From IMG/VR virus record IMGVR_UViG_3300030333_005233, positions 1-64,000 of that record: a stretch of DNA of 64,000 nucleotides; one strand, 5' to 3'. The DNA comes from a virus. Position 1 is the stretch's first letter, and every line of letters starts with the position of its first letter. Positions 1 to 64,000 of this stretch are shown piece after piece. Both the position numbers and the translations under genes were made by a program. The notes beneath the pieces were generated by a model, which did no database searches, had not been told where the DNA came from, and saw only the letters and a list, made by a program, of their open reading frames with translations.

Positions 1-1
1 T

Positions 2-130
2 GAAAATAAAATATCCAACAAGTCTCCACAAAACATGGTTGGAGCAATGGATATATACGAAAAAATTTCTGAGATAAATGGGAATCTTAAGATACTAGAA
101 GCTAAACTCGAAGGGAAGAACATAATTTAG
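2..130 (+). CDS. C-terminal end of an unidentified gene (partial)
   Basis: An open frame enters from the left edge and stops with TAG at 128-130. The visible 42 residues are mostly polar and charged, with a stretch (about residues 17-37) that looks helical or coiled-coil. No family can be recognised from this fragment. It lies 15 bases upstream of the zinc-ribbon gene on the same strand, so the two are probably co-transcribed with the virion-type genes that follow. Confidence 0.55.
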   Translation, partial: ENKISNKSPQNMVGAMDIYEKISEINGNLKILEAKLEGKNII

Positions 131-145
131 CTCTGGGGGTCTCCC

Positions 146-277
146 ATGAAAATCACTTGCCCAAAATGTAAAACAGAACTTCTTTATGTTGCTACTACAA
201 CCAAATGGGTTTGTGGGAATAAAAAGTGCATTGATTTTAACCGAAGGCAATTTGGTACTAGAGTAGAAGAAGAATAG
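146..277 (+). CDS. 43-residue zinc-ribbon microprotein
   Basis: The frame starts with ATG at 146 and ends with TAG at 275. The protein has two cysteine pairs, CPKC near residue 5 and a second around CGNKKC near residue 24, the spacing of a small zinc ribbon. A G-rich stretch sits a few bases upstream of the ATG as a possible ribosome site. Nine bases separate its stop from the next gene. Zinc ribbons of this size are common as uncharacterised phage proteins; role unknown. Confidence 0.6.
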   Translation: MKITCPKCKTELLYVATTTKWVCGNKKCIDFNRRQFGTRVEEE

Positions 278-286
278 GAGAAAATA

Positions 287-1927
287 ATGGTTACTAGAGC
301 AGATAAGGCAATTGAAGAATACAATGAAATATATGCAGACGGTTGGATAACAACGCCATTTGATCAATACAATAGAGTTAAGTTTGGAATGGCACGTCAA
401 ACTAATAATGCTGTTGAGCATTGGGCGGCTGATTTTGCAGATCAGACGCATGGCACAACTAATGGAGATGGAGCTGAACTGATAGGAATAATTACTGGCA
501 GGAATAAATTTTTGAGAAAAGGAGGTGGAAGCCTTAATGTAGAAGCTAAACAACTATTTGGTGCTAATAGTTATGAAACAGCATTTGCAGCAGCTGCTAC
601 AGCTACTGTTATTGGATCAATAATCGCAACAATGACGGGTGCTACTTTTAAAACTAATGCCGCTAGGGTTGCTTGGGGCAATTCCTCTAATGATCCTGAT
701 AGTTTTGGCGTCACTGCTATGCACGTAAAAGTATATGACCACTGGCCTGAATCGCAAACTTTGTTTGTAGCGCCATATTTTACCGTGTTTCATTTTAACA
801 ACGGCATTGTCGACAGTTTTCCAGATTTTCGTAAAAGGTATTTTGAAGCATTTGAAGACGAATTTGGGAATAATGTTATAGATTGGAATAAAGAAATTAC
901 AGAAGAACTTTTTGAAAAAGACAAGCGAGATACCAATAATGCAAGAACAAAAGAAGTTCTAATAGCTGTTTCGGCGAGTAGCGTAGATGTTAGAATTCCA
1001 GCGATAGCTCTCTCTAGTGAAAATGATTTTGATAATTTCAAAACACTCAGAACTGGCTCCATATTATCACTTGTTCATGGTAATGGCGAAGAAATATCTA
1101 CTGATAAAAAACTTAGGCTTATAACAGATACCCCACTTTTTGCTGATATTGCTGCCACCAAAATCACAACTTCCTTTGGAACTTTAGCAAGACAAATACC
1201 AGAAAAATATTGGAGTATAGATACGAACAGAAGGGGTAAAATGCTCACTGGTATACGTTTGCAAATGAACGATGGAAGTTTCCGCACTGGATATATACAC
1301 GCTGAAAGATATTTTGGATTGGATATGCATGGCTTAGAAATAAAAAGAAGAGGCTTAGGTTTTACAGAAGGTGAAGAGTTTGATTTGGGCAGGGGAGTAA
1401 AAATTAAAATCACAAAGACCAAAGCAAGAATAGATAAGGAGGGAGACGTTGTTGGACAAGAAATTGATACTATTGATTTTGTTAGCGAACAAATAGATGG
1501 TGGACAAAGTTTTGTCCAAGACACAAAAAATCAGATGAGAGGGACAGATTTTCGTATGAATGATATAGAGGGAGGAAATGGCTTGACTTTCACAATTTCA
1601 CCACAAACAGAGGGTGGCAGCACTGAAAGGGCTACTATAATATTTAAAAGTTTAATAGTTCACGAGGTAAAGTCTCTTGATTTAGGACCACGGGAACATA
1701 CCACTGGAATATATGGTAAAGTCCTTACTGACAAGGGAGATGGAAGAGGTAGAGTTGAAGGCGTTAAAACTACGCAAATTTCACTTTTACCAAATGAAAC
1801 AGGGGAATATGAAGCTTTTTACTACTTTCACAACGATATTTCGCACAATTCAACTGAAATGGCTTTCCAAAATGGTGGAATATCAGTATCCGACTTCGTG
1901 CAGAACGTTACTATAAAGATAAGCTAA
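287..1927 (+). CDS. Probable virion structural protein, 546 aa, family not recognised
   Basis: A long frame preceded by a good ribosome site (AGGAG, 7 bases before ATG). I recognise no catalytic motif. The N-terminal part is polar with an Ala-rich hydrophobic stretch at about residues 99-118, too isolated to call a membrane anchor with confidence. The rest reads as mixed beta-rich sequence with many Gly, Asp and Thr, as in phage head, neck or tail proteins. It sits on the plus strand with another probable virion protein and against the direction of the replication genes. The virion assignment is inference from composition and context. Confidence 0.6.
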   Translation: MVTRADKAIEEYNEIYADGWITTPFDQYNRVKFGMARQTNNAVEHWAADFADQTHGTTNGDGAELIGIITGRNKFLRKGGGSLNVEAKQLFGANSYETAFAAAATATVIGSIIATMTGATFKTNAARVAWGNSSNDPDSFGVTAMHVKVYDHWPESQTLFVAPYFTVFHFNNGIVDSFPDFRKRYFEAFEDEFGNNVIDWNKEITEELFEKDKRDTNNARTKEVLIAVSASSVDVRIPAIALSSENDFDNFKTLRTGSILSLVHGNGEEISTDKKLRLITDTPLFADIAATKITTSFGTLARQIPEKYWSIDTNRRGKMLTGIRLQMNDGSFRTGYIHAERYFGLDMHGLEIKRRGLGFTEGEEFDLGRGVKIKITKTKARIDKEGDVVGQEIDTIDFVSEQIDGGQSFVQDTKNQMRGTDFRMNDIEGGNGLTFTISPQTEGGSTERATIIFKSLIVHEVKSLDLGPREHTTGIYGKVLTDKGDGRGRVEGVKTTQISLLPNETGEYEAFYYFHNDISHNSTEMAFQNGGISVSDFVQNVTIKIS

Positions 1928-1974
1928 TTTTCGTGTATACTATACAGTAGAACCCATTTTACAGGAGTTTTTCA

Positions 1975-2670
1975 ATGCCAGACATTAAATTTTACGCCAA
2001 TATTAAAGGCACAGACACAAATACTCTAATTGACCACGCAGCTGGTAGTGGAGTTGGTTTTTTTGGAAGTTCTTTTGGAGCATCCGTACCTATCGGCTCT
2101 CAACAGACTACTACTTTTGTAACCAATGGCACTGGCACAACAGAGGCTGCGCAACTAAATAATACGGCTAGAGAGGGTGATGGAACTGTATCTGTAAATG
2201 GCGCTTCTGCTATAAATCTTAATAATTTGCCAAATCATTTGGTTCCATTAAATATTAGATTTGAAAGTGATGTAGCTTATAAAGTTCAAACTTGTAAACT
2301 TCGTATTTTTGACAGAGCTGATATTGCTAATAATGCTTACGGTGTAACAACCTATGTCTACGAGGCTAGACATCCTGCCACAACTCAAACTGTAAATCAA
2401 TTAGCTTTCCGTGGTAGAACTGATAATACTTGGTATGAGTATGGATCTGGTTTAACTATGGCAGACATGACGTTCACAAATTCTCCCGGTATGAGCGGGA
2501 TGAATACTATTAGCAGCGATACGGATACTGCACTTGGATATGAAACGACTACAGGGTCTACTCATTCTTCTCTAAGGCACGATTGGTATGTCGCTCTTAG
2601 TTCTGAGCCAGAAATAGTTGGAAGTAAAACAGCTTATGGTCTCTATTTCACAGTAGAGTACCTAACATAA
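1975..2670 (+). CDS. Probable virion protein, 231 aa
   Basis: Preceded by AGGAG seven bases before the ATG. Composition is rich in Thr, Ser, Gly, Asn and Ala with few Lys or Cys, typical of secreted or capsid/tail surface proteins of phages. No domain is recognised. A gap of 47 bases separates it from the gene upstream and holds a possible -10 element, TATACT at 1936-1941, so it may have its own promoter. Transcription should end at the hairpin immediately after the stop. It could equally be a neck, decoration or tail-associated protein. Confidence 0.6.
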   Translation: MPDIKFYANIKGTDTNTLIDHAAGSGVGFFGSSFGASVPIGSQQTTTFVTNGTGTTEAAQLNNTAREGDGTVSVNGASAINLNNLPNHLVPLNIRFESDVAYKVQTCKLRIFDRADIANNAYGVTTYVYEARHPATTQTVNQLAFRGRTDNTWYEYGSGLTMADMTFTNSPGMSGMNTISSDTDTALGYETTTGSTHSSLRHDWYVALSSEPEIVGSKTAYGLYFTVEYLT

Positions 2671-2700
2671 AAAAAGGGTAGCTTTCGCTACCCCTAATTT
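2668..2700. terminator. Bidirectional hairpin terminator at the convergent gene junction
   Basis: A perfect 7-bp stem, GGGTAGC at 2676-2682 and GCTACCC at 2687-2693, encloses a TTTC loop. On the minus strand it is followed by a run of seven T, and on the plus strand by a T-rich stretch (AATTTATTTTAC). It lies between two converging transcription units and probably stops both. Confidence 0.85.
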
Positions 2701-2709
2701 ATTTTACTT

Positions 2710-3042
2710 TTACTCCATAATTTTCTTCTTAGCGTTCCACTTTTGCCAACCACCGTCTGGTAGCCAAGTGTCGCCATCTTTACGCTTGGGGAAGAGTCCT
2801 CCACCCTTCTTCATAGAGCCAAATGCAAGTTTAGCTCCACAGTCCATGCAGCGTAATTCATAATATTCGTTATCGTCTACAGTTCTGACTACAAATCTGA
2901 GATTTTCAGAACCACATTTACCACACTTAGTTTCTTCAAATACTTCCTGAAATTTTGATATTTGAGTAAATAATTCTCTGTGTGTATCCGCTTCAAATTC
3001 TGCTGTAATTCTCTTATTTGCTGTTGTATATGAAAGTTTCAT
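2710..3042 (-). CDS. Small zinc-ribbon protein, 110 aa
   Basis: Contains CGKCGSEN near residue 38 and CMDCG near residue 64, a two-pair zinc ribbon, followed by a basic, Gly- and Trp-containing tail. An upstream in-frame ATG at 3054 exists, but the ATG at 3042 is preferred: GGAGAAG lies three to four bases upstream and the ATG overlaps the TGA of the preceding gene as ATGA, the usual junction in this genome. Being coupled to a likely ssDNA-annealing protein, it may act in recombination or bind nucleic acid, but this is only inference. It is the last gene before the convergent terminator. Confidence 0.7.
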   Translation of the reverse strand: MKLSYTTANKRITAEFEADTHRELFTQISKFQEVFEETKCGKCGSENLRFVVRTVDDNEYYELRCMDCGAKLAFGSMKKGGGLFPKRKDGDTWLPDGGWQKWNAKKKIME

Positions 3043-3800
3043 AAACTTCTCCATTCTTCGTTATAGCCTACCATCTCATTAGGAATTGAACTTTTATCCC
3101 GCTGGTAATTATTGAGGACATCAATTATATCACTAGCGACTTTCTTAGAAACCTTACGGTTTTGATCTATCTTAAACATGTCCTTAAATAACTTTCCACC
3201 ATCTACATTAAGTTGTTTACACTTAACATCAATAAAATTGTATTGAGCATCGCTCATCCTGCCAGAATCGTCGTAATCTCCAGACGTGCTTGTTTTTTGT
3301 TTGGAAATATCACGAACAATTTTAGCAGTATCCTTCTTTGTGAGTTCTTCTGCTGCAACACCCCTGATTTTTAGCACCTTTCGCAATGCTCTAGCCTCTG
3401 CTCTAGTGCTTGCAATAGCTACTGCAAAAGCGCAAAAAGTGTCATCCGTGTTGCCCTCCCACGAATCTGCCACTTCTGCACACTTAATCCCATTGGCAAA
3501 TTCTACAGTAAACACTACAGTCGCTCTACCATGATGGTCGTCCCTGTCTGTAGGTTTTACCCAAGTTGGGCCACTAAACGTCATTGGCCCCAGAACAAGC
3601 TCACAGACCCTTCTAAGGCCCGCTACAAGGGGATGACCATTTACTAGCTCATTTTCCTCAAAGAGCGTCATAGCGTAATCATGCCACTCTGGAGAGAGCA
3701 TAGAGGGTGCATCATCAGATACTACATTTTTTACAGAAGTGTCAGTGTTTGACGCAGTTTGCAATGTTTCCATTCCGTCAAATAAGTTTTCTTCGTTCAT
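3039..3800 (-). CDS. Probable single-strand DNA annealing protein (Rad52-like)
   Basis: The segment at about residues 90-150 (HHGRATVVFTVEF, then FAVAIASTRAEARALRKVLKI) resembles phage Rad52/DdrA-type annealing proteins, in which a conserved TRAE-AR-LRK helix follows a beta-sheet core. The C-terminal 65 residues form a helical unit starting SDAQYNFIDVKC, a small domain often appended to phage recombination proteins. The N-terminal 35 residues are low-complexity and acidic. If correct it would anneal complementary single strands, working with UvsX and the RecB-like nuclease encoded elsewhere here. Family placement is from memory of motifs and needs a profile search; an ERF- or Sak-type protein is the main alternative. 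Confidence 0.55.
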   Translation of the reverse strand: MNEENLFDGMETLQTASNTDTSVKNVVSDDAPSMLSPEWHDYAMTLFEENELVNGHPLVAGLRRVCELVLGPMTFSGPTWVKPTDRDDHHGRATVVFTVEFANGIKCAEVADSWEGNTDDTFCAFAVAIASTRAEARALRKVLKIRGVAAEELTKKDTAKIVRDISKQKTSTSGDYDDSGRMSDAQYNFIDVKCKQLNVDGGKLFKDMFKIDQNRKVSKKVASDIIDVLNNYQRDKSSIPNEMVGYNEEWRSL

Positions 3801-3811
3801 TTACTTTCCTT

Positions 3812-4579
3812 TCATGTGTCAATTTCAATATAACGTTCAGATTTTCTTGGAAATTTACTCTCAAATTTATTTAATATTGAGGCCAAAGTATCCTTCAGGC
3901 TCTCCTGCGTAGCAAGCGGAAGAGAGTCTGATAAATGCTTTACTCTTATAATAGCAAAACCTTTGCTCAAAATCAAGCCCGTTTTGTTCTCATCTGCCTT
4001 AATTTGTTTTTGAAGCTTGTCTTCGCCCCAAATTGGAAGGAAGTGAGAAGGACCATCTATTTCAATTATAGTCTTTAAGTTGGGAAAATACATATCTATT
4101 TCAAGATTTTCATTTGGTATTAGATTTTTCTTGTGAATCTCTATAACAAATCCAAGCTTAGATAGTTCATATTTTAAAAACTTTTCTAGTTTGGAACCCT
4201 CTTTGCCAGCCCTTTGTATCGCCTGTATCGCCGCAGATGTCATATTTTTCTTGTCTAATTCTGACATTTTAGCCCATCTATCTCTGGCACATTTTACGTG
4301 TTTTTCATATTCTTCATCACTAATATTATCCCATCGCTTCTTAAGGCTTTTGCTAATTTTTATTCTTTCTTCTTTGCTCCTCTTGGAACCCTGAGTAGGT
4401 ATTTTAGACTTTCCGCTTTTGAGAGCATTTTTCTGTGCGTCACTTTTGCTTTTCATTTGTACGCCATGCTTGATCAATATCCTTCTTACTTTATTAGGAT
4501 ATGTGTTGAAAAGATCTGCTATTTCATAGGTGCTTTTCTTTTCTTTAACATATAATTTAATTATTTTTTGTTCGTTCAT
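3812..4579 (-). CDS. Homing-type endonuclease with HTH and PD-(D/E)XK-like nuclease domain
   Basis: Three parts can be seen. Residues 9-40 form a helix-turn-helix (STYEIADLFNTYPNKVRRIL). Residues 70-120 are basic, with repeated KISKSLKKRW and DRWAKM motifs like the NUMOD modules of free-standing homing endonucleases. Residues 128-215 look like a VSR/DUF559-type nuclease, with LEIDMYFP (D162) and IIEIDGPSHF (E173, D175). Such genes spread by cutting DNA lacking them. Its start overlaps the end of the upstream gene by 23 bases, so it has been accommodated in the operon without disrupting a recognisable neighbour. Confidence 0.7.
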   Translation of the reverse strand: MNEQKIIKLYVKEKKSTYEIADLFNTYPNKVRRILIKHGVQMKSKSDAQKNALKSGKSKIPTQGSKRSKEERIKISKSLKKRWDNISDEEYEKHVKCARDRWAKMSELDKKNMTSAAIQAIQRAGKEGSKLEKFLKYELSKLGFVIEIHKKNLIPNENLEIDMYFPNLKTIIEIDGPSHFLPIWGEDKLQKQIKADENKTGLILSKGFAIIRVKHLSDSLPLATQESLKDTLASILNKFESKFPRKSERYIEIDT

Positions 4580-5027
4580 GATTATACTTCTTTATTATAG
4601 TGGTGATACCTTGAAAATTGTCTGTTATTCCTATAGGTTTAGTCCTAGTTATCCTGTAAAAGTTTGCAGCCGCTTCTTTATTTATTGCTATAGTGCGAAT
4701 ATCATTCTTATTTATAGTCCTTAATAATCCTAAAGTGTTGTATTCCCCAAAGCCAAAGCAGTAGAAAATATTTATATTATTTACGTAAGACAGCGATTTA
4801 TTCAGTGTCTCTAGAGATGTAGTTACTAAGTCTCCTTTAAAGTACCATAGCTCAGTGGAGTTGAAGATCCCAGAATCTACTTTTAATCTTAGTGGACCTA
4901 TGTCGTCAAAAAATATACTTGAATCACATAATTCTTTTTCGTTGTTTGCCCGCATCACTTCTTGTTGTATGCAAGCAACTAATTTATCATTAGATAGATC
5001 TTTAATATATATTCCTAAGTTTACCAT
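4557..5027 (-). CDS. Unrecognised protein in the first glycan cluster, 156 aa
   Basis: No family recognised. The sequence has alternating hydrophobic strands and helices suggesting an alpha/beta fold (for example NNINIFYCFGFGEYN and NDIRTIAIN). The ribosome site GGGAG lies four bases before the ATG, which overlaps the stop of the upstream gene by one base. Position at the end of a run of glycosyltransferase-type genes suggests a role in the same pathway, but nothing in the sequence proves it. Confidence 0.5.
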   Translation of the reverse strand: MVNLGIYIKDLSNDKLVACIQQEVMRANNEKELCDSSIFFDDIGPLRLKVDSGIFNSTELWYFKGDLVTTSLETLNKSLSYVNNINIFYCFGFGEYNTLGLLRTINKNDIRTIAINKEAAANFYRITRTKPIGITDNFQGITTIIKKYNHERTKNN

Positions 5028-5866
5028 TATGCTCCCTTTATCTGCGACAGAAGAGTCTTTGTTCTATTTAGTCCTAAATGTTTTTCTGTAATAGCTTTTT
5101 TTATATCATCAAAATTTGTCGTTTTGTTTTTACTAGAATAGTTCAGGTCTATATCTAACTTAAATATATTATTGATAGTTTTTGCTAAATCTTCGTCTTG
5201 GTCTTTATTATCATAGTATACTTTATTACCATTTAGTATGGCTTCTAAAAATACTTGTGAGATTTGTTTCATATCTTTAATTATAACTTCATCATAATTT
5301 TTGTAAAGACCTCTCAACGCAACGGAGGCTGAACATATGTCTACCTTGTCGGCAAGTTCTGACCTTGTAGAAACAACGTGAAAGCTCTTGCTATCTGATA
5401 TATCAGATGTTAAAGAATCTACAATGATTGCTTTATCTATTCTATATTCAAAGTCCGTTTTCATAATTTCATTGTTGTCTGCTGCTGGTAGCATTTTTAA
5501 AACATTCAATCTTCCAATAGTTTGTGGCATAGAGTAATTAGATGTGAATGCAAAAAGAACATCGACATTTTGATTAGAAAGGAATTGTAATAAAAGATCT
5601 AAGTCAACGTTTGAGATATAATCCACATTTAGGATGATTTTTATATTCTTTTCAGGATTCTGCTGCAAGTACGCTATAAGATGTCTATGAAACCTGTGTG
5701 CAGATATTATGACAAATTCTGGATCTATAGTGTCCAGAGCATCAAATACGCTACAATCACCAAGGTTGACTAAACTACAATCATGGTTTAGTTCCTTTAG
5801 GGAGTGATCAAAATACAATGGCTGAGTAGATTCATTGCTTGCATAATTGTCTATCAAGAATTTCAT
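5027..5866 (-). CDS. Unrecognised alpha/beta protein, possibly glycosyltransferase-related, 279 aa
   Basis: The N-terminal half (MKFLIDNYASNES, then EFVIISAHRFHRHLIAYL, then NIKIILNVDYIS) has the look of a Rossmann-like domain such as the N-lobe of GT-B glycosyltransferases or CgeB-like proteins, but no nucleotide-sugar binding motif is evident. GGGGAG precedes the ATG, which overlaps the upstream stop as ATGA. The strict four-base coupling to the nucleotidyltransferase-like gene upstream supports joint expression. Function is inferred only from neighbours. Confidence 0.5.
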   Translation of the reverse strand: MKFLIDNYASNESTQPLYFDHSLKELNHDCSLVNLGDCSVFDALDTIDPEFVIISAHRFHRHLIAYLQQNPEKNIKIILNVDYISNVDLDLLLQFLSNQNVDVLFAFTSNYSMPQTIGRLNVLKMLPAADNNEIMKTDFEYRIDKAIIVDSLTSDISDSKSFHVVSTRSELADKVDICSASVALRGLYKNYDEVIIKDMKQISQVFLEAILNGNKVYYDNKDQDEDLAKTINNIFKLDIDLNYSSKNKTTNFDDIKKAITEKHLGLNRTKTLLSQIKGA

Positions 5867-6603
5867 ATTACTCCCCTTAACTTGTGATATGTTTTTATAT
5901 TATTTATTTTTTTAATAGGGTGTTTATTGTTTATTACTTCTATCTTGTGTTTAGTTTTTATTAATTCGTTTAAGCCCTCAAACAAAAATTTTTGCTTAAA
6001 GTTTTCATTAGATATTATCTTTCTCAAGCAATCTATAACACCTTCATTGTTTAAGTAAATTATTTCTGACCAAGGATTATGCGCACCAAAGCCAAAATGT
6101 TCTATCGCTCCATTCTCTCCAATGTTGACCCCTATCTCTAAATTTTCAAAAAAATCTGACTCTGTGACTATGTAAGATTTGTTAGTGTTTATTTCACTAA
6201 ACGTGTCTGGGTGGATTATTAAACTGCCATCAAATATAAGTACCTTATCATTTGTTATATTATTTAAACAAAGTCGCACACCCTCGCAGGAATTAGATGT
6301 TTCATAAATTTGATTTTCTACTATTCTGATATTACAGTTTCTGTATCTGTTTTTGACATACTTACATACTTTATCTGCGTCATATCCTACACATATGATA
6401 ATTTCGTATTGTGGAAATATCCTATCTATGACATTTATTTGTATGTCTATTAGTTTATGTCTTTGTAATGGGATTAATGGTATGGCCCCATAAGACTTCA
6501 TTCTATACCCCGGAGTATCACATAGTAATACTATGGAAACGAACTCGTCTTTATCGACACTATCTTTTTTAGTTATAGATGTTATATATTTTTGTTTTTT
6601 CAT
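5863..6603 (-). CDS. Nucleotidyltransferase-like protein (degenerate sugar or choline nucleotidyltransferase)
   Basis: The N-terminus resembles NTP_transferase enzymes: SIVLLCDTPGYRMKSYG stands where active enzymes have LAAGxGxRL, followed by PLIPLQRHKLIDIQINVI, matching the usual PKPLIPVNGKPLI region. YETSNSCEGVRLCLN recalls the TNN-YSL motif of LicC-type cytidylyltransferases, and KVLIFDGSLIIHP the metal-binding D-G-D region. The Gly-rich nucleotide loop is altered, so activity is uncertain. The gene overlaps both neighbours by four bases in the cluster of glycan genes. Confidence 0.55.
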   Translation of the reverse strand: MKKQKYITSITKKDSVDKDEFVSIVLLCDTPGYRMKSYGAIPLIPLQRHKLIDIQINVIDRIFPQYEIIICVGYDADKVCKYVKNRYRNCNIRIVENQIYETSNSCEGVRLCLNNITNDKVLIFDGSLIIHPDTFSEINTNKSYIVTESDFFENLEIGVNIGENGAIEHFGFGAHNPWSEIIYLNNEGVIDCLRKIISNENFKQKFLFEGLNELIKTKHKIEVINNKHPIKKINNIKTYHKLRGVI

Positions 6604-7343
6604 TTGTGAACATATAGGTTTTGTAGTTTAGATTTTTTAACTATATCGTCTACAGCCTTGAAATATTCTGCACTATTTTTCTCTAATGATTCTATTTTGT
6701 ATGCCAAGTTGGATATAAATGTAATATCGCCTTCTGTATAAACAACGACTTTTTCCATATCTTCATTTACTAGATTGTTTAGATTAAAAAATACAGAGTT
6801 ATTAAAGTTGTCAGACAGGTCTATTAGTGTGTGGAAAGATTTTCTAGAATGGTATATCTCTGTATGAATTGTAAATCCGTAATTTATACAGTTGATAATT
6901 TTACAGTTGTTAAGCTTTCTAGATAGTGCAAAAATATGTTCTCTATTCTCTTTTGTGAGCTTTGCGTCATTAGCATATACGATTGTATAATTAATTTTAT
7001 TAGTATCATATTTTAATTTATTGCTGATGCTATCTATACAATGTGTCAGACGATCCATACCTGTGCAGTCTAAAATAACATCGAACGTTAGCTGAACATC
7101 TTTCTTAGCTTTAGCGAGTTCTTGGTCTACGTTTTTTGGTTTTGTATCTCTAAATAAATTACAGAGCCTGTCCACTACGTAGAACTCTTTGTCATCGTCG
7201 TATGCCTCTACAACACACCCTTGTTTTTTAAATTTTTCAATCCTGTTGGCTAGACAGTCTGTTTGTGTGTCACCTTCGTAGATGGAAAATGCACAATTTT
7301 TACAGTTAGTTTTGACTACTTGGCCTGACGCCCCTGATTTCAT
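6600..7343 (-). CDS. GT-A-like protein with N-terminal cysteine cluster
   Basis: An ATG at 7349 is also possible, but AAGGG lies seven bases before the ATG at 7343. The first 65 residues carry five cysteines (about C14, C17, C30, C43 and C61) around the motifs NCKNCAFSIYEG, TQTDC and VVDRLCNLFRD, which looks like a metal- or Fe-S-binding module. The remainder (FDVILDCTGMDRLTHCIDSI, then NYTIVYAND) resembles the start of a GT-2-type fold without an obvious DxD. Its start overlaps the preceding methyltransferase-like gene by 38 bases. Function unknown. Confidence 0.55.
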   Translation of the reverse strand: MKSGASGQVVKTNCKNCAFSIYEGDTQTDCLANRIEKFKKQGCVVEAYDDDKEFYVVDRLCNLFRDTKPKNVDQELAKAKKDVQLTFDVILDCTGMDRLTHCIDSISNKLKYDTNKINYTIVYANDAKLTKENREHIFALSRKLNNCKIINCINYGFTIHTEIYHSRKSFHTLIDLSDNFNNSVFFNLNNLVNEDMEKVVVYTEGDITFISNLAYKIESLEKNSAEYFKAVDDIVKKSKLQNLYVHK

Positions 7344-7734
7344 ATCCATACCCTTTAATTGATGAAGTACTTATTAGTATACCGTTTTTTGCGAAAATAT
7401 CTTTAATAGTCTGTATGCTGATAAAACATTTCATACCTGATACTATACTACTAAAGTCGTCTTGTTTAAGCTGATTGTTTAATAGCATTCTACATAGATT
7501 CTTTGCATCTACGCTAATAATTTTAATTTCTCCGTTGAGTCTTAATTTGCCACAAGCCAATTCAAGAACTTTGTTGGCGTGTTCTTGTTCAAGAGAATGA
7601 AGAGTATTATAGAGTACAACCTCGTCAAAAGAATGGTCTATTGCCTCAGACAGTTCTTCTGTATTTTTTAACACGTTAATATTACTAAAGTTTTCTATAG
7701 CCTGTTCATCGTCAGATATAATGTTAAGTTTCAT
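7306..7734 (-). CDS. Short SAM-methyltransferase-like protein, 142 aa
   Basis: Residues 35-140 resemble the C-terminal half of a class I methyltransferase: DEVVLYNTLHSLEQEHANKVLELACGKLRLNGEIKI is split here across the hydrophobic strand, helix and strand expected after the motif 'ND-LHH', followed by a variable helix region and a final GYEIRGVR strand. The usual SAM-binding Gly-rich motif I is not obvious, so it may be a truncated or non-catalytic relative. It is joined to its upstream glycosyltransferase by a four-base overlap. Confidence 0.5.
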   Translation of the reverse strand: MKLNIISDDEQAIENFSNINVLKNTEELSEAIDHSFDEVVLYNTLHSLEQEHANKVLELACGKLRLNGEIKIISVDAKNLCRMLLNNQLKQDDFSSIVSGMKCFISIQTIKDIFAKNGILISTSSIKGYGYEIRGVRPSSQN

Positions 7735-8726
7735 GTTTGTTTAGCCTCATATACTTTGTCAAAAACAGAATTCCAATTATGTATAAAGTCCTCTTCAGAG
7801 AACATATTTTGTATAGTTGTTCTTGCATTTTCACCAATTTTTTTCCTAAGTTCTTCTGATTCTTGTAGATTTTTTATGAATGATTTTAATTCTTCTTCAT
7901 CGTTGGAGATATATCCATTAATTCCATTTTGTATAACTTCTGGTATCATGCAGGTGGCAGTTGAAACTACAGCGCATCCACACGCCATAGCTTCTAGTAA
8001 TGACATAGGTATGGGGCTTAGTGTTGTTGTGTTGAGATATATTTGGCAACTATTATACTCTCTAGTAAGATCATCTACATTATCACAAACTATTGAATTT
8101 GGTCCATTTTCTTCACCAATTAGTTTTGTTTTCATGCCTTGTGTAATTCTTTCCCAGCCAGAATAATTTAAGCAGAAGTCTCGTTTTTTAAAATCGTTAG
8201 CTACTGTAAGTATGTGATCTTGTTTTTCTACAGAGGTTGGCTTGAAAGTCTCACAGTCTACACCGTGATACAGCACATGAGAGTCTCCATTTATGTGCCA
8301 AGCATTTGCTGAGAATTCTGAGATAAAAATATTTACATTGCCAATCATGCTCCTCATTTGTTCAATATGTTGTTCATCAATAGTCTGGGGCGTTGGCAAC
8401 GTGTGTTCTAAAACGATTACTGGCACAGGAATTTGTTGCAATATTCTTTGACACATTTGGTATTGCCAAAATTTACTTTGCACTAATATAAAATCTATAT
8501 CAATGAATGGAGGTAGTTGATTTTTTGGTAGTATATAATAATTTTCTGGTGGTTTTGTTTGTTTTTTATTCCACTCTTTATTGCCATCTATACTAAATGA
8601 ATAAAAATTATGACCTGTTTTACACAGTTGACTTTCATAGCGTTCATGCGTAGGGAATGTAAGTATATTGTACTTCTCACGCTTTGGTGCATCAACACTT
8701 TCAATAATACTCTTTATACTATTCAC
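7731..8726 (-). CDS. GT-B glycosyltransferase (GT4-like)
   Basis: 331 residues with a recognisable Glycos_transf_1 C-lobe: SHVLYHGVDCETFKP near residues 149-163 and SLLEAMACGCAVVSTATCMIP near 242-261, the E-x7-E-type donor-binding region. The N-lobe is short and includes EHTLPTPQ. Transfers a sugar from an activated nucleotide donor to an unknown acceptor. Start overlaps the upstream GT gene by eight bases and its end overlaps the next gene by four, placing it within a three-GT operon segment (7731-11477). Confidence 0.8.
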   Translation of the reverse strand: MNSIKSIIESVDAPKREKYNILTFPTHERYESQLCKTGHNFYSFSIDGNKEWNKKQTKPPENYYILPKNQLPPFIDIDFILVQSKFWQYQMCQRILQQIPVPVIVLEHTLPTPQTIDEQHIEQMRSMIGNVNIFISEFSANAWHINGDSHVLYHGVDCETFKPTSVEKQDHILTVANDFKKRDFCLNYSGWERITQGMKTKLIGEENGPNSIVCDNVDDLTREYNSCQIYLNTTTLSPIPMSLLEAMACGCAVVSTATCMIPEVIQNGINGYISNDEEELKSFIKNLQESEELRKKIGENARTTIQNMFSEEDFIHNWNSVFDKVYEAKQT

Positions 8727-9831
8727 TTAGGTGTTCCTTTATAATGTTGACAACATTAGTATAATTAAAATCTTTTGCCCTTAGTAGCCCTGCTTTAGCG
8801 TATTGCTCTTTGTTTCTGTTTTCATAGTAATACCTCATCGCTTTTTTAGCTTCAGATTCGCTAGGGACAAACCATTCTTCTTTTGCTGTAAACAAGAATG
8901 GCAACGCTGGGTTACTGTGATCGCATATGTTATACATGCCATCAACTAACCATCCTGTTTCCTTATTGCCAATGAAAGATTTAGGACCGCCTTCGTTGCT
9001 ACAAATTGGTGTATTGCCAAAAGCCATAGCGTCAAAAGCTGGAATAGACCACGCCTCGCCGTGAGATAAATTTACAAAGCAGTCACAACTTTTATGCAAC
9101 ATATTGATTTGATCATCTGTCATATGAGAAGAAATGATTACTTCAGTTGCGTAATCTTCTGGGCTTCCTATCCGCATATTTTTCTTTATGTCTGAAGATT
9201 TTTGCTGGAATTTGTTTTTGAGAGCTTCTGGATTCATCCCATATTCATTTATTTTAATAATCAGAGATACTTGCTCCCCATTACAAAATTCACTGTGGAA
9301 ACATTTTATTACTGATGTGATATTTTTTCTATCGTTAAGGTCTCCTATGAAGTAAAACTTAAAGGTGTGACCAATCTCGGGGATTGGCAATATGTCATAA
9401 TCTTTTTCAAATTTATCTGTATCTGAGGCTAGCGGCACTACTTTAATAGGCTTTTCTACATTGCTTTTTTCTAGAGAGTTTTTGTTAGTGTCATTCGCCA
9501 CCCATACTTCATCCATAAGGTTTAGTTGTGAAACCCATACATTGTCTTTTATTTCAGTTGTCTCTCCAAAAAAGAAGGCTATATTTTTTTTAAACTTTTC
9601 AGTTCCCACTAAGTGATGAGGTAAAACCATCTGTATGCAGTAGTCTATATTCTCTAGTGGTTTTTTTTCTAATTCTAATATCCTGTTGGGAATATCAAAT
9701 TGTTGATTCGTAAGTTTGATATCTCTACACACAACGTCTACACCACAAGAATCTAACGCCAGTATATGACTAATAGCTGCGTTTGACCAACCGCTTCCTT
9801 CTTTATAGTGACCTATGTACAATACTCTCAT
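8719..9831 (-). CDS. GT-B glycosyltransferase
   Basis: ATG at 9831 is chosen over upstream in-frame codons because it overlaps the previous stop as ATGA and begins the typical N-lobe strand MRVLYIGHYKEGSGWSNAA. The C-lobe has DCFVNLSHGEAWSIPAFDAM, followed by a GNTPICSNEGG turn, the donor-binding E and Gly-rich loop of GT4-like enzymes. 370 residues is a normal length. Acceptor and sugar unknown. It is probably translated in step with the GT genes on either side. Confidence 0.8.
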   Translation of the reverse strand: MRVLYIGHYKEGSGWSNAAISHILALDSCGVDVVCRDIKLTNQQFDIPNRILELEKKPLENIDYCIQMVLPHHLVGTEKFKKNIAFFFGETTEIKDNVWVSQLNLMDEVWVANDTNKNSLEKSNVEKPIKVVPLASDTDKFEKDYDILPIPEIGHTFKFYFIGDLNDRKNITSVIKCFHSEFCNGEQVSLIIKINEYGMNPEALKNKFQQKSSDIKKNMRIGSPEDYATEVIISSHMTDDQINMLHKSCDCFVNLSHGEAWSIPAFDAMAFGNTPICSNEGGPKSFIGNKETGWLVDGMYNICDHSNPALPFLFTAKEEWFVPSESEAKKAMRYYYENRNKEQYAKAGLLRAKDFNYTNVVNIIKEHLSE

Positions 9832-11477
9832 GATATGCCAAATGCCTCCGCTCTGCGTTTTTCCCAATGATTTCTTCTGTGGCATAAGCCAGCCATTTGA
9901 TTGTATGCAGACTCAAAATTAAAAGGGTGTCTAACATTTTTACCATCAAAGCTTGCTGACATTTCATTAAAATACATCCCACCAGTAGAGGCCGTGGCGC
10001 ATTCATACATTAAATCTCTAGTTAGTCTAGCTTCCATGAAAGAACCTATCTTATCTGGCTCTCTAAGAACTTCTTTTATCAACCATTTTGCTAGGTCATT
10101 ATGTTTTGTATTTGGTGGTAAATTTTCTGGCTTAGGAGCTGGTTGTTGTATGTTTAAAGGAGAGTGCCAAGTTTCTTCATGTGGTTTAATCTCTACAGAG
10201 TCGAAGTAACTTTCCCACACTCTACCAGATTTATCCCATTGAAAATCTTCTAAAAACTTTTGACGAGTAACAAAACCTTGTTGTTTACGCATTTCTTTAG
10301 GTAGTTGAAAAAAATCTTTAAATAGTTGGGCTGCTAGTTCATTATCTGGAACGGCTCTCAGGCAACCAGTTTCTAACTCTTTGTATAGAGCTTTGGGTTT
10401 TATGGGCGTACCATCTAGTTGCCTGAGAACACTTTCCATAGCAGAATAATCTGTTCCCATTACAGGTATACCACATGCAGCTGCTTCTACCTGCGGTAAT
10501 CCAAAACCTTCACAATTTGCATACTGTACATATAAATCAAATAAGTTAATGATATTAGCTAAGTTTTCATAGCTTAAACCATTGCGTACATTTGACAATC
10601 CAGATCCAAATTTTCCAGTATAAGGAGATTGTGCAGAAGCCCCCTTGAATAAAGACACAAATGGGTTTTTGGTTTCTGGACACACGTATGTAAAAAGAAC
10701 GTGAGATGCTAAGTTATGTTGATGTAATAACTCTGGTATTTCCCACCCAAGATCGGGGTAACTGGTATGGCAATATAAATAGTATTCTTGTGGATTATCT
10801 ACGCTGTCTAGTAATAATCTAAATGCTTCAAACAAGTCTGGGTATAGTTTTCTTCTTTGATTACGCATCACAGTTCCTATGATCTTAGCGTTTTGATCTA
10901 TTCCAAAGAAATCTCTTAATCCCGCTTGATCTTTTGGTGTGTATGCTGGATGTGCAGATGGAGGCGCAGATCCAATATAATTTATCTTACCACCAGACTG
11001 ATCTTTTAAAACTTCGCCAGCCCAATTGGAATATGTCAGACAAGCATCTGCTGATTGATATGTTGCAATCCACTGTCTTGCCTGTGGTCTAGCGTCAACC
11101 GTTGGCATGATACACCATTTGAAAAATTTCCTGTAAGGAGATCTTTCTGCAAAATCTAGCATCCAAAAGTCTCTGATATCACAAACAATGTCTGGCTTAA
11201 AATCTAAACATACACTTTCAAAAGCGTATTCACCAAACTGAAAAGTAGGGTTTGCATTGAACTTTGCTTTTTCTTCTTCTGTTGATGGCGTAGCTCCATA
11301 AAACTTCCAAGGTATCCCTACTGCTCTTGGGTCATTATTTTCTGCATATGCTCCCAGTTCTGCCAATTCATATTTATTAGTGCTTTGTAAATAGTTTAAC
11401 ATCTCTCGTGTGTATGTAGCATATCCTGTATTAAGGAATGTAGCTTCACTACAGAAGAGTATTTTTTTCTTTCTCAT
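9828..11477 (-). CDS. Large GT-B glycosyltransferase with C-terminal extension
   Basis: 549 residues. The N-lobe begins KKKILFCSEATFLNTGYATY and contains DIVCDIRDFWMLDF. The C-lobe carries IIGTVMRNQRRKLYPDLFEAF and NCEGFGLPQVEAAACGIPVM, a clear GT4 donor-binding signature. About 100 residues after residue 450 lie beyond the usual GT fold, Pro-rich at first (QQPAPKPENLPPN) and then helical; their role is unknown, perhaps acceptor recognition. The gene begins directly after the SSB stop codon with no gap, so glycosylation and replication genes appear to share a transcript. Confidence 0.8.
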   Translation of the reverse strand: MRKKKILFCSEATFLNTGYATYTREMLNYLQSTNKYELAELGAYAENNDPRAVGIPWKFYGATPSTEEEKAKFNANPTFQFGEYAFESVCLDFKPDIVCDIRDFWMLDFAERSPYRKFFKWCIMPTVDARPQARQWIATYQSADACLTYSNWAGEVLKDQSGGKINYIGSAPPSAHPAYTPKDQAGLRDFFGIDQNAKIIGTVMRNQRRKLYPDLFEAFRLLLDSVDNPQEYYLYCHTSYPDLGWEIPELLHQHNLASHVLFTYVCPETKNPFVSLFKGASAQSPYTGKFGSGLSNVRNGLSYENLANIINLFDLYVQYANCEGFGLPQVEAAACGIPVMGTDYSAMESVLRQLDGTPIKPKALYKELETGCLRAVPDNELAAQLFKDFFQLPKEMRKQQGFVTRQKFLEDFQWDKSGRVWESYFDSVEIKPHEETWHSPLNIQQPAPKPENLPPNTKHNDLAKWLIKEVLREPDKIGSFMEARLTRDLMYECATASTGGMYFNEMSASFDGKNVRHPFNFESAYNQMAGLCHRRNHWEKRRAEAFGIS

Positions 11478-11801
11478 CTATTCTTCCTCAAAATAGTCTT
11501 CTTGGCTACATATATCAAATTCATTTACTCTAAAAATAATTCTACTATCATCTTTAGATCTGTTTTTAGCAGAGGCGTTTATGGTAATTTTAGTTCCTTT
11601 AGTGGCAAATCTTTCAATTGTTTCAGCACCAGTGTGCCAAGCCTCACAATTTAAATATGTTGGTATTCTGCTTTTTTCGCCAGTACTCTTTGTTCTTCTA
11701 TAATTGTATACAACCACAGTGAATTCTGCAAGCACAATGTCACCAACCATAGATGTTCTTGGGTTTTCTGCTAAATACCCTGTAAAACAACAATTATTCA
11801 T
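11478..11801 (-). CDS. ssb: Single-stranded DNA-binding protein, SSB1
   Basis: 107 residues matching the OB-fold of bacterial-type SSB: MNNCCFTGYLAENPR at the start, LAEFTVVVYNYRRT, YLNCEAWHTGAETIERF and GTKITINASAKNR, ending in an acidic tail (EDYFEEE) like those that recruit partner proteins. GGAG is present upstream of the ATG. It protects ssDNA at the fork and is placed directly downstream of the polymerase genes. A second SSB of similar size is encoded at 41435-41776, so the phage has two. Confidence 0.85.
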   Translation of the reverse strand: MNNCCFTGYLAENPRTSMVGDIVLAEFTVVVYNYRRTKSTGEKSRIPTYLNCEAWHTGAETIERFATKGTKITINASAKNRSKDDSRIIFRVNEFDICSQEDYFEEE

Positions 11802-11850
11802 ATTATCTCCTATCTTAGTATATTAGCTACTACAGCTAAAAAAAACCAAA

Positions 11851-13416
11851 TTAAATTTCATAAACTTTATCTACAATTAGAGAAGTCTCATGATTAGCCA
11901 CTGACCCACAGAAGATTAAATTATTACCTTCATATAATATATATTTATACTTTGCTTTTACCTTTGGAAATACAACAACACTATCTAGTATGCATGTATC
12001 ATCCTCAATTGTTAGAAACGACATAACCTTTCCCTTAGATTCCCCTTTGGATATTGTGTAGTCCGACATCCTTTGTATGTTACCAACCACGCAAAGATTC
12101 TTACCCTTTTTACCATTGATTATGTCTTTGCAAGTGGTGTTTGCAGCGGAAGTATCTGAGACTTCTATCTTTGTCATAGTAACGGGGCATCCTAAAAACC
12201 TTGTCTCTTGTTCTATGATCCAGCTTGGATCGTCTTCTAATGAATATGGTGGATCTAATAAGAGTTGTATCTCATTCTCAACTGCCTGTTTTCTTTCTAT
12301 TTTATGAGTACCGCCACCTTCTTTTTTAGTTGGTGCTAGGTCTTTCAGGCAGGATATAAAATCTTTCCATTTCTTACTTTCATAATTTGTTTGTATCCAC
12401 TTTTGTTCTGCCTTAGTAAGTAGACGGTATATATCATAATCATACAATGCTTTATTTCTAGAAACCTTGTCCTGAAAGTCTCTGAAAAACCCTATGGATG
12501 CTAACGCTTTGAAAGACGTTGATGAAATCTTAGGACCAAAGAATAGCAATATTTCTAGCCACGTAAACTTTGTCATAGGTTTTTTTAATTCTTTTTCTAC
12601 CTCTTTAATAGACTCAACCACCTTGTCTCCAGTTTTGCCAGTTAGTGATTTTATGTCTTTAATTCCAAAGTATATTTTCTTTTTCTTGGCATTGAACTTA
12701 ATATTAAAGTTTGCAAGACTTGGCGTTCTAGCTTCTATATCAAATAATTTAGCCTCAGAAAATAATTCATAGACTTCTTGGTGTGGATCTTGTTTTTCAT
12801 TTGCATAATAAAGATAAGACAAGAAGAACTCTTCTGGACTATGCGCTTTTTGGTATGCGCTCCAGTAAGAACAAACTGCATATGAAACACTGTGAGACTT
12901 GTTGAATGCGTATCTAGATGATTTTTCAATCCAACTAAATATTTCTTCTGCTGTTTGTTTGTCTACTATGCCTGTCTTTTTAGCGCCAGCAATAAATTTC
13001 TTTTTTACTTTAGCCATAAGGTCTGCTTTTTTCTTACCAATGGCTTTACGTAAAACATCTGCTTCTTGTAGATCAAATCCAGCAATTTTTTGAGCAATAC
13101 GCATGGATTGTTCCTGATAAACTAGAACTCCATAAGTCGGAGCTAGAATTTCTTCTAGTGCTTCGTGTAAATAAGTAACTTCTTCTCTGCCGTGTTTACG
13201 GTCGATAAAATGTTGACTCATAGACTTTCCATCTACAAACGCTTTTAGACATCCGGGCCTAATAATAGCAATTAATGCAGATAGTTCTTCAATGTTGCTT
13301 GGCGATAATTTTTTTGACCAAGATTTACCAAGGTTGCTTTCTAGCTGAAAGACGCCCTTAGTTTTACCTTCTGAAAATAGTTGCCAAGTTTGTTTGTCTT
13401 CATATTCATTTGACAT
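11851..13416 (-). CDS. dnaE: DNA polymerase III alpha subunit (DnaE type), C-terminal half of a split polymerase
   Basis: 521 residues from ATG 13416 (an upstream TTG is less likely). It begins where intact DnaE continues after the palm: LFSEGKTKGVFQLES at residues 13-27, then LSALIAIIRPG, YGVLVYQEQSMRIAQ, AGFDLQEADVLRKAIGKKK and FNKSHSVSYAVCSYWSAYQKAH, all characteristic of the C-family fingers and thumb-side region. The last 100 residues (NLCVVGNIQRMSDY, then MSFLTIEDD) are the OB domain. The catalytic aspartates are in the other half at 14076-15644. It overlaps the exonuclease gene by 11 bases. No intein residues are visible, so assembly must be non-covalent if functional. Confidence 0.9.
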   Translation of the reverse strand: MSNEYEDKQTWQLFSEGKTKGVFQLESNLGKSWSKKLSPSNIEELSALIAIIRPGCLKAFVDGKSMSQHFIDRKHGREEVTYLHEALEEILAPTYGVLVYQEQSMRIAQKIAGFDLQEADVLRKAIGKKKADLMAKVKKKFIAGAKKTGIVDKQTAEEIFSWIEKSSRYAFNKSHSVSYAVCSYWSAYQKAHSPEEFFLSYLYYANEKQDPHQEVYELFSEAKLFDIEARTPSLANFNIKFNAKKKKIYFGIKDIKSLTGKTGDKVVESIKEVEKELKKPMTKFTWLEILLFFGPKISSTSFKALASIGFFRDFQDKVSRNKALYDYDIYRLLTKAEQKWIQTNYESKKWKDFISCLKDLAPTKKEGGGTHKIERKQAVENEIQLLLDPPYSLEDDPSWIIEQETRFLGCPVTMTKIEVSDTSAANTTCKDIINGKKGKNLCVVGNIQRMSDYTISKGESKGKVMSFLTIEDDTCILDSVVVFPKVKAKYKYILYEGNNLIFCGSVANHETSLIVDKVYEI

Positions 13417-14086
13417 ATAAGTTCCCGTTTGCAAACGCTTTGTCTAATTCAATTTCCTGATAAACTGCACGATGAGTTTTCAATAGCTTTATAAAGATAT
13501 TAGCAGTATCTTTAACATCTTGCAATGCGTCGTGAGCATTTTCTTTACTTAGTCCCATTCTTTCTCTAAGAGTATCCATACTAATTGATCTAATACTAGG
13601 ATCTCCCTCAGTCCACATGTGCATATTATCCATAACGTCACACTTATGTATTCTACTAAAAATCTTTTGTTGATTTCTGCCTTCATCAAAAGGTCCATAC
13701 TCCTTACATAAACGATTGATAATAATCATATCAAACCCAATGATATTAAAGCCAACAGGAATAGGATTGAAAAATGGGTCTTTTTTCCAATTGTACTTGT
13801 CTACAAAGGTGCAGAATTTTTTCCAAACTGATTTAAGAGTTGGAGCTTTGGATAAGTCTTCTCTATTTTTACCAGTAACTTTTAATGCTCCGTCTTCAAC
13901 TGGATCTAAACCTAGTCTAATGGCCTTTTCGTCATCAAGTATAGGTTTAATTTCACTATTAAATGTGCCTTTTACAGATAGATGCCTTCCATCTAAGGCT
14001 AAAGCAGCTATCTGTGTTGGTTGTGTTTTGTGTGGGTTACGACTTCCTGTTTCAAAGTCAAATACAATGTAGTCTCTATTTGCCAT
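13406..14086 (-). CDS. DEDDh 3'-5' exonuclease (DnaQ/epsilon-like proofreading subunit)
   Basis: 226 residues. Metal ligands appear as D10 and E12 in VFDFETG, D119 in GFNIIGFDM, and H185 with D190 in NAHDALQDVKDT, the DEDDh arrangement. Such enzymes remove mispaired 3' ends; C-family polymerases usually rely on a separate epsilon-type protein. This gene lies exactly between the two halves of the polymerase and overlaps each by 11 bases, which strongly suggests the three products form one complex. AAGGAA precedes the start by seven bases. Confidence 0.9.
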   Translation of the reverse strand: MANRDYIVFDFETGSRNPHKTQPTQIAALALDGRHLSVKGTFNSEIKPILDDEKAIRLGLDPVEDGALKVTGKNREDLSKAPTLKSVWKKFCTFVDKYNWKKDPFFNPIPVGFNIIGFDMIIINRLCKEYGPFDEGRNQQKIFSRIHKCDVMDNMHMWTEGDPSIRSISMDTLRERMGLSKENAHDALQDVKDTANIFIKLLKTHRAVYQEIELDKAFANGNLYVK

Positions 14087-15644
14087 CAGTGATTTCCTTT
14101 ATCTTCATAAGTTTGTCTAGAAGGTTAATTCCTAGAACATCGAATTTTACATGACCCAGAGCTTCTAGATCAGACATTTCCAATCCTGCAATTTTTTCCA
14201 CAGATCCTTTCTGTTTGACCATAGGGCAAACTGTATGTAGCGGTTCTTTTGATATCACTACTCCTGCTGCGTGTTTACCCTGAGTTTTAAATGTTCCTTC
14301 TATATCAATAGCTTGTTGAAAGTATTGAGCATAATCTCCATCAAGTTTACCTTCATCCGTAATGTGGCAGAAGTCTCTGAGATCGTCTGGGCGATTCATC
14401 AATGTCCACTTTATAATTGACCTATCTTCTTCATCCATCTCTGCCAACTGGTCAGATACATCTGCTTCATTGGGTATACTCTTTGTTATAGCATTCATCT
14501 CACTAAAAGAACAAGCATCATTTATTCTTAAAACTTCTTTTATAGCACTTCTTCCTTGCAATCTACCAAAAGTTAACATCTGACTAACATGCTCATTACC
14601 ATATTTCTGTTTTAAATAATCTATAACATCATCTCTACGTTTACCCGGAACATCCATGTCAATATCTGGTAAAGACACATTACCACCAGTATTTCTACCA
14701 GCATTGTAAAATCTTTCAAACAATAGGTCATACTCTACTGGGTCAATTTTCGTAATACCTATCAAATAAGATACAAGACATCCAGCAGCAGACCCTCTTC
14801 CCGGCCCAGCCAAGCAGCCCATATCTTTTTCTACGTGTCTAATAATGTCTTGAACAATTAGAAAGTAACCAAACAAGTCTGCATTTCTAATTACTTCTAA
14901 TTCTTTGTGGAACCTATCCCCATATATTTTTTGTTTACCCTTGTCGCCACCCACCTTTGCGTGAAGTAGTCTTTTGTATCCTTCTCTAGCCATGTTTGTA
15001 AGATATTGCTCTTGTGATAGACCATCTGGACATACAAATTTAGGAAGTATTGGCGGGCTTAGTATGTCATAGTCTTCACACGAATTATATATGTACTCTA
15101 ATTCATTAGTTACTTTACCTTCTGTAATACATTTATTATCTTTTGTAAAGTATTCTAGTACATCTTTCTCTAACGTATTTGACCTAATTTTACTTTTTAT
15201 TTTAGGCAGTGTAGTTTTTAACGCTGAACACAATAGTATTCTGTGTAGCTTTGCGTGTTCTTTTTTTACGTAGTAAGATGGTTTGATATTATCCTTAGAT
15301 TTATGTAGTGCAACCAGATTATTTCTACTAACAATGTCTTTAGCCACGCTGCTAGGCATGTTACCGTTCTCATCTGTCATTGATACCATCTGTATAAGAT
15401 CGTGCCATCCGTCTTTATTTTTAGCATATACAGTAGTGTTATCAAATGAACACCCAATTATAGGCTTGACGCCAACCTTTTTACACGCTTGATGGAAAGA
15501 CACTGCGCCTGATATAGACTTATAATCTGTTATTCCACACGCTGGATAGTCGTTTTCCGCACAAGCTTTAGCTAGCTCATGTGGTTTTGAAAATCCTTTA
15601 AGTAGACTGTAATGTGTAAAATTCTTCAACGGGAACCAGTTCAT
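14076..15644 (-). CDS. dnaE: DNA polymerase III alpha subunit (DnaE type), N-terminal half of a split polymerase
   Basis: 522 residues. Residues 1-70 match the PHP domain start, but its first metal motif is degenerate (NFTHYS in place of VHSDYS). The palm has LAGPGRGSAAGCLVSYLIG at 278-296 and the catalytic SLPDIDMDVPGKRRDDV at 324-340 (D327, D329). KTQGKHAAGVVISKEPL and the third aspartate D502 in VKFDVLGINLL lie at the end, after which the gene stops. The remaining polymerase is encoded at 11851-13416. AGGAG precedes the ATG by five bases. This is a C-family replicase, unlike the B-family enzyme of T4. Confidence 0.92.
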   Translation of the reverse strand: MNWFPLKNFTHYSLLKGFSKPHELAKACAENDYPACGITDYKSISGAVSFHQACKKVGVKPIIGCSFDNTTVYAKNKDGWHDLIQMVSMTDENGNMPSSVAKDIVSRNNLVALHKSKDNIKPSYYVKKEHAKLHRILLCSALKTTLPKIKSKIRSNTLEKDVLEYFTKDNKCITEGKVTNELEYIYNSCEDYDILSPPILPKFVCPDGLSQEQYLTNMAREGYKRLLHAKVGGDKGKQKIYGDRFHKELEVIRNADLFGYFLIVQDIIRHVEKDMGCLAGPGRGSAAGCLVSYLIGITKIDPVEYDLLFERFYNAGRNTGGNVSLPDIDMDVPGKRRDDVIDYLKQKYGNEHVSQMLTFGRLQGRSAIKEVLRINDACSFSEMNAITKSIPNEADVSDQLAEMDEEDRSIIKWTLMNRPDDLRDFCHITDEGKLDGDYAQYFQQAIDIEGTFKTQGKHAAGVVISKEPLHTVCPMVKQKGSVEKIAGLEMSDLEALGHVKFDVLGINLLDKLMKIKEITDGK

Positions 15645-15724
15645 TCAAACTCCTGTATGCAAATGTCAAAATTATTTATTTTTTAGGCGATGGTGGCAAT
15701 GGTCTTTTTATAGGTTCTTGAGAT

Positions 15725-16375
15725 CTAGGATTGGAAGTCAATGGGAAACTCTTTACCTTTTTGTTCTTTGCCTTGTTGCTCATTGATCTGCTCCTTCATT
15801 TTGGGATATAATTTACTAACAGCGATTTTACTAGCATTGTTATCCGATGGGTAATGAACACCCTGTAATATTCTAGCTATTCCGCAGAGTTCTGCCAACC
15901 TAGAAAAATCTTCTTTGTATTGAGGGAATTTTTCAGTTAACATTTCTGCTGCTAAATAGCCATACATAGCATGTCCACTTGGGTAGGCGGGAGTATTATG
16001 AGTATCAGTATATATTGTTTGCATTTCAATATTATATTCTTTGGCAAGATCGTATGGTCTTGTTCTATTAAAATGATATTTCATTGCGTATGAATAATTT
16101 TCCATAACGTTCCAATATCTATCAAATTCAACTCTTTTAACAATAATGTTTTTATCTTCCAAAAAATCCATGAAAATCAATAAAGGATCTTTGTCTACTT
16201 TCATTATAAGATCATAGGCTTCTGGGGATCTATTTCTAGTCGCATGTGCAATTAGTTCTAGTTCTTTTCTAGTCAACTCACTATCATCAGATGGTGGTTT
16301 TTTTAGTATCTCATCCCAATTATATTTTATATAGTGAGAACCAATGATGGCTGCTACTTCATTTATTAAGCTCAT
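15725..16375 (-). CDS. PAP2-type acid phosphatase
   Basis: 216 residues with all three PAP2 phosphatase motifs: K99-x6-RP (KYHFNRTRP), PSGH at 132-135, and R168-x5-H174-x3-D178 (ARILQGVHYPSD). No signal peptide and no membrane helices are visible, so it resembles soluble class A acid phosphatases rather than membrane lipid phosphatases. Substrate unknown; possibilities are nucleotides, sugar phosphates or lipid phosphates. It begins the run 15725-18531 of membrane and secreted proteins. An 80-base gap before the polymerase gene holds no feature I can support. Confidence 0.8.
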   Translation of the reverse strand: MSLINEVAAIIGSHYIKYNWDEILKKPPSDDSELTRKELELIAHATRNRSPEAYDLIMKVDKDPLLIFMDFLEDKNIIVKRVEFDRYWNVMENYSYAMKYHFNRTRPYDLAKEYNIEMQTIYTDTHNTPAYPSGHAMYGYLAAEMLTEKFPQYKEDFSRLAELCGIARILQGVHYPSDNNASKIAVSKLYPKMKEQINEQQGKEQKGKEFPIDFQS

Positions 16376-16580
16376 TTTCTCTCTCTGTAAAATCTTTTTC
16401 TAGTCTGTGAACTAGCTTAGAACCCGCCTTACGTCTAAAACATGGTAAGAAGCCATGTATACATAAGTATACACCAGCTTTGATACAAAGTAGTCCATGA
16501 CCCACTGCAAACCACCAATGTTCCCAGTAGGTCATGTTATTTTCTTCTAAATGTTCATACCATCTTTTACGTAAATTCAT
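16359..16580 (-). CDS. Small one-helix membrane protein, DUF6356-like
   Basis: 73 residues with one hydrophobic segment (about 24-46) flanked by charged ends, and the pattern EHWWFAVGHGLLCIKAGVYLC then IHGFLPCFRRKAGSKLVHRL, resembling the DUF6356 family of small bacterial and phage proteins. That match is from memory. It overlaps the PAP2 gene by 17 bases and lies four bases from the secreted protease gene, suggesting a membrane-associated unit. Function unknown. Confidence 0.55.
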   Translation of the reverse strand: MNLRKRWYEHLEENNMTYWEHWWFAVGHGLLCIKAGVYLCIHGFLPCFRRKAGSKLVHRLEKDFTERENELNK

Positions 16581-16583
16581 ATG

Positions 16584-17429
16584 CTAAAAACTTATACTTA
16601 AAGAACCGGCTTTTTCTTTTGGAAGTTTCATGATTTCTTCTAAAGTTGGAGCCTTTGTGTCAGGATTCATAGCCCATTCTATCTTCTCAGATTTAGCCCA
16701 TTTTGACATCCTGCGAATTGGTACAATTAAATTAAAAGTTTCTCCAGCACCTCTTACAAGCATACCAATGTATTGTCCATCTGTCAAGAATACGCCACCT
16801 CCAGAAGATCCGGGGAAAGCTGTTACTGTCGTTTGATCAAACAATACTTTAGTGCTACTATTGAGTGCAAGCATTCTACCAACCTGACTCATGATTCCAG
16901 TTGTCATACTATTAGCACCGCTCTCACCAAGTAATGAGCCTACGTGGTAAAGTTGTGTACCCAGTGGAAGACCTGTCCCTTCTTTGTCTTCATGAAATCT
17001 TGCCGATACGTTAACAAAATCATACTTTTTAATCATAAGTAACGCTAAGTCTTCGCCATTTGTTGCGTCACTATATTTGACGACAACGGCATCCATAGAT
17101 AATTCACCAACTGTTTGACCGTCAGCTATCAATTTTTTGACAATCTGAACATCTTTAAACATTGGTTTCTTTAATGTCTTTCCGTCTATGTCTAGTATGC
17201 TGCGTACACTTCTAATTCCTTCTAGAACATGAGCAGCGGTCCAGACAAAGTTTACTTTCTTTGGCCCATCGTCTGATTCTATTTCCCTAGTGAAAATTAC
17301 TCCACTTCCAGATCCTCTTTCTGTTTTGATAGTCACACTGATGTTTTGTAAATATTCGCTAATGTTTTCTTCTGCTATGCTAATAGTAGCTACGCACATC
17401 AAAGCTGCCATCACTAGGTATTTAAACAT
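16584..17429 (-). CDS. Secreted trypsin-like serine protease 1
   Basis: The start at 17429 is supported by AAGGAG seven bases upstream and gives an immediate signal peptide (MFKYLVMAALMCVATISIAEE). The chymotrypsin-fold triad is visible as H67 (WTAAHVLEG), D127 (NGEDLALL) and S209 (FPGSSGGGVF). GSGSGVIFT near residue 40 is the usual first strand. Length 281 residues. It is presumably exported by the host Sec system to the periplasm or outside. A second protease of this class is encoded at 49909-50682. Host or phage substrate unknown. Confidence 0.85.
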   Translation of the reverse strand: MFKYLVMAALMCVATISIAEENISEYLQNISVTIKTERGSGSGVIFTREIESDDGPKKVNFVWTAAHVLEGIRSVRSILDIDGKTLKKPMFKDVQIVKKLIADGQTVGELSMDAVVVKYSDATNGEDLALLMIKKYDFVNVSARFHEDKEGTGLPLGTQLYHVGSLLGESGANSMTTGIMSQVGRMLALNSSTKVLFDQTTVTAFPGSSGGGVFLTDGQYIGMLVRGAGETFNLIVPIRRMSKWAKSEKIEWAMNPDTKAPTLEEIMKLPKEKAGSLSISF

Positions 17430-17452
17430 GATACATCTCCTTCGCTTAAGTG

Positions 17453-17881
17453 TCATTTTGAACTTCTTGGATGTCCTTTTGGCAGCAAATCATTATCCTG
17501 TTTATAACCAGAATTTGAAGGTCTACCTGTCCTAAGCAATGTAAGAAAAGCATTGACTCTTGCCATAGCCCAACCGTCTCTACTCATTTTAGGAGCATGA
17601 GAAGTGGAATACGCACCAGCACCTCTACGGTATACTGCTTTCAGCATACCCAGTGTAGCCTTACTACCCTTACCTTTTTTATTGTGATCTGCTACCTTTT
17701 GCTTCAGTCTATCAGTAGTATTCTTACTAAAAGTGACTTTGCCTTTATCGTCCTTAGCACTGTCTGGTTTATTTTTCTTACTGCCTTTTTTCTGATCCTT
17801 TTTAGGCGCAGGAGTTCTCCGTGGGTCTTTTGGTCCCGGTTTATCAGCTAATGATTTTGATATTTCTTCTATATATTTCAT
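17453..17881 (-). CDS. Conserved phage protein with Lys/Pro-rich linker, DUF5824-like
   Basis: AAGGAG precedes the ATG at 17881. After a short helix, residues 12-52 are Lys-, Pro- and Asp-rich and probably disordered. The C-terminal domain contains MLKAVYRRGAGAYSTSHAP and GWAMARVNAFLTLLRTGR, a pattern recurring in many phage proteins (DUF5824-like), some of which lie near head genes. Function is not established. The next gene upstream ends in a related basic motif, so the two may act together, perhaps as internal head proteins. Confidence 0.55.
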   Translation of the reverse strand: MKYIEEISKSLADKPGPKDPRRTPAPKKDQKKGSKKNKPDSAKDDKGKVTFSKNTTDRLKQKVADHNKKGKGSKATLGMLKAVYRRGAGAYSTSHAPKMSRDGWAMARVNAFLTLLRTGRPSNSGYKQDNDLLPKGHPRSSK

Positions 17882-17892
17882 GATTTTCTCCT

Positions 17893-18531
17893 TTACCAAG
17901 CTCTGCAAGACCAATAACGTGCTTTCCAACGTGGACCCGGATTGTCGCAGTTATGTCTAGCTCTGAAGGACTTTCTTCTTGCAGGATTGTCCTTTTTAAT
18001 CTCCATGTTAGGATCGCCAAAGTTAACCTTGACAACATTACCCTTATCATTCTTTACGTACACGCTTCGTTTCTTAGGGCCATCAGGAGTCAAAAATGGT
18101 TTGCCAAGCTTTACCTTACGGCCTTGATATTCTGCGGACTTGGCTTTTTTCCAAGCCTCTGGATCTGGCCTATCCTTATCACCCTTCTTTGCAGGCTTGT
18201 AATTCTTGCCTTCTCGCTCTTTCTTTTTGCGTATATTCTCCCACAGAGAAGCTACTTCAATTTCTTCTACCTCTTCACCAAAGTCCTCGTACTCAGCTTC
18301 AGCTGGTATATAAAAATTTTCTTCAGTTAGTTCTTCTTCGTATCCGTATTCTTTTACATATAATTGAAAGTCAGCTTGGGCTACCATGTCTAAATCTTCG
18401 CAGGCTTTACTTACACAAATTGCTGCTCTTTGAGATTTATCTGTATATTCTTTCTGCATGACTTGATCGCTCATACATCTAGACATAAAAGAGCTTCTGT
18501 CTTCACCTTCTTTTTTTGATGGAATTGGCAT
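17893..18531 (-). CDS. Conserved phage protein with basic Cys-containing C-terminal motif
   Basis: 212 residues; GGAGAAATTT precedes the ATG. The N-terminus (MPIPSKKEGEDRSSFMSRCM, then DKSQRAAICVSKA) matches a motif common to phage and prophage proteins of head or structural regions. The middle (70-100) is strongly acidic. The C-terminus, FGDPNMEIKKDNPARRKSF followed by RARHNCDNPGPRWKAR and YWSCRAW, is a recurring phage motif of unknown role whose paired Cys and basic residues suggest nucleic-acid or metal binding. It may be a scaffold-, protease- or core-associated head protein; this is inference. Confidence 0.6.
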   Translation of the reverse strand: MPIPSKKEGEDRSSFMSRCMSDQVMQKEYTDKSQRAAICVSKACEDLDMVAQADFQLYVKEYGYEEELTEENFYIPAEAEYEDFGEEVEEIEVASLWENIRKKKEREGKNYKPAKKGDKDRPDPEAWKKAKSAEYQGRKVKLGKPFLTPDGPKKRSVYVKNDKGNVVKVNFGDPNMEIKKDNPARRKSFRARHNCDNPGPRWKARYWSCRAW

Positions 18532-18541
18532 AAATTTCTCC

Positions 18542-19402
18542 TTATAGTATTCGTTCTTTAGCCTTATGTAAAATATTATCTAAACTTTGTTTAGGTATTC
18601 TTTCTTTAAAGTTGTCATATATAGCTTGTATCATTGGATCATTTTCATCTTGTGTTAATTCTAACCATCCAATAAAATAATTCCAAATTCTATCTTCTAA
18701 TACTAGTGGGTATGGTACTCCCGCTGGCCTGACAAATCTGTGCATCCATTTAAATCCCGGTACACAGACAGCTTTTCCTCCCATTTGTCTGAATTTTTGA
18801 TGAATATAACCTTCTTCTCCTCCAAATCCTTTAAATAGTTTATTAAATCCTCTCCAATTTCTGGTTTCACAAGAAAATACACCTAATCCCTGCATTGGTA
18901 TTTCAAACGGCTTTCCTTTTTTGAGTGCTGCATGGTCTGTTTCCCATTTCCCGTACATATCTCCACCCCATTCTGGTTTAAAATGCGTTGATGGTGATTT
19001 GCAGTCGTCATAAATAAGAGGTCCATGAACTATGTTTTGACACCCCATGACATTATCATCAGATGCATAATATTGTATAAGGCTTTCCAGAGCGTTTGGG
19101 AAAAACAACACATGAGAATCCATAGAAATGCAGTATTTTCCTGATGCATTTTTGAATATTTCATTTCTTACAGCAGTGCTTCTCCTCAGTGTGTATGGCA
19201 CATATTTGCCATTTTTAATCCAATATTCCACAAAACTTTTAACAGCTTTGCCATGCTCGCTGTCTGGATTATTGTCTACAACTACAATTTCTACTTCATC
19301 TGATAACGCTAATTTATGATATAATCTAAGGGCTTGTAGAGAGAAATAAACGCCTTCGTAGTCATCGTAAGTAGCCATCCCAATCGTCAGTAATTTTTCC
19401 AT
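18542..19402 (-). CDS. GT-A glycosyltransferase (family 2-like)
   Basis: Start taken at ATG 19402, just after the preceding stop. The N-terminus LLTIGMATYDDYEGVYFSLQ and EVEIVVVDNNPDSEHG are the nucleotide-binding strands of a GT2 fold. The metal site appears as MDSH at 94-97, a DxH variant of DxD. The acceptor side has PMQGLGVFSCETRNWRGF and GFGGEEGYIHQKFRQMGG, the ED-containing region typical of polypeptide- or chain-elongating GT2 enzymes. 286 residues. It stands apart from the other glycan genes, between structural-type proteins and the RecB-like nuclease. Confidence 0.8.
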   Translation of the reverse strand: MEKLLTIGMATYDDYEGVYFSLQALRLYHKLALSDEVEIVVVDNNPDSEHGKAVKSFVEYWIKNGKYVPYTLRRSTAVRNEIFKNASGKYCISMDSHVLFFPNALESLIQYYASDDNVMGCQNIVHGPLIYDDCKSPSTHFKPEWGGDMYGKWETDHAALKKGKPFEIPMQGLGVFSCETRNWRGFNKLFKGFGGEEGYIHQKFRQMGGKAVCVPGFKWMHRFVRPAGVPYPLVLEDRIWNYFIGWLELTQDENDPMIQAIYDNFKERIPKQSLDNILHKAKERIL

Positions 19403-19406
19403 TTTT

Positions 19407-20444
19407 TTACCCCGGAGCTTCATAAAATCCAATATCAAAGCCATCTCTGGTACAATCTTTGATAGTCTTTTCCATTCCGTGCTTTGAGAGGTATTCCTCT
19501 ATAAATATACACATATTTTTATCTGTATCAGGCCAGTTATTCTTGCAATAATGGCATAAATTCTTGCATTTCCAGTGTTTTCTGGACGGGTCTAGTGGTT
19601 GCGGATTTACATTTTCCCTTATCTCTGCTACCCGCTCTTTTAACATGCCTAAAAACCTTTCTTCGTCTTCTGGAGAAAAACAAAGGCTAAATGGACATGG
19701 GTCTGGCTTGCCCTCTGAATTTTTATAGAAAAATATACTCATAATTCTATTAGGGAACTCTGGATATAGCTTAGAAATTGCATAATAATACAGTAATAAT
19801 TGGGGGTCATTTTCTAATTTTTTATAATCTTTTACCTCTCCAGTTACCCAATCCATCCGTCTACCAGTTTTCCAATCTACTGCTTCTATTGTGTCTTCGT
19901 TCACTAGTGTAACTAGGTCAATAGTGCCTTTTATTGCTAGTTGTCCTTGAAATTTCTTGCCATCTTTCTCGTACTCAAATTTAGCCCATTCTTCGTCTAT
20001 TGGTATATCAAAGTGAGGTTCAGGAAAATGTATGTTTCTTAGCCTTGGGTCAAATTGACCATCGCTGTGTGTTAAAAATGTCCATACTGTTTTGGACACA
20101 TCTTCAACATCGCCACTGTAAAATTTATTATGAGAGTTCTTAGCATAAGCCTCTACGCTTAAACCTACTAGAACATTAACTAACTCTTTAGTATGTAGAT
20201 CTTTTTTTTCGCACTTAAATTTTCCTATTGCGTCATCATTTACTCTAAGATATTTTGCGTGTGGATGATCTTGTTCGTATTTTTTAAGACCAGCTAAAAC
20301 TTCCATAACCTTGTGTGCCATTGTCCCCATGTCAGCTTTTTTACCGCTTTTAGATCTATGACCTAAGACGTATGTGATAAAATATTGCATCTGACAATAT
20401 TCATAGTTATTATAACTTGATGATCTTACATAAGTAACTAACAT
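19407..20444 (-). CDS. RecB/Cas4-like PD-(D/E)XK exonuclease with putative Fe-S cluster
   Basis: ATG 20444 has GGAGTG at seven bases. 345 residues with the RecB-nuclease motifs: GTMAHKVME (H44), KGTIDLV (D176), EAVDWKTG (D190, K192) and DPQLLLYYYAI (Q215). One Cys near the N-terminus (C17, YEYCQMQY) and a C-terminal cluster (WKCKNLCHYC and a later Cys) have the arrangement of the Fe-S staple in AddB and Cas4-like nucleases. It probably processes DNA ends for recombination with UvsX. Four bases of the start region overlap the dNMP kinase. Confidence 0.82.
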   Translation of the reverse strand: MLVTYVRSSSYNNYEYCQMQYFITYVLGHRSKSGKKADMGTMAHKVMEVLAGLKKYEQDHPHAKYLRVNDDAIGKFKCEKKDLHTKELVNVLVGLSVEAYAKNSHNKFYSGDVEDVSKTVWTFLTHSDGQFDPRLRNIHFPEPHFDIPIDEEWAKFEYEKDGKKFQGQLAIKGTIDLVTLVNEDTIEAVDWKTGRRMDWVTGEVKDYKKLENDPQLLLYYYAISKLYPEFPNRIMSIFFYKNSEGKPDPCPFSLCFSPEDEERFLGMLKERVAEIRENVNPQPLDPSRKHWKCKNLCHYCKNNWPDTDKNMCIFIEEYLSKHGMEKTIKDCTRDGFDIGFYEAPG

Positions 20445-21148
20445 GAAACACTCCATAGTTCTTGTATTGAAGAAAGATCTGTACACATATCATTTATTGA
20501 GCCATTATTGTCTATAACATAGTCAAATTTTTTCCAATCAAAATTGCTTTCATCTAGAGCGCATTCACATGGATGGTTGTCTGTGTAAATATCCCTAGTC
20601 AATCTGATTACAGTCCCGCCATTTTCGTGTATAGCTTTTACTTCATTAGGAAATCTTACGTCTGGAATAAGTGCTATCTCAGAACCCTCTGATACTATCT
20701 TCTTAATAGTAGCAGAAACCCATATATCATCTTTGATTTTTCTCATAACATCTGTGCCAAAGTATTGCAAGAATTGTCTAGCAGTCATGCCATTGTATTG
20801 TGTCTGTGTATTTTTGTCGTTGTCAGTTCCGTAGACCTGCTTAGGATTTAAATCAAACAAATCAATACACAGTTGTTTAAGACAGTCTGCAAAATGATAG
20901 ACTTTTATATAAGGCCACAACTCTCTTTCGGCATAATTTACATACGACAGGTCTTTCCTTGTTACGTCAAATACGCCCCATCCACCTAAGCCATTTTGAT
21001 CTTTAGTTTTGATTTCTAGCTGTCCATATTTGTTAATAATAAAATCATCAATCATATTCATGGTTTTTAAAACCCTGCCATTTATGAAGTTGGCAACAGT
21101 ATTTTTACCAGCCTGTTTCCTGCCAGATATTCCAATGATCTTAGTCAT
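20438..21148 (-). CDS. Deoxynucleoside monophosphate kinase (T4 gp1-like)
   Basis: 236 residues. A P-loop is present at the N-terminus (GISGRKQAGKNTV), followed by features of phage dNMP kinases: DCLKQLCIDLF, TARQFLQYFGTDVMRKI, ALIPDVRFPNEVKAI and GGTVIRLTRD. The enzyme phosphorylates dNMPs to dNDPs, here complementing dUTPase, dCMP deaminase, ThyX and NrdJ. Its ATG shares a base with the stop of the primase gene (TAATG), so translation is coupled. Confidence 0.85.
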   Translation of the reverse strand: MTKIIGISGRKQAGKNTVANFINGRVLKTMNMIDDFIINKYGQLEIKTKDQNGLGGWGVFDVTRKDLSYVNYAERELWPYIKVYHFADCLKQLCIDLFDLNPKQVYGTDNDKNTQTQYNGMTARQFLQYFGTDVMRKIKDDIWVSATIKKIVSEGSEIALIPDVRFPNEVKAIHENGGTVIRLTRDIYTDNHPCECALDESNFDWKKFDYVIDNNGSINDMCTDLSSIQELWSVSC

Positions 21149-22173
21149 TAATATGTTCCCTCTAATTTTGAAAGTATATCTTTTTTAATCTTTTTAACAC
21201 TCATATCGCCAACGTCTTTTTGTGACAATTGTGGAAAGGTTAATTTATACATTCTTCCTAGCTGCCTTTTTATTTGCACCTTACATTCTCTTCCCGCTTG
21301 ATCATTGTCTGTTAGTATTATTAAGTGTGTTACAGGCAGGCTCAATAGCTTTTGTTGTTGCTGCTCAGTAATTGTTTTACCAAATATGCTGACAACATTC
21401 TTAACTCCAGCTTCGTATAGTCTCCAGACATCTCCCTGCCCTTCTACGATGTACAGGCACGATGTTTCTGAGGCTCTCTTAACCGCTCTGTGATAGTTAT
21501 AAAAACAATACCTCTTGTCAAACCCCTTTGGAGAAAATAAAAACTTTGGCATTCTATAATCTCGTATAGACCTGCCTATGATACCTATTAAATTTTTACC
21601 ATCATCGTCATGTATTGGTATAATCGCTCTCTCTTTCATTATACCTTCTTGGTAACAATCTCCAACGCCAAAATATTTCATAGTCCTTTTGTTATAACCT
21701 CTAGTGTAGAAATATGGTGACGGAATATCTACATCTAGATCTAAAGAAATTATTTTATGTTTATGTGGTTTTTCTTTTTTATTTACAAGATTGACAACTT
21801 TGTATAGTAAGTCCTCTGTTTCTTCTTCTTTTGTTTCTTCTTTTGCTTTGTTGTACGTTCTGTTTATATTGAGTATTTTACACGCCCAATTTAGAGCATC
21901 TATAAACTCTACTTCTCGTCCCTCTTGTTTAGATAGAACGCCCATGATAAGACCAAACATATCATTTTTATACTCATCTTGACAATCTCTTGTCCAGCAT
22001 TTCCATATCCCTTTCTGTATTGAAAAAGAAAATGCTCTTGGATTATCGCTACCCTCATGCACTGGGCATGTAGAATATATATTGTCGGAAAATACTTCGC
22101 ACTTCATTCCAAGTTCTTGAAATACAAGTTCTGCATTCTCATTAAGCTTCTGTTTGATCTGCTGCAAATTCAT
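21148..22173 (-). CDS. DnaG-type DNA primase
   Basis: 341 residues. An N-terminal CHC2-type zinc domain is seen as C36-P-V-H39 with C59 and C64. The TOPRIM domain has LYIVEGQGDVWRLYEAG (E244) and LIILTDNDQAGRE (D289, D291), the acidic metal-binding motifs. FGVGDCYQEGIMKERAIIPI is the preceding RNA polymerase basic domain region. It is shorter than bacterial DnaG (about 580) and lacks a helicase-interaction domain. It overlaps the helicase gene by 32 bases, and the pair make up the primosome. Confidence 0.9.
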   Translation of the reverse strand: MNLQQIKQKLNENAELVFQELGMKCEVFSDNIYSTCPVHEGSDNPRAFSFSIQKGIWKCWTRDCQDEYKNDMFGLIMGVLSKQEGREVEFIDALNWACKILNINRTYNKAKEETKEEETEDLLYKVVNLVNKKEKPHKHKIISLDLDVDIPSPYFYTRGYNKRTMKYFGVGDCYQEGIMKERAIIPIHDDDGKNLIGIIGRSIRDYRMPKFLFSPKGFDKRYCFYNYHRAVKRASETSCLYIVEGQGDVWRLYEAGVKNVVSIFGKTITEQQQQKLLSLPVTHLIILTDNDQAGRECKVQIKRQLGRMYKLTFPQLSQKDVGDMSVKKIKKDILSKLEGTY

Positions 22174-23611
22174 TTGATAATTTCTTCATGGCGTCATTGT
22201 TAACTAAACCAGTGTCTCCAACTGGCTGGTTTTTCATTTCATTTCTAGTTTGTAATTCTATTAACTTAGCGTGTGCGCCTTGCATCTGCATGTTAATATA
22301 ATCACCGTCGTCTAGACCAGCACCGTGCCTAGACACAATAGGTACTAGTTTTCTGTTTCCTGAGTTTGGCCCATCTTCTGCAAGTTCTTCTGTAGATTTA
22401 GCTTTGAATATAGTAAAAGAAGTACATAGCCATATGAGTCGGTCTGAGCCACTAACAGCGTCAGTACTTTCTTTAGTGATACCATCTCGATTTAATTGCA
22501 CAAATGATAGACAAGGTATGTCTAGCTTAACGCATAAATTATGAAGAGAGGTAATTTGAAATCCTAGAGCCTGATATTCTTGAATATTATTCGTTATTGA
22601 TGAGGATGACATCAGTTTGAGATAATCATAGATGATTAGACATTCATTTGTTTTGCCTGTCTCATCTGTTTTTACTTCTTGGACTATCCACCGCTTGATC
22701 ACATTTAGTATCTGTTCAAACGGTTTGCCAGCTACACTTACATAACTATATGGTATATTAGATAGTTTATCTATTGATTCTTGCACCTTATCTTGTTTAT
22801 CTGAGTCTTCTGTGAACCTGCCTGTTGCCACTTCATTTATAGATACTCCACTTATATTAGCAATCAAACGGTTCAAGTGATCTTCTTTTGACATCTCCGT
22901 ATCTAGAACTAAGACGGGTATGCCAAGAGAGGATACGTTAAGGGCAACATTGTCAGCGAATACTGATTTACCAACTTTTGGTCTTGCAGATATAAGGTCA
23001 ACGCACTTACGTCGTAAGCCACCGCCAATAGCTTCATCGTATTTTGCGAATCCTGTCGGTACACCAATGATATCACATTTATTTTCGGACAAGAATTGAA
23101 CATAGTCTTCTACTCCACTTCCAATTTTTTCTGGATGTTCCCCGCCATCGTCTTCCCTTAGAAAATCTGTAACAGGATCTTCTAGCTTTTGAATAATATC
23201 ATTGACACTTTCTGACCCTGTAACGCCATCCATGTCTTTGCTGATTTTGCTAGTTAGTTTTTTTATATTCCTTGCAAACTCAAACTTTTTTATCTGCAAC
23301 GCAAAATTAAAAACATTATCCTTATCAACAGGAAAGCTATTTAAAGAGTTGATATATTTTAACTCTTGTTGTGTATTGATGGTGTCAAGTACACCTATAT
23401 GCTTTGCAGTAGATAATATAGAAGGTATGTCAACTTTATGTTCATTTTTTATAACTTGCTCTATACATTTAAACAATACTTGATTGTTGACATTGCCAAA
23501 GCTTTCAGTTGTTATAAAGTCAGATATAGTAACATACCCATCTACACCGTATTGCAACAGACCTGCTAATACGGCTCTTTCAGCGCCTATATCTAGTAGT
23601 TTTTCTTGCAT
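22142..23611 (-). CDS. Replicative DNA helicase, DnaB family
   Basis: 489 residues. The N-terminal domain begins LLDIGAERAVLAGLLQYG, as in DnaB. The RecA-like core has Walker A SARPKVGKSVF (K215, S216), VLDTEMSKEDHLNRL, Walker B CLIIYDYLKL and LCVKLDIPCLSFVQLNRDG. TGFAKYDEAIGGGLRR precedes Walker A. It should unwind DNA ahead of the split DnaE polymerase. Its ATG shares a base with the stop of the preceding gene (TAATG). A short acidic C-tail ends the protein. Confidence 0.92.
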   Translation of the reverse strand: MQEKLLDIGAERAVLAGLLQYGVDGYVTISDFITTESFGNVNNQVLFKCIEQVIKNEHKVDIPSILSTAKHIGVLDTINTQQELKYINSLNSFPVDKDNVFNFALQIKKFEFARNIKKLTSKISKDMDGVTGSESVNDIIQKLEDPVTDFLREDDGGEHPEKIGSGVEDYVQFLSENKCDIIGVPTGFAKYDEAIGGGLRRKCVDLISARPKVGKSVFADNVALNVSSLGIPVLVLDTEMSKEDHLNRLIANISGVSINEVATGRFTEDSDKQDKVQESIDKLSNIPYSYVSVAGKPFEQILNVIKRWIVQEVKTDETGKTNECLIIYDYLKLMSSSSITNNIQEYQALGFQITSLHNLCVKLDIPCLSFVQLNRDGITKESTDAVSGSDRLIWLCTSFTIFKAKSTEELAEDGPNSGNRKLVPIVSRHGAGLDDGDYINMQMQGAHAKLIELQTRNEMKNQPVGDTGLVNNDAMKKLSNEFAADQTEA

Positions 23612-24018
23612 TATCTACCTGTACACCTATCGCACCTATAGTATTCGCCATACACTATACTAGCATTAACCTTGGTCTTTTTACCACAAACATGACAAGT
23701 TACATCTTTTTTTTGTGGTGGCAATCTATTTCTTGGTGTTCTCTTGGTTTCTGGAGTTTCTACTTCTCTATACTCTCCAGTGTCTGTCCATGTATTTTCT
23801 CTAGCACGAACAGGCTGTTTTCTACTTTGGCCTTTAATTGAACTAGGTTTATTTTTATGCATTGTAAAATCTTCTTGCACTCTTTGTGGTTTTTCTTCAA
23901 ATTCTTCTACAATGTGTGGTGGCATTGTAGTAGATTGATCAACAGAGCTGGTAAGAATATCCAACAATTCTTCTCTTTCATCAATCGTTAGTCCTTCTAC
24001 AAAGTTTTTTAGATTCAT
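23611..24018 (-). CDS. Small protein with C-terminal zinc ribbon, 135 aa
   Basis: The first 45 residues are acidic and helical (FVEGLTIDEREELLDIL). A long Pro-, Arg- and Thr-rich linker follows, and the last 30 residues form a zinc ribbon: CHVCGKKTK and YRCDRCTGR. It sits between the helicase and an unknown coiled-coil protein with coupled start and stop codons, so a role at the replication fork (for example an adaptor or loader) is plausible but not shown. GGGGAAAAG precedes the start. Confidence 0.55.
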   Translation of the reverse strand: MNLKNFVEGLTIDEREELLDILTSSVDQSTTMPPHIVEEFEEKPQRVQEDFTMHKNKPSSIKGQSRKQPVRARENTWTDTGEYREVETPETKRTPRNRLPPQKKDVTCHVCGKKTKVNASIVYGEYYRCDRCTGR

Positions 24019-24500
24019 GATCTTTTCCCCTTTTCCATTAAAATGTCTGCCTTACGTTTCAGTTCATACACTTTGCCCTCCAACGATTGGACTCTTGAAT
24101 GAGCAACTTCCCTGTAATGGTCTACTGCTGCTGCATATTCGTCATTAACAATAATCAATTGCCTTCTCATATCGTGTTTTGTATAGGGGCTAAATTGATC
24201 GTAGTTCTTAGCTACCATCTTGTCTAGTTTATCATTGCACCAATCCAGTGCGATCTTCTGCATATTTAATTCATCCTGTAGATGCGTAGAGTAGCTATAT
24301 AGTTCATATGCCCAAGTAAATAACTCGTCTTTAGTGAGAGTCTGTATGGTCTCTTTGCCACCGTTAGCACACCTATGCCAATCCTCATTAAACTTCTTGT
24401 TAAACCTAGCATTGCTAGCATTTAAAAAATCACTAACCATAGCTTTCAAGTCAGCTAACTGCTCATTCGCCGTTTTCAATTTGTTCTCTCCATTGCTCAT
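24015..24500 (-). CDS. Unrecognised helical protein, 161 aa
   Basis: Predominantly helical with probable coiled coils at the N-terminus (KLKTANEQLADLKAMV) and over the last 50 residues (SRVQSLEGKVYELKRKADIL). No family recognised. The start overlaps the nuclease gene by 38 bases and its stop overlaps the next start by four. Position in the replication operon suggests an accessory protein, possibly a helicase loader, but there is no sequence proof. Confidence 0.5.
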   Translation of the reverse strand: MSNGENKLKTANEQLADLKAMVSDFLNASNARFNKKFNEDWHRCANGGKETIQTLTKDELFTWAYELYSYSTHLQDELNMQKIALDWCNDKLDKMVAKNYDQFSPYTKHDMRRQLIIVNDEYAAAVDHYREVAHSRVQSLEGKVYELKRKADILMEKGKRS

Positions 24501-24888
24501 CTGTGTCGGAATACTTTAGTGTGATTAAATCAATTTTATTCTTTTTGCACCATTCTATTTTATCTTCATCTTTAGCTTGTGCAAGTGCAAAATCTGCTTT
24601 GTTTTTATGGAAGAATGGTGTGTATTCATAATGCTGCTGCCCATGAACCTCTATAGCCAACATAATCTGTGGTATATAAAAATCTAAATACAATACGCCT
24701 TTCCTGTGTGATTCAGTGCTTCCGGGTAGTTTGACCTCTTCTAAGATTCTGTAGGAATGGAAAATCTGTTTCAGTATATTCCTTGCTCTGATGTGATACT
24801 TTGATCTCTTTCTTTTGTCGTTTGCAGCAACAGAATAGCTTGTTAAATTCCAAGCGTACTCTCTGCCATTTAAACCTGTAACTTTCAT
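24463..24888 (-). CDS. Small PD-(D/E)XK-type endonuclease
   Basis: 141 residues. The motif VLYLDFYIPQIMLAIEVHGQ (D about 72, E about 82, with H and Q following) resembles the core of VSR/DUF559-like nucleases, followed by HYEYTPFFH and a DEDKIEWCKKNKIDLITLKY strand typical of that fold's end. Related small nucleases recur in phage replication modules. AGAGG is six bases upstream of the ATG. It overlaps a possible small membrane ORF (24713-24952) at its 5' side. Substrate unknown; a repair or junction role is more likely than homing given the absence of DNA-binding modules. Confidence 0.6.
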   Translation of the reverse strand: MKVTGLNGREYAWNLTSYSVAANDKRKRSKYHIRARNILKQIFHSYRILEEVKLPGSTESHRKGVLYLDFYIPQIMLAIEVHGQQHYEYTPFFHKNKADFALAQAKDEDKIEWCKKNKIDLITLKYSDTDEQWREQIENGE

Positions 24889-24952
24889 TAAAAACCTCTA
24901 TAATAATTTTAGATAGTAATATGCCGCAGCATATCTGTAATATTGTTATCAT
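24713..24952 (-). CDS. Possible overlapping small membrane ORF, 79 aa (doubtful)
   Basis: The ATG at 24952 shares a base with the UvsX stop (TAATG), as at genuine junctions in this genome. The 21 residues encoded before the nuclease start are hydrophobic (MITILQICCGILLSKIIIEV), then the frame runs for 165 bases across the nuclease gene in another frame. The overlap is unusually large, so only a short translated leader may be real. If it is not translated, the 63 bases before the nuclease hold nothing else I can identify. Confidence 0.3.
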   Translation of the reverse strand: MITILQICCGILLSKIIIEVFNESYRFKWQRVRLEFNKLFCCCKRQKKEIKVSHQSKEYTETDFPFLQNLRRGQTTRKH

Positions 24953-26064
24953 TAAAATAGTTCCTTAATCTTTTCATATACAAACGCAGACACGTCTGGG
25001 TTTTCATTTAAAAACTCTAGCGTGTTATTAGCGCCTTGAAATTTAAAAAACCTCTCAATATCTTCTTGCTTATCTGACACCTTGTTGTCAGCAAGTATTT
25101 TCTTAATAGTTGGATGTTCCAAGTCATCTATAGCGCATTGTATAGTATACCACGCACCAGCTGTTTTAATTAATCTGAACTCACAGGCGATTTGCACAAC
25201 TTCTTGTGTTTCGTCAAGTCCAATGCCATACCTAATCCAACTTTCTGCTGTACTATTTGGTGTACCGCCAGCACAAGATGTTTTAATATTCCAGTTTGCA
25301 ATTTGACCAACGTGTGGGCCAGTGTCTTTTGGAACTTGCCAGCGACCACGATGAGTGATGACCATGTTAGTGCCAGCTTGATATTGTAACATGTTGCCAC
25401 AGTCTGCCATCTTCGCTGGAGCGTATGGCGATCCACCAGTGTTTGCGATGTTATGAGTGATACAAACTAGGATTGTTTTGTTCTTCATTAGTGTGCCACT
25501 AATACGCTTGAAGAACATAGACAGAAGTCTTGGCAGAGCATTACGCACACCAGTTCTGACCTCTCCATCTAGTTCTTGTTGTGGAACCATGTTAGATAGT
25601 GAGTCTGCAATAATTAGACACCCCGGATCATTATTAATGTAATATTCTGTAATATTTAAAAATTCTTCTGCTGAAAGTATCTTATCGTCTGTAGACTGTA
25701 CAATTAGAATGCCTTCAGGGTCTAAGCCTTTGATGCCATCGAAGTTTTGCTTTGATAATCGTCCCTCAGTATTGAGATAGATGACACGCTTACCTTTGGC
25801 TTGACATTTTGCTGCAAAGTGCAAGGCTGTTGTTGTTTTGCCAGACTTTGGATCTCCTGTCATTACAACTACAGAACCTTCTCGTAGCCCACCGCCTAGA
25901 GCAATATCTAGCGATGGGGATACGCCAATAACTTCTAATCTATTGATTGTTTCTAACACGTCTGTACCAGTGCTTACAACGTCACCATATTTGCTAACAA
26001 CTGAGTTGCTTACAACGTCAGTGTCAAACTTGCTTGATGTTTTTTTCTTTTTAACTTTGCTCAT
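24952..26064 (-). CDS. uvsX: RecA/UvsX-family recombinase
   Basis: 370 residues. The core has ALGGGLREGSVVVMTGDPKS before GKTTTALHF (P-loop G70-T77), VIYLNTEGRL, CLIIADSLSNMVP (Walker B) and ILVCITHNIANTGG, with DNA-binding loop regions RTGVRNALP and CAGGTPNST. The pattern is closer to phage UvsX/RecA-like proteins than to bacterial RecA. It would catalyse strand exchange for recombination-dependent replication and repair. The N-terminus is Lys-rich. It begins four bases inside the previous gene and is followed by the nuclease module. Confidence 0.88.
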   Translation of the reverse strand: MSKVKKKKTSSKFDTDVVSNSVVSKYGDVVSTGTDVLETINRLEVIGVSPSLDIALGGGLREGSVVVMTGDPKSGKTTTALHFAAKCQAKGKRVIYLNTEGRLSKQNFDGIKGLDPEGILIVQSTDDKILSAEEFLNITEYYINNDPGCLIIADSLSNMVPQQELDGEVRTGVRNALPRLLSMFFKRISGTLMKNKTILVCITHNIANTGGSPYAPAKMADCGNMLQYQAGTNMVITHRGRWQVPKDTGPHVGQIANWNIKTSCAGGTPNSTAESWIRYGIGLDETQEVVQIACEFRLIKTAGAWYTIQCAIDDLEHPTIKKILADNKVSDKQEDIERFFKFQGANNTLEFLNENPDVSAFVYEKIKELF

Positions 26065-26597
26065 AGATCCCTCAATTTGTTAAACATTGTTTTCTGTTTC
26101 GGAAATGATTTTGTTCTTCTGACTTTCTCTTCTTTTGTTTCTTCAATGGGTTTAGACTTTGTGGCTTTCTTAGCCAGCTTTGCAATCTTTTCAGAAGCTT
26201 TTACTTCTTTATTATAGCTCTTGATTGCCTCTAATGCAACTTGATTATACTTCCAACCTCTAGGGCCATAAGCTTTGAGACCAATGTGATATATGTTTTT
26301 AAAATAATCTGACTTGATTGCCTCTAGAATTATATGTTCAGGAAATCTTTTCTGTAGCCCTCTAGCCGCTTTCATATTCCTCATAAACATGTCATGATAT
26401 TTATTTCCAGCTGTCCAGAATTTATAAGACGGCTTTTCCATCTTAAATTCATCTGTCCATCTTAAGATCAAATATTCTGCAAGGTAAGCTTCAAATGTAC
26501 AGTATTCACCAGTGTGAATGTGTTTATATTTATAAGTTTCAGACCATTGCTTTTGATGCTTTTTATTAAACAGTTTTGGCTTTTCGCTTTTTCCCAT
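26061..26597 (-). CDS. Unrecognised conserved-looking basic protein, 178 aa
   Basis: Rich in Lys, Tyr and Trp; contains TFEAYLAEYLILRWTDEF, SYKFWTAGNKYHDMFMRN and RFPEHIILEAIKSDYFKNIY, and a Lys-rich tail. It resembles small phage proteins encoded beside recombinases, but I cannot name a family. It overlaps both neighbours (four bases into uvsX, 32 bases with the upstream gene). A DNA-binding accessory role is conceivable from its charge. Confidence 0.5.
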   Translation of the reverse strand: MGKSEKPKLFNKKHQKQWSETYKYKHIHTGEYCTFEAYLAEYLILRWTDEFKMEKPSYKFWTAGNKYHDMFMRNMKAARGLQKRFPEHIILEAIKSDYFKNIYHIGLKAYGPRGWKYNQVALEAIKSYNKEVKASEKIAKLAKKATKSKPIEETKEEKVRRTKSFPKQKTMFNKLRDL

Positions 26598-27009
26598 GAT
26601 AAACTATAACTTCTTTAAAACATTCTTCAATATCATCTACGCTTTTAATATCTTCGACCAGCGATGGTGAAAGATACATTGTTTTTTCAACTTTACCGTT
26701 TCTCAACACGCCCAAGACATAACAATTTAAAGTTTCTCCATACATCTCGCCTTTAACAGCCTTGACTACATAAACGCCATCGCTATTGCTTGCATCCTGT
26801 TTTACTATTTGTGACCTCCATTGCAAGCCTATTTCTTGTATAATTAATTCATTTTTATCTACGTAATCTTGAAATTCTTTCCAATCATCGTAATCAAATA
26901 ACCATATTTGTTTATTGCAAGATGTTTTTATGTATATCCAGACTCTCCTTCTATTGTTAGAAGACGAGTATGCTTTTAACCAATTTTTGTAACCAACTAC
27001 GCAATTCAT
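26566..27009 (-). CDS. Unrecognised protein, 147 aa
   Basis: Predicted alpha/beta with many aromatic residues (RRVWIYIKTSCNKQIWLFDY). No domain recognised. A four-base overlap links it to the preceding HTH protein gene, and a 32-base overlap to the next gene. Part of the same replication and recombination transcript, role unknown. Confidence 0.5.
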   Translation of the reverse strand: MNCVVGYKNWLKAYSSSNNRRRVWIYIKTSCNKQIWLFDYDDWKEFQDYVDKNELIIQEIGLQWRSQIVKQDASNSDGVYVVKAVKGEMYGETLNCYVLGVLRNGKVEKTMYLSPSLVEDIKSVDDIEECFKEVIVYHGKKRKAKTV

Positions 27010-27305
27010 TTTTCACGTTTAATTTTTGTCACACAGTTAGATGGTTTACGAATGACTGATTTTCTTCTCTCGTCTGATATAGTAGAAGCATTCTCAGTCA
27101 TGACTGTAGCACCTTTATGGTGATGAATTTGATCTCCAGCAGTCACCCCGGTTTGTCTAGGCTTGCTTAGATTTTTTGTAATATATTTTTCAATAGAGCT
27201 GATTGTACGGTCAAGATCTACAGCTAGATCTGCAACTGCCATGTCTCTATAATTTTCTTGAATGTAAAACGCTTCAATCTTACTAATTGGTCCTTTTTTA
27301 CCCAT
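27006..27305 (-). CDS. Small HTH protein, probable DNA-binding regulator
   Basis: 99 residues. Residues 9-45 (IEAFYIQENYRDMAVADLAV then DLDRTISSIEKYI) read as a helix-turn-helix like those found in small phage regulators. The C-terminal half is polar and basic (ERRKSVIRKPSNCVTKIKREK is split here by its charge pattern). AGGAG precedes the start by seven bases. It could control phage transcription, or recruit a protein to DNA. Regulator is the likeliest role; no target is visible. Confidence 0.5.
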   Translation of the reverse strand: MGKKGPISKIEAFYIQENYRDMAVADLAVDLDRTISSIEKYITKNLSKPRQTGVTAGDQIHHHKGATVMTENASTISDERRKSVIRKPSNCVTKIKREK

Positions 27306-27630
27306 TGATAAAGCTCCTTTCAGCCCTTCTTAAAAACAAAGTATTTTTCGTCTTTAAGTATTGAATATAGTAATCAAATGTTTGTTTAGATGTCGCTTTA
27401 AGTTCTTGTCGTATATTTCTTCTGTGACTGTCTATACCTCTAGGGTCAAACAAGTTTCCATTAGACGTTAAAACATAAAACTTCTTTTGCACTCTTTCTC
27501 CAAGATTGATAGATTTATATTCTGCGTATACTTTTTCTTCTTCGTTAGCAGACTGTCCAGATGAGTTATACCTACTTGCATCTGAACCTCTTTTGTCATC
27601 TTTTGCTGAGTATTTTTCTACGTATTTCAT
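27298..27630 (-). CDS. Unrecognised basic protein, 110 aa
   Basis: Hydrophilic N-terminus rich in Ser, Lys and Glu, then a more regular region (KKFYVLTSNGNLFDPRGID, then FDYYIQYLKTKN). No family recognised. Eight-base overlap with the HTH gene and four with the FmdB-like gene, so it is co-translated with them. Confidence 0.45.
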   Translation of the reverse strand: MKYVEKYSAKDDKRGSDASRYNSSGQSANEEEKVYAEYKSINLGERVQKKFYVLTSNGNLFDPRGIDSHRRNIRQELKATSKQTFDYYIQYLKTKNTLFLRRAERSFING

Positions 27631-27965
27631 TTTTCACCTGTTCTTATATACCTTTCCTTTTGCTTTGCTGTCATCTTGTTTATTTCTTTATGCTGATTCC
27701 TTTTATTATTTTGTTCTGACTTGGCTTTGTTCTGTGCTTCAATTTCTGATTTTTGGTAATGTCCCATATTAGACCAGTTTTTGTCTGCCTGACCACCAAT
27801 AGTATTGGAGCTATGTTTCATAAAAGCACCAAGCCCACCGTGAGGTATCCTTTGTAGGGATTCATTTTTGCACGTTGGGCATTTGGTCCAAGCTTCTTCA
27901 TGGATTGATTGCTTTACGTCCCTGATTGTTTCGCCACATTCAGTACATCCGTAGTCGTATAACAT
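27627..27965 (-). CDS. FmdB-type zinc-ribbon protein
   Basis: 112 residues starting at ATG 27965, which overlaps the PhoH stop as TGATG. Residues 2-40 match the FmdB/Zn_ribbon_8 family: YDYGCTECGETIRD and KCPTCKNESLQRIP, with C7, C10, C29 and C32. The remainder is Lys-, Gln- and Asn-rich and probably flexible. FmdB-like ribbons are common in phages and have been proposed as regulatory or assembly proteins; no function is settled. Confidence 0.7.
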   Translation of the reverse strand: MLYDYGCTECGETIRDVKQSIHEEAWTKCPTCKNESLQRIPHGGLGAFMKHSSNTIGGQADKNWSNMGHYQKSEIEAQNKAKSEQNNKRNQHKEINKMTAKQKERYIRTGEK

Positions 27966-28642
27966 CAACTCTCCAATGCGTAAAGTACAGCACCTATGAT
28001 TCCATTTCTCTGTATATCATTATACTCTAATTTACAGATTCCGACTCCATGAACTCCAGATAATTTTTCAATACAGAAATCTAGACCGCTATATTTATAT
28101 ATATCAGTCTGTTTGTTATCACCATTTATAAGCACCTTAGAATGATTACCCATACGTGTTACAAACATTTTTATCTGTTCTAGTGTGCAATTTTGCGCTT
28201 CGTCTAGTATCATAATTGAATCATGAAAGGTAGACCCACGCATGGTTTCCAAAGGTTCAAATTTAATTCTACGCTGGTTAAAATAATAACCAAACTTATC
28301 TCTACCTAAGAAGTATCGTAGGTTCTCCTCCATAGGTTGAAGATATGGTTTGATTTTTTCGTTTAATTCTCCCGGCAAAGATCCAATATCTCTACCAGTA
28401 CAAACTAACGGCCTTGTTACAATGACGGTATCTATTTCATCTCTAAGTAATTTATGTGCTGCTATTCCAGCTGCTATGAAAGATTTGCCACTGCCAGACG
28501 GACCAGTACAGAAAACAACATCGTTTTCTATAATTGATCTAATATAATTTTTTTGATTCTCAGTTTTAGCCTCCAGTACTTTGGGTTTGCTTGCTTTTTT
28601 TTCCTGACGCTTTTTTCTATTATTATTTGCCTGTGCTGCCAA
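27965..28642 (-). CDS. phoH: PhoH-like ATPase
   Basis: 225 residues. No ATG fits; the frame starts at TTG 28642 with GGAG eight bases upstream, inside the end of the dUTPase gene. Walker A is FCTGPSGSGKSF (K53), Walker B IMILDEAQNCT, and VIVTRPLVCTGRDIGSLPG and RMGNHSKVLINGDNKQTD are classic PhoH motifs. PhoH-like proteins are widespread in large phages; an RNA-related helicase or nuclease role has been suggested but the phage function is not established. A Lys-rich 20-residue N-tail precedes the domain. Confidence 0.88.
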   Translation of the reverse strand: MAAQANNNRKKRQEKKASKPKVLEAKTENQKNYIRSIIENDVVFCTGPSGSGKSFIAAGIAAHKLLRDEIDTVIVTRPLVCTGRDIGSLPGELNEKIKPYLQPMEENLRYFLGRDKFGYYFNQRRIKFEPLETMRGSTFHDSIMILDEAQNCTLEQIKMFVTRMGNHSKVLINGDNKQTDIYKYSGLDFCIEKLSGVHGVGICKLEYNDIQRNGIIGAVLYALES

Positions 28643-29048
28643 AACGATTACTCCCTCTTTGCGAATTACCTAGTTCATCTCTACACAATAAAGAAATGAG
28701 TGGTACTTCTTGGAATACAATCTGTGCGATTCTATCCCCACGCTTCATTTGCACAACTTCATTAGATGTGTTGTACAAACAAACCATGATCTCTCCCCTG
28801 TAGCCAGCATCAATGACGCCAGCTAAAACATCTATACCTTGTTTTACGGATAGGCCAGATCTAGGCCAAATAAACCCTGCTAAATTACGGGGCATTTCAA
28901 TAGCTATGCCTGTCTTTATGACTTCTCTAGATTGACCATGAATTGTTTTATCTTCATCTGCAAATAAATCATAACCAGCGTCCCACCTGTCTTCTTTAAG
29001 ACACATCTGCGCTGTTTTAGTTAATAACTTATAGTTAATAAAATTCAT
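28623..29048 (-). CDS. dut: dUTP diphosphatase (dUTPase)
   Basis: 141 residues with the five trimeric dUTPase motifs in order: DAGYDLFA, PRSGLSVKQGI, GVIDAGYRGEI, RGDRIAQIVF and the C-terminal RGSNRFGSTG. It converts dUTP to dUMP, limiting uracil in phage DNA and supplying ThyX. The final codons overlap the start of phoH by 20 bases. A short gap of 15 bases separates it from the ribonucleotide reductase gene. Confidence 0.93.
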   Translation of the reverse strand: MNFINYKLLTKTAQMCLKEDRWDAGYDLFADEDKTIHGQSREVIKTGIAIEMPRNLAGFIWPRSGLSVKQGIDVLAGVIDAGYRGEIMVCLYNTSNEVVQMKRGDRIAQIVFQEVPLISLLCRDELGNSQRGSNRFGSTGK

Positions 29049-29063
29049 AAATCAAATCCTTTC

Positions 29064-31247
29064 TCAAAGTATGTCACATTTGCCTCCAGCACAAGCAACT
29101 TCTTGCACTGGATTAACGTTGTTTTTTTCTTCTATCACTTTAGTATAGTCAACTTCTTTATACTCACGATTCATGTCTAACCATTCCTTCCAATTGTATA
29201 CATCTTTCATGCAGTAAGTCAAGCGTTTAAGATCGCCATCCATATATCTATCAGCAAATTTTTGACATCTATTTTTATAATCTTTCTTCTCTGGGTCTTT
29301 GGCTTTTTCGCCTACACCTAGAAGGCTATCACAAGCAGCCCAAAGATTGTCTTTATATAAGTCGAGTCCAACTTCAATTAGACCACTTACAAACATTGCT
29401 GCGTCTCCATAATGTTGTATCTGCTCACTGGGTAAATACACGGTTGTAAATGGAGCCTGAGCATAATCTTTGTCACCAGCAATAGGAAGCAAAGAAACGC
29501 CACAAAAATACTTACGATTCTTATAAATAAAATCTGTTACAGCATCCCACTCGTCTGGTTTAACATTGATAGTATTAGAGACGTTATGCGTAAGCCAAGG
29601 TTGAGTGCATTGTTTTGTATTTTTACCACTCATTACCCAATTCCGCTGAGTGCTTTTTACATACTCTAAAAGTGCTACTGCATCAACTTGATTTTTAATT
29701 TTTGCACCATCTGGAACTTCTACGCAAAAAGCTACAACGTCGTCAGAGTCATTATTTGACCATACAGACTCCTCACAGGCTCTAGGATTGATTGTTTTAA
29801 AATACTGGTATATTGGCTCTAATTTATTCGCTTGGACTCTACGGATGTATCTCTTGGCGTGATGGGGGTGAATACCAGAGGATGTTCCAAGGATACAACT
29901 AGATGTACCTTCTGGCTTTACGCACGTAGTACGAGCGGCCTGATTTACACCTATTAGTGCAGCTAGTTTCTTATTTGTTTCCTTGACAATTTCTGCCCCT
30001 TTTTTCTGTACTTCTGGGTCAAGACAGATTTCATGCTGTTCCATAACGCCTGTCATTGAAACGCCCAGTAAAGCTTCACGACTAATGATTCTTTCTGATA
30101 CCTCTCCAAGATATGGGAAGCTAGTAAATCCAGCTTGTAATGTCCCAATTATAGCAGCAGAGGCACAAGCTTCATAAAATTCCTTTTTTGTGGTTACTTT
30201 GGCGCAGTTAATAGTAGAAAGATTGCAGGCTTGCCATCCAGTTTTACCAGTAGTTTCATCTACAGGCCACATACCAATCTCTACACAGGGGTTAACAATC
30301 AATTCTGTTGAGTCTGACCATACAAATCCGGGTTCACCAAATTCTTTTACAGATTCCATTAGTTCTTTGAATTGCTCTTTTGTTGTTTCATTTCTTAAAA
30401 GCAATGCAGAATTATTTGATCTACCTCTTTGTGGGTTTTCTGTAAACCAATTGCCAGTTTTAGCTTTTGCCATTTCTTCGTCATCGCCAGAAAAAACACA
30501 AATGGTAGCACTACGGCGAACACCTCCGCTGATTACCGCATCTGCACTGTACATCACTATATCGTATGCTTGAATTGGTGTGATCTTTTTTTGACCATTT
30601 TTGATTGCAGCATCTAAAAGTTTTTTAATATGCGTCAAAGCATTTTTAAGAGGGTCTGGTCCGGGTGCTTTTCCACCACTAGATTTAAGGTATGCTCCTG
30701 CTGCTCTAATTTGTGAATAATCAAATGTAACATTTTTGCCATTGTATTCTGGGAAAAGTTTGCACCCTTTGAAATAACTAGAAACAAGGACGCCTACAGC
30801 ATCTGACCAACCTTCAATAGAATCTACAATCGTGTGTTTCTTTTGTCCATTTTTTTCTTTAATTAAATTTGGTAATTTAGCAATATGATGTTTTTGTACA
30901 GAAAAGCCAGTGCCACATCCACATAATAGTAAGTACATACATTCTTGAAAAAATCTTACCCTGTCTGTATAAGAAGCTATACAATTATATATTCTAGCAT
31001 TGTGTTTGAAAACTGGTGAGCCGCCAAATTGCAAAGCTCTTTGTGAACCAAGGATCTTTTTTTTCTTCATGTCATCATATGCTTTATCAATAGCTTTAGA
31101 GACTTCTGGTGCATCTCCATATTTATCAATCATCATTTGCCTTACTCTATCAACTGACTCTGCCCAAGTTTCCCTCCTTAATTTATCGCTATCCCATCTT
31201 GCGTACTTGGACACGAACGTATAGTGCATCAATGATTTAATTGACAT
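29064..31247 (-). CDS. nrdJ: Adenosylcobalamin-dependent (class II) ribonucleotide reductase, monomeric type
   Basis: 727 residues, close in size and layout to the monomeric triphosphate reductase of lactobacilli. N-terminal YARWDSDKLRRETWAESVDR and LQFGGSP; C89 and C341 are the likely redox pair, and NPCVEIG (N319, C321, E323) the radical site. PEGTSSCILGTSSGIHPHH is the phosphate-binding region. The C-terminus ends CAGGKC, the shuttle cysteines. It makes deoxynucleotides without oxygen and needs host vitamin B12, since no cobalamin genes are seen here. It ends the nucleotide block; 32 bases to the next gene hold no clear feature. Confidence 0.92.
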   Translation of the reverse strand: MSIKSLMHYTFVSKYARWDSDKLRRETWAESVDRVRQMMIDKYGDAPEVSKAIDKAYDDMKKKKILGSQRALQFGGSPVFKHNARIYNCIASYTDRVRFFQECMYLLLCGCGTGFSVQKHHIAKLPNLIKEKNGQKKHTIVDSIEGWSDAVGVLVSSYFKGCKLFPEYNGKNVTFDYSQIRAAGAYLKSSGGKAPGPDPLKNALTHIKKLLDAAIKNGQKKITPIQAYDIVMYSADAVISGGVRRSATICVFSGDDEEMAKAKTGNWFTENPQRGRSNNSALLLRNETTKEQFKELMESVKEFGEPGFVWSDSTELIVNPCVEIGMWPVDETTGKTGWQACNLSTINCAKVTTKKEFYEACASAAIIGTLQAGFTSFPYLGEVSERIISREALLGVSMTGVMEQHEICLDPEVQKKGAEIVKETNKKLAALIGVNQAARTTCVKPEGTSSCILGTSSGIHPHHAKRYIRRVQANKLEPIYQYFKTINPRACEESVWSNNDSDDVVAFCVEVPDGAKIKNQVDAVALLEYVKSTQRNWVMSGKNTKQCTQPWLTHNVSNTINVKPDEWDAVTDFIYKNRKYFCGVSLLPIAGDKDYAQAPFTTVYLPSEQIQHYGDAAMFVSGLIEVGLDLYKDNLWAACDSLLGVGEKAKDPEKKDYKNRCQKFADRYMDGDLKRLTYCMKDVYNWKEWLDMNREYKEVDYTKVIEEKNNVNPVQEVACAGGKCDIL

Positions 31248-31279
31248 CTACCACCATCTTTCTTATTAAATATGATAAG

Positions 31280-31909
31280 TTAGTTACTAAAAAGTTCGTC
31301 AAGAATTCTATGTACTACCCAACTGATTATAGCTGGAATAACAACGAAGAAAAGTGCGAACGTAACAAATGCAGAATTTCCTTGCATGTCTTCCTCAATA
31401 TTAGTTTTTACAAAATCATAACATGACTTCCTCAAAGTTCTCTTCTCCCAACAGGCAACATCCTTAAAATCATAACCTGCCTGACTACATATTGTAGCCC
31501 ATTCTCTTGCATATTGCAAGCACTTTTTTGCAATTTTATTTCTACTCTTATCGCAATATTTTTTGTCTATTTGTTCTTCTAAAACACTGTCATCTCCAAA
31601 AGGAATATTGTCAGTTAAAAGAGATAATACAGAGTCTTCATAAGAGAAGTGAATATCTGGGAAGTTTTTTAGTTTAACAGACCCACTTTCTTCCCCTAGA
31701 ACAATTTCTTCAATATACGCCTTGAATGTTATAATTCTTTTTATTTCTGCACTGGGCTTATTTGAGCCAAAATTAATAACGGTGGTGTTATCTTCATGTT
31801 TTATATTAGCAACGAAGGGGCTTTCTGCTTTTATTTTAAATCCGTTAACCTCTAATCCATTTCCGTTGAACAAGTTCCTGAATGCTACATTTATTTGTTT
31901 TGGTGACAT
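31280..31909 (-). CDS. Unrecognised protein with C-terminal membrane helix, 209 aa
   Basis: Residues 1-175 are soluble-looking with several cysteines in the second half (KYCDKSRNK, KKCLQYAREWATICSQAGY, CWEKRTLRKSCYD). Residues 180-203 (SAFVTFALFFVVIPAIISWV) form one membrane helix near the C-terminus, suggesting tail anchoring with the bulk in the cytoplasm. No family recognised. It begins a run of four small membrane-anchored genes that precede the virion genes. Confidence 0.5.
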   Translation of the reverse strand: MSPKQINVAFRNLFNGNGLEVNGFKIKAESPFVANIKHEDNTTVINFGSNKPSAEIKRIITFKAYIEEIVLGEESGSVKLKNFPDIHFSYEDSVLSLLTDNIPFGDDSVLEEQIDKKYCDKSRNKIAKKCLQYAREWATICSQAGYDFKDVACWEKRTLRKSCYDFVKTNIEEDMQGNSAFVTFALFFVVIPAIISWVVHRILDELFSN

Positions 31910-31912
31910 TAT

Positions 31913-32374
31913 CTAACCTTTCTGAATTAGAACCCAAGCTACCCCCATGAAGTAGTCATGTAATTTATTTTTCTCCTCTGTTGTTAAAACGTGATCTTCT
32001 TCTCCAATGCATTCTACGATCATTTCCGTTATTGTTTCTGATAAACCTTTATATTTGTTTACCAAAGTATCTTTAAAAAATATTTTACCAGCCAACGTAT
32101 ATACATCATTTATATCTTGTGACGTAGCATCATATTTGATTACCCTTTCTGCAAACTCATAATTAAAAATTGCAAGTTTTGCTTTATCCGTAGGGTCTGT
32201 TACTAAACCTTCAAAAGCTTGCACGTAATTGTAGACCTCTTCAGAGGTGGGACTTTGTACATCTATGATTGGTTTAGGATCTGGCTTCGGAATTGGAGTA
32301 TCAAGTAAATCTAAAATTCCATCACCAAAAAAAGCGTAGATTAATAGTAGGACTATGAAAATGTTTTTATACAT
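31913..32374 (-). CDS. N-terminally anchored protein, 153 aa
   Basis: The ATG at 32374 has an excellent ribosome site, GGAGGA, five bases upstream, and starts a membrane or signal segment (MYKNIFIVLLLIYAFFG). A Pro-, Asp- and Lys-rich spacer (PIPKPDPKPII) follows, then a helical domain of about 110 residues. The layout suggests an anchored periplasmic protein, with a cleavable signal possible. No enzyme motif is seen. Confidence 0.55.
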   Translation of the reverse strand: MYKNIFIVLLLIYAFFGDGILDLLDTPIPKPDPKPIIDVQSPTSEEVYNYVQAFEGLVTDPTDKAKLAIFNYEFAERVIKYDATSQDINDVYTLAGKIFFKDTLVNKYKGLSETITEMIVECIGEEDHVLTTEEKNKLHDYFMGVAWVLIQKG

Positions 32375-32375
32375 A

Positions 32376-32672
32376 TTAGTCCTCCGCATTAAATAAGGGA
32401 AAGACTTCATCTAGCTTTTCTGCTGCTTGGTCTAATCCTTCGTCTGTACATTTCTCTTTTAGGGAGTACCACAGGTCTATTATTTCCAAAAAAGGTTTAT
32501 CAGCAACCTCTTCTTCAATTTGGTTATCTACGGGCCTGTTTGGTTTATTATTCCAAGTAAACCATTTTTTTACAGAAGACCAATTAAAATAGCTTAAAAT
32601 TTTCATATTTGAAAGCAGTAACGCCACTGCCACCGCTGCTGCTAACCATCTTAAAGTTACTTCAGGTTCCAT
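32376..32672 (-). CDS. Small single-helix membrane protein, 98 aa
   Basis: GGAG lies six bases before the ATG. One hydrophobic segment spans about residues 8-26 (RWLAAAVAVALLLSNM), followed by a Trp-rich amphipathic stretch and an acidic helical domain. Just one base separates its stop from the next start on the same transcript. Role unknown; the lysis-type neighbourhood makes a spanin-like or holin-associated role conceivable, but without supporting motifs. Confidence 0.5.
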   Translation of the reverse strand: MEPEVTLRWLAAAVAVALLLSNMKILSYFNWSSVKKWFTWNNKPNRPVDNQIEEEVADKPFLEIIDLWYSLKEKCTDEGLDQAAEKLDEVFPLFNAED

Positions 32673-32685
32673 TTTTTCTCCAATC

Positions 32686-33093
32686 TTAATAATTATGTAT
32701 AATCAATCCATTACTTTTTAGCACAGGTCCAATTTTGCTAGTTTTTTTCTTTCCATGATATGGACACACAGTTTTGTGACCATCTCCATGCACGATAATT
32801 CCACTTCCACCGCATATACATTTGTCAGGGTCTGGATGTGGACCAAGAACGTCTGGAGTGGGATTGTCGTCTTTAAAAATTTCTTTCTCTGCTTGGTTGA
32901 AAGCTAATTTTATGCCTGACTTCCACTCCTCTATGTAGCCTTCGTACATTCTAGTAATATCTTCAGTGTTACAACCGTATGGAGTACCACCGTCTACCTT
33001 AGCTTTTGTAAATACATCTTTAGATATAACTGCATAAGATGCTAGAGCTAATACTAAAATGCAAACGAAATGCAACTTACCTTCTTTTGTCAT
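32686..33093 (-). CDS. Anchored or secreted small protein with Cys-rich CxCGGSG motif
   Basis: The N-terminal hydrophobic stretch (KLHFVCILVLALASYAVIS) is a signal or anchor. The C-terminal third has CICGGSGIIVHGDGHKTVCPYHG, a DnaJ-zinc-finger-like knuckle that may bind a metal or form disulfides outside the cytoplasm. Its ATG overlaps the upstream stop as ATGA. Family not recognised. Confidence 0.5.
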   Translation of the reverse strand: MTKEGKLHFVCILVLALASYAVISKDVFTKAKVDGGTPYGCNTEDITRMYEGYIEEWKSGIKLAFNQAEKEIFKDDNPTPDVLGPHPDPDKCICGGSGIIVHGDGHKTVCPYHGKKKTSKIGPVLKSNGLIIHNY

Positions 33094-33311
33094 GGAGTAC
33101 CCCCGTCTACAGCATTATAGTATGCTATATCGTCAAATCTCCCAGTTAACTCATTTTCTATTGCAGTGTAACTAGGACTAGTGTCTAGAGTTGCATCAAT
33201 TGTCTTATGTTCACCAGTTGCTAAACATGTTACAACTACTGTTCCATTTTTAGATGTTTCTACTGAAGTTTTTGGATTTGTCACTACGTCTGTAGTTGAT
33301 ACGACTGCCAT
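33090..33311 (-). CDS. Small Thr/Val-rich protein, 73 aa, probable virion component
   Basis: AAGGAG precedes the ATG by seven bases. The protein is rich in Thr, Val and Ser (VVSTTDVVTNPKTSVETSK), with no charged domain or membrane segment. Its position directly after two microproteins and the fibre genes suggests a minor virion or fibre-associated protein. Nothing in the sequence fixes its role. Confidence 0.5.
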   Translation of the reverse strand: MAVVSTTDVVTNPKTSVETSKNGTVVVTCLATGEHKTIDATLDTSPSYTAIENELTGRFDDIAYYNAVDGGTP

Positions 33312-33330
33312 TTTATTTCTCCTTTGTTAG

Positions 33331-33435
33331 TTAACTATCATCTGGATAAATTATTTTAGTACCTTTGTATACTTTGTCTATTTTTTTATTTCCAACGTAC
33401 AAAGTACCAATTTTTCTTAATGAATCTTTAAGCAT
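33331..33435 (-). CDS. 34-residue microprotein, paralogue of the next one upstream
   Basis: ATG at 33435 and TAA at 33333-33331, with AAGG upstream. The core LYVGNKKIDKVYKGTKIIY matches the core of its neighbour (33445-33546). The pattern I-x-x-(V/I)Y-x-G-x-x-x-(V/I) recurs as a short beta element in many phage tail and virion proteins. Because both copies have ribosome sites, start and stop codons and no gap between them, they look like true free-standing microproteins or single repeats split from a larger fibre protein. Confidence 0.6.
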   Translation of the reverse strand: MLKDSLRKIGTLYVGNKKIDKVYKGTKIIYPDDS

Positions 33436-33444
33436 ATTTGTACC

Positions 33445-33546
33445 TTATTTTTGGAATACTTTTTGATTACCTTTATATATTGAATGTACGGATTTACTGC
33501 CTACATATATAGCAGATAACTCTTTTGCCCCTTTTTTTATAGCCAT
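33445..33546 (-). CDS. 33-residue microprotein, paralogue of the next one downstream
   Basis: ATG at 33546 with AGGAG six bases upstream; TAA at 33447-33445. The sequence centres on AIYVGSKSVHSIYKGNQKVF, the same beta-hairpin-like repeat as the 34-residue protein that follows nine bases later. The pair probably arose by duplication. Located directly after the fibre gene at 33556-34323, they may be small fibre or baseplate parts. Confidence 0.6.
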   Translation of the reverse strand: MAIKKGAKELSAIYVGSKSVHSIYKGNQKVFQK

Positions 33547-33555
33547 AATAAACTC

Positions 33556-34323
33556 CTACGTGACAAAGTAAAGTGTATTATTATCATGATTAATTCCTGA
33601 ATAACTTCCAAGATCAGTAATTACCATGTTTGTAATTCCACTTATATTGACAATGCCGCTATTGTTTGCCTGCGTTGGGCTTGAGTATACTGCTGGAGAA
33701 CCACTAACATTGATTTCATTGGCGTTAAATGTTCCACTTACAGAAAGTGTATTCTGTGGTATATTTGTTCCAATACCAACTCTGTCTGTACTGGCATCTA
33801 TGAAGAAAAGGTTCTGATCTGTGTCACCTTCTACTCTAAAATCTACATCAGCACCAGCCTCATTAAAGGTGGCAGCGCCTACTATAGTATTTGAATTAAG
33901 ATCTAAATCACCGCCAAGCTGTGGGCTTGTGTCTTCTACTACATTTTCTAGTGGGCTTACTGCTACAAATTCCACGGCTGAAGCTCCAGAATTTACTTTA
34001 ACGAATTTTGATCCTGCACTCGAAAAGTTAGATGGAGTGTCGCTTAGTCCAACAAATGTTGAAGATCCACCGCCCCCGCCACCACCTTGACCAGAAGCAT
34101 ACACTGCTATACCAGATACAATATTAAACTGAGCAAGTGATGGTCCACCGGCTCCACCAATGCTAGCCAAAGAGTTCCAACCTGTGACTCCATCTCCAAC
34201 TTTTAGAACGCCACTGCCGTGATCATATCCCGGCTCACCACTGGCTAATACCGTATTAGCACTAGCCCACTGTGCAGAAGTACCTCTACGAACTTGAATT
34301 CTTGTGTTTGAATAATCTGGCAT
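33556..34323 (-). CDS. Fibre-type virion protein with tropism-determinant-like N-terminal domain
   Basis: 255 residues. Residues 5-55 (RIQVRRGTSAQWASANTVL, then GEPGYDHGSGVLKVGDGVTG) match the N-terminal attachment domain common to phage fibres and the Bordetella phage Mtd protein. A Gly-run hinge near residue 75 is followed by the unit FNIVSGIAVYASGQ shared with the next gene. Later parts contain PQLGGDLDLN and DRVGIGTNIPQNTLSVSG, motifs of phage side fibres. The last residues NNTLYFVT resemble the C-terminus of the neighbouring fibre (NTLYFIPSG). Probably a receptor-binding or decoration fibre. Confidence 0.75.
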   Translation of the reverse strand: MPDYSNTRIQVRRGTSAQWASANTVLASGEPGYDHGSGVLKVGDGVTGWNSLASIGGAGGPSLAQFNIVSGIAVYASGQGGGGGGGSSTFVGLSDTPSNFSSAGSKFVKVNSGASAVEFVAVSPLENVVEDTSPQLGGDLDLNSNTIVGAATFNEAGADVDFRVEGDTDQNLFFIDASTDRVGIGTNIPQNTLSVSGTFNANEINVSGSPAVYSSPTQANNSGIVNISGITNMVITDLGSYSGINHDNNTLYFVT

Positions 34324-34327
34324 TTTA

Positions 34328-35467
34328 TCACCCCGATGGTATGAAGTAAAGTGTATTTGAATTTTTATTTAGTGAATTGTATGCAGCTTGATCTACCATT
34401 AGCATTGTAGTTATACCGCTGATATTGCCGCTTGCTGTTGAATTGTAACTAACACTACCACTAACAGAGTGTACTGATATTCCTGACACTATAGTGGTAT
34501 TAGCTGCATTAGTTCCGACACTTGTGTTAAGTGCGCCTGAAGCTGTTTCTAATAAACCTACGCTTGTATTTAAAGCACCAGATGCAGTAGTTAGGAGTGC
34601 ATCTTGACCAGAAGAGAAAACTGCTATTCCAGATACAAGGTTGAATTGTGCAGTTGATACATCTCCACCACCACCGCCACCGCTGTTTCCAGAGGCAAAT
34701 ATGGCGATGCCTGAAACTATATCAAACTCTCCTTGTGTAACATCATTAGCCACATCAGTTCCAGAAGCGTATACTGCTATTCCTGAAACGATATCGAATT
34801 CAGATTGGCTAACATCTCCTCCACCTCCACCAGCTTGTCCAGAACCATAAACCGCTATTCCTGAAACTATTCCTAAGTCAGTGTTTAATGCTCCAGAAGC
34901 TGTTTCTAGTAAACCAACGCTAGTATTTAATGTTCCAGAAGATGTGTTAAGCAATCCAGCTTGACCAGATGAATAGACAGATATTCCAGAAACTATGTCG
35001 AATTCAGATTGGGTAACATCTCCACCGCCACCTCCAGTGTCTCCAGATGCAAATACGGCGATACCAGATACTATGTCGAATTCAGATTGGCTAACATCTC
35101 CACCGCCACCGCCATTTCCAGAGGCAAATATGGCGATACCAGAGACTATATCTAAAACGCCAGAAACGCCATCTAATTCAGACTGTGAAACCTCATGAGT
35201 ATGTCCAGCTTCTCCAGATGCAAATACAGCAATTCCAGATACAATCTCTAAAACTCCAGAGACAGTATTAATGTCTGAAGATAGTGCAACGCCTCCAGAT
35301 ATTGGTAGACCTGACACAGAAGACCAAGGATCAATACCATTTCCTATTTTTAGGATAAATGTATCTGTTGCAAATGCCGGTTCTCCACTCATTAACACTG
35401 GATTATGAGTGTCAAATTCGGCTTGCGTTCCTCTTCTGAGTTGAAGTCTCTGATATATAGATCCCAT
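34328..35467 (-). CDS. Repeat-containing tail fibre protein
   Basis: 379 residues from ATG 35467 (TAATG junction, GAGGT upstream). Residues 5-55 form the same attachment domain as its neighbour (RLQLRRGTQAEFDTHNPVL, then GEPAFATDTFILKIGNG). The body is built of about eight to nine copies of a unit around FDIVSGIAVFASG separated by poly-Gly hinges and DVSQSE or DVTQSE, with some linkers made of LNTSVGLLETASGA. This gives a long, flexible beta-structured shaft. The C-terminus matches that of 33556-34323. Copy number is likely to vary between relatives. Confidence 0.8.
   Translation of the reverse strand: MGSIYQRLQLRRGTQAEFDTHNPVLMSGEPAFATDTFILKIGNGIDPWSSVSGLPISGGVALSSDINTVSGVLEIVSGIAVFASGEAGHTHEVSQSELDGVSGVLDIVSGIAIFASGNGGGGGDVSQSEFDIVSGIAVFASGDTGGGGGDVTQSEFDIVSGISVYSSGQAGLLNTSSGTLNTSVGLLETASGALNTDLGIVSGIAVYGSGQAGGGGGDVSQSEFDIVSGIAVYASGTDVANDVTQGEFDIVSGIAIFASGNSGGGGGGDVSTAQFNLVSGIAVFSSGQDALLTTASGALNTSVGLLETASGALNTSVGTNAANTTIVSGISVHSVSGSVSYNSTASGNISGITTMLMVDQAAYNSLNKNSNTLYFIPSG
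34480..35270 (-). repeat. Tandem coding repeat in the fibre gene
   Basis: The DNA encodes about eight to nine near-identical protein units of roughly 25-45 residues centred on IVSGIAV(F/Y)ASG, some followed by runs of five to six Gly codons and (D)VSQSEFD. Similar stretches recur at the nucleotide level (for example near 34680, 34825, 35030 and 35105), so unequal recombination could change the shaft length. One further copy lies in the neighbouring gene near 34110. Confidence 0.75.
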
Positions 35468-36408
35468 TAGAATACCTCGTCTATTGTCCAATTAACTTTT
35501 CTAGGAGGGAAACCATCTACATCACTGAATGCCCAAGCTCCATTTTGGTTCAACATTCCAGATGCATCACGCTCACGAATCCAAAAAGAGCCGTCTGGCT
35601 GATCATGCCTCTTTGGACCGCCGTTCCAAACGCCCCAAGAATTTTGTACTAAAAACAAAGTTTCTTTAAAAACTTCGTGACTATCGTCCACGCCAATCCA
35701 TGCCATCGCATGATTCCAAGAACCACTTTTTTTTGCTATACCATTTTTATCCCTACGTGGTGAAAATCCATAAGTACTGCATACGCTTAAAGCATATCCA
35801 TTTGATATAGCATCTCTTGCTTCTTGGACGGATTTTACAAGACTGATTGTTTGAACTTGATGTTTTTGAGCTTCATTTATAACTTCTGATGGAACACCAC
35901 GGGACTTACCCCAGTTAATTCCAATGCTACTATTATATTTTGATAAATCTACAAAACCATAATTTTTTCTTACTAAGATGCCACCATTTTGATGTACGAA
36001 TCTTGCAGCACCAGAGCATGACATTCCTTGACCGCCATGTCCTCTAGAACCGTATATTGCTTCAGTTGCTCCTCTGGCTACAAATTCTTCTGTTTCTCCA
36101 AATAGAATTTCATGCGCTCTTGTAGCATCTACTGCTGATCGTGTTGAGTGTGAAACACAATCTCCTGTAGTTTGCCTTTCATGCGCTCCAAAGGTAGGGT
36201 CAAATCTCATGACGCCTTTATGCAATAAAATAAGTTTACCATCACCAGTATGGTATAAATCAGGAGCAGCCACACCAAATAATGGATGTGGCAATTCTCC
36301 TAATAGTTTATCTGTATCTTCTGGGTCACACCATGAACCTACAAACCCATCCTTGTAGGCTTTTAGTATTTCTTTTGAAGATTTAAAATCTGAGTTATTC
36401 TGGGACAT
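35467..36408 (-). CDS. Papain-like (C1-fold) cysteine peptidase
   Basis: 313 residues. The papain-family catalytic elements are present in order: oxyanion Gln and nucleophile in HERQTTGDCVSHST (Q79, C84), His in GSWNHAMAWIGVD (H233), and Asn with following Trp in LFLVQNSWGVWNGG (N256, W258). There is no signal peptide. The first 65 residues precede the peptidase domain. Coming between the fibre and holin-like genes, it may process virion proteins or act in lysis as a peptidoglycan peptide hydrolase; which one is undetermined. Confidence 0.8.
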   Translation of the reverse strand: MSQNNSDFKSSKEILKAYKDGFVGSWCDPEDTDKLLGELPHPLFGVAAPDLYHTGDGKLILLHKGVMRFDPTFGAHERQTTGDCVSHSTRSAVDATRAHEILFGETEEFVARGATEAIYGSRGHGGQGMSCSGAARFVHQNGGILVRKNYGFVDLSKYNSSIGINWGKSRGVPSEVINEAQKHQVQTISLVKSVQEARDAISNGYALSVCSTYGFSPRRDKNGIAKKSGSWNHAMAWIGVDDSHEVFKETLFLVQNSWGVWNGGPKRHDQPDGSFWIRERDASGMLNQNGAWAFSDVDGFPPRKVNWTIDEVF

Positions 36409-36613
36409 TATTTTTGGCCCACTTTACAACAGTGTTAATTACCACTGCCACAATTGGCACGATCATAACTCCAATATTACCTAAATCTAAATCTGCCATA
36501 TTTTCGCCAACATATGTCAGACCAGCAGCCAATGCCACAAGTGCTGCATTTTTGGCAATGTTTGCAGCGTCTGTAAGATTTAATGTAAATGCGGGTGATT
36601 TATTGTCAGCCAT
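36395..36613 (-). CDS. Small two-helix membrane protein, possible holin
   Basis: 72 residues with two hydrophobic stretches, about 20-36 (NAALVALAAGLTYVGE) and 46-64 (NIGVMIVPIVAVVINTVV), separated by an acidic turn, and a short charged C-terminus (KWAKNN). This is a common class II holin layout. GAGGT lies six bases upstream of the ATG. It overlaps the papain-like peptidase gene by 14 bases, and the pair may be a lysis cassette, but a similar small membrane protein could have another role. Confidence 0.55.
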   Translation of the reverse strand: MADNKSPAFTLNLTDAANIAKNAALVALAAGLTYVGENMADLDLGNIGVMIVPIVAVVINTVVKWAKNNVPE

Positions 36614-36624
36614 GTTATACCTCT

Positions 36625-37221
36625 TTAATTGTTTGTGATACTTACCAAAAAGCCGCCATGCTCAGAATCTGAAATCCTATATGGATACCCTAATAAACGA
36701 ATTGGGGTATTGTTTTGTAATTTAGTAACTTTACTGAACCTTCTATTCATTTCAATGCACGATCTAAACTCGTCCATCACTTCTTCTCTTTCATCTTCTT
36801 TTATGAGGTTAATCCAATCATAACCTTCTATGCTGTTTGTTGTGCCATTTACCATTTGGCTAAGTCCAGAATTACTCCATACTAATCTACCATCTTCATC
36901 TGTTTCAAAAAGAGCTACATTACTATAATGTAACGCAGCTTTAGTTCTTTGGGTTATTACACGTTGTCTATTTTCTATTCTATTACAGGTTTCCCTCATA
37001 TCTATTATAGCGTCTTTGATACTGTTTCCACCATTTGTTTTCAATTCTTTTTCCATCAGTAGTCTTAGATCATCTACTGATTTTATGAATACATCATGGT
37101 TTTTGATTAATTTTATTAGTGGTTTTATAAACCTCTTCCATAAGAATGCAAAAAAACCAATGACAGTACTAACTGACCCAATTGCTATTGCTACTAACTC
37201 AGTGCTATAATCTATCGTCAT
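36625..37221 (-). CDS. Membrane-anchored PAS-domain protein
   Basis: 198 residues. A single membrane helix (about residues 8-28, ELVAIAIGSVSTVIGFFAFL) is followed by a coiled-coil linker (about 40-90). Residues 92-198 read as a PAS domain: YSNVALFETDEDGRLVWSNS, DWINLIKEDEREEVMDEF and a final strand GYPYRISDSEHGGFLVSITN. There is no kinase, cyclase or other output domain. It could sense a small ligand or redox state at the membrane and act through the coiled coil, or be a structural use of the fold. AGGAG precedes the ATG. Confidence 0.65.
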   Translation of the reverse strand: MTIDYSTELVAIAIGSVSTVIGFFAFLWKRFIKPLIKLIKNHDVFIKSVDDLRLLMEKELKTNGGNSIKDAIIDMRETCNRIENRQRVITQRTKAALHYSNVALFETDEDGRLVWSNSGLSQMVNGTTNSIEGYDWINLIKEDEREEVMDEFRSCIEMNRRFSKVTKLQNNTPIRLLGYPYRISDSEHGGFLVSITNN

Positions 37222-37242
37222 GCTAACTCCTAGATGAAAAAT

Positions 37243-37268
37243 AAAGATACACCCTCAAAAGAGGGTGC
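37243..37268 (-). terminator. Rho-independent terminator after the 222-residue virion gene
   Basis: A perfect 7-bp stem, CACCCTC at 37250-37256 and GAGGGTG at 37261-37267, with an AAAA loop. Read on the minus strand it is followed by TATCTTTATTTTT. It lies between the 37287-37955 gene and the PAS gene, so lysis and fibre genes downstream need their own promoter or readthrough. Confidence 0.8.
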
Positions 37269-37286
37269 ATCCCAAAAGCCAGAAAA

Positions 37287-37955
37287 TTATGAAGATGTAT
37301 CGGTTTCATCCTCGTAAGAATCTCTTGCTTTATATTCATCAGTCGTAGCCTTGCCCAGACCGCCAAAGTGGTATGTCAACTCACCGGGGACTGCCCTTGT
37401 TGGTGATGCTGCATCATCTGCGGCTGGAACATTACCGCTAGCCATTACGAAAGTATTTGCGTCACCAGCGTTTGACCCCTTAGTTCTACCGGGAACAACG
37501 CCACTGGTTGGAACAGCAAGAACATCAAATGCTCTGTCCGCATCACTACCAATTCTTCTGTCTGCCACAGTAGCATGGATGCTATCTTGACCTATACTAT
37601 CATATTGAGCGCCGGGAATGGTAAGTAAGGTTGAAGAGTCATTATTGATTTTACCAGCACCGTCTGCGCCAGCAGCCTTAATAATGAAGTTTCTTTCTCC
37701 TCTAGCTGGACTGTAAGCAAGACCTCCAGTGCCAGCTGACTTAGCAGTTGTAACACCTTGAGGATCTGTAAACTCACCTCCAGAACCATCATTTGCTTTT
37801 ACCTTTGAACCATACTCAGAACCAGTTTTTGCATCATTGAGTCCAATGCCACTAGTCATAGGGCTTGTAGAATCAATAGCAGAAGGTCCAACTCCAAGTA
37901 CAGAACCACCGTCATTGACGGTAGAACCAGAACCTTTAGCAGTTGTTGTAGCCAT
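37287..37955 (-). CDS. Gly/Ala/Thr-rich probable virion protein, 222 aa
   Basis: The ATG at 37955 has GGAG at seven bases; an upstream in-frame ATG at 37967 contains that site and is unlikely. The sequence is very rich in Gly, Ala, Ser, Thr and Asp with hardly any aromatic residues, as in phage decoration or highly expressed capsid-associated proteins. No domain recognised. It has its own terminator downstream and a possible promoter upstream, consistent with strong independent expression. Confidence 0.55.
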   Translation of the reverse strand: MATTTAKGSGSTVNDGGSVLGVGPSAIDSTSPMTSGIGLNDAKTGSEYGSKVKANDGSGGEFTDPQGVTTAKSAGTGGLAYSPARGERNFIIKAAGADGAGKINNDSSTLLTIPGAQYDSIGQDSIHATVADRRIGSDADRAFDVLAVPTSGVVPGRTKGSNAGDANTFVMASGNVPAADDAASPTRAVPGELTYHFGGLGKATTDEYKARDSYEDETDTSS

Positions 37956-38034
37956 TATTTTCTCCATCTATTATCGTTTTTTAGAAATATTCAATAGTCC
38001 AAAAATCCTAAAGTTCTAGTCCTTTTCCTATCAA

Positions 38035-38043
38035 ATTATACAC
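38035..38043 (-). promoter_or_regulatory. Possible promoter -10 element upstream of 37955
   Basis: On the minus strand GTGTATAAT is present about 80 bases upstream of the ATG at 37955, in a 90-base gap following the sigma-factor gene. The same GTGTATAAT occurs upstream of the HNH gene. No convincing -35 hexamer is seen at 16-18 bases, so it may be recognised by a phage-specific factor or be fortuitous. Confidence 0.35.
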
Positions 38044-38045
38044 CA

Positions 38046-38525
38046 TTATCTAAATTTATGGCGAAACTTATTGGTGATTTTTTTCATTTTTTTCCGCATA
38101 GTTTCCTTACCAATCCCGTATTTTTCACTTAATTCTTTGTTAGTCATCCTTGAAGCTTTGTCTATCAGCAAGCTTTTCTCAGACTCATTCATCGCCTCAT
38201 CCAGAAGTTCCATCTTAGTTACATCTGAACTATCAGAAGCTGGAATCGAGTCATTAATTGGCCTAAAATTACGAGATTTATTAATAAATTTTACTGCTTT
38301 TAGGCACTCAATAAAAACGCCTTTATATAGATACGTTGTAAATTTACATCCCTTGTCTGGATTAAAGTTTACAAATGACTTCCATAAAGCGTTTATCTTA
38401 CAAGTGTGAAGTTCTTCAGGGTCTAGCTGATTTACGAATTTATCACAAGCCTTGTGCATAATATTACAAATATCCTTGTCATTCAATGCTTCTTCCATCT
38501 GAACGTCAATGCGTCTCTTTTTCAT
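38046..38525 (-). CDS. Small sigma-70-family factor
   Basis: 159 residues from ATG 38525 (AAGGAG six bases upstream). Residues 45-85 resemble sigma region 2 (INALWKSFVNFNPDKGCKF then TTYLYKGVFIECLKAVKF), in which the NPDKG-KF-TYL pattern is typical. The C-terminus has a region 4-like HTH (MTNKELSEKYGIGKETMRKK) with a basic tail. The length and two-domain layout resemble phage and SigF/gp55-type alternative sigma factors. It presumably redirects host RNA polymerase to a class of phage promoters. Confidence 0.75.
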   Translation of the reverse strand: MKKRRIDVQMEEALNDKDICNIMHKACDKFVNQLDPEELHTCKINALWKSFVNFNPDKGCKFTTYLYKGVFIECLKAVKFINKSRNFRPINDSIPASDSSDVTKMELLDEAMNESEKSLLIDKASRMTNKELSEKYGIGKETMRKKMKKITNKFRHKFR

Positions 38526-38545
38526 GTCAAACTCCTTAATAATCA

Positions 38546-38962
38546 TTATAATAAATTTTTTTCAATTTCTTTACGAACTTCTGCGAAATCAAACATTTTG
38601 CCAACACCAATGAAAAATCGGTATCGACTCAATACTTTGAGCAACTCAATGCCCTCTGTTTTGTCTAATATATTTTTTATTTCTTTTGTTATGTCAAAAT
38701 TGCTATGTCCAATCCAACAGTCAAAATTAGATAACATTGCCATATCTTCCATAAGCTGCTGGCTGATTGGCAAAAACGGTAACTCAGACGAAGCTTTAGG
38801 TGCAGCAGCGTACAGTTCTTCTTCGTCCTCCTCTTCTTCTTCAATCTCTGAGGAGTAAGACATCATCTGTTGAATAATAGTTTTAAGCATAGGTGAAGAC
38901 ATTTGTTTTTCTATTAAGTCTTCATACTTTTGCCATCCAATTTTATTTTCTTTTTTTCCCAT
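38546..38962 (-). CDS. Unrecognised protein with acidic run, 138 aa
   Basis: A run of consecutive Glu and Asp residues lies near residues 38-49, between an N-terminal helix and a C-terminal helical domain (NFDITKEIKNILDKT). No family recognised. It ends 20 bases upstream of the sigma-factor start. An adjacent, similarly acidic protein follows upstream on the same strand, and both might bind a partner such as RNA polymerase; this is speculation. Confidence 0.45.
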   Translation of the reverse strand: MGKKENKIGWQKYEDLIEKQMSSPMLKTIIQQMMSYSSEIEEEEEDEEELYAAAPKASSELPFLPISQQLMEDMAMLSNFDCWIGHSNFDITKEIKNILDKTEGIELLKVLSRYRFFIGVGKMFDFAEVRKEIEKNLL

Positions 38963-38971
38963 ATTATTTCT

Positions 38972-39301
38972 TTATATCATATCAGAAGGACTTATGCAAG
39001 GCTTATCTAAATCCGATTTTGATTGTTTGTCTTTTAAAAGTATCTGAGTGCCAATCTTGCTTAATAATAACAAGAAAAGATCCTCATTGCCTGACTCTAT
39101 CATGACGCCTTTAACCATCTCCAAAGTTTCAACAACACAACTTTCTCTAGAAAGCATTTTTAATATATTTGTTAATCCTTGCATTGATTGTTCATCGTAA
39201 TCGTCTATGGAGATATCTATAATAAGATCGTCTGAATTTTTCATGACTAGGTATGATACAGATGCAAGTACTTCTTCGTCTTCTCGTTCATTCTCGTCCA
39301 T
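38972..39301 (-). CDS. Unrecognised acidic protein, 109 aa
   Basis: Acidic N-terminus (MDENEREDEEVLASV) and leucine-rich helical middle (LTNILKMLSRESCVVETLEM, LFLLLLSKIGTQILL). No membrane segment is convincing. It overlaps the glycosyltransferase gene upstream by 14 bases. No function can be assigned. Confidence 0.45.
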   Translation of the reverse strand: MDENEREDEEVLASVSYLVMKNSDDLIIDISIDDYDEQSMQGLTNILKMLSRESCVVETLEMVKGVMIESGNEDLFLLLLSKIGTQILLKDKQSKSDLDKPCISPSDMI

Positions 39302-40346
39302 ATAGAATACCCCTTATTGTATTAGCTGAATTCTCCCAACTAAATTTTTTGGCAGTCTCAACTCCGTTTTGATTAGATCTGTCTTTATTCTTATAAACTG
39401 CTCTCATGCATTCAGCAAACTCATCTATTTGTTTAGTTTGCATTTTAGCCCAACTGCCAATGCGACCATGAAACCATTTGCCATCATATGCTAGTTCTTT
39501 TTCTGGAGCTTCTACTAAATATGAATTTTTACTATTGCAAAATGAAGAATGGGCAGAGCATTTGGTGGCTATAACAGGCTTATTGCATGACATCATTTCT
39601 AATAATTCTAAATTCCATCCTTCTGCCCTAGAAGGGAATATTCCACAATCTGTTTTAGCCATAATATTATACACTTCTTGGTGGGTATTTACCCTATCAA
39701 TAAAGCGAATTTTATCACCTAATTTGCTATCAAGATATAGTTTTTTCCACTGCTGGTCTTCTTCTGGCGTCATAAATGGATTGCTTGTCATCATCCATAG
39801 TTCTACATTGTCATTAGTGTCAAAAGCCTTATTAAATATCTTATATAATATATCATGACCTTTTCTGATTTCCCATTTACCACAGTTAAAAAATATAGTT
39901 TTTTCATTAGTAGATGGTTCACATGGCTTGAATAATTTAGAATCTACGCCAAGTGGCACTACATCAACAGCTGGTTTAATATTGTTTGTAGTGCAGACTT
40001 CTTTAGCCCACTCAGAACACACGAATAGTCTATCTACTGAGTTTAGATGATGCCTTTCTTGTGGTGCAAATTCGTCAAGTTCAAAAATGGGAAAACCTAT
40101 ATGTTCTCCACGCCCAACGAACTGTGACATATCGTGCTGATGCCATATGCGAAGACACGGATCTTCTCGCTCAAACAATTGTGCGTTATTGATGCAGCTG
40201 CTGACTAAATCAGCATCTTCTTGTGTTGTTACCTGTGGTTGTCCAATAGGCCACAAAGAAACTGCACGATGCTTATTCAAATGTTTAGTTATATTTAAAC
40301 CTGCAACTCCATAACCAAGAGTATTTATAGGAGAAATAATATTCAT
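39288..40346 (-). CDS. GT-B glycosyltransferase (GT4-like)
   Basis: 352 residues. N-lobe NIISPINTLGYGVAGLNITK; interlobe HLNSVDRLFVCSEWAKEVC and VDVVPLGVDSKLFKP; C-lobe NCGKWEIRKGHDIL and FPSRAEGWNLELLEMMSCNK, the donor-binding region of GT4 enzymes. It resembles the enzyme at 9828-11477 in the way the donor side is built but is much shorter. It lies away from the glycan islands, in the operon headed by the 41333-41360 promoter, with a deoxyribosyltransferase-like gene next to it. Confidence 0.8.
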   Translation of the reverse strand: MNIISPINTLGYGVAGLNITKHLNKHRAVSLWPIGQPQVTTQEDADLVSSCINNAQLFEREDPCLRIWHQHDMSQFVGRGEHIGFPIFELDEFAPQERHHLNSVDRLFVCSEWAKEVCTTNNIKPAVDVVPLGVDSKLFKPCEPSTNEKTIFFNCGKWEIRKGHDILYKIFNKAFDTNDNVELWMMTSNPFMTPEEDQQWKKLYLDSKLGDKIRFIDRVNTHQEVYNIMAKTDCGIFPSRAEGWNLELLEMMSCNKPVIATKCSAHSSFCNSKNSYLVEAPEKELAYDGKWFHGRIGSWAKMQTKQIDEFAECMRAVYKNKDRSNQNGVETAKKFSWENSANTIRGILYGRE

Positions 40347-40882
40347 TCTGGCACATCCTTAAAAAAGAACCATCTTTTTAGTTTGTTAGTCTCTTCACAC
40401 CTAGAGACTTCATATAAATATGCTAACAAATGATCCATAGAACTAAATATATGTTCATGTGGTAGCATAAAAAATAACCAATTTGGTGCTAACTTTTTAC
40501 CTTGTTCACACCATACTAGTATTGGTTTTTTCTGCCTGTTTGCTGTAGAAATTTCTTCATATGATCCACACATATGTACATTCATATCTATGTGAGCAAT
40601 GAGAAAATCTGAAACATCTACACATCTTAGGTCTGCATTTCTAATATGACCATAATCTTGTCTAATTTTGTCAAACTGACCAGTTTCTTTATAAAACTCA
40701 ATTTGCATTCTTGTGTCTGGGCCTTCTTTTGCTGACTCTATGGGTTTATCACATGGATTAATTACTTTAACTTGTAACTCTTGCAGCATTGGAGTAATGG
40801 CGTTTCTCCAGCCAATGCCACCATCAACCACCCTATCCATAGCACCAGCTAGATAAGTTCTCATGTTTTTAAGATTATTCAT
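40343..40882 (-). CDS. Nucleoside 2-deoxyribosyltransferase-like protein
   Basis: 179 residues. RTYLAGAMDRVVDGG begins like nucleoside deoxyribosyltransferases (YLAGP/YLAGA), and DLRCVDVSDFLIAHIDMNVH followed by MCGSYEEISTANRQKKPIL carries the later acidic and Gly-x-x-E motif of that family. Such enzymes move deoxyribose between bases or cleave the glycosidic bond, and phage homologues have been linked to nucleotide salvage or modified bases. AGAGGT precedes the ATG. Active-site assignment is tentative. Confidence 0.65.
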   Translation of the reverse strand: MNNLKNMRTYLAGAMDRVVDGGIGWRNAITPMLQELQVKVINPCDKPIESAKEGPDTRMQIEFYKETGQFDKIRQDYGHIRNADLRCVDVSDFLIAHIDMNVHMCGSYEEISTANRQKKPILVWCEQGKKLAPNWLFFMLPHEHIFSSMDHLLAYLYEVSRCEETNKLKRWFFFKDVPE

Positions 40883-40883
40883 G

Positions 40884-41312
40884 TTAGTTACCTCTTGTCA
40901 TCGCTAAACTCAAAAATTCTTCAACAGTTTTAGGGTTGTGATTGTTAAACGTATTATTAACAATAAACTTTCTTTCTCTGGCAGTCTTGACTCCTAGAGA
41001 CCTTAAAGCGTCATAGCAATCTTGCTGTAAGTCTGTATAGCCATTGCTGTTTCTTTTAGCTTTAGGTTTAGACGGTCTAGCAGGATTACGCTTTGATTTT
41101 TTCTTTGGCTTTTCTTCTTCTTCCTCAAGCCAGCCCATGTCATCTTGTTGTAAGTGTTTTAAAGACACATCGTTATGATCTTCTATGTGTCCAATAACAA
41201 ACTTGTCACTAAACTTATAATGATTTTTAGGATTACGCAAAAACAAATAAACAAAGAAAAACCAGATGGCTGTACATATAAATATTTGCAAACTTTCAGG
41301 TTGTGGATTCAT
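40884..41312 (-). CDS. Membrane-anchored protein with RuvA-C/UBA-like domain
   Basis: 142 residues. An N-terminal membrane helix (about 8-26, LQIFICTAIWFFFVYLFL) is followed by a Lys-rich linker (70-90) and a C-terminal domain, LQQDCYDALRSLGVKTARE then FNNHNPKTVEEFLSLAM, which resembles the three-helix RuvA C-terminal/UBA fold. In RuvA this part contacts the RuvB motor. A membrane version could tether a DNA or protein complex to the membrane. First gene after a good promoter. Confidence 0.55.
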   Translation of the reverse strand: MNPQPESLQIFICTAIWFFFVYLFLRNPKNHYKFSDKFVIGHIEDHNDVSLKHLQQDDMGWLEEEEEKPKKKSKRNPARPSKPKAKRNSNGYTDLQQDCYDALRSLGVKTARERKFIVNNTFNNHNPKTVEEFLSLAMTRGN

Positions 41313-41332
41313 AATTTTGCTCCTTTGTTATC

Positions 41333-41360
41333 ACTATAACACAAATATCGTCATGGTCAA
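41333..41360 (-). promoter_or_regulatory. Sigma-70-type promoter for the 41312 operon
   Basis: On the minus strand TTGACC (41360-41355) and TATAGT (41338-41333) are separated by 16 bases. It lies about 20 bases before the ATG at 41312 and directly downstream of a terminator, the expected place for a new transcription unit that includes the 41312, 40882 and 40346 genes and possibly those down to the sigma factor. Confidence 0.7.
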
Positions 41361-41369
41361 GGATAATCT

Positions 41370-41412
41370 TGAAAAAAAATAGCCCGACAGGCAAAAACCA
41401 TATCGGGCTATT
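41370..41412 (-). terminator. Rho-independent terminator after SSB2
   Basis: A 10-bp stem, AATAGCCCGA at 41378-41387 and TCGGGCTATT at 41403-41412, encloses a 15-base loop and is followed on the minus strand by eight T. It lies just after the second SSB gene and before the promoter for the next operon. Confidence 0.85.
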
Positions 41413-41434
41413 CAGATCAGTACACTAGTTAAGT

Positions 41435-41776
41435 TCAGCTTTCATCTTCGCCCTGTGAGGTCTTATTGGAAGCGTTTGGTCCAAGCTGAATCTCGTCTGC
41501 CATTACGCAAACTGAGTTTCTTGGATTTCCTTCCTTATCTTCATAGTCATCTATCTTGATCTTTCCTTGAACTCCCACTAGTCTACCTTTCTGTAGATGG
41601 TCTTTTAGAGCTTCTGCCATCTTACCAAAACACAACACATTAAGATATAACGTGTCATCAGTTCTGCGATCATTAACTGCCATGCGAAATTTCGCCATAG
41701 ATGTTCCCTTCTTGGTAACATTAAAATCTGCGTCTTTCGTAAGGCGTCCACATCCTAACCAAGTATTAATATTCAT
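41435..41776 (-). CDS. ssb: Single-stranded DNA-binding protein, SSB2
   Basis: 113 residues starting at ATG 41776, which has GGAGG nine bases upstream. The OB-fold is recognisable: NTWLGCGRLTKDADFNVTKK, MAKFRMAVNDRR, TLYLNVLCFGKMAEALKDHL and KGRLVGVQGKIKIDDYED. The last residues are acidic (QGEDES), the usual recruiting tip. It differs clearly from SSB1 (11478-11801), so the two are not a recent duplication. Possibly they serve different stages or partners. Confidence 0.85.
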   Translation of the reverse strand: MNINTWLGCGRLTKDADFNVTKKGTSMAKFRMAVNDRRTDDTLYLNVLCFGKMAEALKDHLQKGRLVGVQGKIKIDDYEDKEGNPRNSVCVMADEIQLGPNASNKTSQGEDES

Positions 41777-41777
41777 C

Positions 41778-42095
41778 TCAAACCTCCAATGCTGATCTAA
41801 TTTTTCCACGAAGCACTTGTGTATTTCCACGATTATACGTTCCAAGAGTTGCACTATAAATTGCTCTTGCGGTATTACGAGGAATACCAAGCAAGCTTGC
41901 TGCATATTCAGTGCCGTCCCTTGTATTATCAAAAACTCCAAAACCAGCCTTATGCGCTAACGCAGTAACGGGGTTTAGTGTGTGTCCACGATTCGGACCA
42001 CTACGGAGTGTGGCAACAACTTTTTTATCATACACATTCCAATGATAAGAGTCTGCCACGTTATACAATCTATCAATCACGCTACTAACATTCAT
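41778..42095 (-). CDS. Unrecognised protein, 105 aa
   Basis: A compact protein with PVTALAHKAGFGVFDNT, LLGIPRNTARAIYSAT and NRGNTQVLRGKIRSAL; mixed charge with several Asn and Gly. No domain recognised. One base separates its stop from the SSB2 start, so they are co-translated, and a DNA-related role would fit, without direct evidence. Confidence 0.45.
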   Translation of the reverse strand: MNVSSVIDRLYNVADSYHWNVYDKKVVATLRSGPNRGHTLNPVTALAHKAGFGVFDNTRDGTEYAASLLGIPRNTARAIYSATLGTYNRGNTQVLRGKIRSALEV

Positions 42096-42096
42096 A

Positions 42097-42300
42097 TCAA
42101 CCTCCTAAATTTAAACTAGAATCACTAACAGTTGCTGTACTTGTAGAGTTGATACGTTCATTGATCAACGCATGTCCCTTTTCCAAGTAATCAGTAAGCT
42201 TTAAAATTTCATTATCAATAGCCTGCTTCTGATTTTGAAGTTCTACTATTGCTTTTTGCACAGTTTCTAAGTGGGCTTGAGCCATTTCTTCTACCGACAT
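42097..42300 (-). CDS. Small coiled-coil protein, 67 aa
   Basis: ATG at 42300 has GGAGG five bases upstream and a promoter -10 a further ten bases away. Nearly the whole chain is a predicted coiled coil (AQAHLETVQKAIVELQNQKQ, then AIDNEILKLTDYLEKG). No function recognised. It heads the operon containing SSB2. Confidence 0.55.
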   Translation of the reverse strand: MSVEEMAQAHLETVQKAIVELQNQKQAIDNEILKLTDYLEKGHALINERINSTSTATVSDSSLNLGG

Positions 42301-42315
42301 TTTTTCCTCCATATA

Positions 42316-42324
42316 ATTATACCA
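42316..42324 (-). promoter_or_regulatory. Extended -10 promoter for the SSB2 operon
   Basis: On the minus strand TGGTATAAT is present 16 bases upstream of the ATG at 42300; TG one base before a perfect TATAAT is the extended -10 form, which can work without a good -35. It lies just after the stop of the 42342-42548 gene. Confidence 0.6.
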
Positions 42325-42341
42325 CCTAAGCAAGAAAAAAA

Positions 42342-42548
42342 CTATGTGTTGTAAGTTACATAGTTTATTACATCCTTATGCCTCCAAGATTTTTTATATT
42401 CTCCAAATGTAGAGAGTTTTGCTAATTCAATATAGTTTTTATTTAGTTCGTTTATTAATTGTATCAACACCTCTTCGTTATGAGACGCTATACATTCATA
42501 TACTAGCTCGTCAGTGTCATATTCAGGCTTATAATCTTCTGAACTCAT
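42342..42548 (-). CDS. Unrecognised acidic protein, 68 aa
   Basis: Acidic N-terminal half (SSEDYKPEYDTDELVYECIA) and a helical C-terminal half. The ATG overlaps the stop of the dCMP deaminase gene by four bases. No family recognised. Confidence 0.45.
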   Translation of the reverse strand: MSSEDYKPEYDTDELVYECIASHNEEVLIQLINELNKNYIELAKLSTFGEYKKSWRHKDVINYVTYNT

Positions 42549-42979
42549 AACGTCAGTAACTCCAAATTAATATTGGCTTCTTCAAACAATTTTTTTGCAA
42601 TATTAAAATTTTTTTCCCAGCGTTCTTCGTTCTGTACTACTGAAACCACCCTCTTAATGCCAGATTGTATAATTAAACCAGCACATCTAGAGCATGGCTG
42701 AAAAGGCCAAGTGTATAATGTACATCCTTCTACAGAACCGTTAGCAAACATTAGTGCGTTAGCTTCTGCATGTACTATTATAGCATATTTTTCTTCTCTG
42801 TCAACGAGTCTTTTTTCAGAATCTTCAACACCTTTAGGAAATCCGTTAAAACCAATAGATACAATTCTTTTGTTGTCATCGACTATAACAGCACCCACTT
42901 GAGTTGACGGGTCTTTCGACCACGATCCGACTAGTTTGGCTAATTCAATAAATCTATGATCCCAATTTAGTAGACTCAT
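42545..42979 (-). CDS. dCMP deaminase
   Basis: 144 residues. The zinc-dependent deaminase motifs are intact: HAEANALMFA (zinc His and catalytic Glu) and PFQPCSRCAGLIIQSGI (two zinc Cys). WSKDPSTQVGAVIVDDNKRI and GFNGFPKGVED are typical of the phage dCMP deaminase family. It converts dCMP to dUMP, feeding ThyX at 49217-49852. A possible promoter lies within the small ORF just upstream. Confidence 0.92.
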   Translation of the reverse strand: MSLLNWDHRFIELAKLVGSWSKDPSTQVGAVIVDDNKRIVSIGFNGFPKGVEDSEKRLVDREEKYAIIVHAEANALMFANGSVEGCTLYTWPFQPCSRCAGLIIQSGIKRVVSVVQNEERWEKNFNIAKKLFEEANINLELLTL

Positions 42980-43112
42980 ACCATAATAATCCTATGTTTG
43001 CTATAGTGTAACCTAACCACATAATAGCATGTGAATGATCTTTTTGCAAGTAGCAAGATGCGCAAGTAATAGAATATAAAACTGTAGTTATAATTACACA
43101 GTAAAATCCCAT
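42954..43112 (-). CDS. Small two-helix membrane protein, 52 aa
   Basis: ATG at 43112 with GGGAG six bases upstream; TAG at 42956-42954. Two hydrophobic segments, about residues 2-20 (GFYCVIITTVLYSITCASC) and 29-45 (AIMWLGYTIANIGLLW), are joined by a short polar turn. It starts three bases after the methyltransferase stop and overlaps the deaminase start by 26 bases, filling what would otherwise be a 136-base gap. Function unknown; a holin-like or small regulatory membrane protein is possible. Confidence 0.6.
   Translation of the reverse strand: MGFYCVIITTVLYSITCASCYLQKDHSHAIMWLGYTIANIGLLWYESTKLGS
43021..43049 (-). promoter_or_regulatory. Possible sigma-70 promoter for dCMP deaminase
   Basis: On the minus strand TTGCAA (43049-43044) and TATTAT (43026-43021) are 17 bases apart, 42 bases upstream of the deaminase ATG at 42979. 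It lies within the coding sequence of the 52-residue membrane protein, so the match could be fortuitous. Confidence 0.4.
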
Positions 43113-43115
43113 TCG

Positions 43116-43697
43116 TCACTCCCTAAAATTTTTCCTGTTTGTGCTATTTTTTATAATACAAAAACTTCCATCGCTGTATGTCATCAATTGTTTTAATTTA
43201 TATTGTTCCATAAATTCATCAATAGCCTGTTTTACTCCATTAGTATTTTCTAACGTCTGTGTAAAGCGATAATCATGTCCGCATATAAATCCACCACGTT
43301 TTACTTTTGGAACATACAGTTCAAGATGTTCTTTTGTATTTTTGTAATCATGTAGAGTATCAATATAAATCATATCTACAGACGCATCAGTAAATTTGTT
43401 GTGGCACGTTTTAGAGCTTTCATTATATATTTCTACTTTGTCTTCAATATGTCGCAACCTTTCTGATATTACCTTTGCCCTGTCCTCTTTTATTTCTATG
43501 CAATAAAATTTTTCTATAAAAGGAAAAGACGACATAATTAATGCAGACTCTCCTATGTGGGAACCTATTTCTATACATTTCAATTTTTCTCTCTGCCTGT
43601 ACATCTTGATGTCCATCATCATTTCTATAAGACCAGTAACTAAACATCCTAATATTTTATTGTGTGCATTACGTTTTTCAAATCTTAGACTTTGCAT
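43116..43697 (-). CDS. Class I SAM-dependent methyltransferase (Methyltransf_24-like)
   Basis: 193 residues. Motif I is CIEIGSHIGESALIM, motif II KFYCIEIKEDRAKV, and DMIYIDTLHDYKNTKEHLEL with GGFICGHDY gives the DxxHxY pattern found in polysaccharide-associated methyltransferases. Probably O-methylates a sugar or related small group. It is the last gene of the segment with two sulfotransferases and the GT2-GT4 fusion, all in one direction with short gaps. Confidence 0.8.
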   Translation of the reverse strand: MQSLRFEKRNAHNKILGCLVTGLIEMMMDIKMYRQREKLKCIEIGSHIGESALIMSSFPFIEKFYCIEIKEDRAKVISERLRHIEDKVEIYNESSKTCHNKFTDASVDMIYIDTLHDYKNTKEHLELYVPKVKRGGFICGHDYRFTQTLENTNGVKQAIDEFMEQYKLKQLMTYSDGSFCIIKNSTNRKNFRE

Positions 43698-43702
43698 AGT
43701 AT

Positions 43703-44344
43703 TTAATCCCCAAACTTGTAATTAAATAATTCTAAATCTTTTGCAAATCTTTCAGAAAACATTTTAACATCTTCTTTGTCGAAATAATTTGTATAGTGTT
43801 TATGTTTATTTTTATTTATATGAGGTAAAGTATAATCTTGATTTTTTGAAGTTATTTTTGACATTATTTTATTAAAGTCTTCTTGCAAATTTTCGTATTT
43901 ACCTATAAAGTCAACAAGAAGTTTATTGGATTGGCTAAAGAAAAAATTTGACTGCGTAGCACCATATCTATAAATATATTCTTTTAGAGTCCACGTTGCT
44001 ATTTTTTTTGCTCTATTTTTTGCTTTGATCCTGATGGTATCATTTTGTTCAATTCTTCTTTGCCAATAAAAATATGAGGAAATACAAGCGTCGAAGGGGT
44101 TCCTGACAAAGCCAAATTTATAATAGTCTTTCCAGTTCCATTTTTTTAAAAAATGTTTTTTGATTGTAGGTGCTGTTGAATGTTTTTTCATACCCTCTAT
44201 TTCGCACTTTATATCTTCGTGCCACTCTTCGTGTCCACATATATTCTCTATAGAAAATACTTCTATCAATTTTTGCCTTATTGATGACCCTGCTGTCTTA
44301 GGATTATGAATGAATATAAACTTAGGATCGTGACAAAGAATCAT
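43703..44344 (-). CDS. Sulfotransferase family protein 1
   Basis: 213 residues from ATG 44344 (GGAG seven bases upstream). The 5'-phosphosulfate-binding loop is FIFIHNPKTAGSSIRQKL near residue 10 and the 3'-phosphate-binding motif YYKFGFVRNPFDACISSYF near residue 85, as in carbohydrate (Sulfotransfer_2) enzymes that use PAPS. The C-terminal region KHYTNYFDKEDVKMFSERFA is also typical. It forms a tandem pair with the next gene, sharing many residues throughout, so they arose by duplication. Acceptor unknown, probably a sugar hydroxyl. Confidence 0.85.
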   Translation of the reverse strand: MILCHDPKFIFIHNPKTAGSSIRQKLIEVFSIENICGHEEWHEDIKCEIEGMKKHSTAPTIKKHFLKKWNWKDYYKFGFVRNPFDACISSYFYWQRRIEQNDTIRIKAKNRAKKIATWTLKEYIYRYGATQSNFFFSQSNKLLVDFIGKYENLQEDFNKIMSKITSKNQDYTLPHINKNKHKHYTNYFDKEDVKMFSERFAKDLELFNYKFGD

Positions 44345-44345
44345 A

Positions 44346-45026
44346 TCAGTCTCCAAACTTATAATCAAATAGTTCTAGATCCACTGCAAATTTTTCTGAA
44401 AACTTTTCTACATCTTTCTTGGTGAAATACTCAGTATAGTGCTTGTGTACGCTTTGATTTTTATGAGACAGTTTCCAATCTTCTTCTGTGGCATCTGGAT
44501 TGATCTTTAGCACCACCTCTTTAAAATCTTCTTGAATATTTTCAAACTTACCAACAAAGTCTACTAATAGATTGGAACAAGTTTTGTGATCATAAAACCA
44601 ATGGTATTGATGTTGATTAAAATGATGTATATATTTTTCAATAGGTGTGTTATAAATATTATTAGCTAAAATCGTATTCTCTGGAGACAAAGGTTCATCA
44701 TTATCAATCTTTCTTTTCCAAAAAAAATAACTAGAGATACACCTTTCAAAAGGGTTTCGCACAAAGCCAAAGCTATAATACGAATCCCAATCTAAGTTGT
44801 TTTCTTCGAGATATTCTTTAGCTATATCGGCATATGCATGTACGCTTATACCAACCCTTGTAGTTGAGTCTTCTAATAATTTTGGATCTCCGGGTTGATT
44901 TTTCTTCATTGTTTGGAATATTCCAGTATTCAACGTTGGCCTACCAAAAAGTTGTTTTTTTATAGAATTACCTGCGGTTTTAGGGTTGTGTATAAAAATA
45001 TATTTTAAGTCATGAGATCCTACCAT
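44346..45026 (-). CDS. Sulfotransferase family protein 2
   Basis: 226 residues from ATG 45026, with GGAG five bases upstream; a GTG two codons earlier is possible. Motifs match its neighbour: YIFIHNPKTAGNSIKKQL and YYSFGFVRNPFERCISSYFF, ending YTEYFTKKDVEKFSEKFAV. The ends of both proteins share ELFxYKFGD. Divergence between the two is large enough to suggest different acceptors. It overlaps the GT fusion gene by seven bases, tying sulfation to glycan assembly. Confidence 0.85.
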   Translation of the reverse strand: MVGSHDLKYIFIHNPKTAGNSIKKQLFGRPTLNTGIFQTMKKNQPGDPKLLEDSTTRVGISVHAYADIAKEYLEENNLDWDSYYSFGFVRNPFERCISSYFFWKRKIDNDEPLSPENTILANNIYNTPIEKYIHHFNQHQYHWFYDHKTCSNLLVDFVGKFENIQEDFKEVVLKINPDATEEDWKLSHKNQSVHKHYTEYFTKKDVEKFSEKFAVDLELFDYKFGD

Positions 45027-47233
45027 TTGCACTCCTTCTTATTTATAAAATGATTTCTTAATCGTGTATTGTGTTTGTCTAAGAATCCAGACTGCTCCAA
45101 TGCCAATATCATTTGCTTGTATGCGTTGTGATATGATGTATTGCTTTTAATGTAGTATGGCCCAGCGTGTGAAATATAATTTCTTAAATCTTTATCGTCA
45201 TGCAGAAGTTGTATGTTATTAGACAAGTCTCCAATGTTATTTTTTGCGCAAGTTAATCCAGTGACACCATTTACAATAGACTCATTGACACCTTGAGAGG
45301 CATATCCTACACACGGAGTTCCGCACGATGAGGACTCTGCAAAAACCATACCAAAAGCCTCTTGTAAACTTGGCCCTACAAATACATCAGCGGCAGAATA
45401 TAAATAAGCTATCATTTTTCTATCTTTTATAAAGCCTAAATTTACTATATCATATTTTAGCTCTTCTGGGCTTATTATACCATTTCCAAAGGTTACTATC
45501 ATGCAATTATCAATTTGTGTTTCATTTATAGCTCTCATGGCGTCATTTGTGCCTTTTCTTTCGTCAGCCAAGTTTGTAGCACCTATCAATATTATAAACT
45601 TATCTTTTGGTAGGTTAAATGTATCTCTACATGCATTTTTTTCATATGGCCTAAACATATCTGTATCTATGCACGGCTTAACGCAATACGCTTTTTGATT
45701 TGTAGTTTTTTCAACTAAATTTACCATGTGATAGCTATTACAAAGAATAGTAAAATTTTCGTGTTGTATCAATTTTCTTTTTCTGTGGTAATGTGAATTA
45801 ATCTGATCTTTATCTAAAAATGGATAATTAAATAAGTCTGGACAAGTAGACGTACATTCTTTAAGAAATTGATTACAGTGTTTGCTGTATGGGCATTTAC
45901 CTGTTATTAGCCACTCGTCGTGCATTAAAAAAAATGTTGGATATTTTTCTACTACCTGCTCTAAAAAATCTAAATCATTTTGCAAACTATGCACATTTCC
46001 ACAAAACACAAAATCTGGGTTTATAGTGTCTATTTTTGATAATGTTTTTTCAACGTCAAAGTCTGCCCTTTGTGAACTAATTTCTTCAGTACCCTGAACG
46101 GGAGAAATAAAATGATTAGCCATTTGCAGTGCGTGACAAAAGTTTTTGTGGGCAATTCCAGCACCGCATTCAAAACCTACATCATTAAAAGTAACAATAT
46201 TAAAGTATTTAGGTCTTGTTTCATCGCCACTTTGTGGCACGTTTATTTTGTATTTATTTGCTAGCTTGTCTCTGTGGCTGTATAGCTCATCTACAAACTG
46301 AAGCTCAGATGTTTTTTGTTTTTCATGTTGAACATGATATGACACTGGGTGTGATATAATTTTTATCTTAGCAGATTGCGCTGCAAACCTAACCCACAAA
46401 TCGTAGTCCATGCTCCAATGTAAAGTTTTATCAATGTATCCCCCTGCTTTCTCGTAGATAGATCTTGTAAAAAATACTTCAGGTTGATAGAAAAAATCTC
46501 CCTTCATCCACTTATTATCTAGATCTAGCATATCTTTAAGACATAATTCTTCTTTATCGTATAATGGCATACATTTAGAGAATATGCTATCGTTATCTGC
46601 GACATGACAAGTAGCTGCAACCATGTCAACTTTATGATGCTGGAATGTTAGGCTAATTGCCCATAAAGCATCCTTACAAAAGGAGTCATCGCTGTTTAAC
46701 CAGCACAGTATATCTCCAGTTGCTAACTTAAAACCTTTTTCTATTGCTTCAGATTGCCCATTGTCTTTCTCACTAATTATAATATCTATCTTATCTTTGT
46801 ATCTATTTATTATTTCTAAGCTGTCATCAGTAGAGCCTCCATCGACAACAATAATTTCTTTGTTTGGATAGGTCTGTGAAATTATGGACTCTAAATTTTC
46901 TTTTATAAAATTACCATAGTTATAATTAGGTACAACTATAGATATCTTAGGTATAGATTCTTTTATGCCTTTAATTTCATTTGCCAGTGGTATGTCTAAT
47001 ACTTCTTCTTCAAACTTTGGTATCAAATCTTCTTTTCGCTTCTTTGCTCCAAAGTATCGCCCATATTGGTGATAATGGTAATATAGCCTATATCTTTCAG
47101 GTATATCATTTTCAGAACAGTAAGGCTGATAAAAATCATCTAAATCTGGATGATTGATAATACTTCTGTAAAATTCTTCATCAAATTCTTCATCAATTTC
47201 ATTATGCTCATAAAATTCTTCAATGCTAATCAT
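45020..47233 (-). CDS. Bifunctional GT2-GT4 glycosyltransferase fusion
   Basis: 737 residues. After an acidic N-terminal 90 residues, a GT2 domain spans about 95-310: ISIVVPNYNYGNFIKENLES, KEIIVVDGGSTDDSLEI, DILCWLNSDDSF (the DxD) and HWSMDYDLWVRFAAQ. A GT-B domain of GT4 type spans about 345-720: VKPCIDTDMFRPYE, LIGATNLADERKGT and GPSLQEAFGMVFAESSSCGT. One chain may add two sugars in succession. Both active sites look intact. It lies upstream of the sulfotransferases in the same operon. Confidence 0.88.
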   Translation of the reverse strand: MISIEEFYEHNEIDEEFDEEFYRSIINHPDLDDFYQPYCSENDIPERYRLYYHYHQYGRYFGAKKRKEDLIPKFEEEVLDIPLANEIKGIKESIPKISIVVPNYNYGNFIKENLESIISQTYPNKEIIVVDGGSTDDSLEIINRYKDKIDIIISEKDNGQSEAIEKGFKLATGDILCWLNSDDSFCKDALWAISLTFQHHKVDMVAATCHVADNDSIFSKCMPLYDKEELCLKDMLDLDNKWMKGDFFYQPEVFFTRSIYEKAGGYIDKTLHWSMDYDLWVRFAAQSAKIKIISHPVSYHVQHEKQKTSELQFVDELYSHRDKLANKYKINVPQSGDETRPKYFNIVTFNDVGFECGAGIAHKNFCHALQMANHFISPVQGTEEISSQRADFDVEKTLSKIDTINPDFVFCGNVHSLQNDLDFLEQVVEKYPTFFLMHDEWLITGKCPYSKHCNQFLKECTSTCPDLFNYPFLDKDQINSHYHRKRKLIQHENFTILCNSYHMVNLVEKTTNQKAYCVKPCIDTDMFRPYEKNACRDTFNLPKDKFIILIGATNLADERKGTNDAMRAINETQIDNCMIVTFGNGIISPEELKYDIVNLGFIKDRKMIAYLYSAADVFVGPSLQEAFGMVFAESSSCGTPCVGYASQGVNESIVNGVTGLTCAKNNIGDLSNNIQLLHDDKDLRNYISHAGPYYIKSNTSYHNAYKQMILALEQSGFLDKHNTRLRNHFINKKECKW

Positions 47234-47238
47234 GGATC

Positions 47239-47616
47239 TTAATCCGTTTTTCTGGCATATAAGTAATTAAATAATTTTGCTGCCCCTTGATAAGTATCGC
47301 CCACAGACCCAGCAGCATTATTACAGTCAAAGCAAACCCATCCTCTAAATTTGCTGCTGTCTGGATAATGATCGCAGTACCACTGCCCTTGTTTAGATTT
47401 CCAGTTTTCTGGCTTTTCTCCACAACAATCACATCTTTCTGGTTTTTCTGGTGCGTTTTTTTTTGCTTCCTTCAACCCCTTGCTATATTCTTTTGCACAT
47501 GCCTTGCATTTAGAGTAGGGAGTGCCACGATCTAAATAAAAGTTATCTAATGTCAACCATTCTTTGCATATCCTACATTGTTTAGTCTCTTCTTTAAATA
47601 ATTCTAGTTGATTCAT
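47239..47616 (-). CDS. Recombination endonuclease VII-like (T4 gp49 family)
   Basis: 125 residues. The N-terminal zinc site is CRICKEWL then CKACAKEY. The His-Me-type core has YCDHYPDSSKFRGWVCFDCN followed by NAAGSVGDTYQGAAKLF, matching the endonuclease VII signature, in which His and Asn are catalytic. Such enzymes resolve Holliday junctions and branched DNA before packaging. It overlaps the small membrane protein gene by 23 bases. Confidence 0.8.
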   Translation of the reverse strand: MNQLELFKEETKQCRICKEWLTLDNFYLDRGTPYSKCKACAKEYSKGLKEAKKNAPEKPERCDCCGEKPENWKSKQGQWYCDHYPDSSKFRGWVCFDCNNAAGSVGDTYQGAAKLFNYLYARKTD

Positions 47617-47803
47617 ATTTGTACCTTATAGTTATCAAGATTTCATTTTCTTGCATCTCATACGGCCTTATATGTGGTCTAATTATGATAGGGGCTACTT
47701 GATGTTTTAGTTGTTCTATTTGATGTGCCATCATGAAGTTAAATATTAAAGATATAATAAATAGAAAAAAAAGTATATATGTTGCGGGGTGCATATCTCT
47801 CAT
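47594..47803 (-). CDS. Small one-helix membrane protein, 69 aa
   Basis: ATG at 47803 (or 47794) begins a hydrophobic N-terminal helix (ATYILFFLFIISLIFNFMM), then a soluble, His- and Arg-containing C-terminal half. A longer frame upstream runs through the terminator stem of the rIIB unit and is rejected. Function unknown. If the terminator at 47815-47864 is efficient, it must be transcribed by readthrough or from a promoter I cannot see. Confidence 0.45.
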   Translation of the reverse strand: MRDMHPATYILFFLFIISLIFNFMMAHQIEQLKHQVAPIIIRPHIRPYEMQENEILITIRYKYESTRII

Positions 47804-47814
47804 TTTACACTCTG

Positions 47815-47864
47815 ATATAAAAAGATCGGAGGTAGAGGAACACACATGGCATTCCCCTACCTCC
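47815..47864 (-). terminator. Rho-independent terminator after the rIIB-like gene
   Basis: An 8-bp stem, GGAGGTAG at 47828-47835 and CTACCTCC at 47857-47864, extended by a further four pairs (GGAA/TTCC) past one mismatch, with an 11-base loop. On the minus strand the stem is followed by GATCTTTTTATATC. It begins ten bases after the rIIB stop. Confidence 0.85.
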
Positions 47865-47873
47865 TCCACACAA

Positions 47874-48740
47874 TCACACACTAACCATGTCTTTTTTCTT
47901 TAGAACTTTATTAACACGCTCCAGTTTCGCAGTGACCTCTACGACCCATTCCTTGTTACGCTTCTTAAGGTTTGAGTAATCAATGTCATCCTTGGTCATG
48001 TGGACAACACTCTTAAACAAGTCTTCAAACTCGCTTACCACTTCATACTTACAGCAGCGTAACTTCTGACAACGACAATCGCTTGGTACACTTACAACAT
48101 CTTTTGGATTGACCTTGCAGATCATAAGCTTATTGCCACCATCGCCTTCGTTATCATCCAAGTCAATACCACCATACGACTTGGCATAATCAAATGCTCC
48201 AACGTGTAGTCCAGCAGCACAGTGATGCTGCCTGTTTCCATTTACTTTACTACGTGGAACCTCGCACGTACTTCCAACACTATTATCAAATGTGTGAGAG
48301 TACAAGTCTCTATAGTTTGGATCTACTGCTTTATATGCTAAGAAATGTCCATCAGGTGTGATAGGCATGTTCTTGTTTTCCATAAACTCAAACAGTTCTG
48401 TGATAGCATGGTCAGATGGATTCTGCGACATGTTATCAAGGAAGTTCAACATAGGCTCGAACGGGTATCCTTGCTGGATCATGTCTACTATTGTTCCACC
48501 AAACATCTCTGGCATATCAATCCCATCCCATTTCATTTTGCCGTCTTCAACACTGGCATATCCTTCGCAGTAGGCGTTTATATGCGACACAATATCGTAG
48601 GATGCCTCAAAGTGTTCGACATTATTATTCTTTAGATGAGTAATAAGTCTTTCGTATCTAGGGTGCGACTTGCCAAAGGTGTAAACTTCGCCTGCGACTG
48701 TTGCTGTTACGTTTCCATCATTTGCAATAATGTAATTCAT
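47874..48740 (-). CDS. rIIB: rIIB-like protein
   Basis: 288 residues. The central region PMLNFLDNMSQNPSDHAITE then LFEFMENKNMPITPDGHFLA and YKAVDPNYRDLYSHTFDNS is typical of T4 rIIB and relatives in many myophages, which are linked with lysis inhibition and exclusion of rII mutants in lysogens. GLHVGAFDYAKSYGG and the following CRCQKLRCC cluster are also conserved in rIIB-like proteins. No rIIA is seen in this window. It has a strong sigma-70 promoter and its own terminator. Confidence 0.82.
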   Translation of the reverse strand: MNYIIANDGNVTATVAGEVYTFGKSHPRYERLITHLKNNNVEHFEASYDIVSHINAYCEGYASVEDGKMKWDGIDMPEMFGGTIVDMIQQGYPFEPMLNFLDNMSQNPSDHAITELFEFMENKNMPITPDGHFLAYKAVDPNYRDLYSHTFDNSVGSTCEVPRSKVNGNRQHHCAAGLHVGAFDYAKSYGGIDLDDNEGDGGNKLMICKVNPKDVVSVPSDCRCQKLRCCKYEVVSEFEDLFKSVVHMTKDDIDYSNLKKRNKEWVVEVTAKLERVNKVLKKKDMVSV

Positions 48741-48781
48741 TTCAAACTCCTTTAGGATTGTGTGTAAAAATCTCTAATTTA

Positions 48782-48809
48782 ATTATACCCATTCATCGTC
48801 TTTTGTCAA
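48782..48809 (-). promoter_or_regulatory. Consensus sigma-70 promoter for the rIIB-like gene
   Basis: On the minus strand a perfect -35 (TTGACA, 48809-48804) and perfect -10 (TATAAT, 48787-48782) are 16 bases apart, with GGG before the -10. The transcript would start near 48775, about 35 bases before the ATG. The whole element lies within the last codons of the upstream gene, whose stop TAA is part of the -10. Confidence 0.8.
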
Positions 48810-49220
48810 GCGGTTTCTTGAATTTTTTTTGTCAGAAGTGGGCCTGTCGTTAAATTCGCTAGGATCAAGGCTTGTTGCAGCCCAATAACGGGAGTCAGTT
48901 CTTGGATCATGTTTTTTCTCCAATGTAAATGTTATGGGTTTTGCTGCAAATTCTTGCATATTTTTATCTTCTGTAAACAATTCCCATTCGTTGATAAAAT
49001 CATAAACATCTACATACGAATCTTCATCTTGATAATTATAAGCTACGTAGTATGAGTCATCGTACATCCATACTATAACTTCATCTAGCTTAACTTCTAA
49101 TCTTTGTAGATCCACTTTTAATGCTCTTGCAGCGGCGATTTCAAGCGGTGAATTTCTAAGCGTTTTAATTGCTTGTTCAATATCATTTTCAGTAACATCG
49201 ACCGTGATTGTATTAATCAT
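48783..49220 (-). CDS. Unrecognised protein, 145 aa
   Basis: ATG at 49220 overlaps the ThyX stop as ATGA. Acidic and aromatic, with a strand-rich centre (VIVWMYDDSYYVAYNYQDED). An EIAAARALK helix and the C-terminal NSRNRLTKDDEWV are seen, but no family. The last codons double as the promoter of the rIIB-like gene. Confidence 0.45.
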   Translation of the reverse strand: MINTITVDVTENDIEQAIKTLRNSPLEIAAARALKVDLQRLEVKLDEVIVWMYDDSYYVAYNYQDEDSYVDVYDFINEWELFTEDKNMQEFAAKPITFTLEKKHDPRTDSRYWAATSLDPSEFNDRPTSDKKNSRNRLTKDDEWV

Positions 49221-49852
49221 GTCCAACCTAAAGCCTCCGAGACTACGGGTAGTTTATTAATAAAAATATCCTTACACTGGTTTGCCACGTCCATGTGTTC
49301 TTTTTGGGTTCCATTTTCTGTCCTTAAGTTTATATAATGAATCCAACTTCTTATTGTTCCATTCATGTATAACTTTGTAGGTGTAGCTAGTGGTAAAACA
49401 AATCTTGCACATTCTTTCGCTATACCAATCTTTAGCATTTCGTCATATATATATTGACTTTTTCTAAAATGATCTTCTATAATTCTTTTCCAAGCCATCT
49501 TATCAGTTTCTGATATATTGTCAAGAGAGTTCTGCCTATTTTTTTTATCTTGACCTCTTAATTCTGGAGAATCAATGTCATTTGCTATAAGATTAGCTTC
49601 AGCGTATCTTTGACTAAACTCTTGAAAACTAAAACTTCTATGTCTTAGGATTTGTGCAGCAATACCTCTTGTAGTCTGTATCTCTAGAACCATGTTAGCC
49701 ATTTCAAAAATTGACCAATGACCATGTTCAATACAGTATTTTAATAATTTGTCGTATTTAGTGCTATCTTGATTGTTTGGGTTAGACACTCTAGCACAGT
49801 ACGCTATTGTCTTTTCAGCATCTGGGGTAATTGATATAATGTCAACGCTCAT
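49217..49852 (-). CDS. thyX: Flavin-dependent thymidylate synthase
   Basis: 211 residues. The ThyX signature RHRSFSFQEFSQRY is present at residues 70-83, and IEHGHWSIFEMANM, CARFVLPLATPTKLYMNGT and IRSWIHYINLR match other conserved regions. It converts dUMP to dTMP using flavin and methylene-tetrahydrofolate. Together with dUTPase, dCMP deaminase and NrdJ it gives the phage a thymidylate route independent of the host enzyme. A promoter lies 32 bases upstream of the ATG. Confidence 0.95.
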   Translation of the reverse strand: MSVDIISITPDAEKTIAYCARVSNPNNQDSTKYDKLLKYCIEHGHWSIFEMANMVLEIQTTRGIAAQILRHRSFSFQEFSQRYAEANLIANDIDSPELRGQDKKNRQNSLDNISETDKMAWKRIIEDHFRKSQYIYDEMLKIGIAKECARFVLPLATPTKLYMNGTIRSWIHYINLRTENGTQKEHMDVANQCKDIFINKLPVVSEALGWT

Positions 49853-49883
49853 AATGTTCCAAGTTTAGTAAGTCCTCCAATAT

Positions 49884-49912
49884 ATACTATCCCAAATCAA
49901 AGATTATGTCAA
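49884..49912 (-). promoter_or_regulatory. Sigma-70-type promoter for thyX
   Basis: On the minus strand TTGACA (49912-49907) and TAGTAT (49889-49884) are 17 bases apart, in the 56-base gap after the serine protease gene. The perfect -35 and correct spacing make it a good candidate although the -10 matches at four of six positions. It lies 32 bases upstream of the thyX ATG. Confidence 0.65.
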
Positions 49913-50682
49913 TCTTTTTTTTCAAAAATTTCAATAATATCATCTATCCATTTCTTGTGAATGCTTACTCTGGTGTGGGCAGACCAATCTCTCCTGCTAG
50001 AATCTAGTCTACCATCATCTGTAAAAATACAAGAGTGAACTCCAGCTAATTTTTTATCAATAAATAAGCCTCCTCCGCTGTCTCCATTTCCTATTAAATA
50101 TTCTAAAGAAGTATAAGGAGGTTTATCTACAGAGCAAACAATCATACCTTGAAATAATTCATTATCGACATAATTAGATCCAGCTCTCCTTTTTTTGTCA
50201 GAAGCAACTATACCAGTTGTCCATGTGCCATTCATGCCCCATCCAGCTAGACTACAAAGTTTTCCCATTTCATCTTTTTTATCGTATAGTTCTGGATAAA
50301 AATCTAATTTAATTTCTTCTTCTAGTAAACAGACTGCAATATCTAAGGGTCCAACTTCTTTGTCTTGATCGGCTTTTGGGCAAACGTATCCTAATATTTT
50401 TATTTTTTTGTCGCCAAATATTACATGTGACGATTCAGTGTCTTGTACAACATGAGATGCAGTAATCAATATTCTTGGCCTTACAATGACTCCTGAGCCA
50501 TAGAAGACAGATAAATTTTCTTGTCCCTCTATTTTCATTTTGCCACTTACAGGCACTACGCATTCGTGTTTTGCTCCGTACTCTAGATACTTTGAATCTG
50601 CAATGCTAGGATTTCTTGTTCCAGAAATCGCTTGGGATGAAAGGCCAAAGAAAATAGCTAAGAATAATATAAGATATCGCAT
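49909..50682 (-). CDS. Secreted trypsin-like serine protease 2
   Basis: 257 residues from ATG 50682 (AAGGAG upstream), beginning with a signal peptide (MRYLILFLAIFFGLSSQAIS). The triad is H77 (LITASHVVQ), D114 (GPLDIAVCLL) and S202 (IGNGDSGGGLF), with GWG present near residue 147. Cysteine pairs suggest disulfides and periplasmic folding. It shares the class but little sequence with the protease at 16584-17429. The first 77 bases overlap the HNH gene. Confidence 0.85.
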   Translation of the reverse strand: MRYLILFLAIFFGLSSQAISGTRNPSIADSKYLEYGAKHECVVPVSGKMKIEGQENLSVFYGSGVIVRPRILITASHVVQDTESSHVIFGDKKIKILGYVCPKADQDKEVGPLDIAVCLLEEEIKLDFYPELYDKKDEMGKLCSLAGWGMNGTWTTGIVASDKKRRAGSNYVDNELFQGMIVCSVDKPPYTSLEYLIGNGDSGGGLFIDKKLAGVHSCIFTDDGRLDSSRRDWSAHTRVSIHKKWIDDIIEIFEKKD

Positions 50683-51019
50683 TAAGACGCTCCTTACTTG
50701 CAGCACCAAATTTATAACTGTAAGATCTATGAGCCTTTGCTTCACGATAGTCTTCGCAGTCTTGTATTACATTCTCATTCCAGCTTTTCCAATCCATAAA
50801 ATGTCCAAAGACAAAATGACAATATTTGCCGCACAGTGTGATTAAGTTAGTGGGATCTAGCTCTTTTTCGGGAGCTATATGATACGGAACAATGTGATGC
50901 ACTTCTAGTCCTTCTTCACGTCCACACGCAGCACAAGTGGGATTATTTTTTATATGTTCTGCACGTACCTTTCGCCATTGCGAAGAACGCCCATATAATT
51001 TATCTATTAAGCCAAACAT
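50606..51019 (-). CDS. HNH endonuclease
   Basis: 137 residues. CAACGREEGLEVHHIVPYHI (zinc C29, C32; H41, H42) and NLITLCGKYCHFVFGH (C63, C67, H68) form the HNH metal site. The C-terminal part contains a hydrophobic stretch (LNAISYIILSYFLWPFI) encoded where the next gene, in another frame, encodes its signal peptide. HNH genes of this kind serve as homing endonucleases or packaging-associated nucleases; being free-standing among unrelated genes favours a homing role. Confidence 0.78.
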   Translation of the reverse strand: MFGLIDKLYGRSSQWRKVRAEHIKNNPTCAACGREEGLEVHHIVPYHIAPEKELDPTNLITLCGKYCHFVFGHFMDWKSWNENVIQDCEDYREAKAHRSYSYKFGAASKERLNAISYIILSYFLWPFIPSDFWNKKS

Positions 51020-51036
51020 AAAAAACTCCTGCCATT

Positions 51037-51063
51037 ATTATACACTATTTTGATGTATATCAA
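51037..51063 (-). promoter_or_regulatory. Possible promoter for the HNH-protease pair
   Basis: On the minus strand TTGATA (51063-51058) and TATAAT (51042-51037) are 15 bases apart, with GTG directly before the -10. It lies about 18 bases upstream of the HNH ATG and spans the end of the preceding gene. The GTGTATAAT core recurs at 38035-38043. Confidence 0.5.
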
Positions 51064-52387
51064 TATCAAATATTCTAGCAATCCAATAGCAAAAACCAGA
51101 TCCCCAAGGATAAACGCTAAAAGAGTGTATTTTTTGGGATTTTGACAAAATTTTCATATCTAAAGCAACATAGTACATATTGTTTATTTTTTGCCGCCTA
51201 TCTATCTCAAGTGACTTTATGAAGCCGGGATTGTCAGACGAATGCTGACTTTTTTCATGCGTTACCCTAATATCGTAATCGGTTTTATCTATGATATTTT
51301 TCTTAATATACTCCTTAAATTTGTTTGAATCGGACATAACTATAGTAGTTTTTTTACTGTTTAGGTAAGATGAGATAACGCTTTTAGAAAGTTTTTCGTA
51401 ATCTAAATCAAAGTTTTTTGTGTTTATATTGTCAACATCTAGCTCTGTTTTGGAAAGGTGACTAGAACATTCATGGTCCCCGAGTCTAAAATGAATAACT
51501 TCATAATCTAATAGATCTAGATCAGAGAATGTTTTTTCCACATCCTCGTTAAAAATAATATTGTCTTTCATGAACGATTGACATTCTTTAGAAAGATCGT
51601 CGTCTTCCTCGCTTCCAATCTTATCGGAGTAGCTAGAAAAAATAATTACATTTTTATTCTTAGAGTTATTTAATTCATTTGCTATATTGTTTTCCATGTT
51701 TATGAAATAATCAAACTGTGTCGCATATTCTTTACGATGTTTTTCTGTGTCAAATATTTTATCTGTGGAAACTTTAATCTTACACTTTGATTTTACATAC
51801 GTACCAAGATCATGATTGTCAAATGATATCATAAAATTTATGCGTTTCTTATGCAACAGATCTGCTAAATAACAACAGCCCCTGAGAAAATCGCCTACAC
51901 CGCTTGAACTTGCATTGTAATATGCATTGATTACATTCTTCCCATCTAAGTTATAAAAGTCTATCATGTTTGATAGAACCTGAAAATAATCTTCAACAAT
52001 GTATTTTTTAAAATTTTTAATCACGCTCCTAGAGGGGTTGTCGGTTTCTGATACGTGAACGTTTACACACTCTACCATGCAACTTTTTTGTTGATCACTC
52101 AGTTGATCTTCGTGCTTACTAAACGCCAGATAAAATTCATCAAGCACTTTGTCGTCAACGTTGCAAGCTGTTAAATAAAAAAACAAAACACATATCGCTA
52201 AATCCATGTCCAAAATGCCATAATCATTATATAGCTTAGTAATAGTAGTGATACATTTTTCGTAATCTTTTTTATTGTATAACATGCATGATTCAACATA
52301 CATGCGTTCTTGCTCATCAAGTTCGCACAAATCTACAGATGCACCTTTAGACAGTTTATCAATTACATCTAAAACTTTATTGTTCAT
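51038..52387 (-). CDS. Probable fucosyltransferase-like enzyme
   Basis: 449 residues. YEVIHFRLGDHECSS near residue 293 resembles the H-x-R-x-GD/DY motif of the GT11/GT23/GT65-type fucosyltransferase superfamily, and TTIVMSDSNKFKEYI the following D-S-x region where GDP-fucose is bound. The last part (KIHSFSVYPWGSGFCYWIA) matches the end of such folds. The N-terminal 150 residues are helical repeats of the TPR type by eye. If right it would use GDP-fucose, whose synthase-like gene lies at 54847-55779. Confidence 0.5.
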   Translation of the reverse strand: MNNKVLDVIDKLSKGASVDLCELDEQERMYVESCMLYNKKDYEKCITTITKLYNDYGILDMDLAICVLFFYLTACNVDDKVLDEFYLAFSKHEDQLSDQQKSCMVECVNVHVSETDNPSRSVIKNFKKYIVEDYFQVLSNMIDFYNLDGKNVINAYYNASSSGVGDFLRGCCYLADLLHKKRINFMISFDNHDLGTYVKSKCKIKVSTDKIFDTEKHRKEYATQFDYFINMENNIANELNNSKNKNVIIFSSYSDKIGSEEDDDLSKECQSFMKDNIIFNEDVEKTFSDLDLLDYEVIHFRLGDHECSSHLSKTELDVDNINTKNFDLDYEKLSKSVISSYLNSKKTTIVMSDSNKFKEYIKKNIIDKTDYDIRVTHEKSQHSSDNPGFIKSLEIDRRQKINNMYYVALDMKILSKSQKIHSFSVYPWGSGFCYWIARIFDIDIHQNSV

Positions 52388-53123
52388 TGTTCCAATTACA
52401 CTTCATGGTGGAGAAGAAAGACCCTTGAACGTAATAATCTCTAACAAAACCTTCTGATTGCAAGAATGGGTTTAAAGTAGATCCAATATCAAGATAGGTA
52501 TTATTAGGAGAATCTTTTGTGAGTTCATATGCCAATATATTTCCAAATGGCCCACAACAAAACAAAAACACATAGTCTTGTATATGCTCACTATGTATCA
52601 AAGTTTTTGATTCTTGTATAACAGTGTAGTTTGTAGACCATGAATTACTTGCCAACTTGAATAAATGTTTTGGTTTAAATGGTAGATTGTCTACTTTGCT
52701 TTTTTCATTGCAGAACAAGACAATATTCCTATCTTCAAAAATTGGTAATATGTTTGATAGAAAATAGCTATAGTTGTTGTTGACCCATAGATTAGCCCAT
52801 GTGACCTGTTCTTCGTTCTGCCCGCAGTATTTTCTCATCTCCATGTGTGTGTCTACCCCTTGGCAGCATGGGCATGAAACGCCAACAAAGTAATTAGGAT
52901 TCTTGTACTTGAACGAGTCTATTAGTTGTTTTCTTTTTATTCCATCTAGTGCGTTTTTACTATCAAACCAAAATTCTCTATTATTTATATCTTTATTTTG
53001 CATAACGGCCCATTCGCCGTCAGCATATTTTGAGAAAGTAAAATTCTCACGATTAGATAATTTATGCTCAAACACCTTTATGTCGTGTTCAATGTTTTTA
53101 TTAGGTATGGTAGATAGCTTCAT
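52377..53123 (-). CDS. GT-D-type glycosyltransferase (DUF1792-like)
   Basis: 248 residues. FTFSKYADGEWAVM stands where DUF1792/GT-D enzymes have the 'RFGDGE' donor-binding motif, and VFLFCCGPFGNILAYELTK followed by NNTYLDIGSTLNPF matches the later Gly-rich and D-x-G region. A conserved-looking CPCCQG sits near residue 83. GT-D enzymes elongate glycans on adhesins. It overlaps its neighbours at both ends, inside the glycan island. Confidence 0.55.
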   Translation of the reverse strand: MKLSTIPNKNIEHDIKVFEHKLSNRENFTFSKYADGEWAVMQNKDINNREFWFDSKNALDGIKRKQLIDSFKYKNPNYFVGVSCPCCQGVDTHMEMRKYCGQNEEQVTWANLWVNNNYSYFLSNILPIFEDRNIVLFCNEKSKVDNLPFKPKHLFKLASNSWSTNYTVIQESKTLIHSEHIQDYVFLFCCGPFGNILAYELTKDSPNNTYLDIGSTLNPFLQSEGFVRDYYVQGSFFSTMKCNWNNEQ

Positions 53124-54123
53124 CTTTATATGTCTCTTTCTTTATAATTTTAAGTATCTTTTTGCTTGCATCTCCATTTCCATATGGACATTTTTCATTG
53201 ACTAATTCCATTTTTGTATTGTTAAACATATCGTACAGCTTAGAAGGGTCTTTGCACATCTGGGCAAATATGCCATCTCCTTCTGTCCTCTCAGTAGTTT
53301 TTCTACAAACTATACATTTCTTTTTTAAAAATGATGATTCTTCTTGAAGTCCTCCGCTGTCTGTAATGACTAATGCGCATTTAGCTAATTCTGATACGCA
53401 ATCATTATAGGACATTGGATCAACAACTTCAATATGTTTTAATATATTCTTGTGTTTTCTTATTTCTGGATTAGGATGCATTGGAAATAAAAATTTAAGA
53501 TCTTTTCTGCTCTCAGCTATTTTTTCTAAGCTTTCAAACCAATCCTTCATTATATTTATATTTTCTCTTCTGTGCATAGTTATGAATACAGTGTTTCCAA
53601 GAGATGGTTTTATATGTATTAGGTTGTCTAGCACAGTATTCCCCACTACAAATACTTTACCCTGATGGTTATTTTTTATAACTTTTGCATTTGCTTTTGT
53701 TGGACACAGGTGAATGTTTGCCATATTGCTAATAGAGACTCTGTTAAATTCTTCAGGGTATGGGTTGTTCATGTCCCAAGATCTTAAGCCAGCCTCTAGA
53801 TGTATAATATTTAACTTTCTATGAAAAGCTGACAATGCAATAGCAAAGGCAGACGTTGTATCGCCCTGTACTAAAACATGTCTTACATTTTCATATATTT
53901 TATCACCATTATTTATTACTGCTGCAAGTATATCATCTAGTCTATTATGCTGTGTTGGTATTCTTAAATATCCTATATTGTGATGACGAACAGATTTGTC
54001 TATTATATCACAGTGCTGCCCTGTGGATAGGATCGTGTAGGGAACTTTTGCACGTCTAAATTGTTCCAGAACTGGTTTAATTTTTATCCACTCTGGTCTA
54101 GTTCCAAAAGCCACTAGTATCAT
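53101..54123 (-). CDS. wecB: UDP-N-acetylglucosamine 2-epimerase (non-hydrolysing)
   Basis: 340 residues with WecB hallmarks: VAFGTRPEWIKIKPVL, VLVQGDTTSAFAIALSAFH, IHLEAGLRSWDMNNPYPEEF, ITMHRREN, LVITDSGGLQEESSFL and CPYGNGDASKKIL. It interconverts UDP-GlcNAc and UDP-ManNAc, supplying an N-acetylmannosamine donor for surface glycans. It overlaps its downstream GT-D-like neighbour by 23 bases and its upstream neighbour by four. Confidence 0.93.
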   Translation of the reverse strand: MILVAFGTRPEWIKIKPVLEQFRRAKVPYTILSTGQHCDIIDKSVRHHNIGYLRIPTQHNRLDDILAAVINNGDKIYENVRHVLVQGDTTSAFAIALSAFHRKLNIIHLEAGLRSWDMNNPYPEEFNRVSISNMANIHLCPTKANAKVIKNNHQGKVFVVGNTVLDNLIHIKPSLGNTVFITMHRRENINIMKDWFESLEKIAESRKDLKFLFPMHPNPEIRKHKNILKHIEVVDPMSYNDCVSELAKCALVITDSGGLQEESSFLKKKCIVCRKTTERTEGDGIFAQMCKDPSKLYDMFNNTKMELVNEKCPYGNGDASKKILKIIKKETYKDEAIYHT

Positions 54124-54866
54124 TTTTGATCCTTAGTAAGTTTATAACCTTGAGAAATGATATAGTTCCAGTACGAATGTGCCTGCATGTGACCCTCGCC
54201 TGTGCGAGAGGTAGCAAACATATCTTCTCCATATGTATTTGGATCTGTAGAACCCCACATTTCTTTATCATCTGGTGGGTGTGGAGGAACATATGTATTT
54301 AGTCCAAAATGTTTTTGTACTGAGTATGACATATGCATATCTTCTCCACCTCTGGGTAATGGGCTAGATGGGGCTTCTGCCCAATATGCTCTCAGCCATT
54401 CTCTTTCAAAAAACCAACAGTGTCCCATGATGTCTACTTGTTCTACCTGTGTATTTGGATTGCTAGCACCAAATGTTTCATATTGACAACCCGGATAATT
54501 TCTATAGTCATCACCTGTCATGCGAACACCTCTGCACCCAAGAACTCCTCTGTGGCTTTTCATTGTTTCCACGCAGTTGTCTAGCCATTTAGATCCGGGT
54601 ATCGTGTCGTCATCTATCATACAAATGTATTGTGAAAAACTATTTAGAGCATAAGCAAATCTAGCCCATACTCCAAGATTTTTATTACAAAAAGAAGATG
54701 TGCATTTTTCCACTATTTCTGTTGGATATTTATCAAACGACATTTGATCATAGTTAGACCAAAGCATTATATCGTCAATCTTTTTGCATGTTTGATTTTG
54801 TATGGCGTTGTATTGAGCTTCTAAAACATGCGGGCGTTTATACCCATTAAGAATTATAGTAATCAT
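54120..54866 (-). CDS. GT-A glycosyltransferase, GT2/GT64-like
   Basis: 248 residues. ITIILNGYKRPHVLEAQYNA is the nucleotide-binding strand, and YICMIDDDTIPGSKWLDNCV gives DDD, the metal motif. GHCWFFEREWLRAYW and PRGGEDMHMSYSVQKHFG carry the ED motif near the acceptor site. The N-terminal GYKRP resembles the exostosin-like/GT64 family. It is joined by a four-base overlap to wecB and 20 bases to the fucose synthase-like gene. Confidence 0.78.
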   Translation of the reverse strand: MITIILNGYKRPHVLEAQYNAIQNQTCKKIDDIMLWSNYDQMSFDKYPTEIVEKCTSSFCNKNLGVWARFAYALNSFSQYICMIDDDTIPGSKWLDNCVETMKSHRGVLGCRGVRMTGDDYRNYPGCQYETFGASNPNTQVEQVDIMGHCWFFEREWLRAYWAEAPSSPLPRGGEDMHMSYSVQKHFGLNTYVPPHPPDDKEMWGSTDPNTYGEDMFATSRTGEGHMQAHSYWNYIISQGYKLTKDQK

Positions 54867-55779
54867 TTCTAAACCAATCTATTGTTTTTTTAAGACCTTC
54901 TTCTAGGTTTGTCTTTGCTCTAAAACCTAAGTAGTGTTCTGCCTTTGATACATCTAGTCTTCTGCGTGGTTGTCCATCTGGATAATTTTTGTTGAATTTT
55001 ATCCTACCCCTATGTCCCATTTGTTTTTGTATCATTGATACTAATTGTTTGATAGTTATTTCTTTACCAGTTCCTACATTAATTAATTCTCCTGACATGG
55101 AGGAGTCCCATCTTTGTATTGCTTTTTTAATAGCGTCAGCACAGTCATCAACATAAAGAAATTCTCTGCTTGCTTTTCCTGTTCCCCAAATTTCTACATC
55201 ACTATGATTGTCGTCAATAGCTTTTTGGAACTTTAAAATAAGTGCTGGTATTACATGGCTGGAGCTTTCATCAAAGTTATCATGAGGTCCATACATGTTA
55301 ACAGGAATAAGATTTAATCCACTAAAATTATATTGTTTGCCATAGGATTGTATCATCTGCATGAGAGTTTTCTTAGCTATGCCATATGGAGCATTTGTCT
55401 CTTCTGGATATCCGTTCCAGATGTCTGCTTCTTTAAATGGAATTTTACAATGCTTTGGGTATGCGCATACAGTTCCCAGCATAATAAACTTTTCTACTCC
55501 ATGTTCTTTAGCTAGCTTGATAGTATTATATCCCATGATTAAGTTTTCTTCAATAAACAATCCGGGGTTATCTTTGTTCGCACCAATACCACCAACAGTT
55601 GCAGCTAGATGAACTACAATGTTTGGTTTTATATCTTTATACATTTGATTAGTTTGATCATATGATCTTAGATCATACGTAGAACTGTCTAATGCAGTAA
55701 CCATGCCTAAAGAATGCAGGTGAAGTGCCACTGATTTACCAAGAAACCCTTTTCCACCTGTGATTGCTATTTTATTCAT
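54847..55779 (-). CDS. fcl: GDP-L-fucose synthase-like epimerase/reductase
   Basis: 310 residues, SDR fold. ITGGKGFLGKSVALHL binds NADP(H), HLAATVGGIGANKDNP and MLGTVCAYPKH carry the catalytic Ser/Thr region, and APYGIAKKTLMQM the Tyr-x3-Lys. NMYGPHDNFD, VIPALILKF and YPDGQPRRRLDVSKA are typical of GDP-fucose synthases. It makes GDP-fucose from GDP-4-keto-6-deoxymannose; no GMD (GDP-mannose dehydratase) is in this window, so that precursor would come from the host or elsewhere in the genome. Confidence 0.88.
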   Translation of the reverse strand: MNKIAITGGKGFLGKSVALHLHSLGMVTALDSSTYDLRSYDQTNQMYKDIKPNIVVHLAATVGGIGANKDNPGLFIEENLIMGYNTIKLAKEHGVEKFIMLGTVCAYPKHCKIPFKEADIWNGYPEETNAPYGIAKKTLMQMIQSYGKQYNFSGLNLIPVNMYGPHDNFDESSSHVIPALILKFQKAIDDNHSDVEIWGTGKASREFLYVDDCADAIKKAIQRWDSSMSGELINVGTGKEITIKQLVSMIQKQMGHRGRIKFNKNYPDGQPRRRLDVSKAEHYLGFRAKTNLEEGLKKTIDWFRNDYYNS

Positions 55780-55796
55780 GTTTTCTAGAACTTCTC

Positions 55797-56183
55797 CTAA
55801 TACGGACTTTCAGCAAAAATTTTTTTAAATCTGATATAATCTTTAATGTAGTCTCCCACATCGTAATCTTCAGAGCATATGGACAATAATATATCATTGC
55901 CTGTGCAGTATTTTTGTTCGTCCCATACTAGTCGATTGACAAAAACACTTTCACCTTCGTGAAGTACGGTTGTGTTTATAGTTTTTCCTGTATCTAATTT
56001 TACCTCAATAATGCCAGAAATGCAAATTAAAATTTGTTTATTTCTGTAGTGTGCATGTTTCCCTCTGATTTCGCCTTTGGGTACATCTGATACGTAGAAT
56101 ACACGCTTAGGCTCGAATGGGAGATTGTCTAATACAGTTAGGCAACCTCTATCGTCTATGTTTTTCTGAAGCTTTGTGTACAT
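55797..56183 (-). CDS. dTDP-4-keto-6-deoxyhexose 3,4-ketoisomerase (FdtA/QdtA type)
   Basis: 128-residue cupin. DRGCLTVLDNLPFEPKRVFY and PKGEIRGKHAHYRNKQILIC (the RGxHAH site) are hallmarks of FdtA/WxcM-type isomerases, which convert dTDP-4-keto-6-deoxyglucose to the 3-keto sugar. LVWDEQKYCTGNDILLSICSEDYD is the end of the fold. The gene partners the aminotransferase that overlaps its start by 35 bases. FdtA and QdtA (galacto or gluco product) cannot be told apart by eye. Confidence 0.85.
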   Translation of the reverse strand: MYTKLQKNIDDRGCLTVLDNLPFEPKRVFYVSDVPKGEIRGKHAHYRNKQILICISGIIEVKLDTGKTINTTVLHEGESVFVNRLVWDEQKYCTGNDILLSICSEDYDVGDYIKDYIRFKKIFAESPY

Positions 56184-57072
56184 GTTTTATAACTTTCTTA
56201 GTGTCTGATATGCTTAAGTTTTCATGAAACGGTATGCTTACAGTTTGTGTCGTTTCTTTTTCAGACAGGGGTAGGTTCTGTTGTTCACAATTGAAGTACG
56301 TTTTATTGTGACAATGGCTGTAGTGTATACCGCAAATTATACCCTGTTTTTTCATTGTGTCAATAAATTTTTTATTATCATCAACCCTAATTCTATACAG
56401 GTGATTGCTAGTATTGTTTAGTCCAAATGCTTTATTATATTTTTCTTTAATCTCTTGAAGTATTGTATTTTTATTATCTAGCTTTTGTAGGTTCCTGTGT
56501 GCTATCTCTGCCTGAAGAGAGTTCATATGCATCTTATAGCCTGCTATTTCTTGTTTTCGCTGCCAACTATTTTCTGACATTTTAGTTCCATTCATGGTCA
56601 TGACCCTGAAATAATCTATCAAGCCGGGATTGTTTGACACAACCATACCGCCATCACAGCTACCAACTGGCTTAGTGGGGTAAAAACTAAAAATCATACA
56701 CGCCTTGTCGTTTTGTAGTTGTGAATATATATTTCTATGAGTCTGCTGTGCTGAGTCAAAAATATTATCATGCAAGTGATAACAATGACCAACCCAATCA
56801 ATATCATCGTAAAAAGATATTTCATGTCCAGTGTTTGTTATAACATTTGGTACAACTATAGGCATTGTGCTTGGGATGCGTATTGTTGTTGGCTCATAGC
56901 TTGACAGTGCTAAGAATAATAAGCTAGATGCACTGTTAGCTGAACAGGCGTACTTTGCCCCCACATATTCTGCAAATTCTTCTTCTAACTCTGTAACTAC
57001 TGAATCGTGAACAAGGCTAGAAAATGTAGTAGTGTTTATGTTGTAAGTATTTATGTTAAATAAATTAATCAT
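56149..57072 (-). CDS. PLP-dependent sugar aminotransferase (DegT/FdtB-like)
   Basis: 307 residues from ATG 57072. EEEFAEYVGAKYACSANSAS is the DegT/DnrJ/EryC1 start; FSFYPTKPVGSCDGGMVVS contains the PLP-binding Lys, and IHYSHCHNKTYF with FHENLSISD lies near the C-terminus. Chain length is below the usual 360-380, owing mainly to a shorter centre. It should transfer an amino group to the C3 ketone made by the isomerase, giving a 3-amino-3,6-dideoxy sugar. Confidence 0.82.
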   Translation of the reverse strand: MINLFNINTYNINTTTFSSLVHDSVVTELEEEFAEYVGAKYACSANSASSLLFLALSSYEPTTIRIPSTMPIVVPNVITNTGHEISFYDDIDWVGHCYHLHDNIFDSAQQTHRNIYSQLQNDKACMIFSFYPTKPVGSCDGGMVVSNNPGLIDYFRVMTMNGTKMSENSWQRKQEIAGYKMHMNSLQAEIAHRNLQKLDNKNTILQEIKEKYNKAFGLNNTSNHLYRIRVDDNKKFIDTMKKQGIICGIHYSHCHNKTYFNCEQQNLPLSEKETTQTVSIPFHENLSISDTKKVIKHVHKASEKHRR

Positions 57073-57364
57073 TAAAAAATACCTTTGACTCCATGTTTTT
57101 GTCATCTATAAATAGATCATACGGCGGTTTACCAAAATGCAAATTATGATATTTTACAGACCACTTTTTAAATTGTTCCTCAGTTAAAGGTCTAAAATCT
57201 ATTCCACTGACAGTGCCACGAGCAGTCCAATAGGTAATAGTATTTCCTTCGTCATATAATTTATTTATTTTTGCTATCCTAGAATATATGGGCTTTGCAC
57301 TTTCATAGTTTCTTTCTTCTTCAAGATAGCATATTGTATCGTCAATATCAACGTAAATGTTCAT
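57065..57364 (-). CDS. Small HAD-type phosphatase
   Basis: 99 residues. IYVDIDDTICYLE supplies D6 and D8 of the HAD nucleophile motif, TITYWTARG motif II and DLFIDDKNM motif IV. There is no cap domain. Small HAD proteins like this occur in capsule and LPS clusters, with roles such as sugar-phosphate dephosphorylation. It overlaps the aminotransferase by eight bases, fitting the sugar-nucleotide pathway. Confidence 0.75.
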   Translation of the reverse strand: MNIYVDIDDTICYLEEERNYESAKPIYSRIAKINKLYDEGNTITYWTARGTVSGIDFRPLTEEQFKKWSVKYHNLHFGKPPYDLFIDDKNMESKVFFND

Positions 57365-58001
57365 TTAAAATTTCTAGCCCCTCTTTTGTTGGTGAAAACT
57401 CATTTGATAAAGTTAAAGGTTGTTTGTCTTCTACTAAGCAAAATGTTGCATCAACTAGTCCTTTTTTATGTAGTTCTTTCATAAAAGAAATTTCTGCATC
57501 ATGGTCATGATTCTTGTATAAATTGACATGGTTATTATAAGCGTGGCTTTTGACTTGATCGTCTCTAACAGAATACCCTACTAGGAAAGGCTTAAATCCA
57601 AGCAGTATACACTCAACCACATGTGATAATCCACATTTTGCTAAACCTTTTACTTCATAATTTAGGCTGTGCTTCTGATTGACTTCTGAAAAAGCAGACT
57701 CATTATTGTTTTTGTAATGCACAACTTTTATCCCAGAACAATGAAAGAATTCGTGTACTTTTTTTGCATGTTCTAGAGTCATTTTTTTACCACGATAGTC
57801 TACGAATAGTGCTTTGGCATTTGTTTTTTTTTGAAAATGCCTGTATACGTGGATGTTGCACACTTGCATGTCAGGATTTCTTTTTCCGTAACCCATGTCG
57901 GGAAGTAGAAAATTATTCCTAATTATTAAACCAAAACTGTCCACCAAGCTGTCAAAGTTTACATTTGTATACTTTCTGGAACCGCAGATAATAATGCTCA
58001 T
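57348..58001 (-). CDS. Possible sialyltransferase-like glycosyltransferase (GT42/GT29-like)
   Basis: 217 residues. MSIIICGSRKYTNVNFDSLV then PDMGYGKRNPDMQVCNIHVY resembles the CstII-like start (nucleotide-binding loop, then 'N' and 'R' donor contacts), and the centre KGLAKCGLSHVVECILLGFK matches the helix after the CMP-binding strand. The key His and motif GN-PS are not exact, so the family call is weak. It could be another unrecognised glycan enzyme. Position between the HAD phosphatase and RmlB supports a role in glycan synthesis. Confidence 0.4.
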   Translation of the reverse strand: MSIIICGSRKYTNVNFDSLVDSFGLIIRNNFLLPDMGYGKRNPDMQVCNIHVYRHFQKKTNAKALFVDYRGKKMTLEHAKKVHEFFHCSGIKVVHYKNNNESAFSEVNQKHSLNYEVKGLAKCGLSHVVECILLGFKPFLVGYSVRDDQVKSHAYNNHVNLYKNHDHDAEISFMKELHKKGLVDATFCLVEDKQPLTLSNEFSPTKEGLEILNEHLR

Positions 58002-58921
58002 AAGATTGACTCGATTCCTTCTTCAAATGTTGTTGGCGTAAAATTCACGAAAGGTTTACACTTTGCATCACTAATACTATATCTAATGTCATGTCCTAGT
58101 CTGTCCTTTACAAATTCAACATGCTCATCCCAATCTAAATTCATTTTGTTTAATACCGTCTGTATTACTTCAATATTAGTTTTTTCATCTGGTATGGCGA
58201 CATTGTAGACTTCGTTATTAAATTCATTTTTATCTAGTATTTCATTAATAATCTTTACTGAGTCTTTTACATATATCCAATCTCTTACATTCTTACCATC
58301 ACCATATAGTGGTATTTTTTTGCCATCTTTTATTGACTTTATAATTGTGGGTAAAAACTTTTCGCTGTTCTGTCTTGGTCCATAATTGTTACTCATCCTA
58401 ATGATAGTGTAAGGTATGTCAAATGTATTTGAGTATGCACAAACTATATGTTCAGCAGCTGCTTTAGTGGCAGCGTAGTAGTTTTTAGGTGCTAGGTTAT
58501 CGGACTCTACAAAAGATCCTTCAGCTATTGGTCCATAAACTTCATCAGTAGAAATTTGACAGATAGGGAATTTATTATTTTTGCAAGCCTCCATCAGAGA
58601 TTTAACACCAGCAATATTTGAATTGATAAAACAATCTTGACCTAATATAGAATTATCGACGTGTGTTTCAGCAGCAAAATTAATTACATAATCTATGTCA
58701 GCTATAGCTAACAATTTATCCATATATTCTGCATTACATATATCTGCTTTGTAGAAATGAAAATTCTTATTATCAGAGTGTCTCTCTATATTTTCTTCAT
58801 TTGCTGCATATGTCATTTTATCAACACCAAAAACTACACAGTCTTTTTCTAGTAGTAAGTCTAAGTAGTGACTGCCTATAAAGCCAGCACAACCAGTTAT
58901 TAAAACTCTATTCTTGCTCAT
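57998..58921 (-). CDS. rmlB: dTDP-glucose 4,6-dehydratase
   Basis: 307 residues, SDR fold. ITGCAGFIGSHYLDLLLEKD binds NAD; INFAAETHVDNSI, ISTDEVYGPIAEG, NYYAATKAAAEHIV (Tyr-x3-Lys) and MSNNYGPRQNSEKFLPTII are RmlB hallmarks. It makes dTDP-4-keto-6-deoxyglucose, the branch point of the phage's deoxy sugars. It overlaps rmlA by 14 bases, so the two are co-translated. FVKDRLGHDIRYSISDAKC is the last conserved part. Confidence 0.93.
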   Translation of the reverse strand: MSKNRVLITGCAGFIGSHYLDLLLEKDCVVFGVDKMTYAANEENIERHSDNKNFHFYKADICNAEYMDKLLAIADIDYVINFAAETHVDNSILGQDCFINSNIAGVKSLMEACKNNKFPICQISTDEVYGPIAEGSFVESDNLAPKNYYAATKAAAEHIVCAYSNTFDIPYTIIRMSNNYGPRQNSEKFLPTIIKSIKDGKKIPLYGDGKNVRDWIYVKDSVKIINEILDKNEFNNEVYNVAIPDEKTNIEVIQTVLNKMNLDWDEHVEFVKDRLGHDIRYSISDAKCKPFVNFTPTTFEEGIESIL

Positions 58922-59615
58922 ACATTAACCTGCTAGTATTGTGGTAAGATTCCATAGTTCCAGCGTCTACGCAGAAGCTATCTATAGTTGTATACGTTGA
59001 TGTGTATTTTCTTAGCATGTAATTGTTTACTGCTGTGATCTCGTACTCTCCCCTTGGAGATTTCCTAATTCTACTAATGCAATCAAACACTTTGCTACTG
59101 TACATGTATACTCCCATACATGCAAGATTTGTCTTTGGCTTTTTTGGCTTCTCTTCAATTTTAATTATGTTTTTTTCTTTGTCTAAAACTGCAACGCCAA
59201 ATCTTTCTGGATCTTCTACTTCCTTGAAAAATAATTGTACATCAGAATTAAAGTTTTTTACCTCTGTGTGTAGATCTTTATCGAATATGTTGTCCCCAAG
59301 TATCACAAGGCAATTATCCTTTGCTACAAAGTTTTTACATAGCTTTAATGCTCCAGCAATTCCGTCTGGCTTATCTTGCACTTTGAATGTAAAATCACAA
59401 TCATATTCGCTTCCACTGCCTAAAAAATCAATCATGTCACCAACATGACCAGTTCCACTTATAATCATAATATCTTTGATTCCAGCATTTGTCATGCTAA
59501 TAATTGGATAATGAATCATAGGAAAGGAACCGATTGGTAATAGGTGTTTATTTGTGACTTTGGTTAGTGGATATAATCTTGTACCCATACCACCAGCAAG
59601 TATGATACCTTTCAT
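58908..59615 (-). CDS. rmlA: Glucose-1-phosphate thymidylyltransferase
   Basis: 235 residues. GIILAGGMGTRLYPLTKVTN is the nucleotide-binding signature; LLPIGSFPMIHYPI, DCLVILGDNIFD (metal Asp), RFGVAVLDKEKNIIKIEEKP and CMGVYMYSSKVFD follow in order. It makes dTDP-glucose from glucose-1-phosphate and dTTP. The chain is a little short, lacking the last 50 residues of long RmlA forms. A three-base gap separates it from the preceding GT. Confidence 0.92.
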   Translation of the reverse strand: MKGIILAGGMGTRLYPLTKVTNKHLLPIGSFPMIHYPIISMTNAGIKDIMIISGTGHVGDMIDFLGSGSEYDCDFTFKVQDKPDGIAGALKLCKNFVAKDNCLVILGDNIFDKDLHTEVKNFNSDVQLFFKEVEDPERFGVAVLDKEKNIIKIEEKPKKPKTNLACMGVYMYSSKVFDCISRIRKSPRGEYEITAVNNYMLRKYTSTYTTIDSFCVDAGTMESYHNTSRLMYEQE

Positions 59616-59618
59616 TAA

Positions 59619-60425
59619 TTACCTCGTATAGTATTTGGAAAATATTTCTTTTGTAATATCTATGCTTTTACCTTCATCATAACCAGCGTTCACTAAAATT
59701 TTTGAAAGTTTTGTTAGATTGTCTTCATCATTTCTTAATTCATCAAACTTTCTGTGACGTTGCAAAATTTCAGGATAGTTTGCCATAGATTCAATAATTC
59801 TAGAAGCAGCTATATATGTATTATGAGGCATATCTAATCTTTTGAATTTACCATGTGTTAAAGCAATAAATCCCCATATTTTGTCAAACCATCTTATAGG
59901 ATATATACTGGGTTCTTGTTCAACAAATTTATATATTTTTTCTAAAATTTCCTTGCGTACAACGCTATGATTAGGTGCTTGCCATACGTTACCTTTTACA
60001 TATTGTCTAAGCATATCTGGTAAACTTAATCCATCTAAGTTCATAGCAAGACCGTTCTGATTTAATTTTTTGCGGGTAGCTCTAACATCTGTACCTTGTG
60101 CGAAGCAGTAATCTTTATTGTTTTCTAAAAATGATAAACATTCTTTTATTGCGTCAAAGTTTAGTATCATGTCATCACATATCTCTATAACATATGGTGT
60201 AGATATCGTATCTAAAATTTTAATCATCTTGCTGTAGTATAACATATTAGCGTCATGAATGTATTTTATATTATCTGTTTCCGTTACGTCAGATTTAGTT
60301 TCAGACGAGTCAGAGTATACTACGTTGTATGGACAGTTGTTATAATGTTCTTGTGATGCGGGTAGAGTATGCTTCCTTTCATGAATGCAGACAACTATAG
60401 TTAACAGAGATTTTAGATCATTCAT
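59619..60425 (-). CDS. GT-A glycosyltransferase, TIGR00180-like
   Basis: 268 residues. LTIVVCIHERKHTLPASQEH and PYNVVYSDSS are the nucleotide-binding strands, and YVIEICDDMILN holds the metal motif. The pattern GTDVRATRK and IRWFDKIWGFIALTHGKFK is like TIGR00180 enzymes of surface polysaccharide clusters. Acceptor unknown. It overlaps the methyltransferase upstream by four bases. Confidence 0.7.
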   Translation of the reverse strand: MNDLKSLLTIVVCIHERKHTLPASQEHYNNCPYNVVYSDSSETKSDVTETDNIKYIHDANMLYYSKMIKILDTISTPYVIEICDDMILNFDAIKECLSFLENNKDYCFAQGTDVRATRKKLNQNGLAMNLDGLSLPDMLRQYVKGNVWQAPNHSVVRKEILEKIYKFVEQEPSIYPIRWFDKIWGFIALTHGKFKRLDMPHNTYIAASRIIESMANYPEILQRHRKFDELRNDEDNLTKLSKILVNAGYDEGKSIDITKEIFSKYYTR

Positions 60426-61027
60426 TTTTTATACGTATATACCTGTAACATGACATCCCTATCCTCTTTCCACGTAAATCTTGTAATGTCTGGTTTAGTA
60501 AAATTAAGTTTATCACACATAGCTATAATTTTCCCTTCAGTATATGCATTTTTATGAAATTGACCTTCTCCATTTTGTGTGCCAAAAATACACGCAGTGA
60601 GATAGCCCCATTTATTTTCTGTTGAGTATGAATTATTTCCAAACCAGTGTTCGCTCCTGATAGCTTCTTCATCGTCTCTAAAAAAATCTTTCCAATCATC
60701 TTTTGCCTTAGTCCATTTTTTTATAGCCTCATCAAAATCAGGCGTTGAAAAACCAAATTTACCACCAGACTTTAGCACCCTCTTTACTTCGTGAAAAAAC
60801 AATGATTCCTCTTTAAATGAAAAATGCTCTACTAATGCGTCACATCTAACCTCGTCTACAGACGAGTCCTCAAAGGGCAGATTTAAAACGTCTGCCTGTA
60901 AAAATTCTAAATTGTCTTTTATTTTTATATTAGGATATCTTTTCTTGATTTGATCTATAGAGTCCATATCTATATTTGTATAATCTTCAAGAAGTCTTGA
61001 TGCACATCCTAAATTTAATCTAATCAT
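60422..61027 (-). CDS. SAM-dependent methyltransferase (Methyltransf_11-like)
   Basis: 201 residues from ATG 61027, which overlaps the previous stop as ATGA. RLNLGCASRLLEDYTNIDMD is motif I-II, ADVLNLPFEDSSVDEVRCDA is motif III-IV, and RVLKSGGKFGFSTPDFDEAI motif post-I. Often seen in LPS and capsule loci, where it methylates sugar hydroxyls. It is the second methyltransferase of the glycan genes apart from the C-methyltransferase. Confidence 0.82.
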   Translation of the reverse strand: MIRLNLGCASRLLEDYTNIDMDSIDQIKKRYPNIKIKDNLEFLQADVLNLPFEDSSVDEVRCDALVEHFSFKEESLFFHEVKRVLKSGGKFGFSTPDFDEAIKKWTKAKDDWKDFFRDDEEAIRSEHWFGNNSYSTENKWGYLTACIFGTQNGEGQFHKNAYTEGKIIAMCDKLNFTKPDITRFTWKEDRDVMLQVYTYKK

Positions 61028-61749
61028 TTTAGTACTTTCTTTAATTTGCACGTACTCATTGTTGTATCTGGAGCTATTACTACATCTGTGACATCTTTTC
61101 TCCTACATTTTTTAATATCTGGCTTTTTATTAGACACAAAATCGTAAACGCTTTGTGACTTACCTCCCACATTAATTACTCCTGTATGATCTAATACTTT
61201 TAATATTATACCAGCTGCTTCAAAATTATACATCAAACTTTTTCTAACATCTGTTAATGCACTATCGTGGGGAAAAGGATAGTCGCACATGCAAGTTCTT
61301 AGAATCAAAGAGTTATTATACATTCTCACGGCACATTCACCGCCCAGCTTTGACCATCCGTATTTAGTAGTTCCATCAGAGTCTACATGAAAAGGTGATA
61401 AGCCATCGTTCTCGCTGTAGTTTCCCTTAGTACCCGGATAAACATAGTCAGTAGATATATATATTAGCTTTACATTATATTTCATGCAGGACAAGACAAC
61501 ATTGCAAGTTCCTACAATATTAGTTTGTAAACTTATATCTGGATTGTCCTCATGCTTACTCATCGGCCTTGTGTAAGCAGCGGCGTGAATAAATATATCT
61601 GGATTATATTTCTCTATAGATTTATTTATATCATCTATATTACAAATATCTAATTCATTTTTATCTGGGCAGAAAACCTGATCTTTAGACTGCTTTAGTA
61701 TTTCTTTTGCTAGCTTTCCGCTGCCACCAGAAACTAATATTTTTTTCAT
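61024..61749 (-). CDS. dTDP-4-dehydrorhamnose reductase-like SDR (RmlD-like)
   Basis: 241 residues. KILVSGGSGKLAKEILKQS binds NADP(H); NPDIFIHAAAYTRP, LIYISTDYVYPGTKG and GWSKLGGECAV are RmlD-like, but the Tyr-x3-Lys appears as Y-G-W-S-K-x. It probably reduces the 4-keto group of a dTDP-deoxy sugar. 241 residues is shorter than RmlD (about 290), with the C-terminal substrate region reduced. The actual product depends on the partner enzymes. Confidence 0.72.
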   Translation of the reverse strand: MKKILVSGGSGKLAKEILKQSKDQVFCPDKNELDICNIDDINKSIEKYNPDIFIHAAAYTRPMSKHEDNPDISLQTNIVGTCNVVLSCMKYNVKLIYISTDYVYPGTKGNYSENDGLSPFHVDSDGTTKYGWSKLGGECAVRMYNNSLILRTCMCDYPFPHDSALTDVRKSLMYNFEAAGIILKVLDHTGVINVGGKSQSVYDFVSNKKPDIKKCRRKDVTDVVIAPDTTMSTCKLKKVLK

Positions 61750-62387
61750 GAGAAGTCCAAATCATTATTAAATCTTGCTTTTGTAAAAGACATTTCTTCA
61801 TTAGTCACAGACCAATACATTAGGCCAATAGTTTTCCTGTCTTTACCCTTAGTTATCTCTGGGAATCCATGCCAAGAGTTTTCGTGAAACTTAAATATGT
61901 TTAGTCTGTTAAATTTGTATGGTAGTCTACAATGTTGTTTGCCATTATGTAGTCTTAGATCAAACGATGGATCGTAATCTTCAGAAAGACCAAGGACCAC
62001 GCTATATTCTCTTTTCCAATTTGTATGTAACTTATGTGTTTGAGCATCTATATGCATACCAAGGAAGCCACCCTCGTTATTTTTATTTGGAGTAATCATC
62101 ATACCGCCACCATAACCAGTTAAGTCTGGAAATGTTTTATCTCTTTTATTTATCATAGTAGTGTCAAAATGCATAGCTATATAATTCATAACCAACAAAC
62201 ACTCATGTGTCATTGAATTTATGGACGCAGGAGAACATTTGCCTATCTGTCCTTCGTCGCCGTAAGAAACCCACCATTCAGGTGCTAGGCTATCAAAACT
62301 TTCAGCAGCTGCCCTGACTAATCCAGTTGATGGTATAAAATCATCTATGTACCAAGCGTCAAAATTTTCATGTGGTTTTACTATCAT
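61746..62387 (-). CDS. 2-oxoglutarate/Fe(II)-dependent oxygenase
   Basis: 213 residues. The iron site is visible as H-x-D in LGMHIDAQTHKLH and a distal His in ENSWHGFPEITKG, with the 2OG-binding Arg in DRKTIGLMYWSV. WYIDDFIPS is the typical start of prolyl-4-hydroxylase-like or phytanoyl-type oxygenases. It probably hydroxylates a sugar, lipid or protein side chain. Co-translated with RmlC- and RmlD-like genes by four-base overlaps, so sugar modification is a fair inference. Confidence 0.78.
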   Translation of the reverse strand: MIVKPHENFDAWYIDDFIPSTGLVRAAAESFDSLAPEWWVSYGDEGQIGKCSPASINSMTHECLLVMNYIAMHFDTTMINKRDKTFPDLTGYGGGMMITPNKNNEGGFLGMHIDAQTHKLHTNWKREYSVVLGLSEDYDPSFDLRLHNGKQHCRLPYKFNRLNIFKFHENSWHGFPEITKGKDRKTIGLMYWSVTNEEMSFTKARFNNDLDFS

Positions 62388-62779
62388 TTACTTTTAGTCT
62401 CCCAATCTTCACCAAAATGCCCCGGCAAAACTTTTTCTTCATCCGTAGGATCGTATTTTTCTGTAAGATAATATAGCATAATTGATTCAGGTTGTAAAGC
62501 TTTGTACCCATGCCAGATGCCGGGAGGTATTGTTATCACGTCATAATTTTTATCTGACAAGTAATACCATTCCACATCTACACCTCCACCTTCGCATGGT
62601 CTGCCATATCCAACTTTAAATGATCCTTTAACGCAGAACCAATAATCTGTTTGTATTTTATGTCTATGCCAAGCTACAACATGCTCTGTTGAATTTACAT
62701 GCGTAATGTTTATTTGACCATTAACTTTGTGAAACAAGTCAAAGAGTCTTTGGCCTCTATCATCTTCATGATAATTCAT
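62384..62779 (-). CDS. RmlC-like dTDP-sugar 3,5-epimerase (cupin)
   Basis: 131 residues. DDRGQRLFDLFHKVNGQINI, VVAWHRHKIQTDYWFCVKGS (the H-x-H and Q/W region), TIPPGIWHGYKAL and IMLYYLTEKYDP match RmlC-like cupins. It is shorter than RmlC (about 180), lacking the C-terminal part, so it may be a 5-epimerase of the TylK/NovW sort or a noncatalytic relative. It overlaps the C-methyltransferase by four bases, which suggests they act on the same dTDP sugar. Confidence 0.7.
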   Translation of the reverse strand: MNYHEDDRGQRLFDLFHKVNGQINITHVNSTEHVVAWHRHKIQTDYWFCVKGSFKVGYGRPCEGGGVDVEWYYLSDKNYDVITIPPGIWHGYKALQPESIMLYYLTEKYDPTDEEKVLPGHFGEDWETKSK

Positions 62780-63948
62780 AGTAGCCTCACTGTAGGTACA
62801 TGTGTAATAAATTTCCCAGTAAAAGATGACTCTTTCTTTTTTATTTCTTCAGCAAAATTCCATGCCCCTAAGTATGCATAATCTACGCTGTTGTTAAAAC
62901 CATCTTCAGGACTGATAATAGGTATATGCATACCCGGAGATACTTTGTTTTGTTTTTCTGGAGTTGTATCTGTTATGTAGTCTATGAAATCTGTGTTAAT
63001 TCCACAATAATTAAACACAGTGGTTGACTTGGACGTGGCTCCATAACTTATAACTTTTTTACCCTGTTGCTTAAACATATTAAGAATATATAGAAGATCT
63101 TCTTTAGATTTTTGGACTCTATCGGCAAAAGATTTCATTGTAGATAGGTCTAATATATTAATGCTTTTTTCTAAATCTAAATTATATTCAACGCTAGGAT
63201 CTATCTGTGCGTTAGTTGATTTTTTTACCCAAATTCTGTTTGATCCACCGTGAACAGTTAATTCATCGACTTTGACTATATTTAAATCATTTCTAGCTAG
63301 TATATTTTTTAGTGCTGATACAGAAAATATGTGTGGATGTTCGTCATAGATTTGGTCATAGGAATTTAAAACTAACATCCTTGCTAAAGATGGGTCTTCA
63401 AAAACAAAAATTCCGTCATCATTCAATGTCTCCCTCACAGCAGAAAAAGTTTCATCTAAATTTGGTATATGGCAAATGCAGTTTGCTGCAAAAATAAAAT
63501 CCATTTTACCATGTTCTTCTACTATTCTTTCAGATAACTCTTTCGTCCAAAATTCATTGTATGTCTTGTATCCTAACTCGTTTGTTTCTTTAGCAAAATT
63601 ACCGCAAGGCTCTACAGCAATAGCATTTTCTGAATTCCAATTTTTTAAAAACACGCCGTCATTGCTTCCAATCTCTAGTATTTTTGCATTGGCTGGTAGA
63701 ATTTCAGCTACAGATAAACTAAACGAGGCGAAGTGGTTCACCATAGTCTTAGACATAGATCCTCTGTACGCATATTCTTTGTTAAACATTAATGGAGCAT
63801 CAACGTAATCCATTTGCGTAACTAGCCCAGTGTCCTTGTCTAAGCCAACGTTTAAGTCATAAAAAAATTCATTAGATATGTCGCCCTGATCCAAGAAACG
63901 ATTAGCAATAGGCTGTTTGCCTAATTTTAGAAATTCTATTTTATCCAC
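62776..63948 (-). CDS. Sugar C-methyltransferase (NovU/TylC3-like) lacking the N-terminal zinc module
   Basis: 390 residues from GTG 63948, with GAGG seven bases upstream. LGKQPIANRFL is the conserved start of these enzymes after their zinc-binding CxxC region, which is absent. ILEIGSNDGVFLKN is motif I, FIFAANCICHIPNLDETFSAV the central helix, and VISYGATSKSTTVFNYCGI with GMHIPIISPE is the distinctive C-terminal Methyltransf_14 domain. It methylates a carbon of a dTDP-keto-deoxy sugar. Active-site residues look intact, so the loss of the N-domain may still allow function. Confidence 0.82.
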   Translation of the reverse strand: MDKIEFLKLGKQPIANRFLDQGDISNEFFYDLNVGLDKDTGLVTQMDYVDAPLMFNKEYAYRGSMSKTMVNHFASFSLSVAEILPANAKILEIGSNDGVFLKNWNSENAIAVEPCGNFAKETNELGYKTYNEFWTKELSERIVEEHGKMDFIFAANCICHIPNLDETFSAVRETLNDDGIFVFEDPSLARMLVLNSYDQIYDEHPHIFSVSALKNILARNDLNIVKVDELTVHGGSNRIWVKKSTNAQIDPSVEYNLDLEKSINILDLSTMKSFADRVQKSKEDLLYILNMFKQQGKKVISYGATSKSTTVFNYCGINTDFIDYITDTTPEKQNKVSPGMHIPIISPEDGFNNSVDYAYLGAWNFAEEIKKKESSFTGKFITHVPTVRLL

Positions 63949-63963
63949 AATGTAACCTCACTA

Positions 63964-64000
63964 TTAATCTTTCCTTGCCTTCATCACATTTACCACCCTT
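63964..64000 (-). CDS. 3' end of an upstream gene (partial, uncertain)
   Basis: Two frames remain open to the right edge. One ends with TAA at 63966-63964, ending RVVNVMKARKD, and leaves a 15-base gap with a ribosome site before the C-methyltransferase. The other runs to 63941 and ends LHCG. The first fits the normal spacing better. Too short to identify; presumably the glycan operon continues beyond the window. Confidence 0.3.
   Translation of the reverse strand, partial: RVVNVMKARKD

What the first reader, a model, noticed from the sequence alone, without database searches (positions are those of the whole stretch)
11851..15644. DNA polymerase III alpha subunit split in two, with the proofreading exonuclease gene between the halves
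The N-half (14076-15644) has the degenerate PHP start, the PDID catalytic Asp pair and ends right after the KFDVLG Asp (D502). The C-half (11851-13416) begins with the sequence that follows this point in intact DnaE (GKTKGVFQLES), with no large loss. The DEDDh exonuclease at 13406-14086 separates them, with 11-base overlaps on both sides. No split-intein residues are visible. The complex is likely assembled from two polymerase chains plus an exonuclease from one polycistronic transcript. I know of split B- and A-family phage polymerases; this arrangement for a C-family enzyme is unusual to me.
Basis: partly seen in the sequence, partly recalled or inferred. Interest (0 to 1): 0.85.

Follow-up and report, generated by a model that had tools for sequence, protein, structure and literature searches.

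The report
Two-chain phage DNA polymerase III alpha
A large group of uncultured tailed phages copies its DNA with a bacterial-type polymerase whose single chain has been permanently cut into two genes, with the proofreading nuclease gene between them and no protein-splicing element at the cut.

Summary
On the minus strand, 15644-11851, an operon encodes PHP+palm (522 aa, all three catalytic Asp), a DEDDh exonuclease (226 aa) and fingers+HhH+OB (521 aa), with 11-base overlaps. The halves align to adjacent, non-overlapping parts of E. coli DnaE (to residue 563; from 592). It is not an error: in 181 distinct viral loci (about 44-89% identity) N, exonuclease and C are always separate and in this order, never fused; catalytic residues are invariant and dN/dS is about 0.03-0.05. 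Sixteen contigs of 108-224 kb carry exactly one such polymerase and no recognisable PolA, PolB or DnaN. No split intein sits at the N/C cut, so two chains most likely assemble non-covalently (inferred, not shown). The junctions are insertion hot spots (63 of 181 loci), often for Endonuclease VII-like or HNH genes. In five other contigs the N-half is cut again at GPGRG|S, there with a split intein. Precedents lower the novelty: a split 'minimal' Pol III alpha in jumbo phages (PMC7824862), cyanobacterial split-intein DnaE, and an annotated two-gene DnaE in Rossellomorea phage phiT1. Verdict: real; a new variant of a known kind.

The parts
14076..15644 (-). N-half of DNA polymerase III alpha (DnaE): degenerate PHP, palm and thumb, catalytic Asp D327/D329 (PDIDMD) and D502 (KFDVLG); 522 aa
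13406..14086 (-). DEDDh 3'-5' exonuclease (D10, E12, D119, H185, D190), probable proofreading subunit; 226 aa; 11-base overlaps with both neighbours
11851..13416 (-). C-half of DNA polymerase III alpha: fingers, helix-hairpin-helix (weak Pfam match), OB fold; 521 aa, ATG start (a TTG 18 bases upstream is less likely)
11478..11801 (-). single-strand DNA-binding protein gene just downstream, same strand (replication neighbour, not part of the polymerase)
   Evidence: (PF00436 2.3e-08)
19407..26064 (-). rest of the replication module: exonuclease, dNMP kinase, primase, DnaB helicase, UvsX-like recombinase

Best explanation
This is the replicative DNA polymerase of a tailed phage: a C-family (Pol III alpha / DnaE-type) enzyme made as two polypeptides. 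The N chain carries PHP, palm, thumb and all three catalytic aspartates. The C chain carries fingers, HhH and OB. A dedicated DEDDh exonuclease is encoded between them. The three overlapping genes are translated from one message (inferred from the overlaps). The N and C chains assemble non-covalently at the palm/fingers boundary into one active site (inferred). The exonuclease supplies proofreading, probably docked on the PHP domain as epsilon is in E. coli (inferred). The cut is common to a large uncultured phage clade, so it was most simply fixed once in its ancestor, and it has been kept under strong purifying selection (conservation and selection shown; single origin inferred from the tree). 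It probably arose when a mobile endonuclease gene, or a cassette holding the exonuclease, inserted into the linker (inferred from the endonucleases that still invade these junctions).
For: Adjacent non-overlapping alignment to DnaE and matching folds at high confidence (pLDDT 89; Pol III alpha is the best PDB match of both halves). 181 distinct loci, order N-X-C in all, fused in none. Invariant catalytic residues; dN/dS 0.046, 0.032, 0.032 for N, X, C. Pairwise distances of N, X and C correlate at r 0.92-0.94, against at most 0.065 in 500 label permutations. In 16 contigs of 108-224 kb: one PF07733, one PF17657, no PolA, no PolB, no DnaN. No intein at the cut: only 17-43 residues follow D502 and 0 of 181 C-heads hold HN[CST], while an intein at another site in relatives is readily detected. 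Split family one clade, 100/100. Junction inserts in 63 of 181 loci, 22 of them Endonuclease VII-like between X and C.
Against: All family members are uncultured contigs. No sliding clamp was recognised, so how it becomes processive is unknown. The window record is a fragment. Scans keep only the best 80 hits, so a more distant fused relative may exist.
Confidence: 0.85

Rival explanations
1. The two halves are rejoined covalently by protein trans-splicing (split intein), as in cyanobacterial DnaE, so the mature enzyme is a single chain.
For: Cyanobacterial DnaE is split by an intein (stated in PMC3919608); relatives carry split inteins in the same N gene at GPGRG|S.
Against: At the N/C cut there is no room for an IntN (17-43 residues after D502) and no HN[CST] before the C-half in 181 loci; no intein model matches P0001 or P0003.
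Confidence: 0.03
2. Sequencing or assembly error, or a decayed gene.
For: Isolated frameshifts and an in-frame stop do occur in some relatives (L112, L344, L299).
Against: The same arrangement in 181 distinct loci from many samples, a whole gene in between, invariant active sites, dN/dS 0.03-0.05.
Confidence: 0.01
3. The split enzyme is functional but not the main replicase (for instance a repair polymerase, with the host enzyme copying the phage).
For: The published split minimal Pol III alpha of jumbo phages sits beside a PolB (PMC7824862). The C-half ends near the OB fold with no recognisable tau-binding region, and no phage clamp was found (the gp45 search had no positive control).
Against: It is the only recognisable DNA polymerase in 16 contigs up to 224 kb, lies beside SSB and near primase, DnaB helicase and UvsX, and is strongly conserved.
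Confidence: 0.1
4. About origin only: the two-gene form is older and shared with Rossellomorea phage phiT1, and the exonuclease gene came in later, rather than the window family having split on its own.
For: phiT1 has gp20 and gp18 cut at the same linker with a 49-aa ORF between. Holding phiT1 with the family is not rejected (AU p 0.177).
Against: The best tree puts phiT1 among fused phage and bacterial DnaE, outside the 100/100 family clade; phiT1 has no exonuclease in the gap.
Confidence: 0.2

Closest known systems
Bacterial DnaE (Pol III alpha), e.g. E. coli DnaE; superfamily model TIGR00594
   Same: Domain order, catalytic Asp triad, finger motifs, fold; separate DEDDh proofreading exonuclease
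   Different: Two genes and chains; linker missing; C-half ends near the OB fold without a recognisable tau-binding region; shortened, degenerate PHP
Split minimal Pol III alpha of group 2.2 jumbo phages (Iyer et al. 2021, PMC7824862)
   Same: A C-family catalytic subunit in two proteins, no intein mentioned in the passages read
   Different: There: minimal enzyme, genes far apart, beside a PolB. Here: near full-length halves in one operon around the exonuclease, no PolB found
Cyanobacterial split DnaE (split intein)
   Same: DnaE encoded by two genes
   Different: There the halves are cut within the finger region (from my knowledge) and joined by trans-splicing. Here the cut is at palm/fingers and there is no intein
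Rossellomorea phage phiT1 gp20/gp18 (PV767480)
   Same: DnaE in two genes, cut at the same linker
   Different: Intact PHP motifs, 49-aa ORF instead of an exonuclease between; outside the family in the best tree
Split genes of T4-like phages (Aeh1 nrdA/mobE; split gp43 of phages 25 and 44RR; PMC2988022)
   Same: Essential replication-related enzyme split, associated with free-standing homing endonucleases; halves work together there (reported in that review)
   Different: Ribonucleotide reductase and PolB, not Pol III; found in single phages, not fixed in a large clade
Fractured genes with split inteins (Dassa et al. 2009; not held, cited in PMC6892783)
   Same: Relatives L047, L180, L326, L349 and L381 show this kind of break in the N-half
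   Different: The main N/C cut has no intein and, in the window, no endonuclease

Membership tests
C-family DNA polymerase (DnaE-type Pol III alpha) | Palm with PDIDxD and KFDxLG catalytic Asp triad | tested here: met
   PF07733 7e-69; D327, D329, D502 invariant in 182 of 182
C-family DNA polymerase (DnaE-type Pol III alpha) | Finger domain | tested here: met
   PF17657 7.5e-50 on the C-half; Foldseek to Pol III alpha 8.8e-21
C-family DNA polymerase (DnaE-type Pol III alpha) | N-terminal PHP domain | tested here: met
   PF02811 9.5e-17; metal motifs lost and about 100 aa shorter than in the sister clade
C-family DNA polymerase (DnaE-type Pol III alpha) | HhH and OB domains after the fingers | tested here: inconclusive
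   HHH_6 0.0062 and OB 0.093, both below cut-off; the model aligns to Pol III alpha over the full length
C-family DNA polymerase (DnaE-type Pol III alpha) | Single polypeptide chain (usual, not defining by homology) | tested here: not met
   Separate N and C in all 181 distinct loci
C-family DNA polymerase (DnaE-type Pol III alpha) | DNA polymerase activity | not testable with these tools
   needs expression of both chains
DEDDh (DnaQ/epsilon-like) proofreading exonuclease | D, E, D, H, D active-site residues | tested here: met
   D10, E12, D119, H185, D190 in 182 of 182
Split-intein DnaE | IntN and IntC flanking the cut | tested here: not met
Fractured gene (endonuclease within a split gene) | Free-standing endonuclease gene at the cut | tested here: not met
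   None in the window; present in many relatives, for example PF02945 1.1e-12 in L002
Split minimal Pol III alpha of group 2.2 jumbo phages | Halves encoded far apart, beside a PolB | tested here: not met
   One operon; no PF00136 match in 16 contigs of relatives

The most novel reading that the evidence does not exclude
A lineage in which Pol III alpha is permanently a heterodimer: an obligate, never-spliced N-alpha / exonuclease / C-alpha replicase, with the nuclease gene held between the halves because its product bridges or orders their assembly.
Probability: 0.3. Interest if true: 0.75.

Novelty: new variant of a known kind. Interest (0 to 1): 0.6.

Why it matters
It indicates that the bacterial-type replicase can be cut between palm and fingers and still serve, apparently alone, across a widespread phage lineage. 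It gives a natural break point for separating domains of Pol III alpha. The family holds, side by side, a cut kept without splicing, a second cut with split inteins, and fresh endonuclease insertions, so the steps by which mobile endonucleases break up an essential gene can be compared.

Tried and rejected
Frameshift, assembly error and decay: rejected. Intein at the cut: rejected. A second polymerase: none found. N-half split again in L112: only an in-frame TGA at the Cys289 codon, not a real split; L344 and L299 look like frameshifts. Group I intron in L359/L361 around the LAGLIDADG gene: no Rfam match, unexplained. Near-identical 11-mers at both junctions (ATGKCAAATRR) as a cassette repeat: not kept in relatives, dropped. 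RNA structure at the X-C junction: no signal. Promoter/terminator scan: no excess over shuffles. Host: the only genome-contig hit is a SAR202 MAG contig, weak. Taxonomy by terminase of a relative: best 27% to Bacillus phages, so no close named relative. A gp45-type sliding clamp: nothing rang even in controls, uninformative. Kazlauskas and Venclovas 2011 and Dassa 2009 are not in the library, so prior notice of phage split DnaE there could not be checked. A fused sister of the family: not found; scans keep only the best 80 hits.

Full report
What is there. The window is most of a 68,426-base viral record. On its minus strand three overlapping genes follow each other: 15644-14076 (522 aa), 14086-13406 (226 aa) and 13416-11851 (521 aa), then an SSB gene at 11801-11478. 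The first protein has a PHP domain and the Pol III alpha palm; the second is an RNase_T/DEDDh exonuclease; the third has the Pol III finger domain and weak HhH and OB matches. Against E. coli alpha the first aligns to residues 9-563 and the third from 592, so they are the two parts of one enzyme, cut where, from my knowledge of the E. coli structure, palm passes into fingers. AlphaFold models of both halves (pLDDT 88.9 and 89.1) have bacterial Pol III alpha as best structural matches.

It is not an artefact. Searches of IMG/VR with each half and with alignments gave several hundred loci. After removing repeats, 181 carry all three complete genes. In every one N, exonuclease and C are separate and in that order, down to about 44% identity; no fused polymerase was seen. 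The catalytic aspartates and exonuclease residues are invariant, and dN/dS of close pairs is 0.03-0.05; median dS is 1.2-1.7, near saturation, so the ratio is approximate. The three proteins share their history (distance correlations 0.92-0.94 against at most 0.065 in permutations).

It is the only polymerase recognised in these phages. Sixteen of the larger contigs (108-224 kb) hold one palm and one finger match each, and no PolA, PolB or DnaN; the eight tested hold a terminase. The window also encodes primase, DnaB helicase, a UvsX-like recombinase, a dNMP kinase, an exonuclease and a ribonucleotide reductase with a B12-dependent-type domain.

No splicing at the cut. Only 17-43 residues follow the last catalytic Asp in the N-halves, and none of 181 C-halves has an intein C-terminal motif before the fingers. 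The same data do reveal inteins elsewhere: in five contigs (L047/L181, L180, L326, L349, L381) the N gene is cut again at GPGRG|S by an intein N-part (TIGR01445 1.5e-08 in L326) and a C-part, with a nuclease-like ORF between them in L180, L326 and L349. So the approach detects inteins, and the main cut lacks one.

How it may have arisen. Of 181 loci, 63 carry at least 300 bp more at one junction. Twenty-two hold Endonuclease VII-like genes between exonuclease and C-half; others hold HNH genes, methyltransferases, glycosyltransferases or unknown ORFs (the methyltransferase and glycosyltransferase labels are by eye). In the example read base by base, the inserted gene overlaps its neighbours by a few bases and leaves both flanks whole (L002). 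This is what free-standing homing endonucleases do in T4-like phages, where split nrdA and gp43 still work (PMC2988022). I infer, but cannot show, that such an insertion made the original cut.

PHP. The sister clade mostly keeps HxHSHYSLLDG- and TDHG-like motifs and a longer N-half (about 620 aa); the window's clade has lost the motifs and about 100 residues. Proofreading in the window's clade therefore most likely rests on the separate exonuclease (inferred).

Placing it. A tree of 16 family members with 13 other DnaE enzymes makes the split family one clade (100/100). phiT1, whose DnaE is also in two genes at the same linker, falls outside, but a joint clade is not rejected (p 0.177) and several branches are long. 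Precedents are the split minimal Pol III alpha of jumbo phages (PMC7824862) and cyanobacterial split-intein DnaE (mentioned in PMC3919608). Searches of the open literature for other split DnaE of phages found none, but two relevant older papers were not available. I therefore file it as a new variant of a known kind.

Noticed in passing
L047 4343-6308, L180 1573-4337, L326 3960-7036, L349 3972-7061, L381 4811-7102: The N-half is cut again at GPGRG|S by a split intein, with a nuclease-like ORF (weak TnsA-like/Phage_endo_I matches) between the parts in L180, L326 and L349; a polymerase in three genes, two of whose products should be trans-spliced.
   Followed up: partly
L359 and L361, 5315-6166: A LAGLIDADG gene interrupts the N-half just before the PDIDID motif; no Rfam intron match, so how the gene is read is unclear.
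   Followed up: partly
L389 (PV767480) 2101-5383: Rossellomorea phage phiT1 has DnaE in two annotated genes cut at the same linker, with a 49-aa ORF between.
   Followed up: yes
L070 5497-6480, L072 5710-6783: Between exonuclease and C-half lies a prepilin-like protein of the DUF1559 look (judged by eye, typical of Planctomycetota from memory), with ThyX-looking ORFs beside it: a hint at a planctomycete host for that subclade.
   Followed up: no
L302 (VFHP01000007.1): A SAR202 MAG contig of 152,655 bp carries the operon; either a host hint or a phage contig binned with it.
   Followed up: no
L112 6011-6013: In-frame TGA in place of the Cys289 codon of the N-half; error or recoding.
   Followed up: partly
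window 47874-48740: An rIIB-like protein (PHROG 609, 2.3e-62).
   Followed up: no
window 39288-40346, 45020-47233, 54847-63948: Several glycosyltransferases, nucleotide-sugar epimerases, an aminotransferase and a C-methyltransferase; a large sugar-modification load for a phage.
   Followed up: no
PHROGs phrog_13169 with phrog_12219, phrog_7513 with phrog_11165: The extents of these profiles suggest other phage DnaE forms cut at different places (just before PDID; after PHP); members were not looked up.
   Followed up: no
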